This document shows positions 1 through 64,000 of a stretch of DNA of 64,000 nt, in pieces; positions within the stretch are counted from its first letter, which is position 1; each line of letters opens with the position of its first letter. The DNA comes from Pseudotamlana agarivorans (lineage in GTDB: Bacteria > Bacteroidota > Bacteroidia > Flavobacteriales > Flavobacteriaceae), in contig NZ_LXEI01000007.1 of the NCBI RefSeq assembly GCF_001642835.1, positions 1 to 64,000 of the forward strand. The letters run 5' to 3'. The notes below the pieces were generated by a model. It was not told the DNA's origin and ran no database searches. It saw nothing but the letters and a program-made list of their open reading frames with translations. Made by a program: the position numbers and the translations under genes.

Positions 1-260
1 ATTATCACGGATTTTTTTCATAGGGTGGATGTTGTAATTTGGATGTTACTTTGAGTTTGTTTAACCGTTTAACCGGCATTTCAATTATAATCTTCGTACT
101 AATGAGCATCTGTGTAGATCTGTGAAATCAGTGTCTTTGAAAGGTTTTTTGGCCACGGATTATCACAGGTCTTTTTTTCATTTGGTGTAATTTAGATGTT
201 ATTTTGAGTTTAACCGTATAACCGTATAACCGTTTAACTTTGTAACTTTGTAACCGTGTA
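1..260. repeat. Intergenic repeat mosaic, two diverged copies of a ~75-bp unit
   Basis: The stretch before the first gene holds no credible ORF. A unit starting ATTATCAC at 1 recurs at 159, and both copies continue through similar blocks (TTTTTTTCAT, TGTAATTT, GATGTTA, TTTGAGTTT) into short tandem AACCGT steps. The second copy ends in steps of the form ATAACCGT and TTTGTAAC up to about 255. Between them, near 109-135, lies a TCTGTG/GATCTGTGAAATC segment. Similar TCTGTG and TTTAACCG strings are, from memory, common intergenic repeats in Bacteroidota. The window edge may cut a further copy. Confidence 0.6.
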
Positions 261-261
261 C

Positions 262-292
262 TTTGTCACTCACATTTTTAGCGTTTACTTTG
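262..292 (+). promoter_or_regulatory. Probable promoter of the YciO-type gene
   Basis: TTTG at 262-265, a 19-bp spacer and TTACTTTG at 285-292 fit the Bacteroidota TTTG / TAnnTTTG pattern with one mismatch in the -7 element. Transcription would begin near 298, about 20 nt before the ATG at 319. The -33 lies inside the last steps of the repeat mosaic. Confidence 0.5.
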
Positions 293-318
293 TGTAAGCA
301 AGCTTAACAAGATATCCT

Positions 319-939
319 ATGGCCGATTTTATAAGAATTTACGAAGAAAACCCTAATGAAAGAGAAATTGATAAAGCTGTAAAAGTTTTAAAACAGGGTG
401 GTCTTATTATCTATCCTACAGACACGGTTTACGGATTGGGCTGCGATATTACAAACATCAAAGCCTTAGAACGTGTTGCACGCATTAAGGGTGTGAAGCT
501 GGAAAAAGCTAACTTTTCCTTTGTTTGTCATGATTTAAGCGATTTAAGCGATTATGTTAAGCAAATTGATACCAGTACATTTAAAATTTTAAAACGTGCT
601 TTACCTGGTCCATACACCTTCGTTTTACCAGGGTCTAAAAACTTACCTAATCCGTTTAAAAAGCGAAAAACGGTTGGAATTCGAGTGCCTAATAACAATA
701 TAGCTTTAGAGATCGTAAAACGCTTAGGAAACCCAATCATTTCAACTTCTATACGTGATGAAGATGAGGTTTTAGAGTATACCACAGATCCAGAACTTAT
801 TTTAGAAAAATGGGATAATCTGGTCGATTTGGTTATTGATGGGGGTTATGGCGATAATGAAGCTTCAACCGTGATTGATTTATCTGAAGATGCCCCTATA
901 GTAATTCGTGAAGGTAAAGGCGGATTGGAAATCTTTTAG
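319..939 (+). CDS. L-threonylcarbamoyladenylate synthase family protein, YciO type
   Basis: A 206-residue protein of the Sua5/YrdC/YciO family. The family makes threonylcarbamoyl-AMP from threonine, bicarbonate and ATP for t6A tRNA modification, although YciO-type members are less well proven in that role. Visible signatures are GGLIIYPTDTVYGLGCD near residues 28-44 and TVIDLS-x-DAPIVIREGKG at the C-terminus. The length and the C-terminal pattern match E. coli YciO (206 residues) rather than Sua5, which has an extra domain. ATG start, with a plausible promoter just upstream. The gene is monocistronic, ending in a strong hairpin terminator. A separate TsaC/Sua5 may exist elsewhere in the genome. 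Confidence 0.9.
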   Translation: MADFIRIYEENPNEREIDKAVKVLKQGGLIIYPTDTVYGLGCDITNIKALERVARIKGVKLEKANFSFVCHDLSDLSDYVKQIDTSTFKILKRALPGPYTFVLPGSKNLPNPFKKRKTVGIRVPNNNIALEIVKRLGNPIISTSIRDEDEVLEYTTDPELILEKWDNLVDLVIDGGYGDNEASTVIDLSEDAPIVIREGKGGLEIF

Positions 940-963
940 GAAATATTCATTTTACTCATAAAC

Positions 964-996
964 AAAAAAGGCTGTCCAAAGACAGCCTTTTTTTTA
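964..996. terminator. Bidirectional intrinsic terminator
   Basis: AAGGCTGTC (968-976), loop CAAA, GACAGCCTT (981-989), followed by a run of T and preceded by a run of A. It can end both the plus-strand gene before it and the minus-strand gene whose stop is at 1084. Confidence 0.9.
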
Positions 997-1083
997 TAGT
1001 CACTTAAACTAAAGTAAAAATCAACACTTTTTATTTACCAAAATCTTTACCAAGAAATAGTGCTGATGTTTTATTAAACTCGA

Positions 1084-2202
1084 TTATTCTTTAACGAATT
1101 TTATGGTTTTTGCTTTGTTGTCACTTTTAATTGTGATTAAATATAAACCATTGTTTAAATGGCTTAAATCAATTCTGTTATCAAATACTTGACCGCCATT
1201 TAGAGTTAATACTTGTTGTCCTAAGCTGTTTACGATTTCAACTTGATCGATTACTGTATTAGCATTAATGTTAATAACATCGGTTACAGGGTTAGGGTAA
1301 ACACTTATAGCATTAATATCGTGTTCTTCAGTCGATAAACTAGGATCTGTTTCTGTAGAAAATGCCCAAACCGTAGCATTAGCACCCGAATTACCAGCAC
1401 CATTACGAGCCACAACTGCCCAGTTATAGGTTGAATTGTAATTTAAAGTAATTGCTACAGTGGTTTCTGCAAGGCTACCTACATAGGCTAAGTCTCCACC
1501 ATTTTCACTAAAATAGATATCGTAACTTGCTGGGGCACCACCTGTTGTAGCTGGTTCCCAAGATAGAATAACAGAGTCGCCGTTATTTTCATCTAAATCA
1601 ACATTCGTGCTGTTATGAGCAGGTGCAGGGTTTATAGGTGCATGTGGTGCTGTTAAATTTTTATCAATTAAATCCACATTATCAATAGCTAAAGCATCAC
1701 CAACAGCTTGAGTTTGCTCCCATACGAATGCGATATATATGGTTTTGCCTTCATAAGCTGTTAAGTCCACGGCATGTTGCGAAAATCTACCATTGGCACC
1801 ATTGTTAACTTCAAGTTCGGTTTGCGTGTCTACTGTTGTAAAAGCAGCGTGATCGTATTGCGTGTTGGCATCGACGTGCTCCGCTACACGAATCGTAAGT
1901 ACCGATTTATTGTCGGCTGCAAGAATATCAGTTTGGTCAAAAACTAATTTTGAATTTGTCGCAGTAATAGGAGCAGTTGGTGTTACTAACCAATCTTGGG
2001 TTGGTGCATCAGAAGGCGATACAACCATGTAGCCACCTTCAGCATAATGTTCCCATTTGCTTTGTTCGCTAGTTACAGTGCCTTTGTAACTAACCCATCC
2101 TGCAGGCGGATTTGTAAAATCTTGTAAATATTGTGCGTTAGCCGCAAATGAAAAGGCTATACATAAAGTTAAGAGTAAGGTAGTTTTTTTCATGTTCTTC
2201 AA
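1084..2202 (-). CDS. T9SS type A-sorted secreted protein with choice-of-anchor and FN3-like domains
   Basis: A 372-residue exported protein. Residues 1-23 form a signal peptide ending in AANA. Residues 27-180 resemble a choice-of-anchor / cleaved-adhesin beta-sandwich (QDFTNPPAGW at the start, AIDNVDLID at the end), as found in Bacteroidota adhesins and peptidases. Residues 190-285 look like one fibronectin type III domain. Residues 300-372 are a T9SS type A sorting domain (VYPNPVTD, then NGLYLITI and KTIKFVKE). I see no catalytic motif, so a binding or adhesin role is inferred. The gene is divergent from the related 1005-residue protein, and both have the same composite promoter. Confidence 0.85.
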   Translation of the reverse strand: MKNMKKTTLLLTLCIAFSFAANAQYLQDFTNPPAGWVSYKGTVTSEQSKWEHYAEGGYMVVSPSDAPTQDWLVTPTAPITATNSKLVFDQTDILAADNKSVLTIRVAEHVDANTQYDHAAFTTVDTQTELEVNNGANGRFSQHAVDLTAYEGKTIYIAFVWEQTQAVGDALAIDNVDLIDKNLTAPHAPINPAPAHNSTNVDLDENNGDSVILSWEPATTGGAPASYDIYFSENGGDLAYVGSLAETTVAITLNYNSTYNWAVVARNGAGNSGANATVWAFSTETDPSLSTEEHDINAISVYPNPVTDVININANTVIDQVEIVNSLGQQVLTLNGGQVFDNRIDLSHLNNGLYLITIKSDNKAKTIKFVKE

Positions 2203-2259
2203 TTAAAAATGGTTCTTGTCGTGTTATCGTAAATTTCATCTGTATCCCACGAAAGGATG

Positions 2260-2321
2260 GTTAAAAATATTAGTATAATTACATTATATAAAGGCAATGT
2301 CTTGTGGTTTTACCGAAATTT
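2260..2321 (-). promoter_or_regulatory. Composite promoter, copy A (box + 36 bp + -7-like element)
   Basis: Read on the minus strand, AAATTTCGGTAAA (2321 to 2309) is followed after exactly 36 bp by TAATATTTTTAAC (2272 to 2260). The start codon is at 2202. TTTTT-n3-TTTC lies just before the box. The box, the 36-bp gap and the TAATATnTTTA element recur at 2589-2650 and 8870-8931. No TTG is conserved at the -33 position. The assignment as a promoter is inference from this conservation. Confidence 0.65.
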
Positions 2322-2588
2322 GAAATGTAAAAATCAAAGAGTTGAAGAAATAGACAATTTGGCTCAGGCCTTTTATTTATTGCAGTTGTCGTAAATCCAA
2401 ATAAGAAAACGTTAAAATTTTTGATAGAATTTAGAGAGTCATTCTAAAGTTGTTTTTTTTCTAGTATTTAGATTGAAACATTTAATTTTTTATATCATTA
2501 TTAGCTTTTCTTTAAAATATCATTAAATTTTTAACTTAATTTTGTAAACAGTTGAAAGCTAATTGTTTATGCTTTATTTTTGGCTTTT

Positions 2589-2650
2589 AAATTTCGGTAA
2601 ATAGCAAATCCCTTCTCTTTTTATCTTCATTGTACGGTAATATATTTAGG
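2589..2650 (+). promoter_or_regulatory. Composite promoter, copy B (box + 36 bp + -7-like element)
   Basis: AAATTTCGGTAAA (2589-2601) is followed after exactly 36 bp by TAATATATTTAGG (2638-2650). TTTTT-n3-TTTT precedes the box, as in copy A. The coding start is at 2724. The box is identical to copy A in all 13 positions and lies in the opposite orientation across the divergent intergenic region. The rest of 2203-2723 shows no ORF worth calling. Confidence 0.65.
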
Positions 2651-2657
2651 TAATAAT

Positions 2658-2685
2658 ATTGTTAAGCTAATAGGTGCTTAACAAT
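2658..2685 (+). promoter_or_regulatory. Perfect 10-bp stem-loop at the presumed 5' end of the 2724 transcript
   Basis: ATTGTTAAGC (2658-2667) and GCTTAACAAT (2676-2685) are perfect inverted repeats with an 8-nt loop. If TAATATATTTA at 2638-2648 is the -7 element, transcription starts near 2655-2658 and the mRNA would begin with this hairpin. A 5'-terminal hairpin can protect mRNA from decay; an operator is the alternative. Confidence 0.5.
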
Positions 2686-2723
2686 GTTTTAAACCATATT
2701 TATTAACTAATTCAATAACCAAA

Positions 2724-5700
2724 ATGAAAAGAATTACATTTTTTATGATGATGCTTTTAAGCGTCACGGTGTTTGCTCAAATCGAAATAGTAGAAAATTT
2801 CGACAGTACAGCAAACAATCAAGTACCAACAGGTTGGACAGTAACAGGAGCTACTGGAGCAACTTCTACTTTTGCATGTGGTGCTACAGGAAGTACTTTA
2901 TCTACTTTATTTTCAACTGAAGGGACTTCAGAATCAATTTTAACAACAGATTATGCGAATATTTCAAATGGGACAGATTTAACTGTTAGTTTTTCATATA
3001 AGATGTATCAAGCCTCCTTTTATAGAACTTATTCAGCACCAGCAGCAGGGTGGGGTTCGTTAATTTTAGAATATTCTATAGATAGTGGTGCTACTTGGAC
3101 AACTATTACAACTATTGATGACTCTAATTATTCGTATGTAGATCCAGCAACATGTACAGACTCTGCAGATTTTTTGATTACTGGAATTCCATCTGGAAGT
3201 AATTTTCAAGTACGCTTTACTGCAACAGCGTCAGTAATTACTAGTAATTTTTTAAGAATGGATATTGATAATCTAGCTTTTACTCAATTAGCAACGGAAA
3301 TACCAAATTGTGATGCTACGTTAATATCTCCAGTTAATGGTTCAACAGATGCCGATTTAGATGCTTTGTTAACATGGAATAGAGCTACGGGATTACCTAC
3401 AGGCTATAACCTTACTATAGGAACAACGAGTGGAGCTAGCGATATTTTAGATACAACGACTACGGATACATTTTACTCTTTAGCAAGTTTAAATTTAGCA
3501 TACAGCACCGAGTACTTTATTAATATTGTACCAACTAATGGTATTGGTAACGCAACGGGATGTGTTGAAGAAAGCTTTACAACACGTGCAGAGCCACTTG
3601 ATGGTTCTACCTGTTCTAAGCCTATTGTGATTTCTAATTTTCCATATTTAGGTCAAGGCGATACAGAAAATTTTGAAAATAATATAGGTGCTAGTCCTTG
3701 TAATACGGGATACATGAGAGGAAATGATGTGTTTTACGAAATTTCACCAGCTACCGATATGTCTATAAATATTGGTTTAACAGATGTAGATGACAATGGG
3801 GCTGGAATTCATGTTGTTGAAGGTTGTATTGATGCTGCTACAGAATGTGTTGCCTATGTAGGTGCAAGTGCTTTTGATGCTGAAAGACAACTGAATGAGG
3901 TTGTATTAAAAGGAGGAAAAACATACTATATTGTTTTAAGTAGCTCAAGTGCTTCAAGAACTTATGCTTACAAATTATTTATTGACCAAAACAGTTGTAT
4001 TAGTCCAACGATTGGTTCTTTAACACCAGTAGCCGATTGTGCTAACGGTCAGTTTTATGTAGATGTTGATGTGTCTTACTTAGGCGATGCCTCTTCTTTA
4101 ACGTTAAGTGATGATGTTGCCTCTACGGCAGATATTACCAATATTTCATCTACTGGAGTCGTTACTGTTGGTCCTTACGCGAGTGGAACCACAGTTAACT
4201 TTACATTAATTAGTAATGATGATAGTGGTTGTTCGTATACCGACTCCACTTTTTTTTACTGTCCACCATCAAATGACGAGTGTGCTAATGCGATGCCTAT
4301 AACAGTTAATACCGATCAATCTTGTACAAGCTTTGTGAGCGCTAGTAATGCCGGTGCAACGGCTGCTGCAAATGAGGAAGGAGCTTGTTCTACATCTGGA
4401 AACAGTGTTTGGTTTAGTTTTGTGGCAACAAACGAAATTCAAATTTTAGAGTATTTAAACGTGGTTTCTGCCCCTGGATATGACCAAGGAGGAGAGTTGC
4501 AAGCTACCGAATTATTTGAAGGAAGTTGTGGTTCACTTACAAGTTTAATGTGTTCGACTGGTAGTTATGTTACATTAACAGGCTTAACTGTTGGTAACAC
4601 CTACTATATTAAGAACAAAACGAACCTTAGTGGTAACTATGCTCAAAATTATGACATTTGTATTAAAGAGCCTTTCGCAGCACCAGCAAATGATGAATGC
4701 TCGAATGCTGTAGCGCTTAGCTTGTCTACTAACGATTTATGTGATAATAAAGTAGCAGGTACTACAATAGGAGCTACAAAGTCTGCCGATGCTTTGGATT
4801 GTGGAGGCGGTTCAACTGTTTACAATGATGTTTGGTATAGTTTTACACCAGCAACAAAAGGTGTTTATGAGTTTTCTTATAACGTTTTAAACGGGTCTAC
4901 TAGTGATAGTTATGTGGTGTATAGTGGTACTTGTGGAGCATTTACTCAAAAAAGTACGGCTTGTAACCAAGATTTTAATCAAACTCACGCGATGAGAGCA
5001 GGTGTCACCTATTATATTGTTGTAAGATCAGCAAGTTCTGGTGAAGGCATAGATTTCGAATTATGTGTTTTCCAATTACCAGATGATGCCGTTTCAAATG
5101 ATGATTGTACAACAGCAACAACATTAGTAGAGTCTAGTGATGCTAATGGAAACAATAAAATTGTTGGCAATATGGATAATGCTTATCCGTCACAAGAAGC
5201 AGCTTGTTCAACTAATTATAAGCATATTTGGTATGCGTTTACACCAACTTATACAGGCGATTACCATGTTGATTTTACAAAAACTAGCGGATCAACAACT
5301 TATTATACGATTTACAATACGGGTGATTGTGCTGCAGTTTCAGAGGACTATGTAACTGGAATTTCTTCCTGTTCTAACACCGTTGATAAAACCATAACTG
5401 TTGAAGCTGGAAAAACTTACTTAGTATCACTATTTTGTGGAGCCACTAGTGCTTCGGAGTTTGAATTATTTATCTATCCAGACGCAACATTAAGTACTGA
5501 TGCTATTGAGTTTGAGAACTTCAAATACTTCCCTAACCCTGTGGTTAACACATTAACGGTTCAGGCTAAAAATAGTATTTCTAATATTAGTATCATCAAT
5601 ATCGTAGGACAAGAGGTAAAGCGTTTTGCTCCTAATACAATCAAATCAACTGTAGATATGAATGACTTAAACAATGGTATTTACTTCGTTAAAGTATCTA

Positions 5701-5741
5701 TTGGTACTGCAGTAAAAACTTTTAAAGTTATTAAAGAATAG
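2724..5741 (+). CDS. Large T9SS type A-sorted surface protein with repeated Cys-containing modules
   Basis: A 1005-residue exported protein with signal peptide 1-18 (ending VFAQ). About 20-195 is a choice-of-anchor-like beta-sandwich, and 195-290 is FN3-like. A run of related ~130-residue modules follows (about 295-425, 515-650, 655-780, 785-920). Three of them open with NDECxNA or NDDCTTA, contain WFSF/WYSFTP/WYAFTP and end in TYYIxxxS-like strands. An Ig-like segment lies at 425-515. Residues 935-1005 form a type A T9SS sorting domain (YFPNPVVN, NGIYFVKV, KTFKVIKE). No enzyme motif is visible. It is probably an adhesin or binding protein on the cell surface. It shares its composite promoter with two other genes here and ends in a strong terminator. 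Confidence 0.85.
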   Translation: MKRITFFMMMLLSVTVFAQIEIVENFDSTANNQVPTGWTVTGATGATSTFACGATGSTLSTLFSTEGTSESILTTDYANISNGTDLTVSFSYKMYQASFYRTYSAPAAGWGSLILEYSIDSGATWTTITTIDDSNYSYVDPATCTDSADFLITGIPSGSNFQVRFTATASVITSNFLRMDIDNLAFTQLATEIPNCDATLISPVNGSTDADLDALLTWNRATGLPTGYNLTIGTTSGASDILDTTTTDTFYSLASLNLAYSTEYFINIVPTNGIGNATGCVEESFTTRAEPLDGSTCSKPIVISNFPYLGQGDTENFENNIGASPCNTGYMRGNDVFYEISPATDMSINIGLTDVDDNGAGIHVVEGCIDAATECVAYVGASAFDAERQLNEVVLKGGKTYYIVLSSSSASRTYAYKLFIDQNSCISPTIGSLTPVADCANGQFYVDVDVSYLGDASSLTLSDDVASTADITNISSTGVVTVGPYASGTTVNFTLISNDDSGCSYTDSTFFYCPPSNDECANAMPITVNTDQSCTSFVSASNAGATAAANEEGACSTSGNSVWFSFVATNEIQILEYLNVVSAPGYDQGGELQATELFEGSCGSLTSLMCSTGSYVTLTGLTVGNTYYIKNKTNLSGNYAQNYDICIKEPFAAPANDECSNAVALSLSTNDLCDNKVAGTTIGATKSADALDCGGGSTVYNDVWYSFTPATKGVYEFSYNVLNGSTSDSYVVYSGTCGAFTQKSTACNQDFNQTHAMRAGVTYYIVVRSASSGEGIDFELCVFQLPDDAVSNDDCTTATTLVESSDANGNNKIVGNMDNAYPSQEAACSTNYKHIWYAFTPTYTGDYHVDFTKTSGSTTYYTIYNTGDCAAVSEDYVTGISSCSNTVDKTITVEAGKTYLVSLFCGATSASEFELFIYPDATLSTDAIEFENFKYFPNPVVNTLTVQAKNSISNISIINIVGQEVKRFAPNTIKSTVDMNDLNNGIYFVKVSIGTAVKTFKVIKE

Positions 5742-5793
5742 GTGAGTAAATACTTGCTTTAAATTGAATTTGTATAAATTTGATTTAGTCACG

Positions 5794-5822
5794 AAAGCAT
5801 CGCGAAAGCGATGCTTTTTTGT
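5794..5822 (+). terminator. Intrinsic terminator
   Basis: AAAGCATCGC (5794-5803), GAAA tetraloop, GCGATGCTTT (5808-5817), then a short T run. It ends the 2724 transcript, so the regulator gene that follows needs its own promoter. Confidence 0.9.
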
Positions 5823-5983
5823 TTTATGCATTTCCCGTGTTAATTTTTTTGCAATTCTATAATAAAGACATCTCAATTTTAAAAGAACTGTTAATCCAAT
5901 TGATATACCCTTACAGTCTTGTCGATTTTATTATATTTGTTATCTTAATATTTCAATAGAGGCGCATATTCAGTGTAAAAACA

Positions 5984-7645
5984 TTGTTAAATTATGATAA
6001 ATCATTGATAATTGTTAGGTCAGAACCCCATAATCTAATTGCTATTTTGATAGGAATAAAAGCTTCGTTCTCAACTCTCGATAAGTGCATGTCTTGCGCT
6101 ACTTTGCTTTTGTGTCTACTTGGTTCTACAGCGAGTTTCGGACAAAATCATCAGCTATTAGAAAAAGCTGAAGAGCTTATTTATTCTAACCCTGATGAGG
6201 CGATTAAAATTTCCGAACACATCGTTAAGAGTGCTGAAGACGAACAAACTCGTGCTCATATTAATTTTATTCTAAGTAAGAGTTATTTGGTAAAGGGAGA
6301 TTTTAACAATGCTGCAATTCCTATTTTTAGTAATACTGAAGAATTACCTAAGGTTAGCCCAATAGCTCAATTTAGAAACTATTTGGTTAGAACCGAGCTG
6401 TTTAGAGAATTGTATTTAGATAAACAAGCTAAAAATTACTTATCTAAAGCTCAGGAGGTTGTTTCAAATATGAAAACCGAAAGTACGGTTAAAGACTCTC
6501 TTCAAAGCTTAATTATTCTTGAAGATATTCAAATGAAAATTGATAGGCATGAAAACTTAAATGCCTTACAAATCATTGATGAAACGAACGAGAAGTTTAA
6601 AGCATATTTTGACAGTCATAGCAATGAAAAGTTAAAAATCACCTTAGCAAAGGAAATGGTTTATAAGGATTTGTCTTTGCATGATTCTGCCTTTACCTAC
6701 ATCAATAAAACCAATCTTTTATTTGAAAATAGTCAACAAAATAACTTATATGAAAAAGCGATTTTTTATAGCGAGTTAGGTAATTTGTATCTTCAAAAAA
6801 ATGAATTTGAAAAAAGTGAAGAAATCTTATTTATGGCCTTAAAATGTGCCGAAGTGATTGATAATCCGTCATTATTGATGCAAATTAATCGCGATTTAGC
6901 CATAAATTATTTGGCAACCAGTCAAAAAAGTAAATACCTTGTTTATAACGATAAGTTCTTAGTATTAAATAATAAAGTGGAATTAATGGATCAAAAATCT
7001 ATTAATACCGTTTATAATTTGGTTACGGAAGAGCATAATAAGGTGGTTTTAAAAGAGGAGAAAACCTATCAGAATTATAGAAATATAGTCATTGCTATAG
7101 CTTTTCTAGTTTTATTAGTAGGAGCTTTTGTGTTGATAAAGAGTGAATTAAGAAAAAAACGACTTCATGAAATTATAAAATATCTTGAAATAAGTAGAGC
7201 TTATTTTAGCAAGATAAAACCAACAAAACGAGCAAGCAAGAATAAAATAATGATCCCTGAAGAAACAGAACGAGGGATACTTATTAAGCTTAAAAAGTTC
7301 GAAAACTCTAGAAAGTATTTAAATAGAGATATGTCGCTAGCTGTTTTAGCAGGACAGTTTGAAACGAATACTAAATACCTGTCTGAAATTATTAATAAGC
7401 ATTACAACGATAACTTTAATACATTCATTAACAAGCTTCGTATTAACTATATCATCAATAAGCTTAAGAAAGACAATAACTATATCAACTATAAAATTAG
7501 TTTTTTAGCCGAAGAAAGTGGTTACTCATCACACAGTAGCTTTGCCACGGTATTTAAATCCATTGTTGGGATGTCTCCAGCAACATTTATCAATTTGATA
7601 AAAGAAGAGCGTGAAGCATTAAAATCAAGTACAGAAGAATCATGA
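5984..7645 (+). CDS. TPR / transmembrane / AraC-type HTH transcriptional regulator
   Basis: About 550 residues. After an N-terminal hydrophobic export signal ending ASFGQ come TPR-like helical repeats (about 55-345), a single membrane helix (about 365-387), a short linker and an AraC-family double HTH domain (about 440-545, with the typical YSSHSSFATVFKSIVGMSPATF pattern split over the second HTH). The sensor part would be periplasmic and the DNA-binding part cytoplasmic. The start is uncertain. The frame opens with TTG at 5984; TTG at 6047 gives a better signal peptide with two lysines; the only ATG before the hydrophobic stretch is at 6089. A -7-like TATATTTG lies at 5932-5939. The gene overlaps the next one by 4 bp (ATGA). 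It lies among surface-adhesin genes, so it probably controls them. Confidence 0.85.
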   Translation: MLNYDKSLIIVRSEPHNLIAILIGIKASFSTLDKCMSCATLLLCLLGSTASFGQNHQLLEKAEELIYSNPDEAIKISEHIVKSAEDEQTRAHINFILSKSYLVKGDFNNAAIPIFSNTEELPKVSPIAQFRNYLVRTELFRELYLDKQAKNYLSKAQEVVSNMKTESTVKDSLQSLIILEDIQMKIDRHENLNALQIIDETNEKFKAYFDSHSNEKLKITLAKEMVYKDLSLHDSAFTYINKTNLLFENSQQNNLYEKAIFYSELGNLYLQKNEFEKSEEILFMALKCAEVIDNPSLLMQINRDLAINYLATSQKSKYLVYNDKFLVLNNKVELMDQKSINTVYNLVTEEHNKVVLKEEKTYQNYRNIVIAIAFLVLLVGAFVLIKSELRKKRLHEIIKYLEISRAYFSKIKPTKRASKNKIMIPEETERGILIKLKKFENSRKYLNRDMSLAVLAGQFETNTKYLSEIINKHYNDNFNTFINKLRINYIINKLKKDNNYINYKISFLAEESGYSSHSSFATVFKSIVGMSPATFINLIKEEREALKSSTEES

Positions 7646-8802
7646 AAATAGCACTTAAATCTATATTTCTATGCATGGCACTTGTTTTTCAATTAAGTGC
7701 TTATGCGACGAGTAGCTTGGTTCAAACCCAAGAAGTAGATAGTTTATTAGAGGAAAGCCGTAGGCAAGTTTATAAAACACCTAATGAATCTATAAAATTA
7801 GGGTTGTCTATTTATCAAGATGAAAACTACGCTCAAGAAGTAAGAGTTAAGGCGCTTTTATTAGTGTCTTTTGGGTACACATCGAAGCGTGATTATCAAA
7901 AAGCTTTGGAGTACATCGTTAAAGTTGACGAGATTTCAGATAAGTTAGACAATGAATTGCTTGAAATAGAAATTCTTTACCGTACTGGAGTGCTTTATCA
8001 ACAGCTTAAAATTTATGATAAATCCATCGAGTTTATGGAAAAAACAGAGCGGTTCTGTTTGTCTTATCCAGATAAAGATGCGGTTCGTTTGTTTCTAGCT
8101 AATAGTTATGTGGTTAAAGCCTTTATTTATAAAGACAATTTAAATTGCGATATAGCTTTAGATTTTTTTAATAAGGGGATTTTAGAGTATCAAAAAATAA
8201 ATAGCCGAAAAAGTAATGGAAATTTAAGTATTATCTACTATAATATTGGAAACTGTTACTCTATGTTAGGAGAATACGGTAATGCTAAAAATAGTTTTGC
8301 AAGGTCTATTTCCTTGGCAAAAAGAGAGAATGCAGATAGTTTAATATCCTTTGCAGAGAAAGGTTTAGCCGAAGTTTATACACTAGAAGGTAACTATAAA
8401 AAAGCCGTAAATTTACTAGAAGAAGCCTTAGAGCGCTCTAAAGGTGTAGGCGATTTGGTATTAAATTTAGGGATTTACAAAGGCCTTTTTGAAAACCACT
8501 TAGCATTGAATGAACCAGAAAAATTTCAAGAATTTTACAATTTATATTTAAAGACTCAGGCTCAGATAAAAACCTCTGAACGTAACTCTATAGGTGATTC
8601 TATTAACGAGAGTTACAAGCTTCAAAACACTGAAGTAGTAAATATCAAAGAGCAATTTAATTCTCTTCTTAAATGGTCTGTTTTATTGGTAGTAATCTTT
8701 GTTTTAGGGGTACTATTTCTTGAGATTAAAAATAAAAAAACCATCCAAAACCTTACAAAAAAGGTGGATTCTCTTCAAGGTGGTAGTAAAATCAAAAAGT
8801 AA
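7642..8802 (+). CDS. Membrane-anchored TPR protein, HTH-less paralogue of the preceding regulator
   Basis: A 386-residue protein with signal peptide (1-22), TPR-like helices over about 30-325, one membrane helix (about 350-370) and a short charged tail ending in lysines. Its N-terminal region resembles that of the gene before it (LLEESRRQVYKTPNESIKL against LLEKAEELIYSNPDEAIKI), but it stops soon after the membrane helix and has no AraC domain. The ATG overlaps the TGA of the regulator (ATGA), which suggests translational coupling and matched amounts. A partner, co-sensor or antagonist of the regulator is the simplest inference. Its ligand is unknown. Confidence 0.8.
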   Translation: MKIALKSIFLCMALVFQLSAYATSSLVQTQEVDSLLEESRRQVYKTPNESIKLGLSIYQDENYAQEVRVKALLLVSFGYTSKRDYQKALEYIVKVDEISDKLDNELLEIEILYRTGVLYQQLKIYDKSIEFMEKTERFCLSYPDKDAVRLFLANSYVVKAFIYKDNLNCDIALDFFNKGILEYQKINSRKSNGNLSIIYYNIGNCYSMLGEYGNAKNSFARSISLAKRENADSLISFAEKGLAEVYTLEGNYKKAVNLLEEALERSKGVGDLVLNLGIYKGLFENHLALNEPEKFQEFYNLYLKTQAQIKTSERNSIGDSINESYKLQNTEVVNIKEQFNSLLKWSVLLVVIFVLGVLFLEIKNKKTIQNLTKKVDSLQGGSKIKK

Positions 8803-8869
8803 TTTCAAAAAATAATTTTTTATTGTAACAGACTGTTTTTTAGTTTGTTGGTTTGGTGTTTTTGCTTTC

Positions 8870-8931
8870 AAATTTCAGTAAAAGGCAAAGACACAAGGTT
8901 TATGTTAAGAAGGTATTATAATATCTTTAAT
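8870..8931 (+). promoter_or_regulatory. Composite promoter, copy C (box + 36 bp + -7-like element)
   Basis: AAATTTCAGTAAA (8870-8882) is followed after exactly 36 bp by TAATATCTTTAAT (8919-8931). The box differs from copies A and B at one position. The presumed ATG of the giant adhesin is at 8962, so the 5' leader would be about 25 nt. This position argues against the TTG at 8845 as start, since it would put the promoter inside the gene. Confidence 0.65.
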
Positions 8932-8961
8932 TTTTATAAACTACTAACCAAAAAACATAGC

Positions 8962-11900
8962 ATGAAAAACAAGTTGCAGATTGCTCTGGTAAAACCCGAT
9001 CCTTTTTCTGTTAAAGGATTGATTGAATTCGGTTTTAGAAATTCAATTTTTAGTCACTGGATTTTTATTCTAGTACTAACTTTAGTTTTATCAGCTTCAG
9101 GAAAAAGTTACGCACAAGTATCAGAATCATTTAACAGCGGTATACCCAGTAGTTGGTCTATTGTTAGCAATAATGTAGGGACTTCTAATTGGGAAACTAC
9201 CACCGATGGGTTTTTAAACACAAATGGTGTTTACGTAAGACCAAGTGCCGATAATATAGGCGATCAAAATACTGCAGAATATTTTTTGGTGACACCGCAA
9301 TTTACGGTTCCAGAAAAGGGTGAAATTCACTTTTATACCAAGCAAAGTAGTGAAATAGATCATGGTGCAACCTATGAAGTAAGAATTTCTACAGCGGCGC
9401 AACCAGATATTACTGCATTTGGTGTTACACTGCAGTCTTACACAGAATCCAATCTTAATAATGTATCTCAAACAGCTTACGAGAAAAAGGTGATTAAATT
9501 TCCAAGTTCTGTTCCTGCTGGTTTAAATGTTTATATCGCTTTTGTTGCTACAAATACGCAAAATGGAGATAATCCTACAGGAGATTCTTGGTTTATTGAT
9601 GATGTTGAAATATTAGAAGGTTGTTTGGGTGAAATATCTGATGTCGAAGTCGACAATATTATGACGACTACTGCCAATTTAAGTTGGACACATCCTTCAG
9701 CTACTAATTTTGAATTACAAATTTTACCAAAAGGTGGGGTTCCAGCAACAAGTGGTTTTCCTGTTTCAGGAACGAGTTATAGCTTAATAAACCTTGATGA
9801 AGAAACAGAATACGTTTTTTATATTAGTCCTGTTTGTGATAATGGCATTAAAGGTGAATGGGCGGGACCATATAGTTTTGAAACGCTTAAATTAGGATTA
9901 ACATGTGTTGAACCTATAGTTTTAGAAGATATTGGAACGAATCCTTACGAGTTAGTTGAAAATTTACAAAACTACGTGCACCCTAATCCTGCAGAAGTGA
10001 GTTACACTACAGTAGGAACTAACTGTGTTCCAGGTGGCTCGACTTCAACAACCAATTATTTAAATGGTGATAAAATATTTCATACCTATACACCAACCGA
10101 AGATGGTTTACTTTCAATTAGCCTAGAGACTGGTACCGAAGGTGGTGGAGGTGATGACAATTGTTATAATAGCAGAATATCCCTTTTTGTTTACGAAGAT
10201 TGTAGTGGTGTAGGAACAGATTGTCTTGCTGGTTTTACTATCAATAACGCTTTTTCACCTAAATCAATAGAAAACCTATTTGTAGAACAAGGTAAAACCT
10301 ACGTTATCGTTGTATCGTCTGAGCTTAGTTCTGGAGCAGGGATTTGTTTTAAACTTAACGTTTCAGGTTTAACATGTGCACCTCCAGGAAACTTTGACTA
10401 TAGTGACTTAACTGAAAATAGCGTTAAGTTTTCATGGGGTAATGTAGGTGGTTTTTCAGATTCATGGGAATACCAAGTGGTAGCACGTGATGCAGGTACA
10501 CCAACTGCAGGAGGAACGCCAACAAGTACAAATACCGATGTTGTTATAAACTCAGGTTTAACGCCAGGTACAGATTACGATTTATATGTAAGATCGGTTT
10601 GTGGTGGTTTGCCAGGAGCATGGAGTAAACCCTATGCTTTTACAACGCAGTGTACTGCTTTTGATACCCCTTATTTTACCGATTTCAATGGCGCAAATGT
10701 TACTCCAGAACCTTGTTGGACAAGCCTTGATATCAATAAAGATGGAAATACTTGGGGTTATTTAGGAGCAGCGGAGACTTATGCTACTATTGTAACTGAA
10801 CTTAATAGAGTTAATGGTATCAGTAATGATATGTTAGTGTCTCCTCAAATTAATTTTGACGCTTCTCAAAAAAGAATACGTTATAAGCACAGAGCAACAC
10901 AAGGTGCTTCTGTGTACTCGATCAGATTATCTACAACAGGTATTGGACCAAATAATTTCACAACCGAAATTTTACCTGTAACAAGAATTACAAATACAGC
11001 TTTTCAAGAAGTTATTGTAGATATACCAGAAGGGATTACTGGAAAGGTAAATATTGCATGGTATGTAGAACCTAGCGCTAATGAAGATGCTCTTAGGTTA
11101 TCGATTGATGATGTTTATATTGAAGACAAGCCTTCTTGTCCTAAACCACTTAATCCTTCGAGTTTAAATGTAAAAACTGATTCAGCGTGGTTAACATGGA
11201 CTAAAGGTGATGAAGAAACACAATGGCAAGTGGCTATTCAAGATGCGGGAACAGGTATTCCTACAGGAGATGGTGTTATTGTAGATAGCAATTTCCCTTA
11301 TGCGGCTACAGGGTTAGAGCCTGGAACGAGATACGAATACTACGTAAGAGCACATTGTGCCGATGACGATCAGAGTGTGTGGGTAGGCCCTGCTACTTTT
11401 ACAACTTTGTGTACGTCTTACGATACACCATTTTATGAAAGTTTTAATGAAGTTGATCCTGATACACAGAAATTTTGTTGGGATACCTCAGATGACAGCT
11501 GGTCTGTAACCGATACCAGAGCTGAAACATCATCAAGATCTACAGACGCTTATTTAATTTCTCCAGCCATTAATATCGATGGGGTACAAGAGTTAAAATT
11601 TAAGTATAGAGCAGAAGTAGGGTTCTACTTAGGCGTTGTTATACCACCACGTTATGGTTTGGAGGTGTTAATGTCTACAACAACAAATAACCCTACAAGT
11701 TTTTCTGTGATTTCGCAGGCCGAAGTTTTTACACATTCTAATTATATCGAAAAATCGATAATTATTGAAGCTAACGGTCCGGTGTACATCGCCTTTAGAG
11801 TGCCTTCTTTTTCTGGAGGATCCTCTACTTTACATATTGATGATGTTAGCATAGGCGATCCACCACCTTGTCCGGTACCAGGGAATCTTTCTTTAGATAC

Positions 11901-14900
11901 TGTAACTTCTAATAGTGTAGATTTTTCTTGGACGGCAGGTTATCAAGAGACCTCATGGCAGGTGGCTGTTCAATTTGCAGGGGTTGGGGTGCCAAATCAC
12001 GAAGGTGTCACATCTACCGAAACAACATTTTCTGCTACAGATTTAAATCCTGATACAGATTATGAAGTTTACGTAAAATCTAATTGTGGAGATGATAACA
12101 GCGAATGGATAGGTCCATTATACTTCTCAACCACATGTACAGCATTTCCATCACCATTTGTAGAAACCTTTAATACAGATTCTACAACTGAGGGATGTTG
12201 GACGGTTATAGATGATAATTACGACCTAGATACTTGGGAACTTGATAGTGCAACTTTTCCTTATGAAGGCGATCAAGCAGCGGCCATGTTTACTGGTCAT
12301 AATGGTAGAAATGAAGATTGGTTAATATCGCCAACCATTACGCTTACCGAAAATCAACAATTAAGATATTATTATAGAGTTAATGATAGTTTCTTTACAG
12401 AAGATTTAGAAGTGTTATTATCTACCAATGGTGTTGGTTTAGATCAATTTACCCATGTGTTATATGATTCTGATGATGATCCAGTAATCATTAATAATGT
12501 AGAGTATAAAGTAAAAATAATTAGCCTAGCGGGTTATGTTGGTGATGTAAATATAGCTTTCCACGTGCCATTTTTCGCATCAACGGGAGCTTATAGAGGT
12601 CAAACTTTGGTGATTGATAATTTCAATATTGAAGATATTCCAGATTGCCCAGAAGTTACAAATGTTATTGCTAGTAATTTATCTGATACCCAATTAGATC
12701 TAAGCTGGGATGATAATGGTGAAACCTCTTGGGAAATTTCAGTACAACCATCAGGAACAGAAGCTCCTGTTGGAAGTGCAAATCCAGATTATTTATACGA
12801 CGCAACGTCTAATCCTTTTACTGTTACAGGATTAACAGCATCTTCTAAATATGATGTTTATGTAAGAAGTACTTGTGATGCCGATGGTCCTTGGACAGGG
12901 CCTCTTGAAGTGACTACTTTATGTAGTTTCGAGAACTTATGTCAGTATACCATTTTATTGACTAGTGATACGGATATTTCGTCAGAGTTAGTGTTAACAC
13001 AAAACAATCAAAGTTACCAGTCTTTACCTTTTAATGGTAATGTAGAAGAAAGTTTTCTAGTGAATTTATGCTCTGGAGTTCAATACTCTTTATATTTTGA
13101 TACTGTAGGTTGGAATGACGAGCAATATGCGAATTACCAATTTGAAATTTTAGACCCAGATGGAAACTCTGTATATAAAAGTCCAGAAGGCTTGGCATCA
13201 AGAACGACTGTATACACTGGTTATTCTTCATGTGGTGATATTACCTGTCCTGAGCCTAAAGATTTAGCCTCTAATGAACTATCAACGCTTTCTTGGACAG
13301 CAGCCGGTAGTGAAACGCAATGGGAAGTTGCTTTTCAGCCGATAGGCAATGGTACTATACCACAATCGGGGACTATAGTTTCTAATAGTTCATACACACC
13401 TACAGCTTCAGATTTTGTAGACCCTAACATAGCAACCTACGAGTTTTTTGTTCGTGCGGTATGTGGTGACGACGATTTAAGTAATTGGGCGGGACCTTTA
13501 GTTTTTGTTAGAAATGATGATGTATCTACAGCAGTTGATGTTATGGTGAGTGCCGACGAAATTTGTAGCACACCAATGAAAGAGATCTCTTTTAAAAATG
13601 TGACAACGTCTCCAGAAGCCATGAGTTGTGAGGGCGATAATAACGGTGATGTTTGGTTCAGTTTTACGGCTCAATCTAAAATTCATCAAATTGTAGCGCA
13701 TTATACGACAGGAACTTTTAGAGAAACAGGTTATGCTGATTATTCTGAATTAGTGATGACTCTTTATAGAGAGAATTCAGCTGGAGGTTTAGAAGAAATA
13801 ATCTGTAGCTATGATAATACGATTACAGCGATGTACGCTTCCGAGTTAGTTGTGGGAGATACTTATAAAGTAAGATTAACAAAAGTACATGCAGAACCAA
13901 CTGAATACCGCTTGAGTTTATGCATTACTACACCAAACGATTTGTGTGATGTTAAGATTGTAAACGGTGGTTTTGAACACCCAGGAATCGGACGCTTAAG
14001 TGGAGTTAGTTCAATCCTTTCGGTGAATTCAATTCCTGGTTGGAGACAAAATTTAGATACAACCAACTCAGCATTTGTTTGGGAATCATTAAATGCACCT
14101 GGTTTTTCACCTTATGAAGGGGGGCAACTTATCCAGTTGCGATCAGATCAGGGTACAACGATCGACCAAAACGATCCGAATATTAAAGGGTTGTATAGGG
14201 ATTTTGATACTTCAGAAATAACCTTAATGACATATAGTTTTGCGCATTATGGTCGTTTTGATGGTAATAAAATTCAAATGTATGCTGGAGCTCCTGGCGG
14301 ACCTTATACTTTAGTTACCGAAAATTTTGCAGAACAGGCTTGGAAAGTTATCTCAGGCGAATATGCCGTGCCAACAGGACAACCTGTTACGCGCTTTATT
14401 TTTAGAGCTAATGGAACAGACAATATTGGAAATTTATTAGATGCTATAGAATTTGGTTCTAATAATGAAATTATTACCGCGCCATTTGATGTCGATTGTA
14501 CAAATCCAATGGCAACATTAGAAGCTCGTGGTACAGGTACTTGGATACAAAGTGATACCAATCCAAGTCCAGTAACATTTGATGATGAAAACAACAGTAC
14601 AGTAAATATTACTAACTTCTTAGCTCCTGGGGTGTATTCATTTACATGGAAAACACGCTATTGTGAATACAGTATTGAATTAAACTATAATGGTATTGGG
14701 GACATTCCATCTGTAGAAACACCAATTGAATATTGTATAAATGATACCCCAGTGGCTTTAGAAGCAATGCCGTTAACGGGTTACGAGATTGTTTGGTTCA
14801 CTCAAGCAACAGGAGGTACTGCTAGTACAATGGCACCTACACCAAATACTACTGTAGCAGGAAACACATCATACTATGTGGCTTATAGAGATATCACTAA

Positions 14901-15471
14901 AGGTTGTGATGGTCCTCGTGCCGAGATTGTAGTCATTGTAAATGATTTTATAGAATTTGAAATAGCAGGAGAATGTCAAGAGGGTGATTATATTCTTGAA
15001 GCATTACCTATTAATAGTGATTTTGATGGATCTCAAGCTACTTACACTTGGAAAGATGCCGATGGAAATGTTGTTGGAGAGAATTCTGAAATATTTAATA
15101 TAACAGAGTACACCAGCCAAAATACCACTAGTTCTTTATTGTTTTCAGTAGAAGTGGCATACGGTGGTTGTTCCTCAGAAGTTACTCATATCGCAGAAAG
15201 ATCTAGCTGTATCGATATTCCTAGAGGTATTTCTCCTGATGGAAATGGTAAAAATGATGACCTAGATTTAACAGGGTACGGAGTTACCGAGCTATACATC
15301 TTTAATAGAAACGGCACAGAGGTTTATAAGTTTAAAGGTACTTATACCAACCAATGGCATGGTCAAACTAATAAAGGTGAAAATCTTCCAGATGGCACAT
15401 ATTTCTATAGTGTTGTAAACGGAGATGGTAGTAAAACTACAGGTTGGATTTTTATTAATAGAATTCAATAA
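8962..15471 (+). CDS. Giant multi-domain T9SS type B-sorted adhesin-like protein
   Basis: 2169 residues from the ATG at 8962. The frame is open back to a TTG at 8845, but the promoter at 8870-8931 makes the ATG more likely. Residues 1-52 are an unusually long signal peptide with a ~30-residue N-region, a hydrophobic core IFILVLTLVL and a cleavage site near SYAQ. At least four choice-of-anchor-like sandwiches alternate with about five FN3-like domains (FN3 units starting CPKPLN, CPVPGN, CPEVTN, CPEPKD, with TSWQVAVQ/TQWQVAIQ strands). Near the C-terminus come a module like those of the 2724 protein, an Ig-like region and a type B (gliding-motility-associated) sorting domain beginning PRGISPDGNGKNDDLDL. 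It is likely a surface adhesin exported by T9SS. It is followed by its PorP/SprF-type partner. Confidence 0.85.
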   Translation: MKNKLQIALVKPDPFSVKGLIEFGFRNSIFSHWIFILVLTLVLSASGKSYAQVSESFNSGIPSSWSIVSNNVGTSNWETTTDGFLNTNGVYVRPSADNIGDQNTAEYFLVTPQFTVPEKGEIHFYTKQSSEIDHGATYEVRISTAAQPDITAFGVTLQSYTESNLNNVSQTAYEKKVIKFPSSVPAGLNVYIAFVATNTQNGDNPTGDSWFIDDVEILEGCLGEISDVEVDNIMTTTANLSWTHPSATNFELQILPKGGVPATSGFPVSGTSYSLINLDEETEYVFYISPVCDNGIKGEWAGPYSFETLKLGLTCVEPIVLEDIGTNPYELVENLQNYVHPNPAEVSYTTVGTNCVPGGSTSTTNYLNGDKIFHTYTPTEDGLLSISLETGTEGGGGDDNCYNSRISLFVYEDCSGVGTDCLAGFTINNAFSPKSIENLFVEQGKTYVIVVSSELSSGAGICFKLNVSGLTCAPPGNFDYSDLTENSVKFSWGNVGGFSDSWEYQVVARDAGTPTAGGTPTSTNTDVVINSGLTPGTDYDLYVRSVCGGLPGAWSKPYAFTTQCTAFDTPYFTDFNGANVTPEPCWTSLDINKDGNTWGYLGAAETYATIVTELNRVNGISNDMLVSPQINFDASQKRIRYKHRATQGASVYSIRLSTTGIGPNNFTTEILPVTRITNTAFQEVIVDIPEGITGKVNIAWYVEPSANEDALRLSIDDVYIEDKPSCPKPLNPSSLNVKTDSAWLTWTKGDEETQWQVAIQDAGTGIPTGDGVIVDSNFPYAATGLEPGTRYEYYVRAHCADDDQSVWVGPATFTTLCTSYDTPFYESFNEVDPDTQKFCWDTSDDSWSVTDTRAETSSRSTDAYLISPAINIDGVQELKFKYRAEVGFYLGVVIPPRYGLEVLMSTTTNNPTSFSVISQAEVFTHSNYIEKSIIIEANGPVYIAFRVPSFSGGSSTLHIDDVSIGDPPPCPVPGNLSLDTVTSNSVDFSWTAGYQETSWQVAVQFAGVGVPNHEGVTSTETTFSATDLNPDTDYEVYVKSNCGDDNSEWIGPLYFSTTCTAFPSPFVETFNTDSTTEGCWTVIDDNYDLDTWELDSATFPYEGDQAAAMFTGHNGRNEDWLISPTITLTENQQLRYYYRVNDSFFTEDLEVLLSTNGVGLDQFTHVLYDSDDDPVIINNVEYKVKIISLAGYVGDVNIAFHVPFFASTGAYRGQTLVIDNFNIEDIPDCPEVTNVIASNLSDTQLDLSWDDNGETSWEISVQPSGTEAPVGSANPDYLYDATSNPFTVTGLTASSKYDVYVRSTCDADGPWTGPLEVTTLCSFENLCQYTILLTSDTDISSELVLTQNNQSYQSLPFNGNVEESFLVNLCSGVQYSLYFDTVGWNDEQYANYQFEILDPDGNSVYKSPEGLASRTTVYTGYSSCGDITCPEPKDLASNELSTLSWTAAGSETQWEVAFQPIGNGTIPQSGTIVSNSSYTPTASDFVDPNIATYEFFVRAVCGDDDLSNWAGPLVFVRNDDVSTAVDVMVSADEICSTPMKEISFKNVTTSPEAMSCEGDNNGDVWFSFTAQSKIHQIVAHYTTGTFRETGYADYSELVMTLYRENSAGGLEEIICSYDNTITAMYASELVVGDTYKVRLTKVHAEPTEYRLSLCITTPNDLCDVKIVNGGFEHPGIGRLSGVSSILSVNSIPGWRQNLDTTNSAFVWESLNAPGFSPYEGGQLIQLRSDQGTTIDQNDPNIKGLYRDFDTSEITLMTYSFAHYGRFDGNKIQMYAGAPGGPYTLVTENFAEQAWKVISGEYAVPTGQPVTRFIFRANGTDNIGNLLDAIEFGSNNEIITAPFDVDCTNPMATLEARGTGTWIQSDTNPSPVTFDDENNSTVNITNFLAPGVYSFTWKTRYCEYSIELNYNGIGDIPSVETPIEYCINDTPVALEAMPLTGYEIVWFTQATGGTASTMAPTPNTTVAGNTSYYVAYRDITKGCDGPRAEIVVIVNDFIEFEIAGECQEGDYILEALPINSDFDGSQATYTWKDADGNVVGENSEIFNITEYTSQNTTSSLLFSVEVAYGGCSSEVTHIAERSSCIDIPRGISPDGNGKNDDLDLTGYGVTELYIFNRNGTEVYKFKGTYTNQWHGQTNKGENLPDGTYFYSVVNGDGSKTTGWIFINRIQ

Positions 15472-15505
15472 TTAAAATTTATACAACCAGCAATTTAAGA
15501 TAGCA

Positions 15506-16441
15506 ATGAAAAAAATATATCTCACACTAACATTTGCACTCTTAGTTTTACTAGGTGTTAATGCACAACAAGACCCTCAGTATACACAGTATATGTATAA
15601 TATGAACGTGATTAACCCTGCCTACGCAGGTTCTAGAGGCGACTTAGCCATTGGGTTATTACACAGATCGCAATGGGTAGGTATCGAAGGGTCACCAAAA
15701 ACATCAACTTTTTCAATTCACAGTCCTACAGGTAAAAATGTAGGACTAGGGTTGTCGGTTGTTTCAGATCAAATTGGTCCTATTGAAGAAAACAATGTTT
15801 ACGCTGATTTCTCATACACTTTAAACCTTGGTGGTGCACACCGTTTAGCACTGGGTTTAAAGGGGGGCGCTAGTTTTCAAAACATCGGACTGTTTAATGA
15901 TATTGGAAACGGCTACCTAGTTGATGCTAACGATGAAGCCTTTAGTGAAAACACAAACAATACCTATTTAAATATTGGTACCGGTATTTTTTACTATACC
16001 GATAATTATTATGTGTCGTTTTCAATTCCCAACATGTTAAAAAATACGTATCTGGATGTTAGTAATAACGGTGATACCTATAAGTTTGGTTCCGATGTAC
16101 TGCATTACTTTTTATCGGCAGGATATGTTTTCAACCTTTCTGAAAGCACCAAATTTAAACCGTCCTTTATGTTGAAATCGGCTTTTAACGCACCAACATC
16201 ATTGGATTTGTCGGCTAACTTCTTGTTTTTCGATCGTTTCGAAGCAGGAGCAACGTATAGGCTAGACGATTCCGTTGGCGCTATGGTTAATTTTGAAATA
16301 TTATCAGGCCTACGCGTAGGCTATGCATACGACTATACAACGTCAGAGCTTAATGTTGAATCTTCTGGTTCTCATGAAATCATGCTGTTGTTCGATCTTA
16401 ATTTCCCTAAAAAAGTATCTGTGTCACCTAGATTTTTCTAA
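15506..16441 (+). CDS. PorP/SprF family T9SS-associated outer-membrane protein
   Basis: A 311-residue protein with a 20-residue signal peptide (ending NAQ), then the family signature QDPQYTQYMYNMNVINPAYAGS and alternating beta strands up to a terminal aromatic residue (PRFF). In Flavobacterium johnsoniae, SprF is needed to deliver the type B-sorted adhesin SprB to the surface, and PorP binds a PorE-type OmpA protein in Porphyromonas. Its place 34 bp after a giant type B cargo gene and 18 bp before an OmpA-family gene fits a dedicated export/anchoring partner. It is probably one operon with 8962 through 21924. Confidence 0.93.
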   Translation: MKKIYLTLTFALLVLLGVNAQQDPQYTQYMYNMNVINPAYAGSRGDLAIGLLHRSQWVGIEGSPKTSTFSIHSPTGKNVGLGLSVVSDQIGPIEENNVYADFSYTLNLGGAHRLALGLKGGASFQNIGLFNDIGNGYLVDANDEAFSENTNNTYLNIGTGIFYYTDNYYVSFSIPNMLKNTYLDVSNNGDTYKFGSDVLHYFLSAGYVFNLSESTKFKPSFMLKSAFNAPTSLDLSANFLFFDRFEAGATYRLDDSVGAMVNFEILSGLRVGYAYDYTTSELNVESSGSHEIMLLFDLNFPKKVSVSPRFF

Positions 16442-16459
16442 CTAAAAACCACCTTAAAA

Positions 16460-18328
16460 ATGAAACATATATATAGTCTTTTATGCTTGGTTCTTTTTGT
16501 AACAGCCAGTTATGGGCAAAACAGTCAAAGGGAAAAAGCTAATAAATACTTCGAAACTTACCAGTATGTAGATGCTATTGAAGTCTACTTAAAAATGATT
16601 GATAAAAACCAAGCCAATAGCAACGATTACAAACAGCTAGGCGATAGTTATTATAACCTGTTTAACCTTGATGAAGCCTCAAAATATTATGAAATGGCTT
16701 CGAAATCTAAACAAGATTCAGAATTTTATTACCGTTATGCACAGGTTTTAAAATCGCAAGGTAAATATCAGGATGCCATCGAACAAATGGATACGTTTGC
16801 TACAATGACACCTTCAGATCAACGCGCTATAGAGCATAGAAAAAATCCTGACTATATTTCTAGTTTAGATGATAAATCCATTTTATTCCATGTTAAGGAG
16901 GCTCCTATAAATGATGTTGAAGAGAGCGATTTTAGCCCCATAATGTCTAACGACAATATTTTATACTTTGTAAGTACCCGTAATCAGGGTAGTAAAAAGG
17001 ATAAATCGACCAACGAATCTTATTTAGATATCTATAAATCGGTACGTGATGAAAATGGTGAATTTTCAACTCCAGAGCCTGTAAAGAGCTTAAATAGCAA
17101 TTATCACGACGGACCCATAACCATAAGTGCTGATGGAAAAACCATGATTTTTGCAAGTAATGGTTACCGTGAAGGATCTTTCAAAAAAATGAAAGACAAA
17201 GGGATAAAATTAGCGCAACAAGGTTTGTATAAAGCCTCTTTAGTTGATGGTAATTGGACCAATATTAAAGCATTACCTATAAATAGTGTGGAGTATTCTG
17301 TAAGTCACCCATGTTTAAGTCATGACGGTAAAACGCTTTATTTTACTTCGAATATGCCAAACGGTTTTGGAGACACAGACATTTGGAAAGTTAGTGTTGA
17401 TAAGGACACTTATGGAGAACCAGTAAACCTAGGTAAGCATGTCAATACGCCAGGAAAAGAAGGCTATCCATTTATAAGCAGCGACAACATTCTTTATTTC
17501 GCTTCAAGCGGAAAACAAGGTTTTGGTGGTTTTGATATTTTTAAAGTGGATTTAAATAAAAATGAAGAAGCTATAAACCTGGGAAAGGAGATAAATACTA
17601 GGAGAGACGATTTTGCTTTTAGTATTAATATGGAGCAGGAAATCGGGTACTTTTCATCTAACAGAACTGGAGTAGATCAAATTTATATGGCCTTTCCAAT
17701 TTGTAAGTTTCAAACGAAGCTTATTGTAAAAGACGCCGAAACAAATACTGCTATTCCTAATGCTACAGTTGCTGTAGTAGACGTAAATGGTAATGTGGTT
17801 TCTAATGCCATGACCTCAAAAGATGGAACAATGAGCTATGAGTCTAAGTGTGAATTATCTTTTGTGTTTAATGTTGCTAAAGAAGGTTATAAGTCAAACT
17901 CTATAACCGTAAGTGAGACCAATGGAAATGATGTTTCTAAAACAGTATTATTGTCTCCAATTAATGAAATGATTACTGAAACAGAGGTGAAACTGAATAA
18001 CATTTACTTCGAGTTTAACAAAAGTAACATTACACAATCTGGTGCATCAGAGCTTGATAAGCTGGTAAAAATCATGAATGATCATCCAGAGATGAAAATT
18101 CTAGTGCGTTCTCATACCGATACAAAAGGTAATTCGAAATATAACTTGAAATTATCAGAAAGAAGAGCACAATCTACTGTTCAATATGTCATTTCTAAAG
18201 GTATTAATAAGGATAGATTGTCGGCTGAAGGTGTTGGTAGTACAGAACCAAAAATTGATTGTAAATCAAATTGTACTAGCGAAGAAGACGCGCAAAATAG
18301 ACGTTCGGAGTTTTTAATTATAAAATAA
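16460..18328 (+). CDS. OmpA-family protein with TPR, PD40-like and carboxypeptidase-regulatory-like domains
   Basis: A 622-residue protein with a signal peptide (1-19). TPR-like helices cover about 22-120. PD40/WD40-like beta-propeller strands follow over about 155-410 (LYFVSTRN, MIFASNG, LYFTSNMPNGFGDTDIW, LYFASSGKQGFGGFDIF). A carboxypeptidase-regulatory-like domain lies near 415-500, and an OmpA/MotB peptidoglycan-binding domain at 510-622 (NIYFEFNKSNI, HTDTKG, NRRSEFLI). This is the PorE-like architecture found beside PorP/SprF genes, which ties the outer-membrane T9SS parts to peptidoglycan. It presumably works with the PorP/SprF protein encoded just upstream. Confidence 0.9.
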   Translation: MKHIYSLLCLVLFVTASYGQNSQREKANKYFETYQYVDAIEVYLKMIDKNQANSNDYKQLGDSYYNLFNLDEASKYYEMASKSKQDSEFYYRYAQVLKSQGKYQDAIEQMDTFATMTPSDQRAIEHRKNPDYISSLDDKSILFHVKEAPINDVEESDFSPIMSNDNILYFVSTRNQGSKKDKSTNESYLDIYKSVRDENGEFSTPEPVKSLNSNYHDGPITISADGKTMIFASNGYREGSFKKMKDKGIKLAQQGLYKASLVDGNWTNIKALPINSVEYSVSHPCLSHDGKTLYFTSNMPNGFGDTDIWKVSVDKDTYGEPVNLGKHVNTPGKEGYPFISSDNILYFASSGKQGFGGFDIFKVDLNKNEEAINLGKEINTRRDDFAFSINMEQEIGYFSSNRTGVDQIYMAFPICKFQTKLIVKDAETNTAIPNATVAVVDVNGNVVSNAMTSKDGTMSYESKCELSFVFNVAKEGYKSNSITVSETNGNDVSKTVLLSPINEMITETEVKLNNIYFEFNKSNITQSGASELDKLVKIMNDHPEMKILVRSHTDTKGNSKYNLKLSERRAQSTVQYVISKGINKDRLSAEGVGSTEPKIDCKSNCTSEEDAQNRRSEFLIIK

Positions 18329-18435
18329 ATTGGCAGTTAAGTGGCTAAAGTGAAATAGAAAAATAGATTAAAAAAATGATAGTCAAACAGCATGCATAGA
18401 TGCGTTTGGCTATTGTTTGTTATAAGGGGGAAAAT

Positions 18436-21400
18436 ATGGCTATGAGAAAAATTTTAATGTTATTTAGTGTTCTAAGTTTAACTTTAGCAGTTAACGCTCA
18501 AGAACCAAACGATTGTATTGATGCCATTACGGTGTGTGGTAATGGGGTGTTTAGATCGAATTCAACAGGACCTGGTGAACTTGAGTTTACGGCTTGTGAA
18601 GGTTTTGAGCATAACTCTATTTGGCTAAAAATTGATATTGTAAAAGGAGGTACCTTAGGTTTCGATTTAATTCCAGACGATCCAAGCCTTGCAGTTGATT
18701 ACGATTTTTGGGTGTTTGAGGCAAACAGAAGTTGTTCTGATTTAGGAGCGCCTATTCGATGTGCAACAACAAACCCTATACTGGCAGGACTTCCTAACAA
18801 CCATACGGGATTAAATGGAAGCACTACTGTAAATCAATCCGGACCTGGTGCGAATGGAAGTGGTTATGTGTATTGGTTGGATGTATCACCTGGAGAATCT
18901 TATTATATTGCTGTAGACAGACCTCATGGCGAAGGGGGCTTTGAATTAAGATGGAGCGGTACAGCAATGGAAGGTACAGGAGCCTTTCCAACACCGCCAA
19001 CAGCTAACGATGTGGATGATGTTATTACCTGCAGTACAACACCAGGAGTTGGACTTTTCGATTTAAATAGCTTAAAAAGCAGTATAACGTCAACACCAGG
19101 AGCTTCAGTAGAGTTTTATGAAAATTTAGCCGATGCTACCGATGGTATTAATATACTAAATGATCCCATCTCAAACCCTTATGGGATACACGCTATAACG
19201 TCTAGTCCACAACAAATTTATGCTAAGGTGGTTTCACCAGGAACGGAGTGCTATAGCTTAACCGATTTTAATTTGGTTGTAGAAGCGGTTCCAGATGCTT
19301 CTATTACGCGTTCACCAGCAGCTATTTGTCAGAGTGAGGAGATCACGTACTCGTTTACAGGATCACCAAATACTACAGTGCATTACGAAATAGATGGAGG
19401 AGGCACCGAAAGTATTGTTTTAGATAGTTCTGGAAATGCCACTTTAGTGACTACAGCATGGGCAGATACCACGTTACAATTAATTAACGTACAAATTATA
19501 ATGGCCTCTGGAAAAGTAGCGTGTTCAACCTCATTGTCGCAAAGTGTTTCAACAACTGTCGCAACAGGAGCTGTTCCAACGTTTACACCTGTAGATCCTA
19601 TTTGTATAAATGATGCACTTAGCAATTTGCCTACAACGTCATTAGAGGGTATTACGGGGTCATGGAGCCCGACAATAAATAATACCGAAACTACTAATTA
19701 TACTTTTACACCAGATCCAGGGCAATGTGCGGTTCCTCAAACTATGGAGATTATAGTAATGGGGGGGACGCCAACTTTTAATGCTGTAAACCCTATTTGT
19801 TATGGCGATACGCTGGCACCTTTACCAACAACTTCTGCCGAAGGTATTACAGGTTCATGGTCACCAGCTTTAGATAACACAACAACCACGACCTATACGT
19901 TTACTCCAGATCCCGGACAATGTTCGGCTACTCAAACTTTACAAATTGTTGTAAATCCATTAAGTAATCCAACTTTTGCAGATGTGGATCCTATTTGTAG
20001 TGGTGACACATTATCACCTTTACCAACCACATCGCTTGAAGGTATTACAGGTACATGGGCACCAGCTTTAGATAATACGCTAACAACTACTTATACGTTT
20101 ACACCAGATGCAGGGCAGTGCGCGAGTTCACAAACTTTAGACATTGTGGTGAATCAACCAACAACGCCAACATTTGCAGCTATAGCTCCAATTTGTAGTG
20201 GTGATGTTTTAGCGCCGTTACCAACAACTTCTATTGAGGGCGTTACAGGTACATGGGCTCCGGCTTTAGATAATACTCAAACAACAACCTATACGTTTAC
20301 ACCCGATGCAGGAAGTTGCGCTTTATCGCAAACCCTTGACATTGAGGTTAATCAGCCTACAGTACCAACTTTTACAGCTATAGCTCCAATTTGTAGTGGT
20401 GAAAGTTTAGCGCCATTACCAACAACATCTATAGAAGGTGTTACAGGAACATGGAGTCCAGCATTAGATAACAGCGCAACGACTACTTACACCTTTACTC
20501 CCGATACAGGAATATGCGCAACAACGCAAACCTTGGAAATTATAGTAAGTCCGTTACCTATAAAAGCAATGGATAGTATGATAGGGTGTAGTTTATCTGC
20601 TGATGGGTTTAGTAGTTTTGATCTAAATGCAGAAATTCCTCAAATTCTTGGTAGTACTCAAAGTACGGCCGATTTTACCGTCACTTTTTATGAGGATGCA
20701 GGAGCCACGAATAGTATTTCCTCAAATCCTTATACAAACACAACGGCTTATAATCAAATCATTTATGTTATGATTACGCCGTCAAACGCAAGTTGTCCAG
20801 GTATTTTTCCATTTGAACTTCAGGTGTTAGATGGTGCACAAGCAACCATGCCGATGCCAGAAATGGTATGTGATTACGATGGAGAAAATGATGGCCTTTT
20901 CGCTTTCGATTTAACCGTTTTAAATCAAGAAGTTTTAAATGGTCAAGACGAAAATATTTATAAGGTAAGCTATTATGAAACTGCAATTGATGCTGAAAAT
21001 GGAACCAATCCTATTTTGAATCCGCAAGGTTTTGTGAATTCAACGCCTTATAATCAAACTATTTATATTCGAGTTGAAAACAGTAATATTCCAGATGTAT
21101 GCTACGCGACAACCACTTTCGATTATGAGGTGAGTCCGATTTTAAAGCCCGTAATTTCTTCTAGTAGTGGTTCTAACACGCTTTGTGTGGATTACAGCAC
21201 TGGACAATTACAAAACAGTATTACTTTAATGAGTGATTTACAAGGTTCTAATTATGCATATACCTGGTATTTAGATGGTATTGAAATTTCAGGAGCAAAT
21301 CAAGATCAATATGTAGTAGACACAGCAGCTCCTGGTTTGTATACACTTACTGTTACCGAAATTCAATTGATAGCCAATTGTACTTCAGAAATTAGTGAAT

Positions 21401-21924
21401 CTTTTGAAATCATTCAATCTGGTGCAGCCCAATTGGTTTCTGTTACTCAAACAGGAACATTTGAAGCTAATCCGAGTATAAATGTAACCGTAGAAGGCTA
21501 TGGTGAGTATTGGTTTCAGCTTGACGATGGCCATATTTTAGATAATGGTGGGGTGTTTACAAATGTAAGTGGAGGAACACATTCGGTTACGGTATATGAT
21601 AGAAAAACAGAGAATCCTTCATGTGATCCACCGTTAGTTATCGACGATATTAGAATCATTAGTTATCCTAAATACTTCACGCCTAATAACGATGGAATAA
21701 ATGATACTTGGAACATTACAGCCATGAGTAATCAATCTGGGTCCTATATTGAAATTTATGATCGCTACGGCAAATTTTTGGAGAAAATTTTACCATCTTC
21801 AACAGGATGGAATGGTACCTATAGAGGAGAAAATCTACCAACAAACGATTACTGGTTCATTTTGAATTACGAAGAATCTGGTGTTCCAAAACAGTTTAAA
21901 TCGCACTTTACGTTAAAACGATAG
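18436..21924 (+). CDS. T9SS type B-sorted repeat protein, adhesin-like
   Basis: About 1162 residues. The ATG at 18436 follows AAGGGGG at 18424-18430, one of the few SD-like sequences here; an in-frame ATG at 18400 also exists but puts 12 extra residues before the signal peptide. After the signal peptide (ending VNAQ) comes a ~170-residue domain with PNDCIDAITVC and a GGFELRWSG end strand. Ig-like segments follow, then five tandem ~66-residue repeats, two further ~105-residue beta repeats (NPYTNTTAYNQIIYV / FVNSTPYNQTIYI) and a C-terminal type B sorting domain (PKYFTPNNDGINDTW, WNGTYRGENLPTNDYWF). No catalytic motif is seen. It is the fourth gene of the adhesin/PorP/OmpA operon. Confidence 0.85.
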   Translation: MAMRKILMLFSVLSLTLAVNAQEPNDCIDAITVCGNGVFRSNSTGPGELEFTACEGFEHNSIWLKIDIVKGGTLGFDLIPDDPSLAVDYDFWVFEANRSCSDLGAPIRCATTNPILAGLPNNHTGLNGSTTVNQSGPGANGSGYVYWLDVSPGESYYIAVDRPHGEGGFELRWSGTAMEGTGAFPTPPTANDVDDVITCSTTPGVGLFDLNSLKSSITSTPGASVEFYENLADATDGINILNDPISNPYGIHAITSSPQQIYAKVVSPGTECYSLTDFNLVVEAVPDASITRSPAAICQSEEITYSFTGSPNTTVHYEIDGGGTESIVLDSSGNATLVTTAWADTTLQLINVQIIMASGKVACSTSLSQSVSTTVATGAVPTFTPVDPICINDALSNLPTTSLEGITGSWSPTINNTETTNYTFTPDPGQCAVPQTMEIIVMGGTPTFNAVNPICYGDTLAPLPTTSAEGITGSWSPALDNTTTTTYTFTPDPGQCSATQTLQIVVNPLSNPTFADVDPICSGDTLSPLPTTSLEGITGTWAPALDNTLTTTYTFTPDAGQCASSQTLDIVVNQPTTPTFAAIAPICSGDVLAPLPTTSIEGVTGTWAPALDNTQTTTYTFTPDAGSCALSQTLDIEVNQPTVPTFTAIAPICSGESLAPLPTTSIEGVTGTWSPALDNSATTTYTFTPDTGICATTQTLEIIVSPLPIKAMDSMIGCSLSADGFSSFDLNAEIPQILGSTQSTADFTVTFYEDAGATNSISSNPYTNTTAYNQIIYVMITPSNASCPGIFPFELQVLDGAQATMPMPEMVCDYDGENDGLFAFDLTVLNQEVLNGQDENIYKVSYYETAIDAENGTNPILNPQGFVNSTPYNQTIYIRVENSNIPDVCYATTTFDYEVSPILKPVISSSSGSNTLCVDYSTGQLQNSITLMSDLQGSNYAYTWYLDGIEISGANQDQYVVDTAAPGLYTLTVTEIQLIANCTSEISESFEIIQSGAAQLVSVTQTGTFEANPSINVTVEGYGEYWFQLDDGHILDNGGVFTNVSGGTHSVTVYDRKTENPSCDPPLVIDDIRIISYPKYFTPNNDGINDTWNITAMSNQSGSYIEIYDRYGKFLEKILPSSTGWNGTYRGENLPTNDYWFILNYEESGVPKQFKSHFTLKR
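19576..20562 (+). repeat. Five tandem ~198-bp coding repeats
   Basis: Units start at 19576, 19771, 19969, 20167 and 20365, giving steps of 195, 198, 198 and 198 bp. Each encodes PTF-x5-PIC, LPTTSxEGxTG and YTFTPDxGxC blocks. Units 4 and 5 share runs of identical DNA such as AGCTATAGCTCCAATTTGTA, so copy number could change by slippage or recombination. Each unit carries two cysteines. Confidence 0.95.
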
Positions 21925-21970
21925 GTTAAGGGGAGTGGATAATATTTAACTATTATCACATTCAATTTAA

Positions 21971-22020
21971 AGAGGTTGAATTATTTGTTTTTAAACTTAT
22001 AATTCGGCCTCTACTTTTTT
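21971..22020 (+). terminator. Intrinsic terminator of the adhesin operon
   Basis: AGAGGTTGAATTAT (21971-21984) pairs with ATAATTCGGCCTCT (21999-22012) through 14 positions, two of them G-U, with a 14-nt loop and TTTTTT at 22015-22020. Confidence 0.75.
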
Positions 22021-22151
22021 GAAGTGGTTTTTAAATCGTTTACGATTTTCACTGTATATTGCTAATAATTAGTAACTACAGCTGAATAAAAATTATAGAA
22101 CTATAAAGCTTAAATAACTTAGAACTCTGGTTACTTAATTGGCATTCAGTT

Positions 22152-22577
22152 TTACATTTTAGGAAGTCTTAACGTTTCAATCCAGAAAATATTAGACTCG
22201 TAAAATTGCAAAGCAGTTTCAATAATGCGGTTACTTTTATCTCTAGGAGATTTTGAAATAAATCTTGCTTTCGAACCATTAAAATCTAACGTGTAGTCCT
22301 CACTAATATCAGTTTTTTCGTTTGTGATAAACGTAACGACTTTTTTTTCAATCTTCCAAGTTCCTTTACCATAAAGGTTTTTATCTGCTGGTGCTCCCTT
22401 TTGTTTTGTATTAGAATGAAATGTGAAGCTACCGTCGTTATTTAAGCTTAGTTTGTACATTATCTCAATACCATTGCTTGGACCCAAAGTTCGTGTATAA
22501 ATGCCGGAAATAGACTCTGATTGGGTAAAAGCAACCAGGTGGAGTAATAAAGCGATAGTGGAAAATAATATTTTCAT
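22152..22577 (-). CDS. Small secreted beta-rich protein of unknown function
   Basis: A 141-residue protein with a signal peptide of about 19 residues (ending AFTQ). The mature part has alternating strands with G-x-W patterns (ISGIYTR, NNDGSFTFHSN, YGKGTWKIEKKVVTFI), like the lipocalin-type small beta-barrel proteins of Bacteroidota that resemble NlpE/META folds. I cannot name a family. There is no lipobox, so it is probably periplasmic. A minus-strand terminator at 22671-22712 separates it from the SusCD operon, so it has its own transcript. No clear promoter was found before it. Confidence 0.6.
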   Translation of the reverse strand: MKILFSTIALLLHLVAFTQSESISGIYTRTLGPSNGIEIMYKLSLNNDGSFTFHSNTKQKGAPADKNLYGKGTWKIEKKVVTFITNEKTDISEDYTLDFNGSKARFISKSPRDKSNRIIETALQFYESNIFWIETLRLPKM

Positions 22578-22670
22578 TGTACTTAATAGGTTAGTACGCT
22601 GCCAGGCACAATTATCTTGCCATTAAATATGGATGTACTCTCTAAATTAAAATATTAGGGTAGTAGTAAT

Positions 22671-22712
22671 AAAAAAAAAGCCTAAAACAGCAATAGCTGA
22701 TTTAGGCTTTTT
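22671..22712 (-). terminator. Intrinsic terminator of the SusC/SusD operon
   Basis: Read on the minus strand, AAAGCCTAAA (22710 to 22701) pairs with TTTAGGCTTT (22686 to 22677), with an inner CAGC/GCTG stem and a following run of T (A run 22671-22679 on the plus strand). It lies 21 bp after the last gene of the operon. Confidence 0.9.
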
Positions 22713-22732
22713 AAAGAGGTATTAAATTCTAA

Positions 22733-24061
22733 TTATAGAAACACACCGTAAACTCTTAAAGCTGGGTTATCTAAACTTGTAAAAGTTCCAGCGGTATTAG
22801 AGTATGAACCAAAGTTGCCTTCATGTGTAAATAAAAGCCCTTCAGCCGAGTTAAACATGTTAACTATAGGTGCTAAAACGTAAATTAGAGCTTCGCCATC
22901 ACCATAAGTACCAACATAATCTAAGTACAATCTTCCGTCTTGAACTACTGGTTTATCGAAGCAGTAGAATGCAAAGAAGTTTGCTCCATCAGAATTTCGT
23001 TGTACAACAACACGAATTTGATTAGCACAAGTAGCATCACTATTAAAATCAAGTGTTAAACTGTATTCAAACAATGTGAAGCCTGCTGCATTTAATTGTG
23101 CATTCATTGCCTCGTACATGGTATCATGAGCAGGAGAGGTTAGAGGGAAGCTTCCTAAGCTAGGTCTGTATAAAAATACAGGGTTACCTGTTTGAACCAA
23201 ATATTGCACGTCATTACCAATGTATAAAGGTAATTGGTCGTAAATAATTCTTAAGCCATCTTCTGTATTAACATACTCATTATTTGTAGCATCGTAAGTG
23301 AAACTAGTTAAAATTGTCCCATTAATTTCTACTGGCTCAATGAAGTAAAAACCTTCTGCCGTAATAACAACAGGTTTTGTAGTTGTTATTTCTTGTCCAT
23401 TTTGAATGTAAGTGATTGTTGCCACTCTGCTTGAAGCGTCAAATTCAAAAGACGCTATAGCTTGATCATTAAGTAGAATGTTTCTGAAAACAGATTCGCT
23501 ACCATCACCTGTTAGGTTGTCTACTGAATCAAAAGTAGGTTGTAGGTCTAAATCTGCTTGAGTAGCTTTTCTTAATGTGAAAATAGTAATATCATCACCG
23601 TAATCGGTTTTACTTTCTAATACCACTTCATCTTCGGTTACAGATAGAATATTGAAAACATATTCTCCGTCGTTATTATTGTCATTGATTTCATAAATAG
23701 CATGGAAAACAGCATGTGTTTCTAATACCAACTCCAGTTTTAAAGTTTTAGCAATTCTGTAAGTGATGGTATTATCTTCAGCGCCTTTTAAATAATCTGA
23801 AGCGATGGATACATAGCCGCTGTCATCAAAATCCATAAGCATGGTAAAGGCACCAAAATCTTTGTTAGGAGAGTAATAACCCACCCAACCATATTCTGAT
23901 GAAGTTAAAATGTCGGTATACTCCGTTTTTACTTCGTCAATTCTTTCGTTAATGGATTGATCGAAAAGTGGTTCTACATCATTATCGGTACAAGCTGTAA
24001 CCGTTAATAATAGCATACAAACACTTAAAGTCAATTTTAATAGTTTATATATATATTTCAT
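22733..24061 (-). CDS. DUF4302 family lipoprotein
   Basis: A 442-residue lipoprotein. The signal ends in a lipobox (LLLTVTAC, Cys about 24), followed by DNDVEPLFDQS and the stretch INERIDEVKTEYTDIL-x5-YGW that I associate with DUF4302. The rest is beta-rich. DUF4302 proteins typically sit in operons with SusC, SusD and a zinc metallohydrolase lipoprotein, as here. The role is probably surface substrate binding, but the substrate is unknown. It is the last gene of the four-gene operon, 36 bp after the metallohydrolase gene. Confidence 0.85.
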   Translation of the reverse strand: MKYIYKLLKLTLSVCMLLLTVTACTDNDVEPLFDQSINERIDEVKTEYTDILTSSEYGWVGYYSPNKDFGAFTMLMDFDDSGYVSIASDYLKGAEDNTITYRIAKTLKLELVLETHAVFHAIYEINDNNNDGEYVFNILSVTEDEVVLESKTDYGDDITIFTLRKATQADLDLQPTFDSVDNLTGDGSESVFRNILLNDQAIASFEFDASSRVATITYIQNGQEITTTKPVVITAEGFYFIEPVEINGTILTSFTYDATNNEYVNTEDGLRIIYDQLPLYIGNDVQYLVQTGNPVFLYRPSLGSFPLTSPAHDTMYEAMNAQLNAAGFTLFEYSLTLDFNSDATCANQIRVVVQRNSDGANFFAFYCFDKPVVQDGRLYLDYVGTYGDGEALIYVLAPIVNMFNSAEGLLFTHEGNFGSYSNTAGTFTSLDNPALRVYGVFL

Positions 24062-24097
24062 TTTATAACTTTATTTAATTAAAAGATATACTAATAT

Positions 24098-25045
24098 TTA
24101 CTCCGGAATAACCCCCGTGTTTATAACTTCTGTTAATCTTGTTTGTAGGGTAGCTTTCACAGCAACCAAGTCAATATTAAAGTTGTTTTTAAAATAAGCT
24201 AGAATTAAATCTAATTTTTGTCTAATTTTTAAACGTCCTTGATTAATTTCTTGGCATTCTAACACAACATCTCCATCGGTATATACACTACAGTCTTCTT
24301 GATCTAAGAAGTAGTAGTTAAAAATGTCGTCTTCAAGTACTAAATAATGAGCAATAACTTCACAAAAATCTTCAAACTCATTTAGTGTTGAATAAGGACT
24401 AACCATACCAAGTTTAATGGCGTCTGCTAGACTTACACCATTACTCCAACCGTTTCCTAAGTAAGTGTCTGAAATCGTATTATAACCAATTGGAATACCA
24501 TAAGTTTGATGAATAATATGTGAAAACTCATGGTGCGCTGTAGCTAAAATTCCTCCACTAGGGTTAGCTAACCAATCACCGTTTTGTAAGTCTAAACTAT
24601 TCATGTTTAAAAGGGTGATTCTTGCACCGCCTTCAGCATAACCTAATAGCCTTGTACCGTCATCTTTGTAGATGTAAGATCCGATATAAACAAGTTCTGG
24701 TGGGAATAATTCTTTAATAAAATTCTCGCCATCATCACCCACTTCTGTATAAGGTTCAATCCATAAGTAGTCAATAATTTTAGTAGCATCGATCACCAAA
24801 TCTGATTCGATTGGTGTGGCACTCTGACTGGCAGAAATAAAATTGTCGTTCCATCTCCAACGTGTTGCAGTACCGTAACGTTCGAATAAACTATGGCCGT
24901 CGTTATCGTATAAATACACATCATTGGGGTGCGTAATTGCAGGATCTTCAGGTGGTGTATATGGCGTGTTCGTGTCATCTGAACTACATTGCATAAACAA
25001 AGTAGCCGAAAACATTAATCCGATTAGTTTTATAGTGTTTTTCAT
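24098..25045 (-). CDS. Substrate import-associated zinc metallohydrolase lipoprotein
   Basis: A 315-residue lipoprotein with the lipobox LFMQC at about residue 20. The zinc-binding HEFSH (HExxH) motif lies near residue 170 in ATAHHEFSHIIHQTYG, followed by a C-terminal helical segment. It matches the Bacteroidota family of putative zinc metallohydrolases linked to TonB-dependent import (SusC/SusD partners). It would sit on the cell surface and could process a peptide or other substrate before import. Activity is inferred from the motif only. It lies 15 bp after the SusD gene. Confidence 0.88.
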   Translation of the reverse strand: MKNTIKLIGLMFSATLFMQCSSDDTNTPYTPPEDPAITHPNDVYLYDNDGHSLFERYGTATRWRWNDNFISASQSATPIESDLVIDATKIIDYLWIEPYTEVGDDGENFIKELFPPELVYIGSYIYKDDGTRLLGYAEGGARITLLNMNSLDLQNGDWLANPSGGILATAHHEFSHIIHQTYGIPIGYNTISDTYLGNGWSNGVSLADAIKLGMVSPYSTLNEFEDFCEVIAHYLVLEDDIFNYYFLDQEDCSVYTDGDVVLECQEINQGRLKIRQKLDLILAYFKNNFNIDLVAVKATLQTRLTEVINTGVIPE

Positions 25046-25060
25046 ATCAAATGTATTTTA

Positions 25061-26488
25061 TTATCTAGGGTTAGCTTCTATACCGTTAACCGTAGCTCTT
25101 TGTGGTATTTGTATCGCTTTTCTTAAATCTTCGGCACCTAAAACATAGGTGTCTCCATTAACATCAATATGAGTAACTTCCATACTGTGTCGTTTTATAT
25201 CGAACCATCTTAAACTCTCGTTTAAAAATTCTTTTCTGCGTTCAGAAAGTACAAACTCTAACATGGCATCTTGATCAGATCCGCCAAAATAATCAACCAC
25301 ATTTTGTAAAGTAAGTTGCCCACCATTAGCATATCTTAAAGTTGCTAAAACATTGTAGTCGTCTAAAGCTTCTTGCAATCTGTTTTGCATCACGTAAGAT
25401 TCCATTCTATTAAAAATAACTTCTTCACTTCTAAATTCAGTTACCACGATATAAGGGAATCCTGTAGTTGCAGTAGTGTATCTAAAAAGTTCGTTATATT
25501 TTGGTTGAGAACGGGCTTGGGTACCGTAGTTATAGAAGTAGTCTCTTTCGTCACTATCACCTTGGATATTGATTCGAAGTATCTGATTAATAATATTAGT
25601 ATTTGTTCTGTATCCAAAGTAGTATCTGTCTCCAGTACTTTCTTTTCTACTTACAAATAGGTTATAGGCTTGAGAGATATCATTAAACTGATCTGCTATT
25701 TGAGCAGATGATGTTCCTGTGAAAACGGCTGCCATATCTCTTACATAGGTAGTTCCTATAGTACCAGTGCCTATAATTTTGTTAGAATATTCTATACATT
25801 TATCATAGTCTTGGGTAAATAGGTAGAATCTTGAAGCAAAAGCGTTTGCTGCATTTTTTGTAAAATGATATTTCCCTAATCCTGTATAGTAAGCATCTGA
25901 AATTAAGGGTAAGGCTTCTAATAAATCCTTTTCAATTAATTGATACGTTTCCTCTAGGGTTCCTCTTTCATATTCTACCTTTAGACTAGTTTCAGGAGCC
26001 GTGATATAAGGAATACCTAAGGTTCCTTTATTAGCATCGTTGTAGTGTTGTGAAAACACATTAGCAAGAATAAAGTGGTTGTAAGCTCTACAAATTAGGG
26101 CTTCACCTCTTAATGCATTTCTAAAATCGGCATCACCACCTTCAATTTGATCTAAAGACTCTAAAGCTTGATTGGCATGAGCAATGGCGTTATAAGAGGT
26201 TTCCCAAAGGTAAGATGGCGTATCTTGTTGGGTTGAAGATTGTACCAATCTATATTGATAGTTTTCTGTCATCCAATCTACCTGCGTATTGTCAAAGATA
26301 GCAGTCACGTTATCGGTTCTCCATTCTAGAAAAAATTGAGATCCTTCGTTATAAGCTGAAACCAATAACTCCGATACATCATCTAAAGAAGTTATGGTTT
26401 GTCTATTATCTGGGGTTTCGTCAAGGTAATCATCACACCCAAAAAATAGAGTTAAGCTAAATATGGTTATTAATATGTTCTTTTTCAT
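25061..26488 (-). CDS. RagB/SusD family nutrient-binding outer-membrane lipoprotein
   Basis: A 475-residue lipoprotein. Its signal ends FFGC, with Cys18, followed by DDYLDETPDNRQT, the usual SusD opening. TPR-like helices and the family's late segment LSERRKEFLNESLRWFDIKRHS near residues 410-430 are visible. SusD proteins form the lid of the SusC transporter and capture the ligand at the cell surface. The gene starts 4 bp after the SusC stop. The ligand is unknown, and no carbohydrate-active enzyme gene is nearby, which argues against a polysaccharide locus. Confidence 0.95.
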   Translation of the reverse strand: MKKNILITIFSLTLFFGCDDYLDETPDNRQTITSLDDVSELLVSAYNEGSQFFLEWRTDNVTAIFDNTQVDWMTENYQYRLVQSSTQQDTPSYLWETSYNAIAHANQALESLDQIEGGDADFRNALRGEALICRAYNHFILANVFSQHYNDANKGTLGIPYITAPETSLKVEYERGTLEETYQLIEKDLLEALPLISDAYYTGLGKYHFTKNAANAFASRFYLFTQDYDKCIEYSNKIIGTGTIGTTYVRDMAAVFTGTSSAQIADQFNDISQAYNLFVSRKESTGDRYYFGYRTNTNIINQILRINIQGDSDERDYFYNYGTQARSQPKYNELFRYTTATTGFPYIVVTEFRSEEVIFNRMESYVMQNRLQEALDDYNVLATLRYANGGQLTLQNVVDYFGGSDQDAMLEFVLSERRKEFLNESLRWFDIKRHSMEVTHIDVNGDTYVLGAEDLRKAIQIPQRATVNGIEANPR

Positions 26489-26492
26489 AGGA

Positions 26493-29400
26493 CTAGAAGT
26501 TAAAGTTTAGGCTAAAGGTGAAACTTTTGGTTAATGGTAATGAAACACCTCCAGATTGATAGAATTCTGGGTCTATACCGTTTAATCTATCATCAGAATA
26601 AATTAGCCATAAATTAAATGCTGAAATACTCGCTGTTGCAGATTTAATGAATGTGTGGTCCGTAATACTATTAGGAAACGCATAGGCAAGCTTAATGTTT
26701 TTAAGTCTTACATAATCACCATCGGCAACACGTACATCACTCTTATTATATAAACTGTAAGCATTTAAGCCTTGGTAGTTTAAGGCTTGTGCAGCTGTTT
26801 CAGATAAAATGGCAGGAATATTAGTGATATTTTCATCACCAGGTAATGTCCATCTGTTAATTAACTCTCCTGGTAGAGAGCTGTCATCAGAATAACTGCT
26901 AGAAAACGATTCGTCTAATCTAATTTTATTACCTCCTCGATATGAGAAACCAATCGTTAAACTTAAGTTTTTATAAGAGAAGTTATTATTGAAACCTCCA
27001 AAGAAAATAGGCTCTGTAGGGCCTTCATATTTTAAATGCTCCGTGATATCAGTTCTGTTCTGTAAATTCATAGATTGAATGATACTGCCATCGGCTGCAT
27101 AAAAAGTTGGTACACCATTAGAATCTAATCCAGCAAATGGAATAGAGAATAATGATCTAACCGGATATCCTTCAATATTAGCACCATTTCTACTTACGGC
27201 TGCACCAATATTGTCTCTAGATTCCCATTGTGTAATTTCACTTTCGGAGTGGCTAAAGTTAATGTTTGAAGACCATCTAAAGTTTCCTGAATTTACATTT
27301 TGTGTGCTTAAATTAGCTTCGTAACCATTACGGATAAACTCTCCAATATTACCAAGTTTAGTACCTTCACCACCAACACCGTTAGTTTCAATAAAACCAA
27401 TAAGGTCTTTAGAATGTCTTTTGTAGTATTCTAATTCAAGACTTACCGCATTATTAAAAAAGCTAGTTTCTAAACCTATGTTCCATTCGTATAGTTTCTC
27501 AAAAGTTAATTCGCTGTTTTCTAATTGAGAAATAATTAAAGATACTTCACTTTCAGAGTCTTGAGGACGTAAAGGTTCGGCACCATAAACAATTAAACCG
27601 GCACTAGCGTTAAATGGGTTAGATCCTGAAAGACCGTAAGTCGATTTAAGCTTTAATAAGTTTACCCAAGCAGCGTTGTCCATAAACGTTTCTTGGTGGA
27701 TATTCCAAGCACCACTTATGTTGTAGGTTGGCAAATATCTTGCGCTTGATGCGTCTCCCGTTCTGTTATCTCCAGTATAAGTATAAGTACCGTTAATAAC
27801 ATAACGATTATCGTACGAGTAAGCTATGTTAGAAAACATACCCCAACCACGTTGTTTGGTTTCTAAGGCGCTAAAGTAATCTAAGCCACGAGAATCTAAA
27901 TATCTAATAAAGTTAGGGTCACTTAAAATTAATCCTCCTTTATCAAACATATAACCCCAACCATCATTTTTCTGTGTAGATCGGTTGCTATAGGTTAACT
28001 CTTGAGCTAGTAAAGCAGAAACGGTATGTATATCGTTAAAAGTGTGCGAGTAATCAAACTGATTTCTAGCGTAATAGTTTGTTAAGGTATGATCACTCGT
28101 TTTTCTAAATCCGCCATTAGGTAAAACACTATAAGGTTCTAACTCTGGGGCATCTGGATCTCTAAATAAAAATATATTACTATTTCTAATTAAAGGGTTA
28201 TCAGCTCTATAAGCTTCAGCATTATTAGAGTTTTCGTGAATGGTTTGAACGGCATTACTTGTATACCATCTTCCTTGTAATACAGTAGTAAAATTAAGGT
28301 CTTTTGTTACTTTCCATTTTAAATCGGTTTGGAAAGATAAATCTAAAACATCTAGGTTTACAAAGTTGTGATCAACCTCGTGTAAGATATTAAAAGGGGC
28401 GTAGTTTTTTCTGAAATATTGACGATCTCCATTTTGATCATAAGGGGTCATACTTCTACTCGTATAAAGCGCATAATTAAAAGGGTTGTTATCAAACTGT
28501 CTTTCATACAAACCAGTAATCTCATTTAACTCTCTATCTTGAGAGGCAGCTACTTGCTGATCTCTTACGTTTCCAGTTAATTTCATGCCCAGGGATAATT
28601 TATCAGATAAAGTGAAATTACCATTTAAATTAGCTGTGTAGTTTTTTACTTTATCGGCTATGGTTTGTCCATCATCGACCATAGTACCTATAGATGCTCT
28701 AAATCTTGATTTATCTGAACCTGATGATATACTGAAGTTATTGGCTCTCATAAATGAAGATTTAAATAGCACATCAAACCAATCAGTATTAGCATCGGCA
28801 TAACGTTGAAGGTAATCATAGTTTGGTGTTCCACCGGTTCCCCAATCAATATCACCTTTTACAATGCTATATAACATATCTTCAAATACACCATGACTAT
28901 TACTTGCATTAGCACCGGCTATATCGATCCATCCTTTTTCATAAAGCTCTTGATAAACACTCATCTCATCACCAGAATTTAAAAAGTTAAACTGGTCGTA
29001 TGTAGGTTTTGCTCTAGTCGTAATATTAGTTGAAAAGTTTATAGAAGGCTTACCAGAAGTACCTTTTTTAGTAGTAATTACAATAACACCGTTTAGGGCA
29101 CGTGCACCATATAATGCGGTAGCAGAGGCATCTTTTAACACTTGAAAAGATTCGATGTCTTCAGGGTTTAATCCTGCTGTAGAAGAACTTAATAAGGTAC
29201 TTAAGTTACCAGAAGTAATTTCTTCATTAGAAAGTTCAATGGCGTTTTCTAAAATAACCCCATCAACAACCCATAGAGGTTTGTTAGTACCGTTAATCGA
29301 AGCATCACCTCTAATTCTAATAACTGGTGCAGCACCGAAAGTACCCGAAACATTTTCTACTTCAACACCGGCTACTTGTCCTTGTAGCGAGCGGCTTACG

Positions 29401-29810
29401 TCTGGAACACCATCTAATTTAGCTTCTTCTAATTTTACAGTAGAAGCCGATCCTGTAAATAATTTTCGATCAATTTTTTGATACCCTGTAACCACCACGG
29501 CATCTAGTGCAGCAATGTCTTCTTCCATCACTACGTTAATTGAATTGGAGCTTCCTAGAGTAATCGTTTTGGTTTTTAAACCAACAAAACTAAACTGAAG
29601 GATATCTCCTGATTTTGCTTCAATGGCATAATTACCATCAAAATCTGTAACAACACCTGTTGTGGTGCCTTCTACAATAATCGTAACACCGGCAATGGGA
29701 ATGTCTTGTTCATCTTTGACATTTCCAGAAACTGTGTTTTCTTGTGCATAAGAAAATTGAATTGAGCATGCAAAAAGCAACATCACCAATGCACATAATT
29801 TCTTTTTCAT
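26493..29810 (-). CDS. SusC/RagA family TonB-linked outer-membrane transporter
   Basis: 1105 residues with a signal peptide (ending SYAQ). A carboxypeptidase-like domain (about 25-110: GNVKDEQDIPIAGVTIIVEGT) is followed by the TonB box/plug region (VVVTGYQKIDRKLFTGS, then LQGQVAGVEV and PLWVVDGV, KDASATALYG). A large beta-barrel ends in FTFSLNFNF. There is no N-terminal STN domain, and no FecI/FecR pair is nearby, so trans-envelope sigma signalling is unlikely. It heads a minus-strand operon with SusD, the zinc metallohydrolase and DUF4302. Confidence 0.95.
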   Translation of the reverse strand: MKKKLCALVMLLFACSIQFSYAQENTVSGNVKDEQDIPIAGVTIIVEGTTTGVVTDFDGNYAIEAKSGDILQFSFVGLKTKTITLGSSNSINVVMEEDIAALDAVVVTGYQKIDRKLFTGSASTVKLEEAKLDGVPDVSRSLQGQVAGVEVENVSGTFGAAPVIRIRGDASINGTNKPLWVVDGVILENAIELSNEEITSGNLSTLLSSSTAGLNPEDIESFQVLKDASATALYGARALNGVIVITTKKGTSGKPSINFSTNITTRAKPTYDQFNFLNSGDEMSVYQELYEKGWIDIAGANASNSHGVFEDMLYSIVKGDIDWGTGGTPNYDYLQRYADANTDWFDVLFKSSFMRANNFSISSGSDKSRFRASIGTMVDDGQTIADKVKNYTANLNGNFTLSDKLSLGMKLTGNVRDQQVAASQDRELNEITGLYERQFDNNPFNYALYTSRSMTPYDQNGDRQYFRKNYAPFNILHEVDHNFVNLDVLDLSFQTDLKWKVTKDLNFTTVLQGRWYTSNAVQTIHENSNNAEAYRADNPLIRNSNIFLFRDPDAPELEPYSVLPNGGFRKTSDHTLTNYYARNQFDYSHTFNDIHTVSALLAQELTYSNRSTQKNDGWGYMFDKGGLILSDPNFIRYLDSRGLDYFSALETKQRGWGMFSNIAYSYDNRYVINGTYTYTGDNRTGDASSARYLPTYNISGAWNIHQETFMDNAAWVNLLKLKSTYGLSGSNPFNASAGLIVYGAEPLRPQDSESEVSLIISQLENSELTFEKLYEWNIGLETSFFNNAVSLELEYYKRHSKDLIGFIETNGVGGEGTKLGNIGEFIRNGYEANLSTQNVNSGNFRWSSNINFSHSESEITQWESRDNIGAAVSRNGANIEGYPVRSLFSIPFAGLDSNGVPTFYAADGSIIQSMNLQNRTDITEHLKYEGPTEPIFFGGFNNNFSYKNLSLTIGFSYRGGNKIRLDESFSSSYSDDSSLPGELINRWTLPGDENITNIPAILSETAAQALNYQGLNAYSLYNKSDVRVADGDYVRLKNIKLAYAFPNSITDHTFIKSATASISAFNLWLIYSDDRLNGIDPEFYQSGGVSLPLTKSFTFSLNFNF

Positions 29811-30095
29811 AAATTGGAATTTGAGTTAGTACTTGACAAAACTCATAATATAATCTTAAAGAATCAAAGAATTGGAAGTCAAAACCCCTTTCGGAGCAGT
29901 TTGAGCTGCTTGATTGATGAATTTTCAGTGTATTGTTAAAAAAATAGGTTTGTATTGATGAAATGTTAATTAATTTCGAGTAATAGTGAATATTATTTAT
30001 GATTTTCACATTTCAAAAATTTAAAAATTCATGAATTTTGTTAGACAAAGCACCAAAACGTTGATGTTTTGCTAACACAAACTTAAAATGCATTT
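29811..30095. other. Intergenic region between susC-like gene and small ORF, with an imperfect stem-loop
   Basis: Leader region of the SusC operon (minus strand) and of a possible small plus-strand gene. I find no strict TAnnTTTG promoter for either. GTTAGaCAAAGC (30040-30051) pairs with GTTTTGCTAAC (30066-30076) with one bulged base and one G-U pair, ending 19 bp before the ATG at 30096. AGCAG/CTGCT near 29896-29911 is a weaker hairpin. The frame overlapping the SusC start on the minus strand is not convincing. Confidence 0.5.
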
Positions 30096-30263
30096 ATGAA
30101 AAATCTCACTAAAACCAATATCTCCATTTTATGGATCTTGGTATTTAAAAATGATTTTCCTCTAAAAAAAGGGGTAAATTATACCCTTTATAACAGCGAT
30201 ATTAAATTTGGTTTTGTTTATTATTCTATCGAAGAATTGGAAGTAATTTTTAATATAGAGTAG
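30096..30263 (+). CDS. Possible small protein (55 residues)
   Basis: ATG at 30096 and TAG at 30261-30263 give a 55-residue product starting MKNLTKTNISILW and ending ELEVIFNIE. It is rich in aromatic and beta-forming residues (NYTLYNSDIKFGFVYYSIEE) and has no signal peptide or clear membrane helix. A stem-loop lies just before it, and a bidirectional terminator begins 25 bp after the stop. No family is recognised. It could be a real small protein, the remnant of a longer gene, or chance coding inside a small RNA. Confidence 0.4.
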   Translation: MKNLTKTNISILWILVFKNDFPLKKGVNYTLYNSDIKFGFVYYSIEELEVIFNIE

Positions 30264-30287
30264 AAGGCAAAGAAGATTTATTGCAAA

Positions 30288-30317
30288 AAAAAACTCAACC
30301 TTTCAGTTGAGTTTTTT
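30288..30317. terminator. Bidirectional intrinsic terminator
   Basis: AAAACTCAAC (30290-30299), loop CTTTCA, GTTGAGTTTT (30306-30315), with an A run before and a T run after. It serves the OmpA lipoprotein gene on the minus strand and any plus-strand transcript over 30096-30263. Confidence 0.9.
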
Positions 30318-30336
30318 AATGTTATAACATTACAGC

Positions 30337-31173
30337 TTAGTTTCCAGCTGAAAGATTTTTCATTTCTTTTTCAATCATGTCGTAGAACTGATCGATTTTT
30401 GGTAATACAACAATACGTGTACGACGGTTTTTAGCTCTGTTCTCGGCAGTATCATTGTCAACTAAAGGAACATATGAACTACGTCCTGCTGCAATAAGTT
30501 GTCCTGGGTTTACATCTAAACTTTCCAATACTCTAATAATAGAAGTAGAACGCTTAACACTTAAATCCCAGTTGTCAATTAATACACCTTTACTATAAGG
30601 TACAGAATCAGTGTGACCTTCTACCATACATTCAAAATCAGGTTTGCTATTTACAACTTTAGCCACTTTGGCAAGAACTTCTTTAGCTCTAGAGGTTACA
30701 TTGTAGCTACCACTTTGGAATAATAATTTATCAGCAATTGAAATAAACACCACACCTTTTTCAACATTAACTTCAATGTCTGGATCGTTAATTCCAACTT
30801 CACGTTTTAAACTAGTTACCAATGCTAAAGTAACACTGTCTTTTTGTGTTAAGGCATCTTGTAAGCGGTTAATTTTAAGCTCTTTTTCTTTGATGCTCTC
30901 TAAGGTTTTTTCAATATTACTAGCACCCTTTGATGATAGCATCGTTAAATTATCATTGTTTTTACGTAAATCTGCTACTTGCTCTTCTAAAGCAGTGGCT
31001 CTCGCTGTTGCTGTTGCTCTGTCTTCTAAACAAGAATTAAGTTTTACCGTTGCAGAATTAAGCAAATCTTGAGTTTCCTTTTGTTTTGCCTGTAGATCTG
31101 TAAATTGTTTTTTTGATACACATGAGCTTAGGGCTAACATTACAGATGCACTAAGTAATAAGATTTTCTTCAT
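30337..31173 (-). CDS. OmpA-family peptidoglycan-binding lipoprotein with coiled coil
   Basis: 278 residues from the ATG at 31173. The frame is open to 31242, but the signal peptide MKKILLLSASVMLALSSC starts at 31173 and the promoter at 31210-31238 lies upstream of it. The lipobox gives Cys18. A coiled coil spans about 20-120 (KQKETQDLLNSATVKL, ALEEQVADLRKNND). The OmpA C-terminal domain spans about 135-265 (LLFQSGSYNVTSRAKEVL, GHTDSVPY, NRRTRIVVLP). It is probably an outer-membrane lipoprotein tethered to the cell wall. It has its own promoter and terminator. Confidence 0.93.
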   Translation of the reverse strand: MKKILLLSASVMLALSSCVSKKQFTDLQAKQKETQDLLNSATVKLNSCLEDRATATARATALEEQVADLRKNNDNLTMLSSKGASNIEKTLESIKEKELKINRLQDALTQKDSVTLALVTSLKREVGINDPDIEVNVEKGVVFISIADKLLFQSGSYNVTSRAKEVLAKVAKVVNSKPDFECMVEGHTDSVPYSKGVLIDNWDLSVKRSTSIIRVLESLDVNPGQLIAAGRSSYVPLVDNDTAENRAKNRRTRIVVLPKIDQFYDMIEKEMKNLSAGN

Positions 31174-31209
31174 AATAATTTTAGGATTAACTTTCAATAA
31201 TTGGTTGAA

Positions 31210-31238
31210 CAAAAATATATAAAATTCTGCTGACAAAA
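31210..31238 (-). promoter_or_regulatory. Probable promoter of the OmpA lipoprotein gene
   Basis: On the minus strand TTTTG (31238 to 31234), a 16-bp spacer and TATTTTTG (31217 to 31210), a perfect TAnnTTTG. The start codon follows about 35 nt downstream at 31173. The spacer is slightly short for the group. Confidence 0.6.
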
Positions 31239-31259
31239 GCAATTTAACAAAACTTTTAC

Positions 31260-32255
31260 TTAAGACTTTAAACTTTTAAAAGTCTTTTTTTTAAGTATAA
31301 AATAGTCAAAAACAATCGATGTCCTATTATAATATTTTATACGTTGTTTTGTTTGTTTCCGCTGATTTAATAGCCGATTTATATGCTTGTAATAACTAAA
31401 ATGTGCTCTAATTATTGCAAAGGTATGTTTCGGTTTTAACTCAACAAGAAATTTTATCCCTGCCATGCCATCGAGGCATAATCTTGCAAGTATTATGCCA
31501 AATAAATAACTGTTTACATTTTTTGTCAGGGTAAACAAACTATTTCTAAAATTGAGAAATGTTTTTTTAGGGTTTATAGCGTTTAATGTCGCACCACCAA
31601 CATGAAACACTGTAGAATTGCCTACATAATTAATTGTGTAACCTGAGTTTTTTGCGCGCCAACATAAATCAATTTCTTCCATATGAGCGAAGAAATGCTC
31701 ATCAAACCCATGAAGTTGACTAAAGGTTTGCTGTCTAATAAACATACAGGCTCCCGATGCCCAAAAAACATCAGTCGTGTCGTTATATTGACCTAGATCT
31801 TTTTCAAGGGTGTCAAAAATGCGTCCTCGACAATAAGGAAATCCGTACTTGTCAATATATCCACCAGCAGCACCAGCATATTCGAAATGTGTTTTCTGCT
31901 TAAAATCTAAAATTTTAGGTTGTATGATGGCAGTATTTTCATCAGCTTTAAAAGCTTCTATAATAGGGGTTAACCAATTTTCGGTAACTTCAATATCGCT
32001 GTTTATTAAACAAAATATATCAGCTGAAATATTTTTTAAGGCATCATTATATCCTTTGGCATAACCGCCATTGGTTTCATTCTGAATGATTTTTACTGAA
32101 GGAAAGGTCGTTTTCAAGAAAGGAACCGAATCATCGGTTGATGCATTGTCGGCTACATAAATGGTGGCTTCTTTTGAAAACTTTACAACAGAAGGTAAAA
32201 ATTGCTGAAGCAGGGCCTTACCATTCCAATTTAATATAACTACGGCGACTTTCAT
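31260..32255 (-). CDS. Glycosyltransferase family 2 protein, rhamnosyltransferase-like
   Basis: A 331-residue cytoplasmic or membrane-associated GT-A enzyme. The N-terminus VAVVILNWNGKALLQQFL is the usual GT2 opening. ADNASTDDS (about 35-43), the NSDIEV metal-binding DxD-like segment (about 84-89) and GFDEHFFAHMEEIDLCWRAK (about 178-197) match the WbbL-like branch. It would transfer a sugar in the building of a cell-surface glycan. Its ATG overlaps the stop of the HsdR-N gene by one base (TAATG), so the two are translationally coupled. The partner gives no clue to the sugar. Confidence 0.9.
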   Translation of the reverse strand: MKVAVVILNWNGKALLQQFLPSVVKFSKEATIYVADNASTDDSVPFLKTTFPSVKIIQNETNGGYAKGYNDALKNISADIFCLINSDIEVTENWLTPIIEAFKADENTAIIQPKILDFKQKTHFEYAGAAGGYIDKYGFPYCRGRIFDTLEKDLGQYNDTTDVFWASGACMFIRQQTFSQLHGFDEHFFAHMEEIDLCWRAKNSGYTINYVGNSTVFHVGGATLNAINPKKTFLNFRNSLFTLTKNVNSYLFGIILARLCLDGMAGIKFLVELKPKHTFAIIRAHFSYYKHINRLLNQRKQTKQRIKYYNRTSIVFDYFILKKKTFKSLKS

Positions 32256-32698
32256 TAATTGTAATTAGGAATGTTTTCTAGAAAGTGATAGCATTCATTT
32301 TTAAAATCCATTTGGCAATAATAGTGATTTAGTCCGTTTGTAACCATTAAATAACTAGCATTTAACTCTAAATTATAACGCGCAATTTGATCGAAAGTGC
32401 TTTGGTTTATAGTGATTTTTGGTGCTTTGCACTCTACAATTAAATGGATGGAACCGTCTGGGTTGAACACGACAATGTCATAGCGTTTTTTTAAGCTGTT
32501 AATAACGAGTTCCTTTTCAACATTGATTAATGATTTTGGAAATTTCTTTACTTCCATTAAATACTGTATGCAATGTTGTCGTACCCATTCTTCCGGTTGC
32601 AAAACCACAAATTTTTTACGAATAGGATCAAAAATAGATGCTTTATTTTCGCTACTTTTGAATCGAAATGAATATTCTGGAAAATTAAGTGCTTGCAC
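32255..32698 (-). CDS. Stand-alone HsdR N-terminal-like (PD-(D/E)XK) protein
   Basis: A 147-residue protein containing the nuclease-like domain found at the N-terminus of type I restriction HsdR subunits. The visible core is RYD (Asp74), VECK (Glu89, Lys91) and QIARY (Gln104, Tyr108, the HsdR QxxxY motif). All catalytic positions are kept, but there is no helicase domain, no methylase and no specificity subunit nearby. Such short proteins are common near holA in flavobacteria from memory; their role is unproven. The promoter TTTGG-18 bp-TAACTTTG lies just upstream, and the glycosyltransferase follows in a TAATG overlap. Confidence 0.88.
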   Translation of the reverse strand: MQALNFPEYSFRFKSSENKASIFDPIRKKFVVLQPEEWVRQHCIQYLMEVKKFPKSLINVEKELVINSLKKRYDIVVFNPDGSIHLIVECKAPKITINQSTFDQIARYNLELNASYLMVTNGLNHYYCQMDFKNECYHFLENIPNYN

Positions 32699-32717
32699 AG
32701 TACATTTATTTAGTTTT

Positions 32718-32748
32718 CAAAGTTACGCTACAATATATAAATACCAAA
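32718..32748 (-). promoter_or_regulatory. Promoter of the HsdR-N / glycosyltransferase pair
   Basis: On the minus strand TTTGG (32748 to 32744), an 18-bp spacer and TAACTTTG (32725 to 32718). This is a full match to the Bacteroidota consensus. The start codon is 20 nt downstream at 32698. Confidence 0.75.
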
Positions 32749-32802
32749 TATCCTAAGATAATTGTTGGATAGTGTTATTTTTTAATCTGAAATCTTTTTA
32801 AT

Positions 32803-33807
32803 TTGGACGAAGTCAAACAACTGGTAACCGATATAAAAAACGGCAATTTAAAACCCATTTATTTTTTAATGGGTGAGGAACCTTATTATATAGATAAAAT
32901 TTCCGATTTTATTGAAAACTCAGTGCTTTCTGAGGAAGAACGTGGTTTTAATCAAATGGTACTTTACGGTAGAGATGTTACGGTTGAAGATGTTGTAGGT
33001 CATGCCAAGCGATTTCCTATGATGGCAGAGTATCAAGTGGTGATTGTTAAGGAAGCTCAAGATTTGTCCCGAACCATTGAAAAGTTTGCTAGCTATGCTG
33101 CCAATCCGCAGCCTACAACCATTTTGGTAATTGACTATAAGTATAAAAAGTTAGATAAACGAAAAGCGCTTTATAAGGCAATTAATAAGGTAGGTGTAGT
33201 ATTCGAGAGTAAAAAACTTTATGAAAATCAAGTTTCCGATTGGATTAGACGTGTTTTGGCATCAAAAAAATATACCATTACACCAAAAGCCGCTCAAATG
33301 CTTGTGGAATTTTTAGGGACCGATTTAAGTAAAATTAATAACGAACTTGAAAAGCTTCAAATCATTCTTCCTAAAGAAACTCAAATTACGCCAGAGCATA
33401 TCGAAGAAAATATTGGTATAAGTAAAGATTATAACAATTTCGAACTTCGAAAAGCGATTGGAGAACGCAATACACAGAAAACTTATAAAATTATAAAGTA
33501 CTTTGGAGACAACCCCAAGGATAACCCTATGGTTGTAACCGTTTCTTTGTTGTTCAACTTTTTTTCTCAACTATTACACCTTCACGGATTAAACGATAAG
33601 TCGTCAAGACATGTAGCTCAAGCCTTAAAAGTGAATCCTTATTTTGTAAATGAATACCTTACAGCTGCAAAAAACTATCCCATGCGAAAAGTAAGTTCAG
33701 TCGTGGCTACATTAAGAGAATTTGATGTAAAAAGTAAAGGCGTAGGATCTAATGCGGTATCTCAAGGCGATTTGTTAAAGGAGTTAATGGTTCGTATATT
33801 AAATTAA
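32803..33807 (+). CDS. holA: DNA polymerase III delta subunit
   Basis: A 334-residue clamp-loader subunit that opens the beta clamp during replication. The opening DEVKQLVTDIKNGNLKPIYF, LMGEEPYYID and the AAA+-like middle (ILVIDYKYKKLDKRKALYK) fit HolA. The C-terminal helical domain ends in QGDLLKELMVRI. The start codon is TTG at 32803: the first in-frame ATG is at residue 23, inside the conserved FLMGEEPYY block, so it cannot be the start. It is divergent from the HsdR-N gene and 15 bp before ung. Confidence 0.93.
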   Translation: MDEVKQLVTDIKNGNLKPIYFLMGEEPYYIDKISDFIENSVLSEEERGFNQMVLYGRDVTVEDVVGHAKRFPMMAEYQVVIVKEAQDLSRTIEKFASYAANPQPTTILVIDYKYKKLDKRKALYKAINKVGVVFESKKLYENQVSDWIRRVLASKKYTITPKAAQMLVEFLGTDLSKINNELEKLQIILPKETQITPEHIEENIGISKDYNNFELRKAIGERNTQKTYKIIKYFGDNPKDNPMVVTVSLLFNFFSQLLHLHGLNDKSSRHVAQALKVNPYFVNEYLTAAKNYPMRKVSSVVATLREFDVKSKGVGSNAVSQGDLLKELMVRILN

Positions 33808-33822
33808 TTCACTCCATATTAT

Positions 33823-34488
33823 ATGTATAACGAAATTCATAATAGCTGGAAACCTTATTTAGTAAATGAATTTGAGAAACCTTATTTTCAAGCGTTAGAA
33901 AATTTTGTAGCTTCTGAATATGAATCACATACGTGCTACCCACCTAAAAATGAAATTTTTAAAGCTTTTGACGCTTGTCACTTTGAAGATGTAAAAGTGG
34001 TTATTTTAGGACAAGACCCTTATCACGGATTTGGACAAGCTAATGGGTTGTGTTTTTCAGTTAACGATGGAGTAAAACATCCACCATCCTTAGTGAATAT
34101 TTTTAAAGAGATTGAAACGGATTTGGACGAAGCTTACCCTATAACAGGTAATTTAGAGCGATGGGCAGAGCAAGGCGTGTTGCTTTTAAATGCGACTCTA
34201 ACCGTTAGAGCTCATGAAGCAGGCAGTCATCAAAAAAATGGTTGGGAGCAATTTACAGATGCTGTTATTAAAACAGTGAGCGACAAAAAAGAAAATATAG
34301 TATTTTTACTTTGGGGCGGTTATTCGAAAAAGAAAGTAAAACTCATTGATATTAAAAAACATAATGTGCTTACTTCGGGGCATCCTTCTCCGTTAAGTGC
34401 TAATAGAGGGTATTGGTTTGGTAACCGTTGTTTTAGTGCTACCAATTTGTACTTAAAAGAGGTTGGAAAAAAGGAAATTCAATGGTAA
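33823..34488 (+). CDS. ung: Uracil-DNA glycosylase, family 1
   Basis: A 221-residue enzyme that removes uracil from DNA at the first step of base excision repair. The water-activating loop GQDPYHG is at 63-69 (Asp65), the uracil-binding segment GLCFSV near 75-80, LLNATLTV near 120-128 and the DNA-intercalating HPSPLSANRG motif at 187-196 (His187). Length and motifs are typical of the family. It starts 15 bp after holA and may share its transcript. Confidence 0.97.
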   Translation: MYNEIHNSWKPYLVNEFEKPYFQALENFVASEYESHTCYPPKNEIFKAFDACHFEDVKVVILGQDPYHGFGQANGLCFSVNDGVKHPPSLVNIFKEIETDLDEAYPITGNLERWAEQGVLLLNATLTVRAHEAGSHQKNGWEQFTDAVIKTVSDKKENIVFLLWGGYSKKKVKLIDIKKHNVLTSGHPSPLSANRGYWFGNRCFSATNLYLKEVGKKEIQW

Positions 34489-34560
34489 TTACTTTGGCAG
34501 TAGATTTGTTGTTGCCAGAAGTAAGAGCTTTTTACTTTATGAATTCGCCTAGCTATAGAT

Positions 34561-34737
34561 TTAACTTCCAGTTGGAGCTAATCTTGGTGTTAAAGTTTTA
34601 ATACCATGCTCTGGTTTTAATACAATAGGCTTTTCATTTACTTTAGTAGTTCTAATGGTTTTATTGCAGCTGAATTTTAACAATAAAAAGTTTAAAATAA
34701 CTAAAGTAGATATGATTATGGTGGCGGTTACAAGCAT
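34561..34737 (-). CDS. Small single-pass membrane protein (58 residues)
   Basis: ATG at 34737 (minus) and TAA at 34561-34563 give 58 residues. Residues 3-21 form a hydrophobic helix (TATIIISTLVILNFLLL). The tail KPIVLKPEHGIKTLTPRLAP with final TGS is polar and basic, and would face one side of the membrane. It is convergent with ung. A perfect 10-bp palindrome (TGTCATGACA, 34771-34780) lies 33 bp before the start. Short membrane proteins with a tail of this kind seem to occur in related bacteria from memory, but I know no function. Confidence 0.6.
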   Translation of the reverse strand: MLVTATIIISTLVILNFLLLKFSCNKTIRTTKVNEKPIVLKPEHGIKTLTPRLAPTGS

Positions 34738-35199
34738 AAATAGTTGTTTATCAGTGTAATGTCAAGTAGTTGTCATGACACTATTTATAGATTTTAACTG
34801 CTGCAAATTTAACCAATAAAAGACTACAAGCCAACGGCTTTTAAAATCTATTTATTCTTTTTAGGAAAAGTGTAAAATAAAAGTTAAAAAATTAACATAA
34901 TCTTAATGTATATAAATATTGTTGAAGATTATTGCTTCTTAAGTTTTTTGTTTTTTCACTTTTAATGGAGGGATAAAATAGGATTTTGGTAATTTTATTT
35001 GGAAAGCCTTAGAGGTAAAATCAATTTATAATCATAGTTGTAGTAATTTTGAAGCTATTCACTTTCCATAATAAGCAATTCTTTATTTCTTGAAAAGTTC
35101 ATACCATATAAGTAAATTAAAGTTTCTGAAAAATCATTTTTAAGTGGTGAAATAAGGGTTTTAAGGAAATAAAAATTATTTTTGGCTAAAATTAAAGTC
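34738..35199. other. Intergenic region before menB, with a -7-like element
   Basis: No ORF or RNA gene is seen over this 462-bp stretch. It holds the palindrome TGTCATGACA at 34771-34780, a short AAGCC/GGCTT hairpin at 34828-34840 without a T run, and TATTTTTG at 35177-35184, a perfect -7 match placing transcription start near 35191. No good -33 TTG accompanies it. Confidence 0.45.
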
Positions 35200-36039
35200 A
35201 TGGAAGAACCTAAATGGGTTACAGTAAAAGAATATACCGATATTACCTATAAAAAATGTGATGGTGTGGCTAGAATAGCGTTTAATAGACCAAATGTTAG
35301 AAATGCATTCCGACCAAAAACCACAAGTGAATTATACGATGCGTTTTATGATGCCAATGAAGATGTTAATATTGGTGTTGTGTTATTATCAGCCGAAGGC
35401 CCTTCAACAAAAGACGGCGTTTATTCATTTTGTAGTGGCGGCGATCAAAAGGCTAGAGGTCACCAAGGTTATGTGGGGGAAGATGGGTACCACAGATTAA
35501 ATATACTGGAAGTACAACGTTTAATTCGTTTTATGCCTAAAGCGGTTATAGCCGTGGTTCCTGGGTGGGCTGTTGGTGGCGGACATAGTTTACACGTGGT
35601 ATGTGATCTAACTTTAGCAAGTAAAGAGCACGCTATTTTTAAACAAACCGATGCGGATGTAACCAGTTTTGATGGTGGTTATGGTTCAGCTTACTTAGCT
35701 AAAATGGTTGGGCAGAAAAAAGCACGTGAAATCTTTTTCTTAGGAAGAAACTATTCGGCACAAGAAGCTTTTGAAATGGGTATGGTGAATGCCGTTATTC
35801 CTCATGATGAATTAGAAAGTACCGCTTATGAGTGGGCTCAAGAAATACTAGCGAAATCTCCAACTTCGATTAAAATGCTGAAATTCGCCATGAATTTAAC
35901 TGATGATGGTATGGTAGGGCAACAAGTTTTTGCTGGAGAAGCAACACGTTTAGCCTATATGACCGATGAAGCGGTTGAAGGGAGAAATGCTTTCCTAGAA
36001 AAACGCAAGCCTAATTTTAATAAAAAATGGATTCCATAA
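35200..36039 (+). CDS. menB: 1,4-dihydroxy-2-naphthoyl-CoA synthase
   Basis: 279 residues of the crotonase family. It closes o-succinylbenzoyl-CoA to the naphthoate ring in menaquinone synthesis. FNRPNVRNAFRP, FCSGGDQKARGHQGY, VPGWAVGGGHSLHVVCDLT and the TDADVTSFDGGYGSAYLA block are MenB hallmarks. The frame is open to a TTG at 35182, but that TTG is part of the TATTTTTG -7 element, so the ATG at 35200 is preferred. It heads a gene series with menA, menC and menE. menD and menF are not in the window. Confidence 0.96.
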   Translation: MEEPKWVTVKEYTDITYKKCDGVARIAFNRPNVRNAFRPKTTSELYDAFYDANEDVNIGVVLLSAEGPSTKDGVYSFCSGGDQKARGHQGYVGEDGYHRLNILEVQRLIRFMPKAVIAVVPGWAVGGGHSLHVVCDLTLASKEHAIFKQTDADVTSFDGGYGSAYLAKMVGQKKAREIFFLGRNYSAQEAFEMGMVNAVIPHDELESTAYEWAQEILAKSPTSIKMLKFAMNLTDDGMVGQQVFAGEATRLAYMTDEAVEGRNAFLEKRKPNFNKKWIP

Positions 36040-36941
36040 TGGGGAACTTTTCCACGTGGATTTCCGCGATGCGTTTAAGAACGCTTCCTTTATCGGTATC
36101 AGGCATTATTTTAGCTTCGTTTTTAGCCAAACATGATCAAGTATTTAACTGGGGCATTTGTATTATAGCCATTTTAACAACCTTGGGTTTACAAATACTG
36201 TCAAATTTCGCTAATGATTATGGCGATGGTATAAAGGGTACAGACAATGATGACAGAATTGGTCCGCAACGCGCCATTCAATCAGGTAAAATTACTCCGA
36301 AACAATTATTAAATGCGATTATTATAACGGTTATAATAACTCTGTTTTTAGCAATTTTATTAATTTTTGTAGCCTTTGGCTCAGAACATTTTTTACTGTC
36401 TTTAACGTTTTTAATTTTAGGTATAGCAGCCGTTGTTGCTGCCATTAAATACACGGTTGGGAGTAGTGCTTTTGGTTATAAAGGTCTGGGTGATGTGTTT
36501 GTTTTTATATTTTTTGGCTTAGTAAGTGTTATAGGATGTTATGTGCTCTATGCTAAAACGGTGAACTTCATCACGGTTTTACCAGCCATAACTATTGGTT
36601 TATTAAGTACAGGGGTTTTGAATTTAAATAATATGAGAGATCGTATTTCTGATGAAAAATCAAATAAAATAACCCTTGCCGTTAAATTAGGTGCTAAAAA
36701 GGCGAAAAAATATCATTATGTATTAATAATATCAGCTATTGTACTTTCCATTTTGTTTGGTGTAATGTATTACGATTCACCGTTTAATTTTATTTATGTG
36801 GTCGCATACATCCCTTTATTTATTCATTTAAAAACAGTGCAAAATAATGTGGATTTAAAATTATTAGATCCAGAATTAAAGAAATTAGCATTAACTACGG
36901 TCCTGTTGGCATTGTTAATGGGAATCGGGCAATTGTTATAG
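36039..36941 (+). CDS. menA: 1,4-dihydroxy-2-naphthoate polyprenyltransferase
   Basis: About 300 residues, a UbiA-family membrane enzyme that attaches the isoprenoid tail to dihydroxynaphthoate. RLRTLPLSVSGI at the N-terminus, the prenyl-diphosphate/Mg-binding NDYGDGIKGTDNDDR near 59-73 and about eight membrane helices are visible. The second motif is NNMRDRISDEKSNK. The start at 36039 overlaps the menB stop as TAATG, the same coupling seen at 32255. An ATG at 36027, in menB, would add four residues. Confidence 0.95.
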   Translation: MGNFSTWISAMRLRTLPLSVSGIILASFLAKHDQVFNWGICIIAILTTLGLQILSNFANDYGDGIKGTDNDDRIGPQRAIQSGKITPKQLLNAIIITVIITLFLAILLIFVAFGSEHFLLSLTFLILGIAAVVAAIKYTVGSSAFGYKGLGDVFVFIFFGLVSVIGCYVLYAKTVNFITVLPAITIGLLSTGVLNLNNMRDRISDEKSNKITLAVKLGAKKAKKYHYVLIISAIVLSILFGVMYYDSPFNFIYVVAYIPLFIHLKTVQNNVDLKLLDPELKKLALTTVLLALLMGIGQLL

Positions 36942-36975
36942 ATTTTTTGTAATTTAATCTTCTAAATTTTTTAAG

Positions 36976-37653
36976 ATGAAAATAACGTTTTATGGACACG
37001 CTAGTTTAGGTATTGAAGTGAATGATGTACATATTCTTGTGGATCCTTTTATTACAGCAAACCCAAAAGCTTCTAGTATCGATATTGAAACGCTTAAAGC
37101 CGATTATATTTTAGTAACCCATGCCCATCAGGATCATATTGTAGATGTTGAAGCCATTGCAAAACGTACAGGAGCAGTTGTGGTTTCAAATTTTGAAATT
37201 GTAAGTTACTACGAAAAACTAGGTATTGAAGGTCACCCAATGAACCACGGAGGTAAATGGGATTTCGAATTTGGTACCGTAAAGTACGTTAATGCAATCC
37301 ACACATCGTCTTTTCCAGATGGTAGTTATGGCGGAGAACCAGGAGGATTTGTAATTGAAGGTGAACGTAAAAATATTTATATAGCAGGAGATACAGCGCT
37401 TACTTATGATATGAAGCTTATTCCGCTTCAAACCACATTAGATTTAGCCATTTTGCCTATTGGAGATAACTTTACCATGGGTACAGAAGATGCCATTCTG
37501 GCTAGTGATTTTATTCAATGTGATAAAGTAATGGGCTATCATTATGATACTTTTGGATATATTGAGATTGATCATGAACTAGCTAAACGTAAATTCTTTG
37601 AGAAAAATAAAGACTTAATGCTTTTAGAAATTGGAGAGTTTATTGAGTTATAG
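36976..37653 (+). CDS. UPF0173-type metal-dependent hydrolase, MBL fold
   Basis: A 225-residue cytoplasmic metallo-beta-lactamase-fold protein. The metal-binding THAHQDH motif is at 48-54, followed by NHGG (about 90), AGDTALTYDM (about 137-146) and HYDTFGYIEID near 190-200, as in the UPF0173 family. The substrate is unknown. Its place between menA and the later men genes recurs in related bacteria from memory, but a role in menaquinone synthesis is not shown. It lies 34 bp after menA, probably in the same transcript. Confidence 0.9.
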   Translation: MKITFYGHASLGIEVNDVHILVDPFITANPKASSIDIETLKADYILVTHAHQDHIVDVEAIAKRTGAVVVSNFEIVSYYEKLGIEGHPMNHGGKWDFEFGTVKYVNAIHTSSFPDGSYGGEPGGFVIEGERKNIYIAGDTALTYDMKLIPLQTTLDLAILPIGDNFTMGTEDAILASDFIQCDKVMGYHYDTFGYIEIDHELAKRKFFEKNKDLMLLEIGEFIEL

Positions 37654-37674
37654 TACCTTAACCTAACCCCATTT

Positions 37675-39996
37675 ATGAGTCAGAAAATAAAATTCATTTG
37701 CCTACTTATTTTAATAATATGTATTCAATTTCCTTTAAATGCTCAAGAAAAGAAACCTAAAGTAGCTTTGGTTTTAAGTGGTGGGGGTGCTAAAGGTGTT
37801 GCTCATATTCCTGTTTTACAAAAATTAGATTCCTTAGGGATTGTTCCAGATTTAGTTGTGGGAACCAGTATGGGTAGTGTAGTTGGTGGTTTATATTCCA
37901 TGGGGTATTCGGGTAATGATATTGCTTCGATTTTAAATAAATTAGATTGGACAAACCTTTTAGGTGGTAGAGTTACATTAGCTCGAGTAGGAAACGAAGA
38001 AAAAAGTGAATTTGATAACTATTTAGTAGGTTTAAATTGGCAAAACAAAAAGCCATCTATTAGCACGGGGTTGTTAAATGATCAAAATCTACGTGAACTT
38101 CTTGCGCTTTTAACTTATCCTGTTTATGGCGTGCATGATTTTGATGAATTACCTATTCCGTATCGCGCCGTTGCAACCGATATAGTACATGGAAATGAAG
38201 TCGTTATAAAAGGAGGTTCCTTATTAACGGCTATGCGAGCCAGTATGTCCATTCCATCTATTTTTAAGCCTGTAGAATATGAAGAAACCTTATTGGTTGA
38301 TGGCGGGATTCTAAACAACTTTCCAACAGATATAGCTAAAAGCCTAGGAGCAGATATCATTATTGGAAGTGATGTTGGGGGTGGATTAAAAGCTAAAGAC
38401 CAATTAAATAGTATCACAACTATTCTGTTTCAAACCAGTATGTTGGTGAGTAGTATGAAAAATCCCGAAAATAGAAAGTTGTGTGATGTGTTAGTCAACC
38501 ATACACCTAATTTGACATATTCAACAGGTGATTTTAATAAAAGTAGTCAGATTTACGAAGAAGGTAAAATAGCAACAAACGAACAAACTGATGCGCTAAA
38601 AGAATTGGCAGAAAAGTTAAAAACTTTCGAGCAAAGAAGACCAAAAGTACCTGAAGTACCAGAAGAATTCAAGCTAGATACTGTCATTTATAAAGGAATA
38701 AGTAAGGGAAGCTTAAACTTAGTAAAATCTCGAATAAATTTTGAAAGCAATACCAATTATACGCCAAAAGATATTGTAGCAGGAATCGATAGAGCAATGG
38801 GGACCAATCTGTTTAATCAAATAGTGGTTGTACCTAAAGTGAAAGATAGTGTATTAGGTCTTGAAATAAATGGCGTTGAAAATTCAAAACACCAGGTTAA
38901 ATTAGCCTTGCATTACGATACTTATAGAGGATTAGGGGCTATTGTGAATTATACCGGTAGAAACTTATTAGGAAATGCTTCTAGGTCATTGTTTACATTG
39001 GATATTGCCGAGCAACCTAAACTTCTACTTCAGCATCAAAAAATATTTGGTGAGCGACATATGTGGTGGTGGCGTGCAGAAATGCTATGGCTTAAACTTA
39101 AGCAAAAGGTATATTCCGATGGTTATGGTGTTAATGGTATTAATAATAATAACTTACAATTCGAATATGAATTTAACCGTAATGTGATACCTAATAAAAG
39201 TTATTTTGGTTTTTCAGCTTTGTCTACTAGGTTAAGGCTAGATCCGAAAATAGCAGTTACAAAAAGTAACGACACATTACTTCTCGATCATTATAAATTC
39301 AATAATGTTTTGGTTGATGTGCATTTTAACTACAATAGTTTTGAAGAAGTATTTTACTGTAAAAGAGGTACTTTGTTACACGCCTCTTTAGGGCAATCTT
39401 TAGTTCATAATGTAGATGAGGGATACACAAATTATCAAGAAAAAATTGATGGTAGCACCAATGGTTATACAAATGCCATCGTTAGATATGAAAGACGAAT
39501 CCCAGTTAGATCTTCATTAACAGCGATAATAGGAGCGAAGGGAGCTTTTACTTTTGAGCAATCCAAAGATTCTGATGAACTTAGTTTTGATGAATATGGC
39601 TATGGCGGAAAGTTTTTTGTTGGTGGTGATTTAAATCGTGGCTTGTATAACACCTTTATTTTTAATGGTTTAAATGAGGATGAACTTCCAGTAACACAAT
39701 TCATGGCAGTTAGTTTAGGACTTCAATACAATCCGATTAATAAAGTTTATATAAAGCCTCACGTTAGTTTGGGTACTGTAGGTTTTAAAGATTTTACCAA
39801 TTTTACAGATTCGGCCTTGTCACCTAAAGGGGCTTGGTCTGAAGGTGAAGACCCTAGTGCTCTGTTTTCAGCAGGTTCTACATTTTCATACAGATCACTA
39901 TTTGGACCTATTAACTTAGATGTCTCTTATGTAAATGATTTAGATCAATTTCGCGTGTTTTTAGGAATTGGATTTCAATTTGGAAGATATAATTAA
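37675..39996 (+). CDS. Patatin-like phospholipase with C-terminal outer-membrane barrel
   Basis: 773 residues with a signal peptide 1-24 (ending LNAQ). Patatin domain about 28-310: GGGAKGVAH oxyanion loop at 37-45, nucleophile Ser65 in GTSMG, and Asp209 in VDGG complete the Ser-Asp dyad. A POTRA-like segment (about 325-405) and a surface-antigen-type beta-barrel ending FRVFLGIGFQFGRYN follow. The layout is that of PlpD-like type Vd autotransporters: the lipase would be exposed or released through its own barrel. It lies inside the men gene series, 21 bp after the MBL-fold gene and 5 bp before menC. Confidence 0.92.
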   Translation: MSQKIKFICLLILIICIQFPLNAQEKKPKVALVLSGGGAKGVAHIPVLQKLDSLGIVPDLVVGTSMGSVVGGLYSMGYSGNDIASILNKLDWTNLLGGRVTLARVGNEEKSEFDNYLVGLNWQNKKPSISTGLLNDQNLRELLALLTYPVYGVHDFDELPIPYRAVATDIVHGNEVVIKGGSLLTAMRASMSIPSIFKPVEYEETLLVDGGILNNFPTDIAKSLGADIIIGSDVGGGLKAKDQLNSITTILFQTSMLVSSMKNPENRKLCDVLVNHTPNLTYSTGDFNKSSQIYEEGKIATNEQTDALKELAEKLKTFEQRRPKVPEVPEEFKLDTVIYKGISKGSLNLVKSRINFESNTNYTPKDIVAGIDRAMGTNLFNQIVVVPKVKDSVLGLEINGVENSKHQVKLALHYDTYRGLGAIVNYTGRNLLGNASRSLFTLDIAEQPKLLLQHQKIFGERHMWWWRAEMLWLKLKQKVYSDGYGVNGINNNNLQFEYEFNRNVIPNKSYFGFSALSTRLRLDPKIAVTKSNDTLLLDHYKFNNVLVDVHFNYNSFEEVFYCKRGTLLHASLGQSLVHNVDEGYTNYQEKIDGSTNGYTNAIVRYERRIPVRSSLTAIIGAKGAFTFEQSKDSDELSFDEYGYGGKFFVGGDLNRGLYNTFIFNGLNEDELPVTQFMAVSLGLQYNPINKVYIKPHVSLGTVGFKDFTNFTDSALSPKGAWSEGEDPSALFSAGSTFSYRSLFGPINLDVSYVNDLDQFRVFLGIGFQFGRYN

Positions 39997-40001
39997 GGAA
40001 A

Positions 40002-41036
40002 ATGATAGCAACTTATCATAAATACATTTTAGATTTCAAACAGGCTAGTGGAACTTCTCGTGGAGTACTTCGAAAAAAGGAAACATGGTTTATTGTTTTA
40101 CACGAAAATAATAAACAAGGTGTAGGGGAGTCCGGTGTTTTTCGTGGTTTAAGTATTGATGATGTGCCTAATTATGAAGACGTTTTAAAATGGACTTGTG
40201 AGCACATTCATCTAGGTCTTGAGGCTTTATTAAGGGAGCTTTATAATTTTCCTTCCATTCAATTCGGATTGGAAATGGCTTTTCAGTCACTTCAAAGTCA
40301 AGATCAATTTGAGTTGTTTCCTTCAGAATTTACACAAGGAAAAAAAGGTATTCCTATCAACGGATTAATTTGGATGGGTGATGAAAGTTTCATGAAATCT
40401 CAAATTAAATCTAAAATTGAAGCCGGATTTTCATGTATTAAGATGAAAATTGGTGCCATCAACTTTCAAACGGAAATAGAGCTTTTAAAATCCATTAGAA
40501 AAGAGTTTTCATCAAAAGAAATCGAATTGCGCGTTGATGCAAACGGCGCATTTCAACCTACTGAAGCCTTAGAAAAATTAAAAGTTTTGTCCGATTTAGA
40601 CTTACATTCTATAGAGCAACCCATCAAGCAAGGTCAGGTGGATCATATGGCGAGTTTATGTGAAAAAACGCCACTTCCCATTGCATTGGATGAAGAATTA
40701 ATAGGCGTGTTTTCTGTAACTAAGAAAGTAGAATTGTTACAAACCATTAAACCGCAATTCATCATTTTAAAACCAAGTTTAATTGGTGGTTTTGGTGGTA
40801 GTACAGATTGGATAACAGCCGCTGAAAATCAAAATATTAATTGGTGGATTACAAGCGCTTTAGAAAGTAATATCGGATTAAACGCCATAGCGCAATTTAC
40901 TTTTAAACTGAACAGTAATTTGCCGCAAGGTTTAGGTACTGGTGGTTTATTTACCAATAATTTTGAAAGCCCTTTAGAGGTAAGTCAAGGTGAATTAGTA
41001 TATAAAAATGACTTAATCTGGAACTTTAATTTATAA
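40002..41036 (+). CDS. menC: o-Succinylbenzoate synthase (enolase superfamily)
   Basis: 344 residues. It dehydrates SHCHC to o-succinylbenzoate in menaquinone synthesis. The catalytic KxK is Lys147-Met-Lys149 (CIKMKIG), the metal ligands are Asp179 (RVDAN), Glu205 (SIEQP) and Asp230 (ALDEE), and the second-barrel-side Lys sits in FIILKPSLIGG near residue 258. Dipeptide epimerases share this fold, but position between menA and menE favours MenC. It starts 5 bp after the patatin gene and ends 5 bp before the CPBP gene. Confidence 0.92.
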   Translation: MIATYHKYILDFKQASGTSRGVLRKKETWFIVLHENNKQGVGESGVFRGLSIDDVPNYEDVLKWTCEHIHLGLEALLRELYNFPSIQFGLEMAFQSLQSQDQFELFPSEFTQGKKGIPINGLIWMGDESFMKSQIKSKIEAGFSCIKMKIGAINFQTEIELLKSIRKEFSSKEIELRVDANGAFQPTEALEKLKVLSDLDLHSIEQPIKQGQVDHMASLCEKTPLPIALDEELIGVFSVTKKVELLQTIKPQFIILKPSLIGGFGGSTDWITAAENQNINWWITSALESNIGLNAIAQFTFKLNSNLPQGLGTGGLFTNNFESPLEVSQGELVYKNDLIWNFNL

Positions 41037-41041
41037 TTTAA

Positions 41042-42019
41042 ATGTATATAGAACAAGCTTTTAAAGGATTATACGATTGGTGGCGCTACATTGTTGGTGT
41101 GTTAATCATATTTTGCTTCTGGCAGATTATTGGTATGATTCCTTTGGGGCTTGCGGTAGCCTATAAAATGATACGATACGGTGGTGACCCTGCAATTTCG
41201 AGTACTCAGGACATCATGTTGTTGCTAGGTAGTAATCTGTTTCTGTTTGTCATGCTTATTGCTTTTTCTGTGGGCTTAATTGGGGTTTTTATAACCTCGA
41301 AATATTTACACCAACTTCCTATAAAAAACTTAACTACGGTTAGAAAAAAAATAGACTGGTCACGCTTCTGGTTTACATTTGTGCTTTGGGGAATTATTTC
41401 AGTAAGTTTTATTTTTATTGATTATTTTATCTACCCAGAAGAATTTCAATGGAACTTTCAGCTTAAACCATTTTTAATTCTTTGTGCTGTAGGGATCGTT
41501 TTAATTCCAATACAAACGAGTTTTGAAGAATACTTCTTTAGAGGTTATTTAATGCAAGGTTTTGGCATGATTTTTAAAAACCGATGGACGCCATTATTAA
41601 TAACGTCTGTTGGTTTTGGTTTAATGCATTTGGCAAATCCAGAGGTAGAACAATTGGGTTACGTTATTATGATTTATTACATAGGAACGGGTTTTTTCTT
41701 AGGAATCATGACGCTTATGGACGATGGATTAGAACTGGCTTTAGGCTTTCATGCAGCAAATAATTTATTTACAGCGCTTTTAGTGTCTGCAGACTGGACA
41801 GCCTTTCAAACCCATTCCATATTTAAAGATTTATCAGACCCTACAGAGATGGGATTTATGGAAATATTTGTTCCAGTTTTTATTGTGTTTCCAGCGTTAC
41901 TTTTTGTATTTTCCAAAAAATATAAATGGACCAATTGGAAAGAGAAACTTACCGGAAAATTAGTAGAACCAGAGATAGAAAATAATATAAATTTGAATAG
42001 TTATGATGCCGAATTATAG
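41042..42019 (+). CDS. CPBP family intramembrane glutamic endopeptidase
   Basis: 325 residues with about seven or eight membrane helices. The Abi/CAAX-protease motifs are present: FEEYFFRGY (Glu162, Glu163, Arg167), FGLMHLAN (His196) and GFHAANNLF (His237, Asn241). The family cleaves or processes membrane substrates and includes prenyl-protein proteases; the target here is unknown. It overlaps the start of menE by 17 bp, so it is part of the men transcript. Confidence 0.92.
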   Translation: MYIEQAFKGLYDWWRYIVGVLIIFCFWQIIGMIPLGLAVAYKMIRYGGDPAISSTQDIMLLLGSNLFLFVMLIAFSVGLIGVFITSKYLHQLPIKNLTTVRKKIDWSRFWFTFVLWGIISVSFIFIDYFIYPEEFQWNFQLKPFLILCAVGIVLIPIQTSFEEYFFRGYLMQGFGMIFKNRWTPLLITSVGFGLMHLANPEVEQLGYVIMIYYIGTGFFLGIMTLMDDGLELALGFHAANNLFTALLVSADWTAFQTHSIFKDLSDPTEMGFMEIFVPVFIVFPALLFVFSKKYKWTNWKEKLTGKLVEPEIENNINLNSYDAEL

Positions 42020-43073
42020 AAATGTTCACAACAAGTTTAAGTTAGATAATGTAAGTTATAAACATGAAGATTTAATGGAAGTAGCTTACAGCTATGTGAA
42101 GGAAGGTTTGCCTTTTCAGCAAGAACTGGGTAACTTTTTGTTGGATTGGTTAGATGATTATGATTATGTTGAAGTACAAACATCGGGGTCTACAGGAAAA
42201 CCTAAAAAATTAAAAATAAAGAAACAAGCTATGGTAAATTCTGCTCTGGCGACTGGCGATTTCTTTAATTTAAAACCAGGTTACAAGGTGTTACATTGTT
42301 TACCATCAAATTTTATTGCTGGTAAAATGACCATTGTAAGGGCGATTATTTTAGGTTTGGAACTGGATATGGTCCAACCTTCTGCTTTTCCAAGAATTGA
42401 TTATGAAAAAGACTATGATTTTTGCGCCTTTACACCAATGCAACTTAAAAATTTTGCTAAAGATATAGAAAGTATTAAAGCTGTTATTGTTGGTGGAGGT
42501 ATGGTTTCTAAGCATATTGTTGATTTAATTCAGGATAAAAAACCTATGGTTTATGAAACTTATGGTATGACAGAGACCGTGTCGCATATTGCTGTGAGAA
42601 AACTTAATAATTTAGAGAGTACTGAAAAAGTATCATATTTCAAGACTTTACCAAATATTACTATTTCTACTGATGATAGAGATTGTTTGGTTATTGAAGC
42701 ACCTGCCATTTCAGATGAAACGATTGTAACTAATGATATTGTTAAAATTCATTCGGAAGACAGCTTTGAGTGGTTAGGACGTTACGATAACGTGGTGAAC
42801 TCTGGTGGTATTAAATTATATCCTGAGCAAATAGAACGTAAACTTCAGAATAAAATTCAAACGGACTTTTTCATAACTTCTAAGCCAGATGATACTTTAG
42901 GTGAAAAACTTGTTTTAGTGATTCAAAGTGATTCCAATAAATTAGAACCTGCGGTTTTTGAAGATTTAGGTAAATATGAAAAACCAAAAGAAATTATTAA
43001 TGTTCCAAAATTTGTAGAAACTTCTTCAGGAAAAATTCACCGACAAAGAACTTTAGACTCGGTTAACTCTTAA
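42003..43073 (+). CDS. menE: o-Succinylbenzoate-CoA ligase (AMP-binding)
   Basis: 356 residues, shorter than the ~450 or more of many MenE proteins, but with all core motifs: the P-loop QTSGSTGKPKKLK (about 59-71), YETYGMTETVSH (about 183-194), the hinge GRYDNVVNSGGIKLYPEQIE and the C-terminal Lys in SSGKIHRQR. It makes o-succinylbenzoyl-CoA, the substrate of MenB. Two ATGs in tandem (42003 and 42006) overlap the CPBP gene. The short N-terminus seems normal for the Bacteroidota form. Confidence 0.92.
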   Translation: MMPNYRNVHNKFKLDNVSYKHEDLMEVAYSYVKEGLPFQQELGNFLLDWLDDYDYVEVQTSGSTGKPKKLKIKKQAMVNSALATGDFFNLKPGYKVLHCLPSNFIAGKMTIVRAIILGLELDMVQPSAFPRIDYEKDYDFCAFTPMQLKNFAKDIESIKAVIVGGGMVSKHIVDLIQDKKPMVYETYGMTETVSHIAVRKLNNLESTEKVSYFKTLPNITISTDDRDCLVIEAPAISDETIVTNDIVKIHSEDSFEWLGRYDNVVNSGGIKLYPEQIERKLQNKIQTDFFITSKPDDTLGEKLVLVIQSDSNKLEPAVFEDLGKYEKPKEIINVPKFVETSSGKIHRQRTLDSVNS

Positions 43074-43123
43074 TAATTTGTAACAAACCACATTCTTTTT
43101 ATACTAACTAGGAAACATTTTAT

Positions 43124-44887
43124 ATGAGCTTTTTTAAACGTGTGTTATCAACATTAACAGGTATCATTTTATTTTGCATGTTATGTGTTGTCGGATTAAT
43201 TATTGTTGGTGTTATTGCAGGGTCTACGTCTAGTGACACGGTTAGTATCAAACCAAATTCAGTTTTAAATTTAAAATTAGACTTTCCTATTAAGGATTAC
43301 GCAGGAAAGATTGAATTTAAACAGTATACCTTTTTAAACGAATCTAAAAAAAATGGTTTGTTTAATATTATTGATGCCATTAATTACGCGGCTACCGACG
43401 ATAATATAAAAGGAATTTCTATTGATAATAATTTCGTTGATGCAGGAATTACCCAAGTTAAAGCCCTACGTGGTGCGTTGCTGAAGTTTAAAGAATCAGG
43501 AAAATTTGTTGTAGCTTACGCCGATGTTTTTTCACAGAAAGATTATTACTTAAGCTCTGTAGCTGATACCATCTACATTAATCCTGCTGGAATGATGGAG
43601 TTCAAAGGTTTGTATTCCGAGCGCTTATATTTTAAAGATTTTCAAGAAAAATCGGGCGTTAAAATGGAAGTGGTACGTTTAGGGAAGTATAAAAGTGCTG
43701 TAGAGCCTTTTTTAAGTAATGAAATGAGTGATAACAACAGAGAACAAATTTCTGTTTACTTAAATGCGTTATGGAAAGATATTAAACAAGATATTTCTGT
43801 TACCAGAAAAGTGCCTGTAGATCAATTAAATCTTATTGCTGATAGTTTATTAGCTAGAACACCTAAGCTAGCAAAATCTTCTGGCCTTGTAGATAAAATA
43901 GCATACCATGATGAATATGTGAATGGGATGAAGAAGGCTATTGGAGTAAAGAAAAAAGAAACTCTTGAAATGGTTTCTATTTTTGATTACTCAAATTATG
44001 CGTCGTCCAAAATTAGAGATTATTCGGCAAAAGATAGAATTGCTGTGATTTATGCTCAGGGAGACATCATGTATGGTGAAGGTGATGAAAATACTATTGG
44101 TCAGGGCTCTATGAATGCTTCGCTTAAAAAAGCACGCGAAGATGAAAAAGTAAAAGCAGTGGTACTAAGAATCAATTCTCCAGGAGGATCGGCATTAGCT
44201 AGTGAGCTTATTTGGAGAGAAATAGAACTGACTAAAAAGGTTAAGCCTGTTATTGTTTCTATGGGTGATTTGGCTGCTTCTGGTGGTTATTACATCGCTT
44301 CAAATGCACATAAAATTATTGCAGAACCTACTACAATTACTGGAAGTATAGGTGTTTTTGGAATGTTGCCTAATGGAAAACAATTGGCGGAAAATATGGG
44401 GATTAACGCCGAGCAAGTTATTACTAATACAAATGCTGTAACCTACAGCTTTTTTGAGCCTTTAAGCGAAGCACAACATAAGTATATTAAGGAAGGCATC
44501 ATTGATATTTATGATTTGTTTTCTACTCGCGTTTCCGACGGAAGAAATTTAACTAGAGAGCAAGTAGAAGAAATTGCACAAGGAAGAGTTTGGACAGGAT
44601 CTGATGCGATTAAAATAGGATTAGTAGATGAACTAGGTGGTTTAGATTTGGCGCTTAAACGCGCTGCTGAAGCTGCAAATATTGAAACGTATAGAATTAA
44701 TGAATTTCCTGTTTTTGAAAAAGACCTTGATAAAATGCTTCGAGAATTTGGATTGGTAAAAGCAAAAGAAACGATTTTAGAAGAAGAACTAGGTGTAGAA
44801 AACTATAAGCTTTTAAAGGAAATTAAAGCCTTAACTGATAAAAAAGGTGTACAATTGTTATTTCCGTTTAGCACGGAAATTAAATAA
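43124..44887 (+). CDS. sppA: Signal peptide peptidase SppA, 67-kDa type
   Basis: 587 residues with an N-terminal membrane helix (about 8-33) and two tandem S49 peptidase domains. The N-terminal half holds the general-base Lys in RLGKYKSAVEPF near 190-201. The C-terminal half holds RINSPGGSALASE and the nucleophile Ser in DLAASGGYYIAS. It degrades cleaved signal peptides in the membrane. It lies 50 bp after menE and is followed by a very long hairpin terminator. Confidence 0.95.
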   Translation: MSFFKRVLSTLTGIILFCMLCVVGLIIVGVIAGSTSSDTVSIKPNSVLNLKLDFPIKDYAGKIEFKQYTFLNESKKNGLFNIIDAINYAATDDNIKGISIDNNFVDAGITQVKALRGALLKFKESGKFVVAYADVFSQKDYYLSSVADTIYINPAGMMEFKGLYSERLYFKDFQEKSGVKMEVVRLGKYKSAVEPFLSNEMSDNNREQISVYLNALWKDIKQDISVTRKVPVDQLNLIADSLLARTPKLAKSSGLVDKIAYHDEYVNGMKKAIGVKKKETLEMVSIFDYSNYASSKIRDYSAKDRIAVIYAQGDIMYGEGDENTIGQGSMNASLKKAREDEKVKAVVLRINSPGGSALASELIWREIELTKKVKPVIVSMGDLAASGGYYIASNAHKIIAEPTTITGSIGVFGMLPNGKQLAENMGINAEQVITNTNAVTYSFFEPLSEAQHKYIKEGIIDIYDLFSTRVSDGRNLTREQVEEIAQGRVWTGSDAIKIGLVDELGGLDLALKRAAEAANIETYRINEFPVFEKDLDKMLREFGLVKAKETILEEELGVENYKLLKEIKALTDKKGVQLLFPFSTEIK

Positions 44888-44906
44888 TAAAATTATTTGA
44901 TTTTAT

Positions 44907-44962
44907 AATTCTTTAATAGTTCTAGGTCATTTAAACTTAGAACTATTAAAGAATTTTTTTTG
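44907..44962. terminator. Long intrinsic terminator between convergent genes
   Basis: An 18-bp perfect stem (44907-44924 with 44938-44955, core CTTTAATAGTTCT / AGAACTATTAAAG), a 13-nt loop and a T run to 44961. It ends sppA. The stem is almost all A/T but unusually long. Confidence 0.85.
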
Positions 44963-45020
44963 TGGTCATTTAGATTTTAGGAATCTAAAAATCTAAGCAT
45001 AGATTAATGGAATAAGCCAT

Positions 45021-45443
45021 TTACTGCTGCATTTTAAAATAATAATCCGCTGAATGTCTTCCAGAACCGTAAACTAAAAAGAAGCTACATACTAATAGTG
45101 CTGAAATAGCGAGTATCAGGTTGTTTACATGCATTTCTCCAACAAAATTGATAAGTATGGCTCCAATTAAAATAGGGAGCTGTGCAATAATAGCCCAACG
45201 AGTTAATAGTCCGAAGGCAATAAGCACACCACCAATAAAGTGAGCAGGTGCAATATAATGCAGTACAAGCATGCCGCCCGCAAAGTTTTCAATAGGTTCG
45301 AAAAGTCCCATAAGCAATTCGGTATGGGCCATAAAGTTAATGCCTTTAAAGAAAAGAAATACACCCAAGGCCACACGAACCATATCTAAAGGCAAATAGG
45401 TGTGTGTGTTCGCCCATTTGTTTAATGATTTAATTGTATCCAT
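45021..45443 (-). CDS. DoxX family membrane protein
   Basis: 140 residues with four predicted membrane helices. The first contains LDMVRVALGVFLFFKGINF, followed by HYIAPAHFIGGVLIAFGLLTRWA, typical of DoxX/DoxD-like proteins. The family is linked to quinone or thiosulfate redox and to membrane oxidoreductase complexes, but most members are uncharacterised. It stands alone on the minus strand, 69 bp upstream-adjacent to the acyl-CoA carboxylase gene end, and may be read from that transcript. No strict promoter is seen. Confidence 0.85.
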   Translation of the reverse strand: MDTIKSLNKWANTHTYLPLDMVRVALGVFLFFKGINFMAHTELLMGLFEPIENFAGGMLVLHYIAPAHFIGGVLIAFGLLTRWAIIAQLPILIGAILINFVGEMHVNNLILAISALLVCSFFLVYGSGRHSADYYFKMQQ

Positions 45444-45512
45444 GACTGAAGTTGTTGATTTTCAATCAATAAGATACGAAATATTACTTGTATTTAAAAA
45501 TAAATCCCTTTG

Positions 45513-47141
45513 TTAAACTTGTAGGACACCTAAATTAAAAGCTTTTTCAATAGGAGAGTGGTTTGCTGCTTCAATACCCATACTTACCCAAGTTCGGGTG
45601 TCTAACGGATTAATAATACCATCGGTCCAAATTCTGGCTGCTGCATAGTATGGCGACACCTGATTGTCGTAACGGTCCTTAATTTTATTGAATAATTCCG
45701 CTTCTTTTTCAGGAGTTATTTTCTCTCCAGATTTTTCTAAGGAAGCTTTTTCTATTTGTAACAAAACTTTTGCGGCCGAATTACCACTCATTACAGCCAA
45801 TTCTGCACTTGGCCAAGCGGCTATTAATCGAGGGTCGTAGGCCTTTCCACACATGGCATAGTTACCAGCACCATAGCTATTACCGATGATAATGGTAAAC
45901 TTAGGAACCACCGAATTACTTACTGCATTTACCATTTTAGCGCCATCTTTAATAATGCCACTGTGCTCACTTTTACTACCAACCATAAATCCAGTAACAT
46001 CTTGTAAAAAAACTAAAGGAATTTTCTTTTGGTTGCAGTTTGCTATAAAACGGGTGGCTTTATCGGCGCTATCATTGTAAATAACACCTCCAAATTGCAT
46101 TTCACCTTTTTTGGTTTTAACCAGTTTTCGCTGATTAGCTACGATACCAACCGCCCAGCCATCAATTCTAGCATAACAGGTAATTATGGTTTGTCCGTAA
46201 CCAGCTTTATATTCATCGTATTCGGAGTTGTCCACTAAACGCTTGATAACCTCATACATATCATATTGATCGGCTCTAGATTTCGGAATAATTCCGAATA
46301 AATCTTCTGGATTCTCTAGAGGATTTTTGGCTTCAATACGATTAAAACCAGCTTTGTCATAATCACCAATCTTACCTACGATATTTTTTATAGTATTTAA
46401 AGCATCTTCATCATCTTTAGCCTTATAATCGGTAACCCCAGAAATCTCACAATGAGTAGTTGCACCGCCTAAAGTTTCATTGTCAATGGATTCTCCAATC
46501 GCGGCTTTAACTAAATAACTTCCAGCAAGGAAAATACTGCCCGTTTTATCCACGATTATAGATTCATCACTCATAATAGGTAAATAAGCACCACCAGCGA
46601 CACAACTACCCATAACAGCAGCTATTTGGGTAATACCCATACTACTCATAATCGCATTGTTTCTGAATATGCGACCGAAATGTTCTTTGTCAGGGAATAT
46701 CTCATCCTGTAAAGGGAGATAAACGCCTGCAGAATCAACTAAATAAATAATTGGGAGCTTGTTTTCTATGGCAATTTCTTGTGCTCTAAGATTCTTTTTT
46801 CCTGTAATAGGAAACCAGGCACCAGCTTTTACAGTCGCATCATTTGCCACAACAACACATTGTTTACCTTGTATGTATCCTATTTTTACAACTACGCCGC
46901 CAGAAGGGCATCCACCGTGCTCTTCGTACATGTCTTCACCTGCAAAGGCGGCAATTTCAATGGATTTAGATTTTTCGTCTAATAAATAGTCAATACGCTC
47001 TCTAGCCGTCATTTTGCCTTGACTATGTAATTTTTCAATGCGTTTTTTTCCGCCGCCAAGGCTAACTTTTATAAAGCGTTGGTTAAGGTCTGAGAGTAAA
47101 AGTTTATTGTGATCTTCGTTTTTATTGAAGTTAAGATCCAT
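45513..47141 (-). CDS. Acyl-CoA carboxylase, carboxyltransferase (beta) subunit, methylcrotonyl-CoA type
   Basis: 542 residues from the ATG at 47141 (the frame is open to 47168). It transfers CO2 from biotin to an acyl-CoA. The crotonase-like halves show GKMTARERIDYLLD, HGGCPSGGVV, GAYLPIMSDES, FLAGSYLVKAAIGE, LQDVTGFMVG and SYGAGNYAMCGKAYDPR. The last of these and the C-terminal DDGII-like segment (WTDGIINPLDTR) fit methylcrotonyl-CoA carboxylase beta (leucine catabolism) better than propionyl-CoA carboxylase. No biotin-carrying alpha subunit is in the window. Confidence 0.9.
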   Translation of the reverse strand: MDLNFNKNEDHNKLLLSDLNQRFIKVSLGGGKKRIEKLHSQGKMTARERIDYLLDEKSKSIEIAAFAGEDMYEEHGGCPSGGVVVKIGYIQGKQCVVVANDATVKAGAWFPITGKKNLRAQEIAIENKLPIIYLVDSAGVYLPLQDEIFPDKEHFGRIFRNNAIMSSMGITQIAAVMGSCVAGGAYLPIMSDESIIVDKTGSIFLAGSYLVKAAIGESIDNETLGGATTHCEISGVTDYKAKDDEDALNTIKNIVGKIGDYDKAGFNRIEAKNPLENPEDLFGIIPKSRADQYDMYEVIKRLVDNSEYDEYKAGYGQTIITCYARIDGWAVGIVANQRKLVKTKKGEMQFGGVIYNDSADKATRFIANCNQKKIPLVFLQDVTGFMVGSKSEHSGIIKDGAKMVNAVSNSVVPKFTIIIGNSYGAGNYAMCGKAYDPRLIAAWPSAELAVMSGNSAAKVLLQIEKASLEKSGEKITPEKEAELFNKIKDRYDNQVSPYYAAARIWTDGIINPLDTRTWVSMGIEAANHSPIEKAFNLGVLQV

Positions 47142-47284
47142 AATGTGTTTGATTATTAAGCTAAGCACAAAAATAGCTATTCTAGCTTAATGTATACAAG
47201 TAAATTGTGTGATCCTTAATCAGTCTAATTATTTTTTATTGTAAGTTAATGGTTGTTTATATATTTTACATGGAAATATATTCC

Positions 47285-47315
47285 TTGGAATATAAATTTA
47301 TTTTGCTTAAATTTG
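47285..47315 (+). promoter_or_regulatory. Promoter of the FMN reductase/MarR/pirin operon
   Basis: TTGG at 47285-47288, a 19-bp spacer and TAAATTTG at 47308-47315, a full match to the Bacteroidota consensus. Transcription would start near 47322, about 13 nt before the ATG at 47335. The A/T-rich near-palindromic ATATTCCTTGGAATAT around 47277-47292 overlaps the -33 and could be the operator of the MarR-family regulator of this operon. Confidence 0.75.
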
Positions 47316-47334
47316 TATCATCAAAAATATAGAT

Positions 47335-47865
47335 ATGAAAAAAGTAATAGCATTCGCAGGAAGTAATAGTAAAACCTCAATAAATAAGCAATTAGCCGTT
47401 TACGCTTCCAGTTTATTGGAAAATATAGACGTTAACATTTTGGATTTAAATGATTTTGAACTGCCGCTTTTTGGTGTCGATTTAGAATCAGAAATAGGCG
47501 TTCCAGAAAAGGCTCATGATTTTTTAAATTTAATAAAGGATTCAGATGGTATTATTTTATCACTTGCCGAACATAACGGAGCCTATTCCACAGCTTTTAA
47601 AAATTTATTCGATTGGATGACACGTATTGAAAGTAAAACTTTTTACGGTAAACCAATGTTGCTTTTAGCTACTTCACCAGGAGGTAGAGGGGGGCAATCA
47701 GTTTTGGAAATTGCTTCAGGAAGGTTTCCGTTTCATAATGCGGAAATAGTGGAGACCTTTTCTTTACCATTTTTTGGAGAACACTTTGCTGATAATAAAA
47801 TAGCGGATAGTGGTTTTAATGCCGATTTAACAAAAAAAGTGGAAACTTTTCAAAATGCATTGTAG
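47335..47865 (+). CDS. NADPH-dependent FMN reductase family protein
   Basis: 176 residues of flavodoxin fold. The phosphate-binding loop GSNSKTSINKQLA (about 9-21) and LLLATSPGGRGG with the preceding AEHNGAYSTAFKNLFDW (about 82-98) match NAD(P)H:FMN/quinone oxidoreductases. It may reduce quinones or azo compounds to relieve electrophile stress. It heads a three-gene operon with MarR and pirin genes, with 2 bp to the next start. Confidence 0.92.
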   Translation: MKKVIAFAGSNSKTSINKQLAVYASSLLENIDVNILDLNDFELPLFGVDLESEIGVPEKAHDFLNLIKDSDGIILSLAEHNGAYSTAFKNLFDWMTRIESKTFYGKPMLLLATSPGGRGGQSVLEIASGRFPFHNAEIVETFSLPFFGEHFADNKIADSGFNADLTKKVETFQNAL

Positions 47866-47867
47866 GT

Positions 47868-48305
47868 ATGGGAGATATTTCAAAGGACATTCAATCAAAA
47901 TTCCCAAATGCTAAAGTAAAAGCATTAATCAATATTATTTATACGGCAAACTGGATAAATAGCCATCAAAATGAATTTTTTAAGCCTTTTGGAATTTCGC
48001 CTCAGCAGTTTAATATTTTAAGAATTTTGCGAGGAGCAGGTGAGCCTATTAGTGTGCAAACCATTAAAGAGCGTATGTTAGAGCGTGCCCCAAATGCCAC
48101 GCGTTTAATGGATAAATTATGCACTAAAAAGTTGATAAATAGACTGCCTTGTCCAGGGGATAGACGCGTTGTTCATATAGAAATTACCGATTTAGGTTTA
48201 ACTTTATTAGAAGAAATTTCTAAAGATTTTAAAGAAGACTTGCTTGTAAACCTTACCGAATCGGAAGCTATACAATTAAGTGATTTACTAGATAAAATAA
48301 GATAA
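47868..48305 (+). CDS. MarR family transcriptional regulator
   Basis: 145 residues with a winged HTH (about 35-115): FGISPQQFNILRIL, RAPNATRLMDKLCTKKLI and CPGDRRVVHIEITDLG (the wing). MarR proteins are dimeric repressors released by phenolic or oxidising compounds. It lies between FMN reductase and pirin genes, so it most likely represses this operon. A palindrome overlapping the -33 at 47285 is a possible site. Confidence 0.92.
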   Translation: MGDISKDIQSKFPNAKVKALINIIYTANWINSHQNEFFKPFGISPQQFNILRILRGAGEPISVQTIKERMLERAPNATRLMDKLCTKKLINRLPCPGDRRVVHIEITDLGLTLLEEISKDFKEDLLVNLTESEAIQLSDLLDKIR

Positions 48306-48323
48306 ATAGAAAGAATAAATAAG

Positions 48324-49046
48324 ATGAAAACAGTTATTCATAAAGCAGATAGTCGTGGTTTTGCAAATCATGGTTGGTTACAAGCCAATCACTCATTTAG
48401 TTTTGCAAATTATCATGACCCAGCTAAAATCAATTTTGGTGCGCTTCGTGTGCTAAATGACGATGTTATAGCGCCTAAAATGGGTTTTGGAACACATCCT
48501 CATGATAAAATGGAAATCATCACCATTCCCTTAAAAGGCGTATTAAAACATAGAGATTCTATGCATAATTCTTGGGAATCTGTGCTACCTGGAGAAGTGC
48601 AGGTGATGTCGGCAGGAACGGGTGTTCAACATTCAGAAATTAATGGGTCTCAGGAGGAGCATCTCGGATTGTTTCAAATCTGGATTATGCCAAATCAGCA
48701 ACAGGTTGAACCACGTTACGATCAAAAGGCATTTAAAGAAGCGGATAGGAAAAACAAGCTTCAATTATTGGTATCTTCAATGGATGATGAAAATGAAAAC
48801 ATATTGAAGATTCATCAAGACGCTAAAATATCACGCATAGATTTGGAAGCTGGTAAAGCATTAAACTATAAGGTGAAATCCGCTCAACACGGCGTTTATG
48901 TCATGGTGGTTTATGGGAAAGTTGCTTTTGGTGATGTAGTACTTGAAACCAGAGATGCCATTGGTATAAGTGAAACGGCAACTTTTTCCGCGGAAGCGAA
49001 AGAAGATACCTCGTTACTATTTATTGAAGTACCGATGCAGTTTTAA
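48324..49046 (+). CDS. Pirin family protein (YhhW-like)
   Basis: 240 residues of bicupin fold. The metal-binding set in the N-terminal cupin is seen as GFGTHPHDKMEIITI (about 53-67), HRDSMHN and GTGVQHSE (about 97-104), and LFQIWIMP follows. YhhW/YhaK-type pirins can act as quercetin 2,3-dioxygenases, and others bind transcription factors. With FMN reductase and MarR genes in one operon, a detoxification role is likely. It ends before a bidirectional terminator. Confidence 0.93.
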   Translation: MKTVIHKADSRGFANHGWLQANHSFSFANYHDPAKINFGALRVLNDDVIAPKMGFGTHPHDKMEIITIPLKGVLKHRDSMHNSWESVLPGEVQVMSAGTGVQHSEINGSQEEHLGLFQIWIMPNQQQVEPRYDQKAFKEADRKNKLQLLVSSMDDENENILKIHQDAKISRIDLEAGKALNYKVKSAQHGVYVMVVYGKVAFGDVVLETRDAIGISETATFSAEAKEDTSLLFIEVPMQF

Positions 49047-49073
49047 ATATAGAAACTGATTGAAATACAACAC

Positions 49074-49116
49074 ATCACAAATTCATTAAAATGTAATGAG
49101 TTTGTGATTTATTTTT
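49074..49116. terminator. Intrinsic terminator between convergent genes
   Basis: A 15-bp stem (49074-49088 with 49094-49108; ATCACAAATTCATTA against TAATGAGTTTGTGAT, one G-U) with a 5-nt loop and a T-rich tail. It ends the pirin operon and may also serve the MFS gene. Confidence 0.8.
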
Positions 49117-49133
49117 TGAAGTCTTTTGAATAA

Positions 49134-50315
49134 TTAATCGCAGACAGGATTTAAGTTTTTGTGATTTACTTGTTTCTTTCTTAAGAAAATAATTCCAATA
49201 GCAATAAGAACGCCTATGCCTGCCATAACTGCGCCAACCAAATCAGCAGAAGTGTAGCCATAACCCATTGCAATGGGAAGTCCTGCAAAATACGCACCCG
49301 AAGCATTTCCTATATTAAAAGCACTCTGATTTAATGAAGACCCCAAGGTTTCAGAACCTTTTGAAGCGTTGATAATAGCCACTTGAATTGGCGTTGATAA
49401 GCAAAATGTAACCGCTCCAATAATAAAAGTCATCACTAAAACAAGTATTTTATCTGAAGCCAAAAAGGTATTTAGTACCAAGCAGATTACCATGAAAATT
49501 AAAGTGATAATAATGGCGTAAATAGGAGTAAACTTTTCGACCAATTTGGCTCCAAGAAAGTTTCCGATGACCATACCTAGACCAGCTAAAATCATTGCTA
49601 TTGATACCATAGAGTCAGGATGACCAGCTACATCGGTAATTAATGGGGCAATATAGCTATACCATGCAAAGAATCCGCCGGTACCAATAGTGGTAAGTAA
49701 AATGATAAGCCATAATTCTAGGCGTTTAAAAATTTTTAATTCCTTTAGAAAAGAGACTTCTGAAGATTGTTTTAAAGCCGGAATCCAAAAATGAACGCTT
49801 AAAACTGCTAGAATACCAACTATGCCCACCATATAAAACGAAACATGCCAACTAAAGTGTTTACCAAGGTATGTGCCTAAGGGCACACCTAAAAGATTTG
49901 CAAATGTTAAGCCGCTAAACATGATGGCAATTCCCTGGGCTTCTTTTCCAGGTTTAGATAATTTTCCAGCAACAACAGCACCAATTCCAAAAAAAGCACC
50001 GTGGGGTAAACCAGAAAGAAATCTTAAAATTAATAACGAATGATACCCGTTAGCAAAGGTTGAAAGCGTGTTAAATACAGTAAACCATAGCATTAAAACC
50101 AATAACACTTTGTTTGCAGGCCATTTGCTACCTAATCCAGTAAGCACAGGGGCACCAATAACAACACCAAGGGCATACGCCGAAATAAAATGTCCGGCCT
50201 TAGGAATGCTAATATCTAATGCAGTGGCCACTTCTGGCAGAATTCCCATTATTACAAATTCTGTTAATCCTATGCCAAAACCTCCTATGGATAACGATAA
50301 TAAAGCTTTATTCAT
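49134..50315 (-). CDS. MFS transporter, AraJ/sugar-efflux (DHA1) type
   Basis: 393 residues with 12 membrane helices. LSIGGFGIGLTEFVIMGILPEVA at the N-terminus and GAPVLTGLGSKWPANKVLL (motif A region) place it in the DHA1 drug:H+ antiporter branch, like AraJ/YdhP. It would export small compounds; the substrate is unknown. It is a single gene. Its 5' region contains no strict promoter, though TTACTTTG occurs about 30 nt before the start. Confidence 0.92.
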   Translation of the reverse strand: MNKALLSLSIGGFGIGLTEFVIMGILPEVATALDISIPKAGHFISAYALGVVIGAPVLTGLGSKWPANKVLLVLMLWFTVFNTLSTFANGYHSLLILRFLSGLPHGAFFGIGAVVAGKLSKPGKEAQGIAIMFSGLTFANLLGVPLGTYLGKHFSWHVSFYMVGIVGILAVLSVHFWIPALKQSSEVSFLKELKIFKRLELWLIILLTTIGTGGFFAWYSYIAPLITDVAGHPDSMVSIAMILAGLGMVIGNFLGAKLVEKFTPIYAIIITLIFMVICLVLNTFLASDKILVLVMTFIIGAVTFCLSTPIQVAIINASKGSETLGSSLNQSAFNIGNASGAYFAGLPIAMGYGYTSADLVGAVMAGIGVLIAIGIIFLRKKQVNHKNLNPVCD

Positions 50316-50769
50316 TTTAGTAAAACCTACATTTTATTAAAGACACAAAGTAAAGCCTAAAATGACAACTTATTTTGGCAAAAAGATTTAAATAAAAGTT
50401 AATTGTAAAACTGAGAAATTTTTAATCTAACCATTAAATTATTTTAATTAATCATATAATCTATTATTAATTTGATAGCGTGAATTGGAGAAAATTCACT
50501 AAAAATGTTTAAAAAACATGCTTCAATTTTATGTCTTAACTATAAATACTAAATTTTGGTTTTTACATATGAAAATGAGAAAATCTTGGTTGAAGTAATA
50601 ATCTTCATAATATTTACTAAAAATTACTGTTAAAAATACGATATTTGCTACTTGACTTCAAGGAAGAGTAGGTGGCTGTTTTTCCTTATTTTATATGAAT
50701 TGACAACTTAAAACTATAACGTTTAGTGAATTTTAATTAAAACTAAATGTATAAACAAGAAATTAAATT
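50316..50769. other. Intergenic region without a recognised gene
   Basis: A 454-bp A/T-rich stretch between divergent genes. No ORF longer than about 20 codons, no RNA gene and no strict TAnnTTTG promoter is seen. GTGAATT (50480-50486) and AATTCAC (50493-50499) form a 7-bp inverted repeat, and AAGGAA/TTCCTT near 50660-50687 is a weaker one. It is long for a leader of a 60-residue gene. Confidence 0.4.
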
Positions 50770-50952
50770 ATGGCGATGAATAAAAACACGGTATTAGCGT
50801 GGGCAACATGGATTATGATAATTGTAGGATTGGCATTAATTGCACTTGGTGCTTTTAGATATAACGATGTGGCAGGCTGGGGATTTGCGGCTGTAGGCAT
50901 CGGCTTTTTTGCTGTAGCCTGGGTGTTTAATGCTTTAAAAGGACGTGTATAA
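50770..50952 (+). CDS. Small two-helix membrane protein, CAL67264 family
   Basis: 60 residues. Two hydrophobic helices (about 8-28 ATWIMIIVGLALIALGAF and 36-55) are joined by RYNDVAGWGF, with a short basic C-terminus KGRV. It matches, from memory, the small flavobacterial family that NCBI names after the Gramella locus CAL67264. Its function is unknown. It sits 30 bp before the EttA-type ABC-F gene with no terminator between, so the two are probably co-transcribed. Confidence 0.8.
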   Translation: MAMNKNTVLAWATWIMIIVGLALIALGAFRYNDVAGWGFAAVGIGFFAVAWVFNALKGRV

Positions 50953-50982
50953 TCGATATTAATACAGAAAATTACTTTTACT

Positions 50983-52674
50983 ATGAGTGACGATAAAAAA
51001 ATTATTTTTTCAATGTCTGGTGTAACCAAGACATTTCAAAGTGCAAATACGCCTGTACTTAAAAACATATATTTAAGCTTTTTCTATGGCGCTAAAATTG
51101 GAATTTTAGGTCTTAATGGTTCAGGGAAATCAACCCTGTTAAAAATCATTGCTGGTGTTGATAAAAATTACCAAGGTGATGTGGTTTTTTCTCAGGATTA
51201 CTCTGTAGGGTACTTAGAACAGGAACCTAAACTAGATGATGATAAAACGGTTATGGAAGTTGTTCGTGAGGGAGCTGCAGAAACGGTAGCGATTCTTGAC
51301 GAATACAACAAGATTAACGATAGTTTCGGATTGGAAGAAGTGTATTCTGATCCTGATAAAATGGAGAAGCTTATGGCTCGCCAAGCGGTGTTGCAAGATC
51401 AAATTGATGCGGCTAACGCCTGGGAACTGGACACCAAGCTTGAAATTGCTATGGATGCCTTAAGAACTCCAGACGGAGACAAAAAAATAGGCGTGTTGTC
51501 TGGTGGAGAAAAACGTCGTGTTGCTTTATGTCGTTTACTTTTAAAGGAACCGGATGTATTACTTTTAGATGAGCCAACCAACCACTTGGATGCGGAATCT
51601 GTGCATTGGTTAGAGCATCACTTAGCGCAGTACAAAGGAACAGTGATTGCTGTTACGCACGATAGATACTTTCTAGATAATGTAGCGGGATGGATTTTAG
51701 AATTGGATCGAGGAGAAGGTATTCCATGGAAAGGAAACTATTCATCTTGGTTAGATCAAAAATCTAAACGTATGGCTCAAGAAGGTAAAGCGGCTTCTAA
51801 ACGTCAGAAAACATTAGAACGTGAGCTAGAATGGGTGAAGCAAGGTGCTAAAGGACGCCAAACGAAGCAAAAAGCACGTTTAAAAAATTATGATAAGTTA
51901 TTAAGTCAAGACCAAAAACAGCTTGATGAAAAGCTTGAAATCTATATTCCAAACGGACCACGTTTAGGAACTAATGTGATTGAAGCAAAGGGTGTTGCGA
52001 AAGGCTATGGCGATAAACTATTATATGATAATTTAAATTTCAACCTACCTCAAGCTGGAATTGTTGGTATTATTGGTCCGAATGGTGCAGGTAAAACCAC
52101 TATTTTTAGAATGATTATGGGTGAAGAAACTCCAGATAAAGGAGAGTTCACTGTAGGAGAAACGGCTAAGATCGCATATGTGGATCAAAGTCACTCCAAT
52201 ATCGATCCAGAAAAAACCATTTGGCAAAATTTTAGCGACGAGCAAGAATTAGTGATGATGGGTGGAAAACAAGTGAATTCAAGAGCTTATTTAAGTCGTT
52301 TCAACTTTTCGGGAAGTGAGCAAAATAAAAAAGTAAGTTTACTATCTGGTGGAGAACGTAACCGTCTGCATTTGGCCATGACCTTAAAAGAAGAAGGAAA
52401 CGTTTTATTACTAGATGAGCCAACCAACGATTTAGATGTAAATACGTTAAGAGCTTTAGAGGAAGGTTTGGAAAACTTTGCAGGGTGTGCTGTGGTGATT
52501 TCGCATGACAGATGGTTCTTAGATAGAATTTGTACACACATTTTAGCTTTTGAAGGCGATTCTCAAGTGTATTTCTTTGAAGGTTCTTTCTCAGAATATG
52601 AGGAAAACAAGAAAAGTAGACTAGGAGGAGACTTAATGCCTAAACGTATAAAATATAGAAAGTTAGTAAGATAA
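50983..52674 (+). CDS. ettA: Energy-dependent translational throttle protein EttA (ABC-F)
   Basis: 563 residues with two ABC ATPase domains and no membrane part. Domain 1: Walker A GLNGSGKST (about 41-49), signature LSGGEKRR, Walker B LLLDEPTNHLDAES. Linker helices KRQKTLERELEWVKQGAKGRQTK form the P-site tRNA-interaction motif. Domain 2: GPNGAGKTT, LSGGERNR, LLLDEPTNDLD. EttA binds the ribosomal E site and gates the first peptide bond according to ATP/ADP level. Length and linker fit EttA (about 555) rather than Uup or YheS. Confidence 0.95.
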   Translation: MSDDKKIIFSMSGVTKTFQSANTPVLKNIYLSFFYGAKIGILGLNGSGKSTLLKIIAGVDKNYQGDVVFSQDYSVGYLEQEPKLDDDKTVMEVVREGAAETVAILDEYNKINDSFGLEEVYSDPDKMEKLMARQAVLQDQIDAANAWELDTKLEIAMDALRTPDGDKKIGVLSGGEKRRVALCRLLLKEPDVLLLDEPTNHLDAESVHWLEHHLAQYKGTVIAVTHDRYFLDNVAGWILELDRGEGIPWKGNYSSWLDQKSKRMAQEGKAASKRQKTLERELEWVKQGAKGRQTKQKARLKNYDKLLSQDQKQLDEKLEIYIPNGPRLGTNVIEAKGVAKGYGDKLLYDNLNFNLPQAGIVGIIGPNGAGKTTIFRMIMGEETPDKGEFTVGETAKIAYVDQSHSNIDPEKTIWQNFSDEQELVMMGGKQVNSRAYLSRFNFSGSEQNKKVSLLSGGERNRLHLAMTLKEEGNVLLLDEPTNDLDVNTLRALEEGLENFAGCAVVISHDRWFLDRICTHILAFEGDSQVYFFEGSFSEYEENKKSRLGGDLMPKRIKYRKLVR

Positions 52675-52684
52675 TTTTAATAGT

Positions 52685-52713
52685 AAGCGCTCACTGTAAA
52701 GTGGGCGTTTTTT
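52685..52713 (+). terminator. Intrinsic terminator after ettA
   Basis: CGCTCAC (52688-52694), loop TGTAAA, GTGGGCG (52701-52707) with one G-U pair, then TTTTTT. Confidence 0.85.
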
Positions 52714-52752
52714 ATGTCAATTCGTTTAAGACTAGAAAGATTTTAATTAAAA

Positions 52753-53337
52753 ATGACAGATCCTAAAATTAAAAATATTGAAAGCAGCTTGCTTTCGGAC
52801 AACTATTACATCCTTAAAAAATTCAGTTTTGATTTCCTAATGTCTAACGGAAAATGGGTTAATCAAATGCGAGAAGTTTACGATCGTGGCGATGGTGCCG
52901 GAATTCTTCTTTATAATACATTAAAAAAGACCGTTATTTTAACAAAACAATTTAGAATGCCAACTTATTTAAATGAAAATCCAGATGGTATGTTGGTTGA
53001 AATTTGTGCTGGGATGTTAGACAAAGATAATCCAGAAGCATGTGTTATTCGAGAAACTGAAGAGGAGGTAGGCTATAAGTTAAAAGAGGTTAAAAAAGTA
53101 TTCGAAGCTTATTCTTCACCAGGTGTTATGACCGAAAAGATGCATTTTTTTATTGGCGAATATACCGATGACATGAAAGTTAGTTCTGGGGGAGGTTTAG
53201 AAGAAGAACATGAAGATATTGAGGTTTTAGAAATCCCTTTTTCTGAAGCTATTGAAATGCTTAATCAAGGTGAAATACATGACACCCGAACTATTGTATT
53301 GTTGCAATACGCTCAAATTCATAGACTTTTATGCTAA
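52753..53337 (+). CDS. Nudix hydrolase, GDP-mannose pyrophosphatase (NudK) type
   Basis: 194 residues. The Nudix box is AGMLDKDNPEACVIRETEEEVGY (about 92-114 of the protein), with the extra residues between Gly and Glu seen in E. coli NudK (AGLLDNDEPEVCIRKEAIEE). SSPGVMTEKMHFFIGEY after the box also matches NudK. It would hydrolyse GDP-mannose or related nucleotide sugars. It is transcribed separately from ettA because of the terminator between them. Confidence 0.88.
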   Translation: MTDPKIKNIESSLLSDNYYILKKFSFDFLMSNGKWVNQMREVYDRGDGAGILLYNTLKKTVILTKQFRMPTYLNENPDGMLVEICAGMLDKDNPEACVIRETEEEVGYKLKEVKKVFEAYSSPGVMTEKMHFFIGEYTDDMKVSSGGGLEEEHEDIEVLEIPFSEAIEMLNQGEIHDTRTIVLLQYAQIHRLLC

Positions 53338-53387
53338 TTACAATGTCATATTTTAATACAAATTTGGATTAAGTAACCCTATTCATA

Positions 53388-54407
53388 TCATTTAGTCGCA
53401 GCTCTTATAAAATCGGTAATGAGGTAAGTAAGTAGTTTTCCAACAAGAGCGCCTTTCTTTTTTGAGGCATCTGCCTCACATAAATGAAGGTAAGCGGCAT
53501 TTTCATGCATCGCAAATTTATGAAGAAATTGTCTTGCTTTAGTAGCGCTAAATCCGCTTGGAGTTATAGCACTGCTCGCTATGTTTTCAATAGCATCACA
53601 ATCGATTTCTATACCAAAAGGTTCTTCACAAATAAATAAGGCTGCTCGTTTTAATTCTTTTCTGAACTTTAATTCATTTCTTACTTCTAAGGCTTCAAAA
53701 GTATTATACTTAATGTTTTTGGAATCGTTTAGTGTTTTTAAAATTTGATCGGACGAATAGTTTTCATGTAAACCAAAAACAAAGTAATGATTGAGGAAGC
53801 CTTCCGCGGCAGTGTAACTAAAACCATTTCCGCTATGACGGCCTTCTTCAGATCTGAAATCGGAATGCGCATCTAAATTAATGGCATTTATCGGCTGTCC
53901 TAAAGCCAAGCTGGATCCTTTGATATTACCATAAGCGTTATTATGACCACCACCAATTATTATAGGTTTCTTTCCTGCTAAAACAATTTGATAAATAAGA
54001 TGAGAAACATATTCATCTATGGTTTCAACTAACTTTCTGGCTTTTAAAATATCTTTCTTTTTAGAGCCATTTAACTTTTCTAAAGTTTCTAATTCTGGAC
54101 TAAAATCTAGATGACCAAGTATTAATACGTGGTCTGCTTTTGTAAACGAATTACTCTGTATGTTTAACAGTACTTTCAGGGTAGATTCCCATGTATTGGA
54201 GGTGCCCGTTTTACCGTAATTGGCAAAAACACCTACATCCTCAGGAAGTCCTATGATTACAAAATCAACATCCAAATTTAAAAGTTGTTCGTATATATTA
54301 GTGACGCGCGGCAGCATTTTAATATGTTGACCGAACTTGGATTCACCCAATCGTTTGTTTAATAACTTGTTACGTGTAGCAGTGTTAAATAAAACCAGTT
54401 TATCCAT
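53388..54407 (-). CDS. Arginase/formimidoylglutamase-fold metallohydrolase
   Basis: 339 residues of the ureohydrolase fold with a binuclear Mn site: GGGHNNAYGN (His near 184), NLDAHSDFR (about 206-214) and EIDCDAIEN (about 275-283). The family includes arginase, agmatinase and formimidoylglutamase (HutG); flavobacterial forms of this size are usually annotated as formimidoylglutamase. No hutH, hutU or hutI is in the window, so histidine degradation is not supported by context. It is a single gene divergent from a coiled-coil membrane protein. Confidence 0.85.
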   Translation of the reverse strand: MDKLVLFNTATRNKLLNKRLGESKFGQHIKMLPRVTNIYEQLLNLDVDFVIIGLPEDVGVFANYGKTGTSNTWESTLKVLLNIQSNSFTKADHVLILGHLDFSPELETLEKLNGSKKKDILKARKLVETIDEYVSHLIYQIVLAGKKPIIIGGGHNNAYGNIKGSSLALGQPINAINLDAHSDFRSEEGRHSGNGFSYTAAEGFLNHYFVFGLHENYSSDQILKTLNDSKNIKYNTFEALEVRNELKFRKELKRAALFICEEPFGIEIDCDAIENIASSAITPSGFSATKARQFLHKFAMHENAAYLHLCEADASKKKGALVGKLLTYLITDFIRAATK

Positions 54408-54514
54408 GATAAGTGAAATTTGAGTATTAAAAATACATTATAAATATTTTATAACCTTAAAAACCAAAAATTAAAAATTACGTTTAACTTTATCGAAATT
54501 AAATCAACAAAATT

Positions 54515-55399
54515 ATGGAAAATAACAAAACTAGTTCTGGATTAAAAATTGCTTTAGGTATCGCCATTGTTTTATTTTTAGGAACCGCATTTTATACCAT
54601 GAACCTTTATAAGCAGTCTAATGATGATAAAAAGGAATTGGCAGAACAAAAACAATTAGTGATGAATGATCTAAACGCCATGGCAAAACAATATGATGAG
54701 GCGATTAGCGAAAGTGAAATCACTAATAATAACTTAATTGAAGCTAGAGGTCGAATTCAAGGATTAATAGATTCTTTAAAAATTTCTGAAACTAATGTGA
54801 AAAGTTTGTGGAGATACAAGCAGAAATATGCTTCACTTCAAAAAGAAATGGATGCTATTTTAGCTCAAAACGATTCACTTAGAATTGAAAACTCATACTT
54901 AGCAACATCATTAGATAGCACGCGTGTTCGTTTAGAGGAGCGTACTGTATTTACCGATTCATTATTAGTACAAAATAATGCTTTGGCTGAAGTTGTAGAG
55001 AATGCTTCGATTTTGAATACTATAGATTTGAAAGGATCTGGGGTTATTGAAAGAACATCAGGGAAAGTTATTCCTACCGAGCGTGCAAGAAGAGCAGATA
55101 AAGTTCGTGTGTGTTTTACAGTTGCTAAAAACGCTTTAGTTCAAGCAGGAGATCAAGAATTATATGTTCAAGTTATCGATCCTAAAAACACGACATTAGG
55201 CCTTAACGAACAAGTTGAGTTTGATGGTAAAATTTTTAATTACAGTATCATTAGTAAATTTAACTACGAAAATGCTAATTTAAATATATGTGAATTTGTA
55301 GATCTAAAAGGTGATGCTGATTTTGAAAAAGGACGTTACATTGTTAATGTTTACAACCAAAAGGATTTAGTTTCTACAACTGAATTTACTTTGAAATAA
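54515..55399 (+). CDS. Membrane-anchored coiled-coil protein of unknown function
   Basis: 294 residues. An N-terminal membrane helix (about 10-32) is followed by a long coiled coil (about 35-155, for example NNNLIEARGRIQGLIDSLK and RLEERTVFTDSLLVQNNAL). A C-terminal beta domain (about 165-294) includes GSGVIERTSGKVIPTERARRADKVRVCFTV split over strands and ends in a short TEFTLK strand. It probably sticks out into the periplasm. Relatives are common in flavobacteria but, to my knowledge, uncharacterised and sometimes mislabelled as chromosome-partitioning proteins. It is monocistronic. Confidence 0.8.
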   Translation: MENNKTSSGLKIALGIAIVLFLGTAFYTMNLYKQSNDDKKELAEQKQLVMNDLNAMAKQYDEAISESEITNNNLIEARGRIQGLIDSLKISETNVKSLWRYKQKYASLQKEMDAILAQNDSLRIENSYLATSLDSTRVRLEERTVFTDSLLVQNNALAEVVENASILNTIDLKGSGVIERTSGKVIPTERARRADKVRVCFTVAKNALVQAGDQELYVQVIDPKNTTLGLNEQVEFDGKIFNYSIISKFNYENANLNICEFVDLKGDADFEKGRYIVNVYNQKDLVSTTEFTLK

Positions 55400-55425
55400 T
55401 AAAATATAAACACTTAAAGTACCTA

Positions 55426-55456
55426 AAACCTCAAATGTCAAGTTTGAGGTTTTTTT
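55426..55456 (+). terminator. Intrinsic terminator
   Basis: AAACCTCAAA (55426-55435), 7-nt loop, TTTGAGGTTT (55443-55452), then TTTT. It ends the coiled-coil protein gene. Confidence 0.85.
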
Positions 55457-55571
55457 ATACCCGAATATGAAATTATTTAATTTTACATATCTTTAAACCA
55501 AATTTAATAGCACTATATTGCTATCACTTCCCTCCCCAAATTATTAATGCTAATTTTTAAATGATGCATAC

Positions 55572-56147
55572 ATGGATGTAAACCATGCTTTTTTAAACAC
55601 TTTCTTAGATGTTTCCGAAGAGAGTTATAAGCAGTTATTAGAATTGTCTACAATTAGAGATTTAAAGGCCGGAGATCAAGTCTCTAAAAATGGAGAGGTT
55701 CCTACTAAGATTTATTTGTTAGTATCTGGTACGATGCGTGCTTATTTGAGTTCCAAAGAAGGTAAGGAGTACACTAAAAGCTTTTTTACTGCTTTTAGTT
55801 TTGTTGGGTCATTAACGGCTTTAGTACAAAAATGTCCATCAAAATTAATTTACGAAGCATTAACCGATTGCAAGGTGTACGAATTAAACTTTGCTAACTT
55901 CAAAGAACTTTGTAATAAGGATTTAAATATAAGTGCACTATATAATAAAGTCTTAGAGCACATTTTTATTAAATATGAAGAGCGACAATTAGAATTAATT
56001 TCTATGGATGCAACTGCTAGGTATTTAAAACTACAAAAGGAAATGCCCGATATCGAAAAAGTTTTACCACAATTTCAAATAGCGAGTTTTTTAAGTATTA
56101 CTCCAGTTCAGTTAAGTAGAATCCGAAAGAAATTAAAGTCACAATAA
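55572..56147 (+). CDS. Crp/Fnr family transcriptional regulator
   Basis: 191 residues. A cyclic-nucleotide-binding-like beta-barrel (about 20-110: IYLLVSGTMRAYLSSKEGKEYTKSF) is followed by the dimer helix and a C-terminal HTH (about 150-188: QFQIASFLSITPVQLSRIRKKL). The cAMP-contacting Arg/Ser pattern of E. coli CRP (GE-x6-RSA) is absent, and there is no N-terminal Cys cluster for an iron-sulfur centre as in FNR. The signal is therefore unknown. The short HTH is usual for this Bacteroidota subgroup. An inverted repeat of CRP-like geometry lies right after the stop. Confidence 0.9.
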   Translation: MDVNHAFLNTFLDVSEESYKQLLELSTIRDLKAGDQVSKNGEVPTKIYLLVSGTMRAYLSSKEGKEYTKSFFTAFSFVGSLTALVQKCPSKLIYEALTDCKVYELNFANFKELCNKDLNISALYNKVLEHIFIKYEERQLELISMDATARYLKLQKEMPDIEKVLPQFQIASFLSITPVQLSRIRKKLKSQ

Positions 56148-56150
56148 ATG

Positions 56151-56168
56151 CTTACAAAAATTTGTAAG
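56151..56168. promoter_or_regulatory. 18-bp inverted repeat with CRP/FNR-like geometry
   Basis: CTTACAAA-AA-TTTGTAAG lies 3 bp after the Crp/Fnr stop. Written as TTACA-n6-TGTAA it has the 5-6-5 spacing of a CRP-type site. A second one, TTAACA-AA-TGTTAA, is at 56213-56226. There is no T run directly after either, so they are not standard terminators. Confidence 0.4.
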
Positions 56169-56307
56169 TATTTTGTAGGGAAATGTTAAAATTTATGTTT
56201 TCATTAACATTATTAACAAATGTTAACTAAAGGTTAAATGGTTAGTTTTATATTTGGGTAATTCACTAAAGGTTTATTCTTTAATGATACACTAATTAAC
56301 CAACCAT

Positions 56308-56345
56308 AAAAAAAGCAGGTCATTTTATATAACCTGCTTTTTTAT
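56308..56345. terminator. Bidirectional intrinsic terminator
   Basis: AAAAGCAGGT (56311-56320), 11-nt loop, ACCTGCTTTT (56332-56341) with A and T runs on either side. It ends fumC on the minus strand and the crp transcript on the plus strand. Confidence 0.9.
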
Positions 56346-56363
56346 TTTAAGTATGTTGATTGT

Positions 56364-57761
56364 TTATTTTAAACTTCCAACCATGTTTTCTGGTTTTACC
56401 CAAGCATCATAATCTTCAGCAGAAACATATCCTAAATTGATAGCCTCTTCCTTAAGGGTCGTACCATTTTTATGTGCTGTATTAGCAATTTCAGCAGCTT
56501 TGTAGTAACCAATTTTAGGGTTTAACGCCGTTACAAGCATTAAAGAGTTGTTTAATAATTTGGTAATAACCTCTTGGTTTGGTTCAATACCAACGGCACA
56601 ATTCTCTTCAAAACTAACACAGGCATCACCAATTAATTGAGCTGATTGTAATACGTTTGCAGCCATAACAGGTTTAAAAACGTTAAGCTCGTAGTGACCT
56701 TGTAAACCACCCACAGAAACAGCAACATCATTACCCATAACCTGAGCACAAACCATTGTCATAGCCTCACATTGTGTTGGGTTTACTTTTCCTGGCATAA
56801 TAGAACTTCCTGGCTCATTGGCAGGAATGATGATTTCACCAATACCAGAACGTGGACCAGAAGCCATTAATCTAATATCATTTGCTATTTTGTTTAAAGA
56901 AACAGCCAATTGTTTTAAAGCACCATGAGTTTCTACAAGCGCATCATGTGCTGCTAAAGCTTCAAATTTATTTGGAGCTGTTACAAATGGTAATTTTGTA
57001 AAATCTGCAATATATTTTGCAACTAATTCACTATAACCTTGAGGTGTATTTAAGCCAGTTCCTACAGCTGTTCCTCCAAGTGCTAGTTCACTTAAGTGAG
57101 GTAATGTGTTTTCTAAAGCTCTTAAACCATGATCTAACTGAGCGACATACCCAGAGATTTCCTGACCTAAAGTAATAGGTGTAGCATCCATAAGGTGTGT
57201 TCTACCTATTTTTACCACATCACTGAAAGCTTTAGATTTATCATTTAAGGTATTTCTTAGTTTTTTAACACCAGGAATCGTTGTTTCAACAATCTTTTTA
57301 TAGGCTGCAATATGCATGCCTGTAGGAAAGGTATCATTTGAAGATTGTGACTTGTTTACGTCATCATTAGGCTGGATGGTTTTTTCGCCCTCTCCAATCA
57401 CTTTTCCTGCTATTTGGTGCGCTCTATTTGCAATCACCTCATTCACATTCATGTTACTTTGAGTTCCAGAACCTGTTTGCCAAATTACTAAAGGAAATTG
57501 ATCGTCGTGTTTTCCTTCTAAAATTTCATCGCAAACTTGAGAAATTAAGTCACGTTTTTCAGCATCCATAACACCCAATTCACAATTGGTATGGGCAGCC
57601 GCTTTTTTTAAGTAGGCAAATCCGTAAACAATTTCTAAAGGCATAGAAGCCACTGGTCCAATTTTAAAGTTGTTTCTAGAGCGTTCTGTTTGAGCGCCCC
57701 AAAGTTTATCGGCTGGTACTTGTACCTCACCCATAGTATCTTTTTCGATTCTGTAACTCAT
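56364..57761 (-). CDS. fumC: Fumarate hydratase, class II
   Basis: 465 residues, the iron-independent fumarase of the TCA cycle (fumarate to malate). [21 protein letters not shown] (about 98-118), [28 protein letters not shown] and the family signature [13 protein letters not shown] (about 317-329) are all intact. Aspartase shares the fold, but the motif wording and length fit FumC. It is a single gene, divergent from the peroxiredoxin gene. Confidence 0.96.
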
Positions 57762-57960
57762 CTTAATAGTATTAATTTAAAGAGGTAAAGTTAAGGCTTT
57801 TGCTAGTTTTTAAGAACTGGATAACACTAAATTTTGATTAACTTTTTTAACAATTATATAACGGTTTTCATCTGATTAAAACAAGATATTTTGTGTAATT
57901 TACATTAAATGAGCTGCTTAAGTAAAGTGGTTTAATAAACTTAACTAAATAAATAAAATT

Positions 57961-58596
57961 ATGGCAACAATTAGATTAGGAGATAAAGCTCCAAATTTTA
58001 CAGCTGAATCGACAGAAGGAACAATTAATTTTCATGAATGGCTAGGGGATAGCTGGGGCGTATTATTTTCGCACCCTGCAGATTATACACCTGTTTGCAC
58101 CACAGAATTAGGAACCGTCGCTAAATACAAAGCTGCCTTTGATAAACGTGATGTAAAAGTAGTGGCGCTAAGCGTCGATGGCCTAGATTCTCATAAAGGT
58201 TGGATACAAGATATTAATGAAACTCAAAATACTACAGTTAATTTCCCAATAATCGCGGATGAAGACCGTATGGTTTCAGAGTTATATGATATGATTCATC
58301 CAAATGCCGATAGTAGCGCAACAGTACGTTCTGTATTTGTTATAGGAAATGATAAAAAAGTAAAATTGATGATTACCTATCCAGCCTCTACAGGAAGAAA
58401 TTTTGATGAGTTATTACGTGTTATAGATTCGTTACAATTAACGGCTTATCATAAAGTGGCAACGCCAGCCAATTGGCAAAAAGGGGAGGATTGCGTGATC
58501 GTCCCATCGGTTGACACCGCATCGATTCGAAGTTTATTTCCTAAAGGTTATAAGGAAATAAAACCTTATTTAAGAATGACACCTCAACCCAATTAA
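57961..58596 (+). CDS. Peroxiredoxin, 1-Cys Prx6 type
   Basis: 211 residues of thioredoxin fold. The peroxidatic Cys46 lies in HPADYTPVCTTELG, with PVCTTE typical of the Prx6 class. The C-terminal domain contains GEDCVIVPSVD and ends FPKGYKEIKPYLRMTPQP. It reduces hydrogen peroxide and organic peroxides in the cytoplasm. It is a single gene; the divergent 199-bp region to fumC holds no strict consensus promoter that I can see. Confidence 0.95.
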   Translation: MATIRLGDKAPNFTAESTEGTINFHEWLGDSWGVLFSHPADYTPVCTTELGTVAKYKAAFDKRDVKVVALSVDGLDSHKGWIQDINETQNTTVNFPIIADEDRMVSELYDMIHPNADSSATVRSVFVIGNDKKVKLMITYPASTGRNFDELLRVIDSLQLTAYHKVATPANWQKGEDCVIVPSVDTASIRSLFPKGYKEIKPYLRMTPQPN

Positions 58597-58643
58597 GCAC
58601 TTTTGGTAATGGTTAAAAACTCTGTTAATAAATTTTATTTTGA

Positions 58644-58676
58644 TTTTGTATAACTACAGTGTTTACATTATATTTG
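58644..58676 (+). promoter_or_regulatory. Promoter of a small membrane protein gene
   Basis: TTTTG at 58644-58648, a 20-bp spacer and TATATTTG followed by C at 58669-58677, a full match to the Bacteroidota consensus. Transcription would start near 58683, about 24 nt before the ATG at 58707. Confidence 0.75.
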
Positions 58677-58706
58677 CGACAGATTTTATAACTGACACGA
58701 TACATT

Positions 58707-58880
58707 ATGTTTGATTTTGATCAATATTTAGGCTTTTTAGCATTTTTAACCATATTAACTATTGGTTTTTGGTTAATGATTTTTTTATTAACTTTTATAG
58801 TTCCTTATTGGATTGGTGGTTCAATCATTGAAAAACTAAAAGAAATGAAGGAAGAAAAGAAAGCAAAACGCGAAGCTTAA
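58707..58880 (+). CDS. Small single-pass membrane protein with basic tail (57 residues)
   Basis: ATG at 58707, TAA at 58878-58880. Residues 8-38 are strongly hydrophobic (FLAFLTILTIGFW, IFLLTFIVPYWIGG), enough for one long or two short membrane helices. The tail IEKLKEMKEEKKAKREA is a charged helix, probably cytoplasmic. A consensus promoter lies 30 bp upstream and a perfect 12-bp terminator 22 bp downstream, so this is a complete one-gene transcript. No family is recognised. Confidence 0.75.
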   Translation: MFDFDQYLGFLAFLTILTIGFWLMIFLLTFIVPYWIGGSIIEKLKEMKEEKKAKREA

Positions 58881-58898
58881 AACATAAGTTTATTATAT

Positions 58899-58934
58899 AA
58901 AAAAAGGAGATTAATTATTTAATCTCCTTTTTTT
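58899..58934. terminator. Bidirectional intrinsic terminator
   Basis: AAAGGAGATTAA (58903-58914), loop TTAT, TTAATCTCCTTT (58919-58930), with A and T runs outside. It serves the small membrane protein gene and the TonB-linked gene on the minus strand. Confidence 0.9.
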
Positions 58935-58964
58935 GTACTCGTATTTTTTTAAATCAGTTCATTT

Positions 58965-61499
58965 CTAGCCTTCAAAATCTGAATCGTCAAATTGATCTCC
59001 TCGGTCACCTCTTTTTTCATGGCGTTGTTTTTGTTGATTGAATCTATATAAGAAGGATACATTGATTTGGCGTGGTCTCCATTGGAATTCTGAATCTCTT
59101 TCAAAAAAATCTGTTTCCGTAAGCGTTCTACGTTTTCTAGAGTTAAAAACGTCGCGAACGTTTAAAGATATTGTGGCGTTATCGTTGATTTCTTTACTGA
59201 AAGCTAAATCCATAGAAAATATACCTTCAGAAGTGCTTTGTGCATTCGAATTTGGACCTCTATAATTCATATTTGTTTGCCAGTCAATTTTTCCAGGAAG
59301 CGTTACCTTACTACTAAACCTAGCAAACCAGCTATTATCTTTGTTTCCGTAGTCCACGTCATTAAATACACCTTCTTTTTTGAAGTGAAAGTAATTAAAG
59401 CTAGAGTTTAAGCGTAACCATTTATAGGGGTTGTATAGAATTCCAATTTCGCCACCCGTTCTGTCATTAGAGGATAGATTGATAGGTACTGTTCTAATGA
59501 TATCAATACCGTCGGAAGTTTGATGACCTGTTTCTTCTTCAACGCGTTCAAACGAACCTGTTTCGTGTTGATAATAAATGGATGTTGTTAAGGTTAATTT
59601 ATCCCATCGTTTTAAATATCCAATATCGAAAGCACTAGCAAATGCAGGGGCTAAATTAGGGTTTCCTTGAAATACATTAGTACGACTAGACCGTGTAGGG
59701 AAGGGGTTAATGTAATATCCTCGTGGTCTATTTATTCTTCTATTATAACCAAGAGTGATGCTTTCTTCTCCGTCTTCATCCTCATTAGCTAAATTGTAAA
59801 TAATATTTACCGTTGGAAAAAGCCCTAAATAGTTATTGTTAAAATCAACATCAACAGGAAAACCAAATGAGTCTTCCAACTCTTGATCTGTTAAACGGGA
59901 ATCGATATGTCCTTTTAATTGAGTGTTTTCTAATCGGAGTCCTAGTAAAAAAGAAAAGTCGCCAAACTTTGTTCCATATTGTGTGTACACGGCGGCAATA
60001 TTTTCGGTGTAATCAAAAATATTGGAGATGGTATCATTTACAAAAAAATCACCAGTACTCAAATCCTCTTGTCTTAAGATATAATCGGTGATTTCATTTT
60101 TGAAATTACCTCTAAAGCCCGCTTCAAAGCGCGTGTCTTCACCTATTGGTAAAACATAGTCAGCCTGAATTAAATACTCCTTTTCTTTATCATTTTGATT
60201 GATTTTTTCTTCCTGAAAAGGCGTTGGGTTGATTTGGTTTGTAGTGATATAATTTTCATCAATATCAGAAAATTGGTCTTCATCTTGATTTTCATATTGA
60301 AAATCGGCTGTTAATTCGTGGCCTTCATCATTAAACTTTGTAACGTAGTTTAATGCAAATTGAAAACTGTTTCCAGCTTCTGAATCTTGTTCTCTTCTTA
60401 GCGTTTGTTCTTCTAAAATATTAGAATTGTATCGTTTACTAAGATTTAAAGATTCGTCGGCGTCTTCACCATACCTATAAAAAATACTTCCTGTTAGTGC
60501 TGTTTTTTTTGTTAAGAAGTATTCCATTCCTAAACTAGCATTGAAGTTGCGGTTTAGACGTGTTATTTCCTGATTTTCATTAATATTTTCAAACTCTGGA
60601 GGTACGGTTTGTCCGTCTTCCATTTTATCAAAATAAGTCGTGTAGCTGTTACCGTTTCTAGGGGCATCATAATAGCGGTAGCCTAAATTTGAAAAAAGGT
60701 TAAATTTTTCGGTTCTGTAATTTAAATTTGTTGAAGCACCTAAGTTATCAGGGTGTCCAGCAGTAAGATTTACTGAACCATTAAAACCGAGTGTTTCCTT
60801 CTGTCTTAAAATAATATTTAAAATACCTGCAGTTCCTTCAGCATCATATCTTGCTGAAGGGGAAGTGATAACTTCAACGCGTTCAATAGCTTCGGCAGGG
60901 AGTTGGCTTAAAACATTAGTATCACCAAAACCAGCCATAGCCGATGGTTTTCCATTTATTAGAATGCGTACATTTTCATTTCCTCTTAAACTTATAGCAC
61001 CTTCAACATCAACAGAAACAGAAGGAACATTGTTAAGCGCATCACTTATGGTTCCTCCAGCAGCAGTGAGGTCTTTTCCGATATTGTAAATTTTCTTATC
61101 GAGTTTGATGTCTACCGTTGTTGTTTCGGCAATAACCTCAACAGCATCTAAAGCTTCTAAATTAATTTCTAATGAGATAGACCCTAAGTTTAAATCTGAA
61201 GAGATTTCTTTATCAGAAAGCTTAACGGTTTTATACGACATGTACTCTAGAGAAATGTCGTAAACCCCTTGTGAAATGGGAATACTAAATTCACCTTTTT
61301 CGTTGGTAATACCACCTTCAACGATTTTATTTTCAGCTTTACTAAAAAAGGAAACCGTTGCATATTCTAAGGGTTGCTTGGTTTCTTTATCGAGAATAGT
61401 TCCTATAACGGTAAGTTCTTTGCCTTTTATTTTCTTTTGGGAATATCCCAAATTTGATAGTAATAGAAAAGCAAATAGCGGTAATATAAATTTTTGCAT
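58965..61499 (-). CDS. TonB-linked outer-membrane beta-barrel protein
   Basis: 844 residues with a signal peptide (ending LGYSQ). A carboxypeptidase-regulatory domain (about 30-115: GTILDKETKQPLEYATVSFFS) is followed by a plug (about 125-235: GGTISDALNNVPSVSVD, IRVLINGKPS-like ENVRILINGKP, VEVITSPSARYDAEGTAGILNI) and a barrel. The plug wording places it in the OMP beta-barrel family 3 group of TonB-dependent receptors, distinct from SusC. There is no SusD partner. The charged C-terminal tail after the last strand (HEKRGDRGDQFDDSDFEG) is unusual, since barrels normally end on an aromatic strand. The substrate is unknown. Confidence 0.92.
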   Translation of the reverse strand: MQKFILPLFAFLLLSNLGYSQKKIKGKELTVIGTILDKETKQPLEYATVSFFSKAENKIVEGGITNEKGEFSIPISQGVYDISLEYMSYKTVKLSDKEISSDLNLGSISLEINLEALDAVEVIAETTTVDIKLDKKIYNIGKDLTAAGGTISDALNNVPSVSVDVEGAISLRGNENVRILINGKPSAMAGFGDTNVLSQLPAEAIERVEVITSPSARYDAEGTAGILNIILRQKETLGFNGSVNLTAGHPDNLGASTNLNYRTEKFNLFSNLGYRYYDAPRNGNSYTTYFDKMEDGQTVPPEFENINENQEITRLNRNFNASLGMEYFLTKKTALTGSIFYRYGEDADESLNLSKRYNSNILEEQTLRREQDSEAGNSFQFALNYVTKFNDEGHELTADFQYENQDEDQFSDIDENYITTNQINPTPFQEEKINQNDKEKEYLIQADYVLPIGEDTRFEAGFRGNFKNEITDYILRQEDLSTGDFFVNDTISNIFDYTENIAAVYTQYGTKFGDFSFLLGLRLENTQLKGHIDSRLTDQELEDSFGFPVDVDFNNNYLGLFPTVNIIYNLANEDEDGEESITLGYNRRINRPRGYYINPFPTRSSRTNVFQGNPNLAPAFASAFDIGYLKRWDKLTLTTSIYYQHETGSFERVEEETGHQTSDGIDIIRTVPINLSSNDRTGGEIGILYNPYKWLRLNSSFNYFHFKKEGVFNDVDYGNKDNSWFARFSSKVTLPGKIDWQTNMNYRGPNSNAQSTSEGIFSMDLAFSKEINDNATISLNVRDVFNSRKRRTLTETDFFERDSEFQWRPRQINVSFLYRFNQQKQRHEKRGDRGDQFDDSDFEG

Positions 61500-61579
61500 T
61501 AGTTAACGTTTGTCTAGTATGACTGTAAATTTATATGAAGGTTTAACCAGAAAAGGTTAATATTATGTTAATAAAAAAA

Positions 61580-61924
61580 CTATTGAATAATTGTTGAAAT
61601 AACTTCAGGAGGTCTTCCTACAACAGCTTTATCGCCATTTATAACTATAGGACGTTCAATTAACTTAGGATTTTCAACCATGGCTTTAATAATATCGGCA
61701 TCGGATAAATCTTTATTTTTAAAATCACTTTTCCAAATTGCTTCATTTTTTCTAACTAAAGCTATAGGCTCAATACCTAAAAGCTTAATGATTTCTTTCA
61801 GGTCTTTTTCTGAAGGTGTATTTTCTAAATATTTAACAATTTCAAATTCCTTTCCTGAGTTTTCAAGAATTTGTAATCCGCTTCTAGATTTACTACATCT
61901 ATTATTGTGATATATTTTAATCAT
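61580..61924 (-). CDS. Arsenate reductase (ArsC, glutaredoxin-coupled) family
   Basis: 114 residues of thioredoxin-like fold. NNRCSKSR gives Cys10 as the catalytic residue, with RKNE, RPIVI and GRPPE supplying the three arginines of the ArsC active site. It could reduce arsenate using glutathione/glutaredoxin, although many chromosomal relatives have other or unknown roles and no ars operon is here. Its ATG overlaps the HAD gene stop by 4 bp. Confidence 0.88.
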   Translation of the reverse strand: MIKIYHNNRCSKSRSGLQILENSGKEFEIVKYLENTPSEKDLKEIIKLLGIEPIALVRKNEAIWKSDFKNKDLSDADIIKAMVENPKLIERPIVINGDKAVVGRPPEVISTIIQ

Positions 61925-62541
61925 GATAATTGAATAATATAGTTTTTTAATTGGTCTTCAAGGTTTTCTGCTGATGTGAAATGAATGCCATGTATACCCA
62001 GTTTATTGGCTGCTTCAATGTTTCTTAAATTGTCATCAATGAAAATGGCTTTTTCAGCTTCAATATTAAAGCGGCTTAGCGTAAGCTTGTAAATGTCTTC
62101 AAATGGTTTTCTGGTGTTTTCTTCTCCTGAAACCAAAATGCCTTCAAACCATTGTAAAAAGTCAAATTTCTCTTGAGCAATCGGAAATGTTTCTGCACTC
62201 CAATTGGTTAAAGCAACCACTTTATATTGTTTAGAATCAATAAGTTTTTTTAGGATATCTACGGTGCCTTGTATGGCTCCACCTAGCATGCGCTCCCAAT
62301 CGCCATAAAAAAGTCTAATTTCTTTTTCATATTGGGGATGTTGTTTAACCAAGTCTTCAGTGGCTTGAGCTAGAGGGTAGCCGGCATCCTGATTTTCATT
62401 CCAGTCACTGGTACAAATATGCTCTAAAAACCAACGCATCTTTTCTCGGTCGCCATTAAAGACCTCTAAAAAAACGTATTCAGGATTCCAATCGATAAGT
62501 ACACCGCCAAGATCGAATATTATGGTATTTATTTTGGTCAT
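61921..62541 (-). CDS. HAD-superfamily phosphatase, YihX-like (subfamily IA)
   Basis: 206 residues. Motif I is [18 protein letters not shown] (Asp10), motif II VALTNWS (about 114-120), and motif [19 protein letters not shown] (about 169-185). It fits YihX-type sugar-phosphate phosphatases. The specificity cannot be read from the sequence. It overlaps prfB upstream and arsC downstream by 4 bp each, so the three genes are tightly coupled. Confidence 0.92.
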
Positions 62542-63648
62542 AATTGATTGTCGTCTTCTACTTTTTGTCCCATCGTCATAAGGTATGATTTAAGAAATTC
62601 GTCAATATTTCCATCCATTACAGCGTCAACATTTCCCGTTTCATGAGCGGTACGCACATCTTTCACAAGTTTGTAAGGATGCATCACATAATTTCGAATT
62701 TGACTTCCCCATTCAATCTTCATTTTGCCAGCTTCAATATCGTCGCGTTGGGCTAATTGTTTTTGAAGTTCAATTTCATAAAGCTGCGATTTCAACATTT
62801 GCATAGCACGAGATCTGTTATCGTGCTGCGAACGGGTTTCAGAACATTGTATTTGGATGCCTGTTGGTTTATGATGTAGCTGAACTTTGGTTTCAACCTT
62901 ATTAACGTTTTGTCCTCCAGCACCGCTAGATCTCGCAGTAGTAATCTCGATATCAGCAGGGTTAATCTCAATTTCAATAGTATCATCAACTAAAGGGTAA
63001 ACATATACGGAAGCAAAGCTGGTGTGGCGTTTGGCGTTACTATCAAAAGGAGAAATACGCACCAATCGGTGAACACCATTTTCACCTTTTAACCAACCGA
63101 AAGCAAAATCACCTTCAAGTTCTAGGGTTACGGTTTTTATACCGGCAACATCACCTTCCTGAAAGTTAAGTTCTTTAACTTTAAAACCACTTTTTTCGGC
63201 ATACATTAAGTACATGCGCATAAGCATACTTGCCCAGTCACAGCTTTCTGTTCCGCCTGCACCTGCAGTGATTTGAAGTACAGCACTTAAACTATCGCCT
63301 TCTTCAGAAAGCATATTTTTAAATTCGATGTCTTCTAAAAAAGTAGCAGTTTTATCGTAGTGCGTTTGAACTTCTTCAGCCGTATATTCACCTTCTTTAT
63401 AAAATTCATAAAGCAAATCGAGCTCTTCGATAAGTGACTTTACATTTTTATAATCTTCCACCCATTTTTTCTTCACACGAAGCGATTTCATGAGTATTTC
63501 AGCAGATTTTGGATCATTCCAAAAGTTGGGATCAAAGGTCTGTTCTTCTTCGTTTTGGATTTCTATAAGCTTGGCATCTATGTCAAAGATAGTGCCTAAG
63601 TTTGTCAAGGCGGGTATTAAGATCTTTAATTTGATCGGATGTTATCAT
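62538..63648 (-). CDS. prfB: Peptide chain release factor 2 (programmed +1 frameshift)
   Basis: About 369 residues. It ends translation at UGA and UAA. The main frame has the SPF anticodon-like tripeptide ([13 protein letters not shown]) and the GGQ hydrolysis motif ([11 protein letters not shown]). The first 21 codons start at the ATG at 63648 ([21 protein letters not shown]) and run into TGA at 63585-63583. A +1 shift at CTT-TGA-C joins the frame that continues DIDAKLIEI. The main frame alone opens only with a TTG at 63608, so it should not be taken as the start. It heads the prfB-HAD-arsC operon. A -7-like TATTTTTG is at 63673-63666. Confidence 0.95.
63582..63600 (-). other. Programmed +1 frameshift site in prfB
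   Basis: On the minus strand CTTAGGCACTATCTTTGAC. It has the canonical CTT-TGA-C slip, and the upstream AGG sits at the same distance as the SD-like AGGGGG of E. coli prfB, although GG-G is replaced by CAC. Low RF2 favours the shift, giving autoregulation. Confidence 0.9.
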
Positions 63649-63735
63649 GTCAATTTACTTTTGAACAAAAATAGGATTTAATAGAGGAGGGAAAAACATT
63701 CTAAGCATAATTTTATAGTTTTACATTAAAATTTC

Positions 63736-64000
63736 ATGATGAAAATAGACCTAAGAAGTGATACGGTAACAAAACCTACAAACGATATGTTAACCGCTAT
63801 GATGCAAGCTGAAGTTGGTGATGATGTATTTCGAGAAGATCCTACAGTAAATATGTTAGAGCAAAAGGTGGCCGATATGTTTGGTAAAGAATCTGCTTTG
63901 TTTTTTCCTAGTGGAACTATGGCGAACCAAACAGCTATTAAATTACATACTAATCCAGGAGAACAGGTTATTTGTGATAAATACGCGCATATTTATAATT
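63736..64000 (+). CDS. Threonine aldolase family PLP enzyme (partial, cut by window end)
   Basis: The first 88 residues of a protein starting [19 protein letters not shown] (tandem ATGs at 63736 and 63739). [27 protein letters not shown] and [13 protein letters not shown] are the opening signatures of low-specificity L-threonine aldolases, which split threonine or allo-threonine into glycine and acetaldehyde. The PLP lysine lies beyond the window. It is divergent from prfB across an 87-bp gap. Confidence 0.92.

Follow-up and report, generated by a model that had tools for sequence, protein, structure and literature searches.

To our knowledge, little has been described of what turns on single surface proteins of the type IX secretion system (T9SS) in the Flavobacteriaceae. 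The question is raised in concrete form by the stretch of DNA analyzed here, positions 1 to 64,000 of contig NZ_LXEI01000007.1 from Pseudotamlana agarivorans (the window). Within 6.7 kb, it carries three perfect copies of a 13-bp box paired with a -7-like element, each ahead of a T9SS cargo gene (Table 1). We consider it likely that the box is a private operator of this cassette, from which its membrane-bound TPR-AraC-type regulator would activate transcription at about -64 to -52. Our best explanation also takes this arrangement of operator and regulator to be undescribed. Neither a TPR-AraC regulator of T9SS genes nor such a box was found in literature titles and the opening parts of abstracts, a search outside which many subscription papers lie.

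Table 1. Promoter elements and genes of the cassette, in order along the window
Feature	Position	Strand	Remarks
Cargo gene 1 (C1)	1084..2193	-	369 aa; choice-of-anchor J, fn3, T9SS type A tail (family search)
-7-like element TATTTTTA, promoter 1	2262..2269	-	39 bp past box; inside TAATATTTTTA (2272-2262)
Box AAATTTCGGTAAA, promoter 1 (cargo gene 1)	2309..2321	-	exact copy
Box AAATTTCGGTAAA, promoter 2 (cargo gene 2)	2589..2601	+	exact copy
-7-like element TATATTTA, promoter 2	2641..2648	+	39 bp past box
Cargo gene 2 (C2)	2724..5741	+	1005 aa; galactose-binding-like domains, T9SS type A tail (family search)
Intrinsic-terminator-like hairpin	5793..5818	+	between C2 and regulator gene
Probable regulator	6089..7645	+	TPR-type helical domain, AraC-type HTH_18; signal peptide and one transmembrane helix by eye
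Partner	7642..8802	+	TPR; signal peptide and C-terminal transmembrane helix by eye; 4-bp overlap with regulator
Box AAATTTCAGTAAA, promoter 3 (cargo gene 3)	8870..8882	+	exact copy
-7-like element TATCTTTA, promoter 3	8922..8929	+	39 bp past box
Cargo gene 3 (C3)	8962..15471	+	2169 aa, adhesin-like; fn3, Cleaved_Adhesin / choice-of-anchor J, CHU_C (T9SS type B) tail
PorP/SprF-family gene	15506..16441	+	34-bp gap after C3
PD40/OmpA-family gene	16460..18328	+	close behind PorP/SprF gene
CHU_C (T9SS) protein gene	18400..21924	+	close behind PD40/OmpA gene

Two of the three promoters had been described in an earlier note on this DNA. Its report of the box in both outward orientations is exact for promoters 1 and 2, as is the 36-bp spacing that it gave between each box and the string TAATATnTTTA (TAATATTTTTA at promoter 1 and TAATATATTTA, 2638-2648, at promoter 2). 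A third perfect copy, AAATTTCAGTAAA-n36-TAATATCTTTA, spans 8870-8929 on the forward strand. The T-rich tract said to precede the boxes is conserved across the 30 promoters compared below, as TTTT at positions -12 to -9 and CTTTY at -5 to -1 of the box; its gap in the third window copy is 2-3 bases. Start codons were placed 122 and 106 bp away. The first distance, on the forward strand, is correct, and the second, on the reverse strand, runs to a TTG at 2202; the ATG at 2193 is the likelier start and makes it 115 bp. The view that the spacer lacks conservation had to be abandoned, in that relatives keep AAAG at 18-21, CT at 29-30, T32, T36 and A37.

The full 60-bp pattern, AAATTTCRGTAAA-n36-TAATATnTTTA, was searched for throughout the genome (3,828,493 bases, or 3.83 Mb, in 50 contigs), as the note had proposed. 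There are three perfect matches, all before T9SS cargo genes, and none for the reversed control; one further match, with 3 mismatches, lies outside the window. An order-0 model gives an expectation of about 2e-5 perfect matches per genome. Two of the three copies served to define the motif in the first place, which leaves the third, together with the relatives, as the only independent evidence. The box alone is not enriched, with 6 exact copies in the genome versus 5 for the reversed control, and TAATATnTTTA at n36 is absent from the three exact boxes outside the window. The special feature is the combination of box and -7 element, not the box alone. In this genome the regulon is cassette-local and consists of three promoters. 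A genome-wide regulon was considered and rejected, as three of the six exact boxes lie outside the cassette and lack TAATATnTTTA at n36.

In the rest of the genus (five genomes), the full pattern has no match with under 3 mismatches and the regulator no full-length relative; two of these genomes show matches to its C-terminal part only, of about 85-120 residues. One identical 3-mismatch match of the full pattern recurs in five of the six genus genomes, this one included, and is taken as unrelated. Across 397 genomes of the family, the exact 17-letter box TTTYAAATTTCRGTAAA has 36 matches in 26 genomes. Cassette promoters account for twelve of these, spread over 7 genomes that have a close regulator relative. 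Every one of the 12 shows TAnnTT at a distance of 39 bp from the box (n39), versus 1 (L147) of the 23 readable sites among the 24 other matches. With one mismatch allowed, the 17-letter box is matched in 278 of the 397 genomes, which is too noisy for any conclusion.

Individual genomes nevertheless differ in how far one-mismatch boxes exceed the reversed control. The counts are 5 versus 0 in G059, 7 versus 0 in G068, 8 versus 0 in G078 and 7 versus 0 in G076, and there is an excess also in G278, G283, G288 and G304. Regulator relatives are present in G059, G068, G078, G278, G283 and G288, and none is listed at E 1e-20 for G076 and G304. Regulons in other genomes may be wider.

The cassette itself is conserved together with the promoter pattern. 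Full-length regulator relatives with at least 44% identity occur in 13 of the 397 family genomes, this genome included. Thirteen loci belong to named genomes, which comprise Bizionia, Lacinutrix, Tamlana, Winogradskyella, Mangrovimonas, one metagenome-assembled genome and three Flavobacterium; the three Flavobacterium regulators are 36-39% identical to that of the window. Up to 20 kb around 34 regulator matches was compared. In all 18 cassettes of what we call group A, window included, tblastn places regulator, partner and C3 together, with regulator and partner side by side. C2 is matched in 12 of the 18, and for C1, the retrieved cassettes from other genomes match the C-terminal part alone. 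In one cassette (L071), both cargo genes are downstream of the regulator-partner pair.

These 18 cassettes yield 30 promoters (1 C1, 12 C2 and 17 C3), which were registered by taking the best box match within 260 bp upstream of the start codon and then the position of TAnnTT. Same-contig records (L053, L055, L056, L060 and L076) were left out of this count, as was the C3 gene of L071, before which no box was found. The count retains near relatives (L072/L073, L059/L074/L075 and L054/L070), which leaves the 30 sites not fully independent of one another. Automatic registration puts TAnnTT exactly 39 bp from the box in 27 of the 30, and no alternative offset between 20 and 59 is shared by more than 3. 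The count at n39 becomes 29 when L071 C2 and L058 C3 are re-registered to weaker boxes, a step taken by eye with the expectation known; the last promoter, L062 C3, has TAnnTT at n40. When the 63 letters after the box were shuffled in 2000 trials, at most 6 of 30 sites fell at one offset (30-50), against the 29 observed. The distance from box to ATG is variable, ranging from 89 to 184 bp in the 28 sites besides the re-registered two.

Over the 30 sites the motif extends to TTTT, CTTTY, AAATTTCRGTAAA, AAAG, CT at 29-30 and TAnnTT at 53-58. The extended form of the box reads CTTTYAAATTTCRGTAAAnnnCAAAG, with the T-tract upstream. A profile built from the 30 sites has no further match scoring at least 15 in 405 kb that cover the window and 17 group A loci; in 175 kb from 48 other loci that score is never reached. 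With one locus left out at a time, the sites themselves score from 14.7 to 80.2.

The core promoter shares TAnnTT with the sigma-A promoters of Bacteroidetes (-33 TTTG / -7 TAnnTTTG; PMC2483708, PMC6847099), and it differs from them in that 29 of the 30 promoters lack a -33 TTG and none has a full TAnnTTTG at n39. TAATATnTTTA had been put forward as the conserved -7 element; the conserved part proves to be TAnnTT, followed at the eighth base by A in 19 promoters, G in 8 and C in 3. The octamer ends in TA in 17 of 30 promoters, which thus carry TAnnTTTA, and the sole TG-ending site is the n40 site of L062 C3.

The suggestion that the box replaces the -33 element agrees with the finding of a TTG at 26-39 past the box start in only 1 of the 30 promoters. 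As evidence this is weak alone, because even ordinary F. johnsoniae promoters show a -33 motif far less clearly than a -7 motif (PMC6847099). The proposal of an upstream activator site gains from the fixed spacing in relatives. The -7 element has been mapped to -12 to -5 in F. psychrophilum (PMC9723704), and with it at that position the box would lie at about -64 to -52.

The candidate for binding this box is the first gene of the regulator-partner pair. Its product matches HTH_18 (E=1e-10, 42.2 bits versus a cut-off of 33.6), and a profile search returns TPR structures as well as AraC-family structures, for example 3gbg over residues 437-498 (E 5.2e-8). The structure model (mean pLDDT 88.1, pTM 0.64) comprises a domain of helical repeats, a helix 96 residues long (280-375), a linker of low model quality and an AraC-type domain. 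An apparent transmembrane segment falls inside the 280-375 helix; signal peptides and transmembrane segments were read in the sequences by eye rather than by a predictor. The start codon is uncertain, the frame being open from 5984. The family search matched no DNA-binding family in the partner protein. Upstream of the regulator gene, at 5932-5939, there is a full-consensus -7 element, TATATTTG, without a box, and the gene may be transcribed from an ordinary promoter.

Like AraC-family activators of the AraC and ToxT type, the regulator has an HTH_18 domain, and its putative site is fixed upstream of the core promoter. Unlike them, it would be anchored in the membrane and take its input through TPR, the cassette promoters have a Bacteroidetes-type -7 element, and the perfect sites in this genome are confined to the regulator's own cassette. 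Co-component regulators of the ToxR/ToxS type carry a ToxR-type DNA-binding domain, and the window regulator has an AraC-type HTH instead. The likeness to VtrA/VtrC and ToxR/ToxS, co-component systems of enteric bacteria, lies in adjacent, overlapping genes for a membrane-tethered DNA-binding protein and a protein with an extracytoplasmic domain (PMC9214523). In the window the overlap occupies 7642-7645, and the pair is adjacent in 18 of 18 group A cassettes by tblastn. The sensor of VtrA/VtrC is lipocalin-like (PMC9214523), whereas partner and regulator in the window match TPR and the regulator model is helical. We claim no shared ancestry with either system.

In the mechanism that we propose, the regulator would be anchored in the inner membrane and extend its TPR domain into the periplasm. 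This domain would sense a signal, with the neighboring TPR-transmembrane protein as a likely partner. The cytoplasmic AraC-type domain could then bind the box at its upstream position and recruit or stabilize RNA polymerase at a core promoter that is presumably weak, having no -33 TTG and a -7 element of the TAnnTTTA type. The three flanking T9SS cargo transcripts, including a C3-PorP/SprF-OmpA operon, would be switched on together. Their predicted starts are about 5 bp after TAnnTTTA, near 2257 (-), 2653 (+) and 8934 (+). Computation establishes the sequences, their fixed spacing, the conservation of the box along with the regulator cassette and the joint divergence of box and regulator; from these we infer binding by the regulator, activation, start sites, topology, operon and signal.

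The tail of C3 matches CHU_C above its cut-off and TIGR04131 with 31.1 bits, under the cut-off of 35. The PorP/SprF gene is probably co-transcribed with C3, the PD40/OmpA gene probably belongs to the same operon, and the CHU_C gene at 18400..21924 possibly does. From 15506 to 21924 the PorP/SprF, PD40/OmpA and CHU_C genes follow one another with short gaps, like an operon of the SprB-SprF type.

Box and regulator diverge together in more distant cassettes. At L078-L083, where regulators are about 30% identical, the cargo promoter is the sole match per locus scoring at least 9 with the 30-site profile, and it is in register with a changed box. In group B (L078-L084) the box is AAAATTCGTGAAW or AAAATTCCCGAAT, with TAnnTTGC at n39 in 7 of 7 promoters, six of which were also found by the profile and one, L084, by eye. 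Boxes in group C (L085-L089, L092 and L094) resemble AAATTTCGTGAAA, and all 7 of its promoters place TAnnTT at n49, a spacing 10 bp beyond n39, or about one helical turn; these boxes were registered by eye and were not detected by the profile. T9SS sorting domains are encoded by the gene following each of the 7 group B and 7 group C promoters. Group D, consisting of three Flavobacterium loci (L063-L065), has the box-like sequence AAATTACYGAATT. The rule fails there, with TAnnTT at offsets 25-64 in 0 of 3, and L064 has a profile score of 11.2 with AATATTTG at n39. At loci L090, L091, L093 and L095-L099 no profile match reaches 9. Widened searches with the group B and C proteins (E 1e-40, three candidates scored per genome) found no additional B or C cassette.

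In a tree of the regulators, the groups occupy separate branches (A 100/99, B 90/55, C 100/100 and D 100/99). The group labels derive partly from the promoters, so the agreement of box and tree shows consistency but does not amount to a blind test. Two genomes, G083 and G068, each contain one B and one C cassette, with differing boxes.

The -7 elements of the diverged groups invite comparison with other promoter classes. In six of the seven group C promoters the element is TAGGTTTA/G, which has G at -10 and -9. Promoters of F. johnsoniae avoid G at these positions (PMC6847099), and because of these two bases another sigma factor may act at group C promoters. The group B element matches the SM5 motif of F. 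psychrophilum, TAnnTTGY, which was confirmed by promoter mutagenesis before remFG-sprCDBF (PMC9723704). SM4-6 are described there as most likely under alternative sigma factors, in a passage that mentions no upstream box for SM5. The match holds for TAnnTTGC in 7 of 7 group B promoters, likewise before T9SS cargo genes; the three promoters of the window differ in having TAnnTTTA rather than TAnnTTGY. In a full-text literature search, the string TAnnTTGY was found in PMC9723704 alone. The match raises the question of whether SM5 is a sigma-factor signature or the core of activator-dependent promoters.

Two group C loci have a further feature. At L092 (7736-7761) and L087 (7718-7743), the box is directly followed by its own inverted copy to make a 26-bp palindrome, imperfect in L087. 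The palindromes suggest a putative dimer site centred near -61.5.

Several other explanations of the box were weighed. It might be the site of a regulator encoded elsewhere, two-component or global, with the TPR-AraC pair a mere neighbor. Binding by the cassette regulator is after all a prediction, and no box with at most one mismatch precedes the regulator gene itself. We nonetheless think this unlikely. Perfect matches to the full pattern occur in this genome only at the cassette, the five other genus genomes have neither a full-length regulator relative nor a pattern match with under 3 mismatches, and box type shifts with regulator clade, even between the different cassettes of two genomes. 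It is less probable still that the cassette regulator uses the operator as a repressor or an off/on switch instead of as a pure activator. AraC-type proteins can both repress and activate, and a fixed position fits an activator but also allows a repressor. However, the site lies upstream of the core at a fixed spacing that grows by 10 bp in group C, and 29 of 30 promoters lack a -33 TTG, as expected for activator dependence.

Invertible surface-antigen promoters exist in Bacteroidetes, and promoters 1 and 2 could be imagined as a DNA-inversion switch, the boxes being reverse complements, that is, exact 13-bp inverted copies flanking 267 bp. We give this very little credence, in view of the third copy and the relatives, which have one box orientation at a fixed distance to the -7 element. 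The arms would also be short; a repeat scan (minimum 11) lists two other pairs and not the boxes, and no recombinase family was found in the 11 window genes scanned, from 319 to 24061. Hardly more plausible than inversion is a box without function, present by chance or because entire promoter segments share a common ancestor. Where C2 and C3 promoters come from the same genome (11 pairs), identity is 92% in the box, 73% in the -7 octamer and 52-54% in the spacer (14-52), compared to 32% at random. From this spacer identity, shared descent of the C2 and C3 promoters is likely, possibly as ancient duplicates. The 16 bases just past the -7 element are nevertheless only 35% identical, near the random level, while box and spacing are kept, and chance is opposed by the shuffling result. 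Overall, a cassette-private operator that serves its own TPR-AraC-type regulator as an activating site remains the likely reading.

A bolder generalization, to which we lend little confidence, would make these loci a family of T9SS adhesin cassettes in Flavobacteriaceae. Each would have its own membrane-bound TPR-AraC co-component pair and a non-cross-reacting box, with spacings helically phased at 39 or 49 bp, and the periplasmic TPR domains would sense the export state of the cassette's own cargo in a self-contained feedback. Apart from this, one cassette type supplies a candidate regulator, operator and core promoter with predictions at the level of single bases. Its natural variants (boxes A, B and C; spacings of 39 or 49) could reveal how an AraC-type activator contacts the unusual RNA polymerase of Bacteroidetes.

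Two repeats deserve mention. Genome G349 has five occurrences of the box inside an apparent tandem repeat (L145, 1501-1991) that is seemingly unrelated to promoters. In the window, the predicted leader of cargo gene 2 contains a nine-base inverted repeat, TTGTTAAGC / GCTTAACAA, at 2659-2684, which is part of a longer listed pair.
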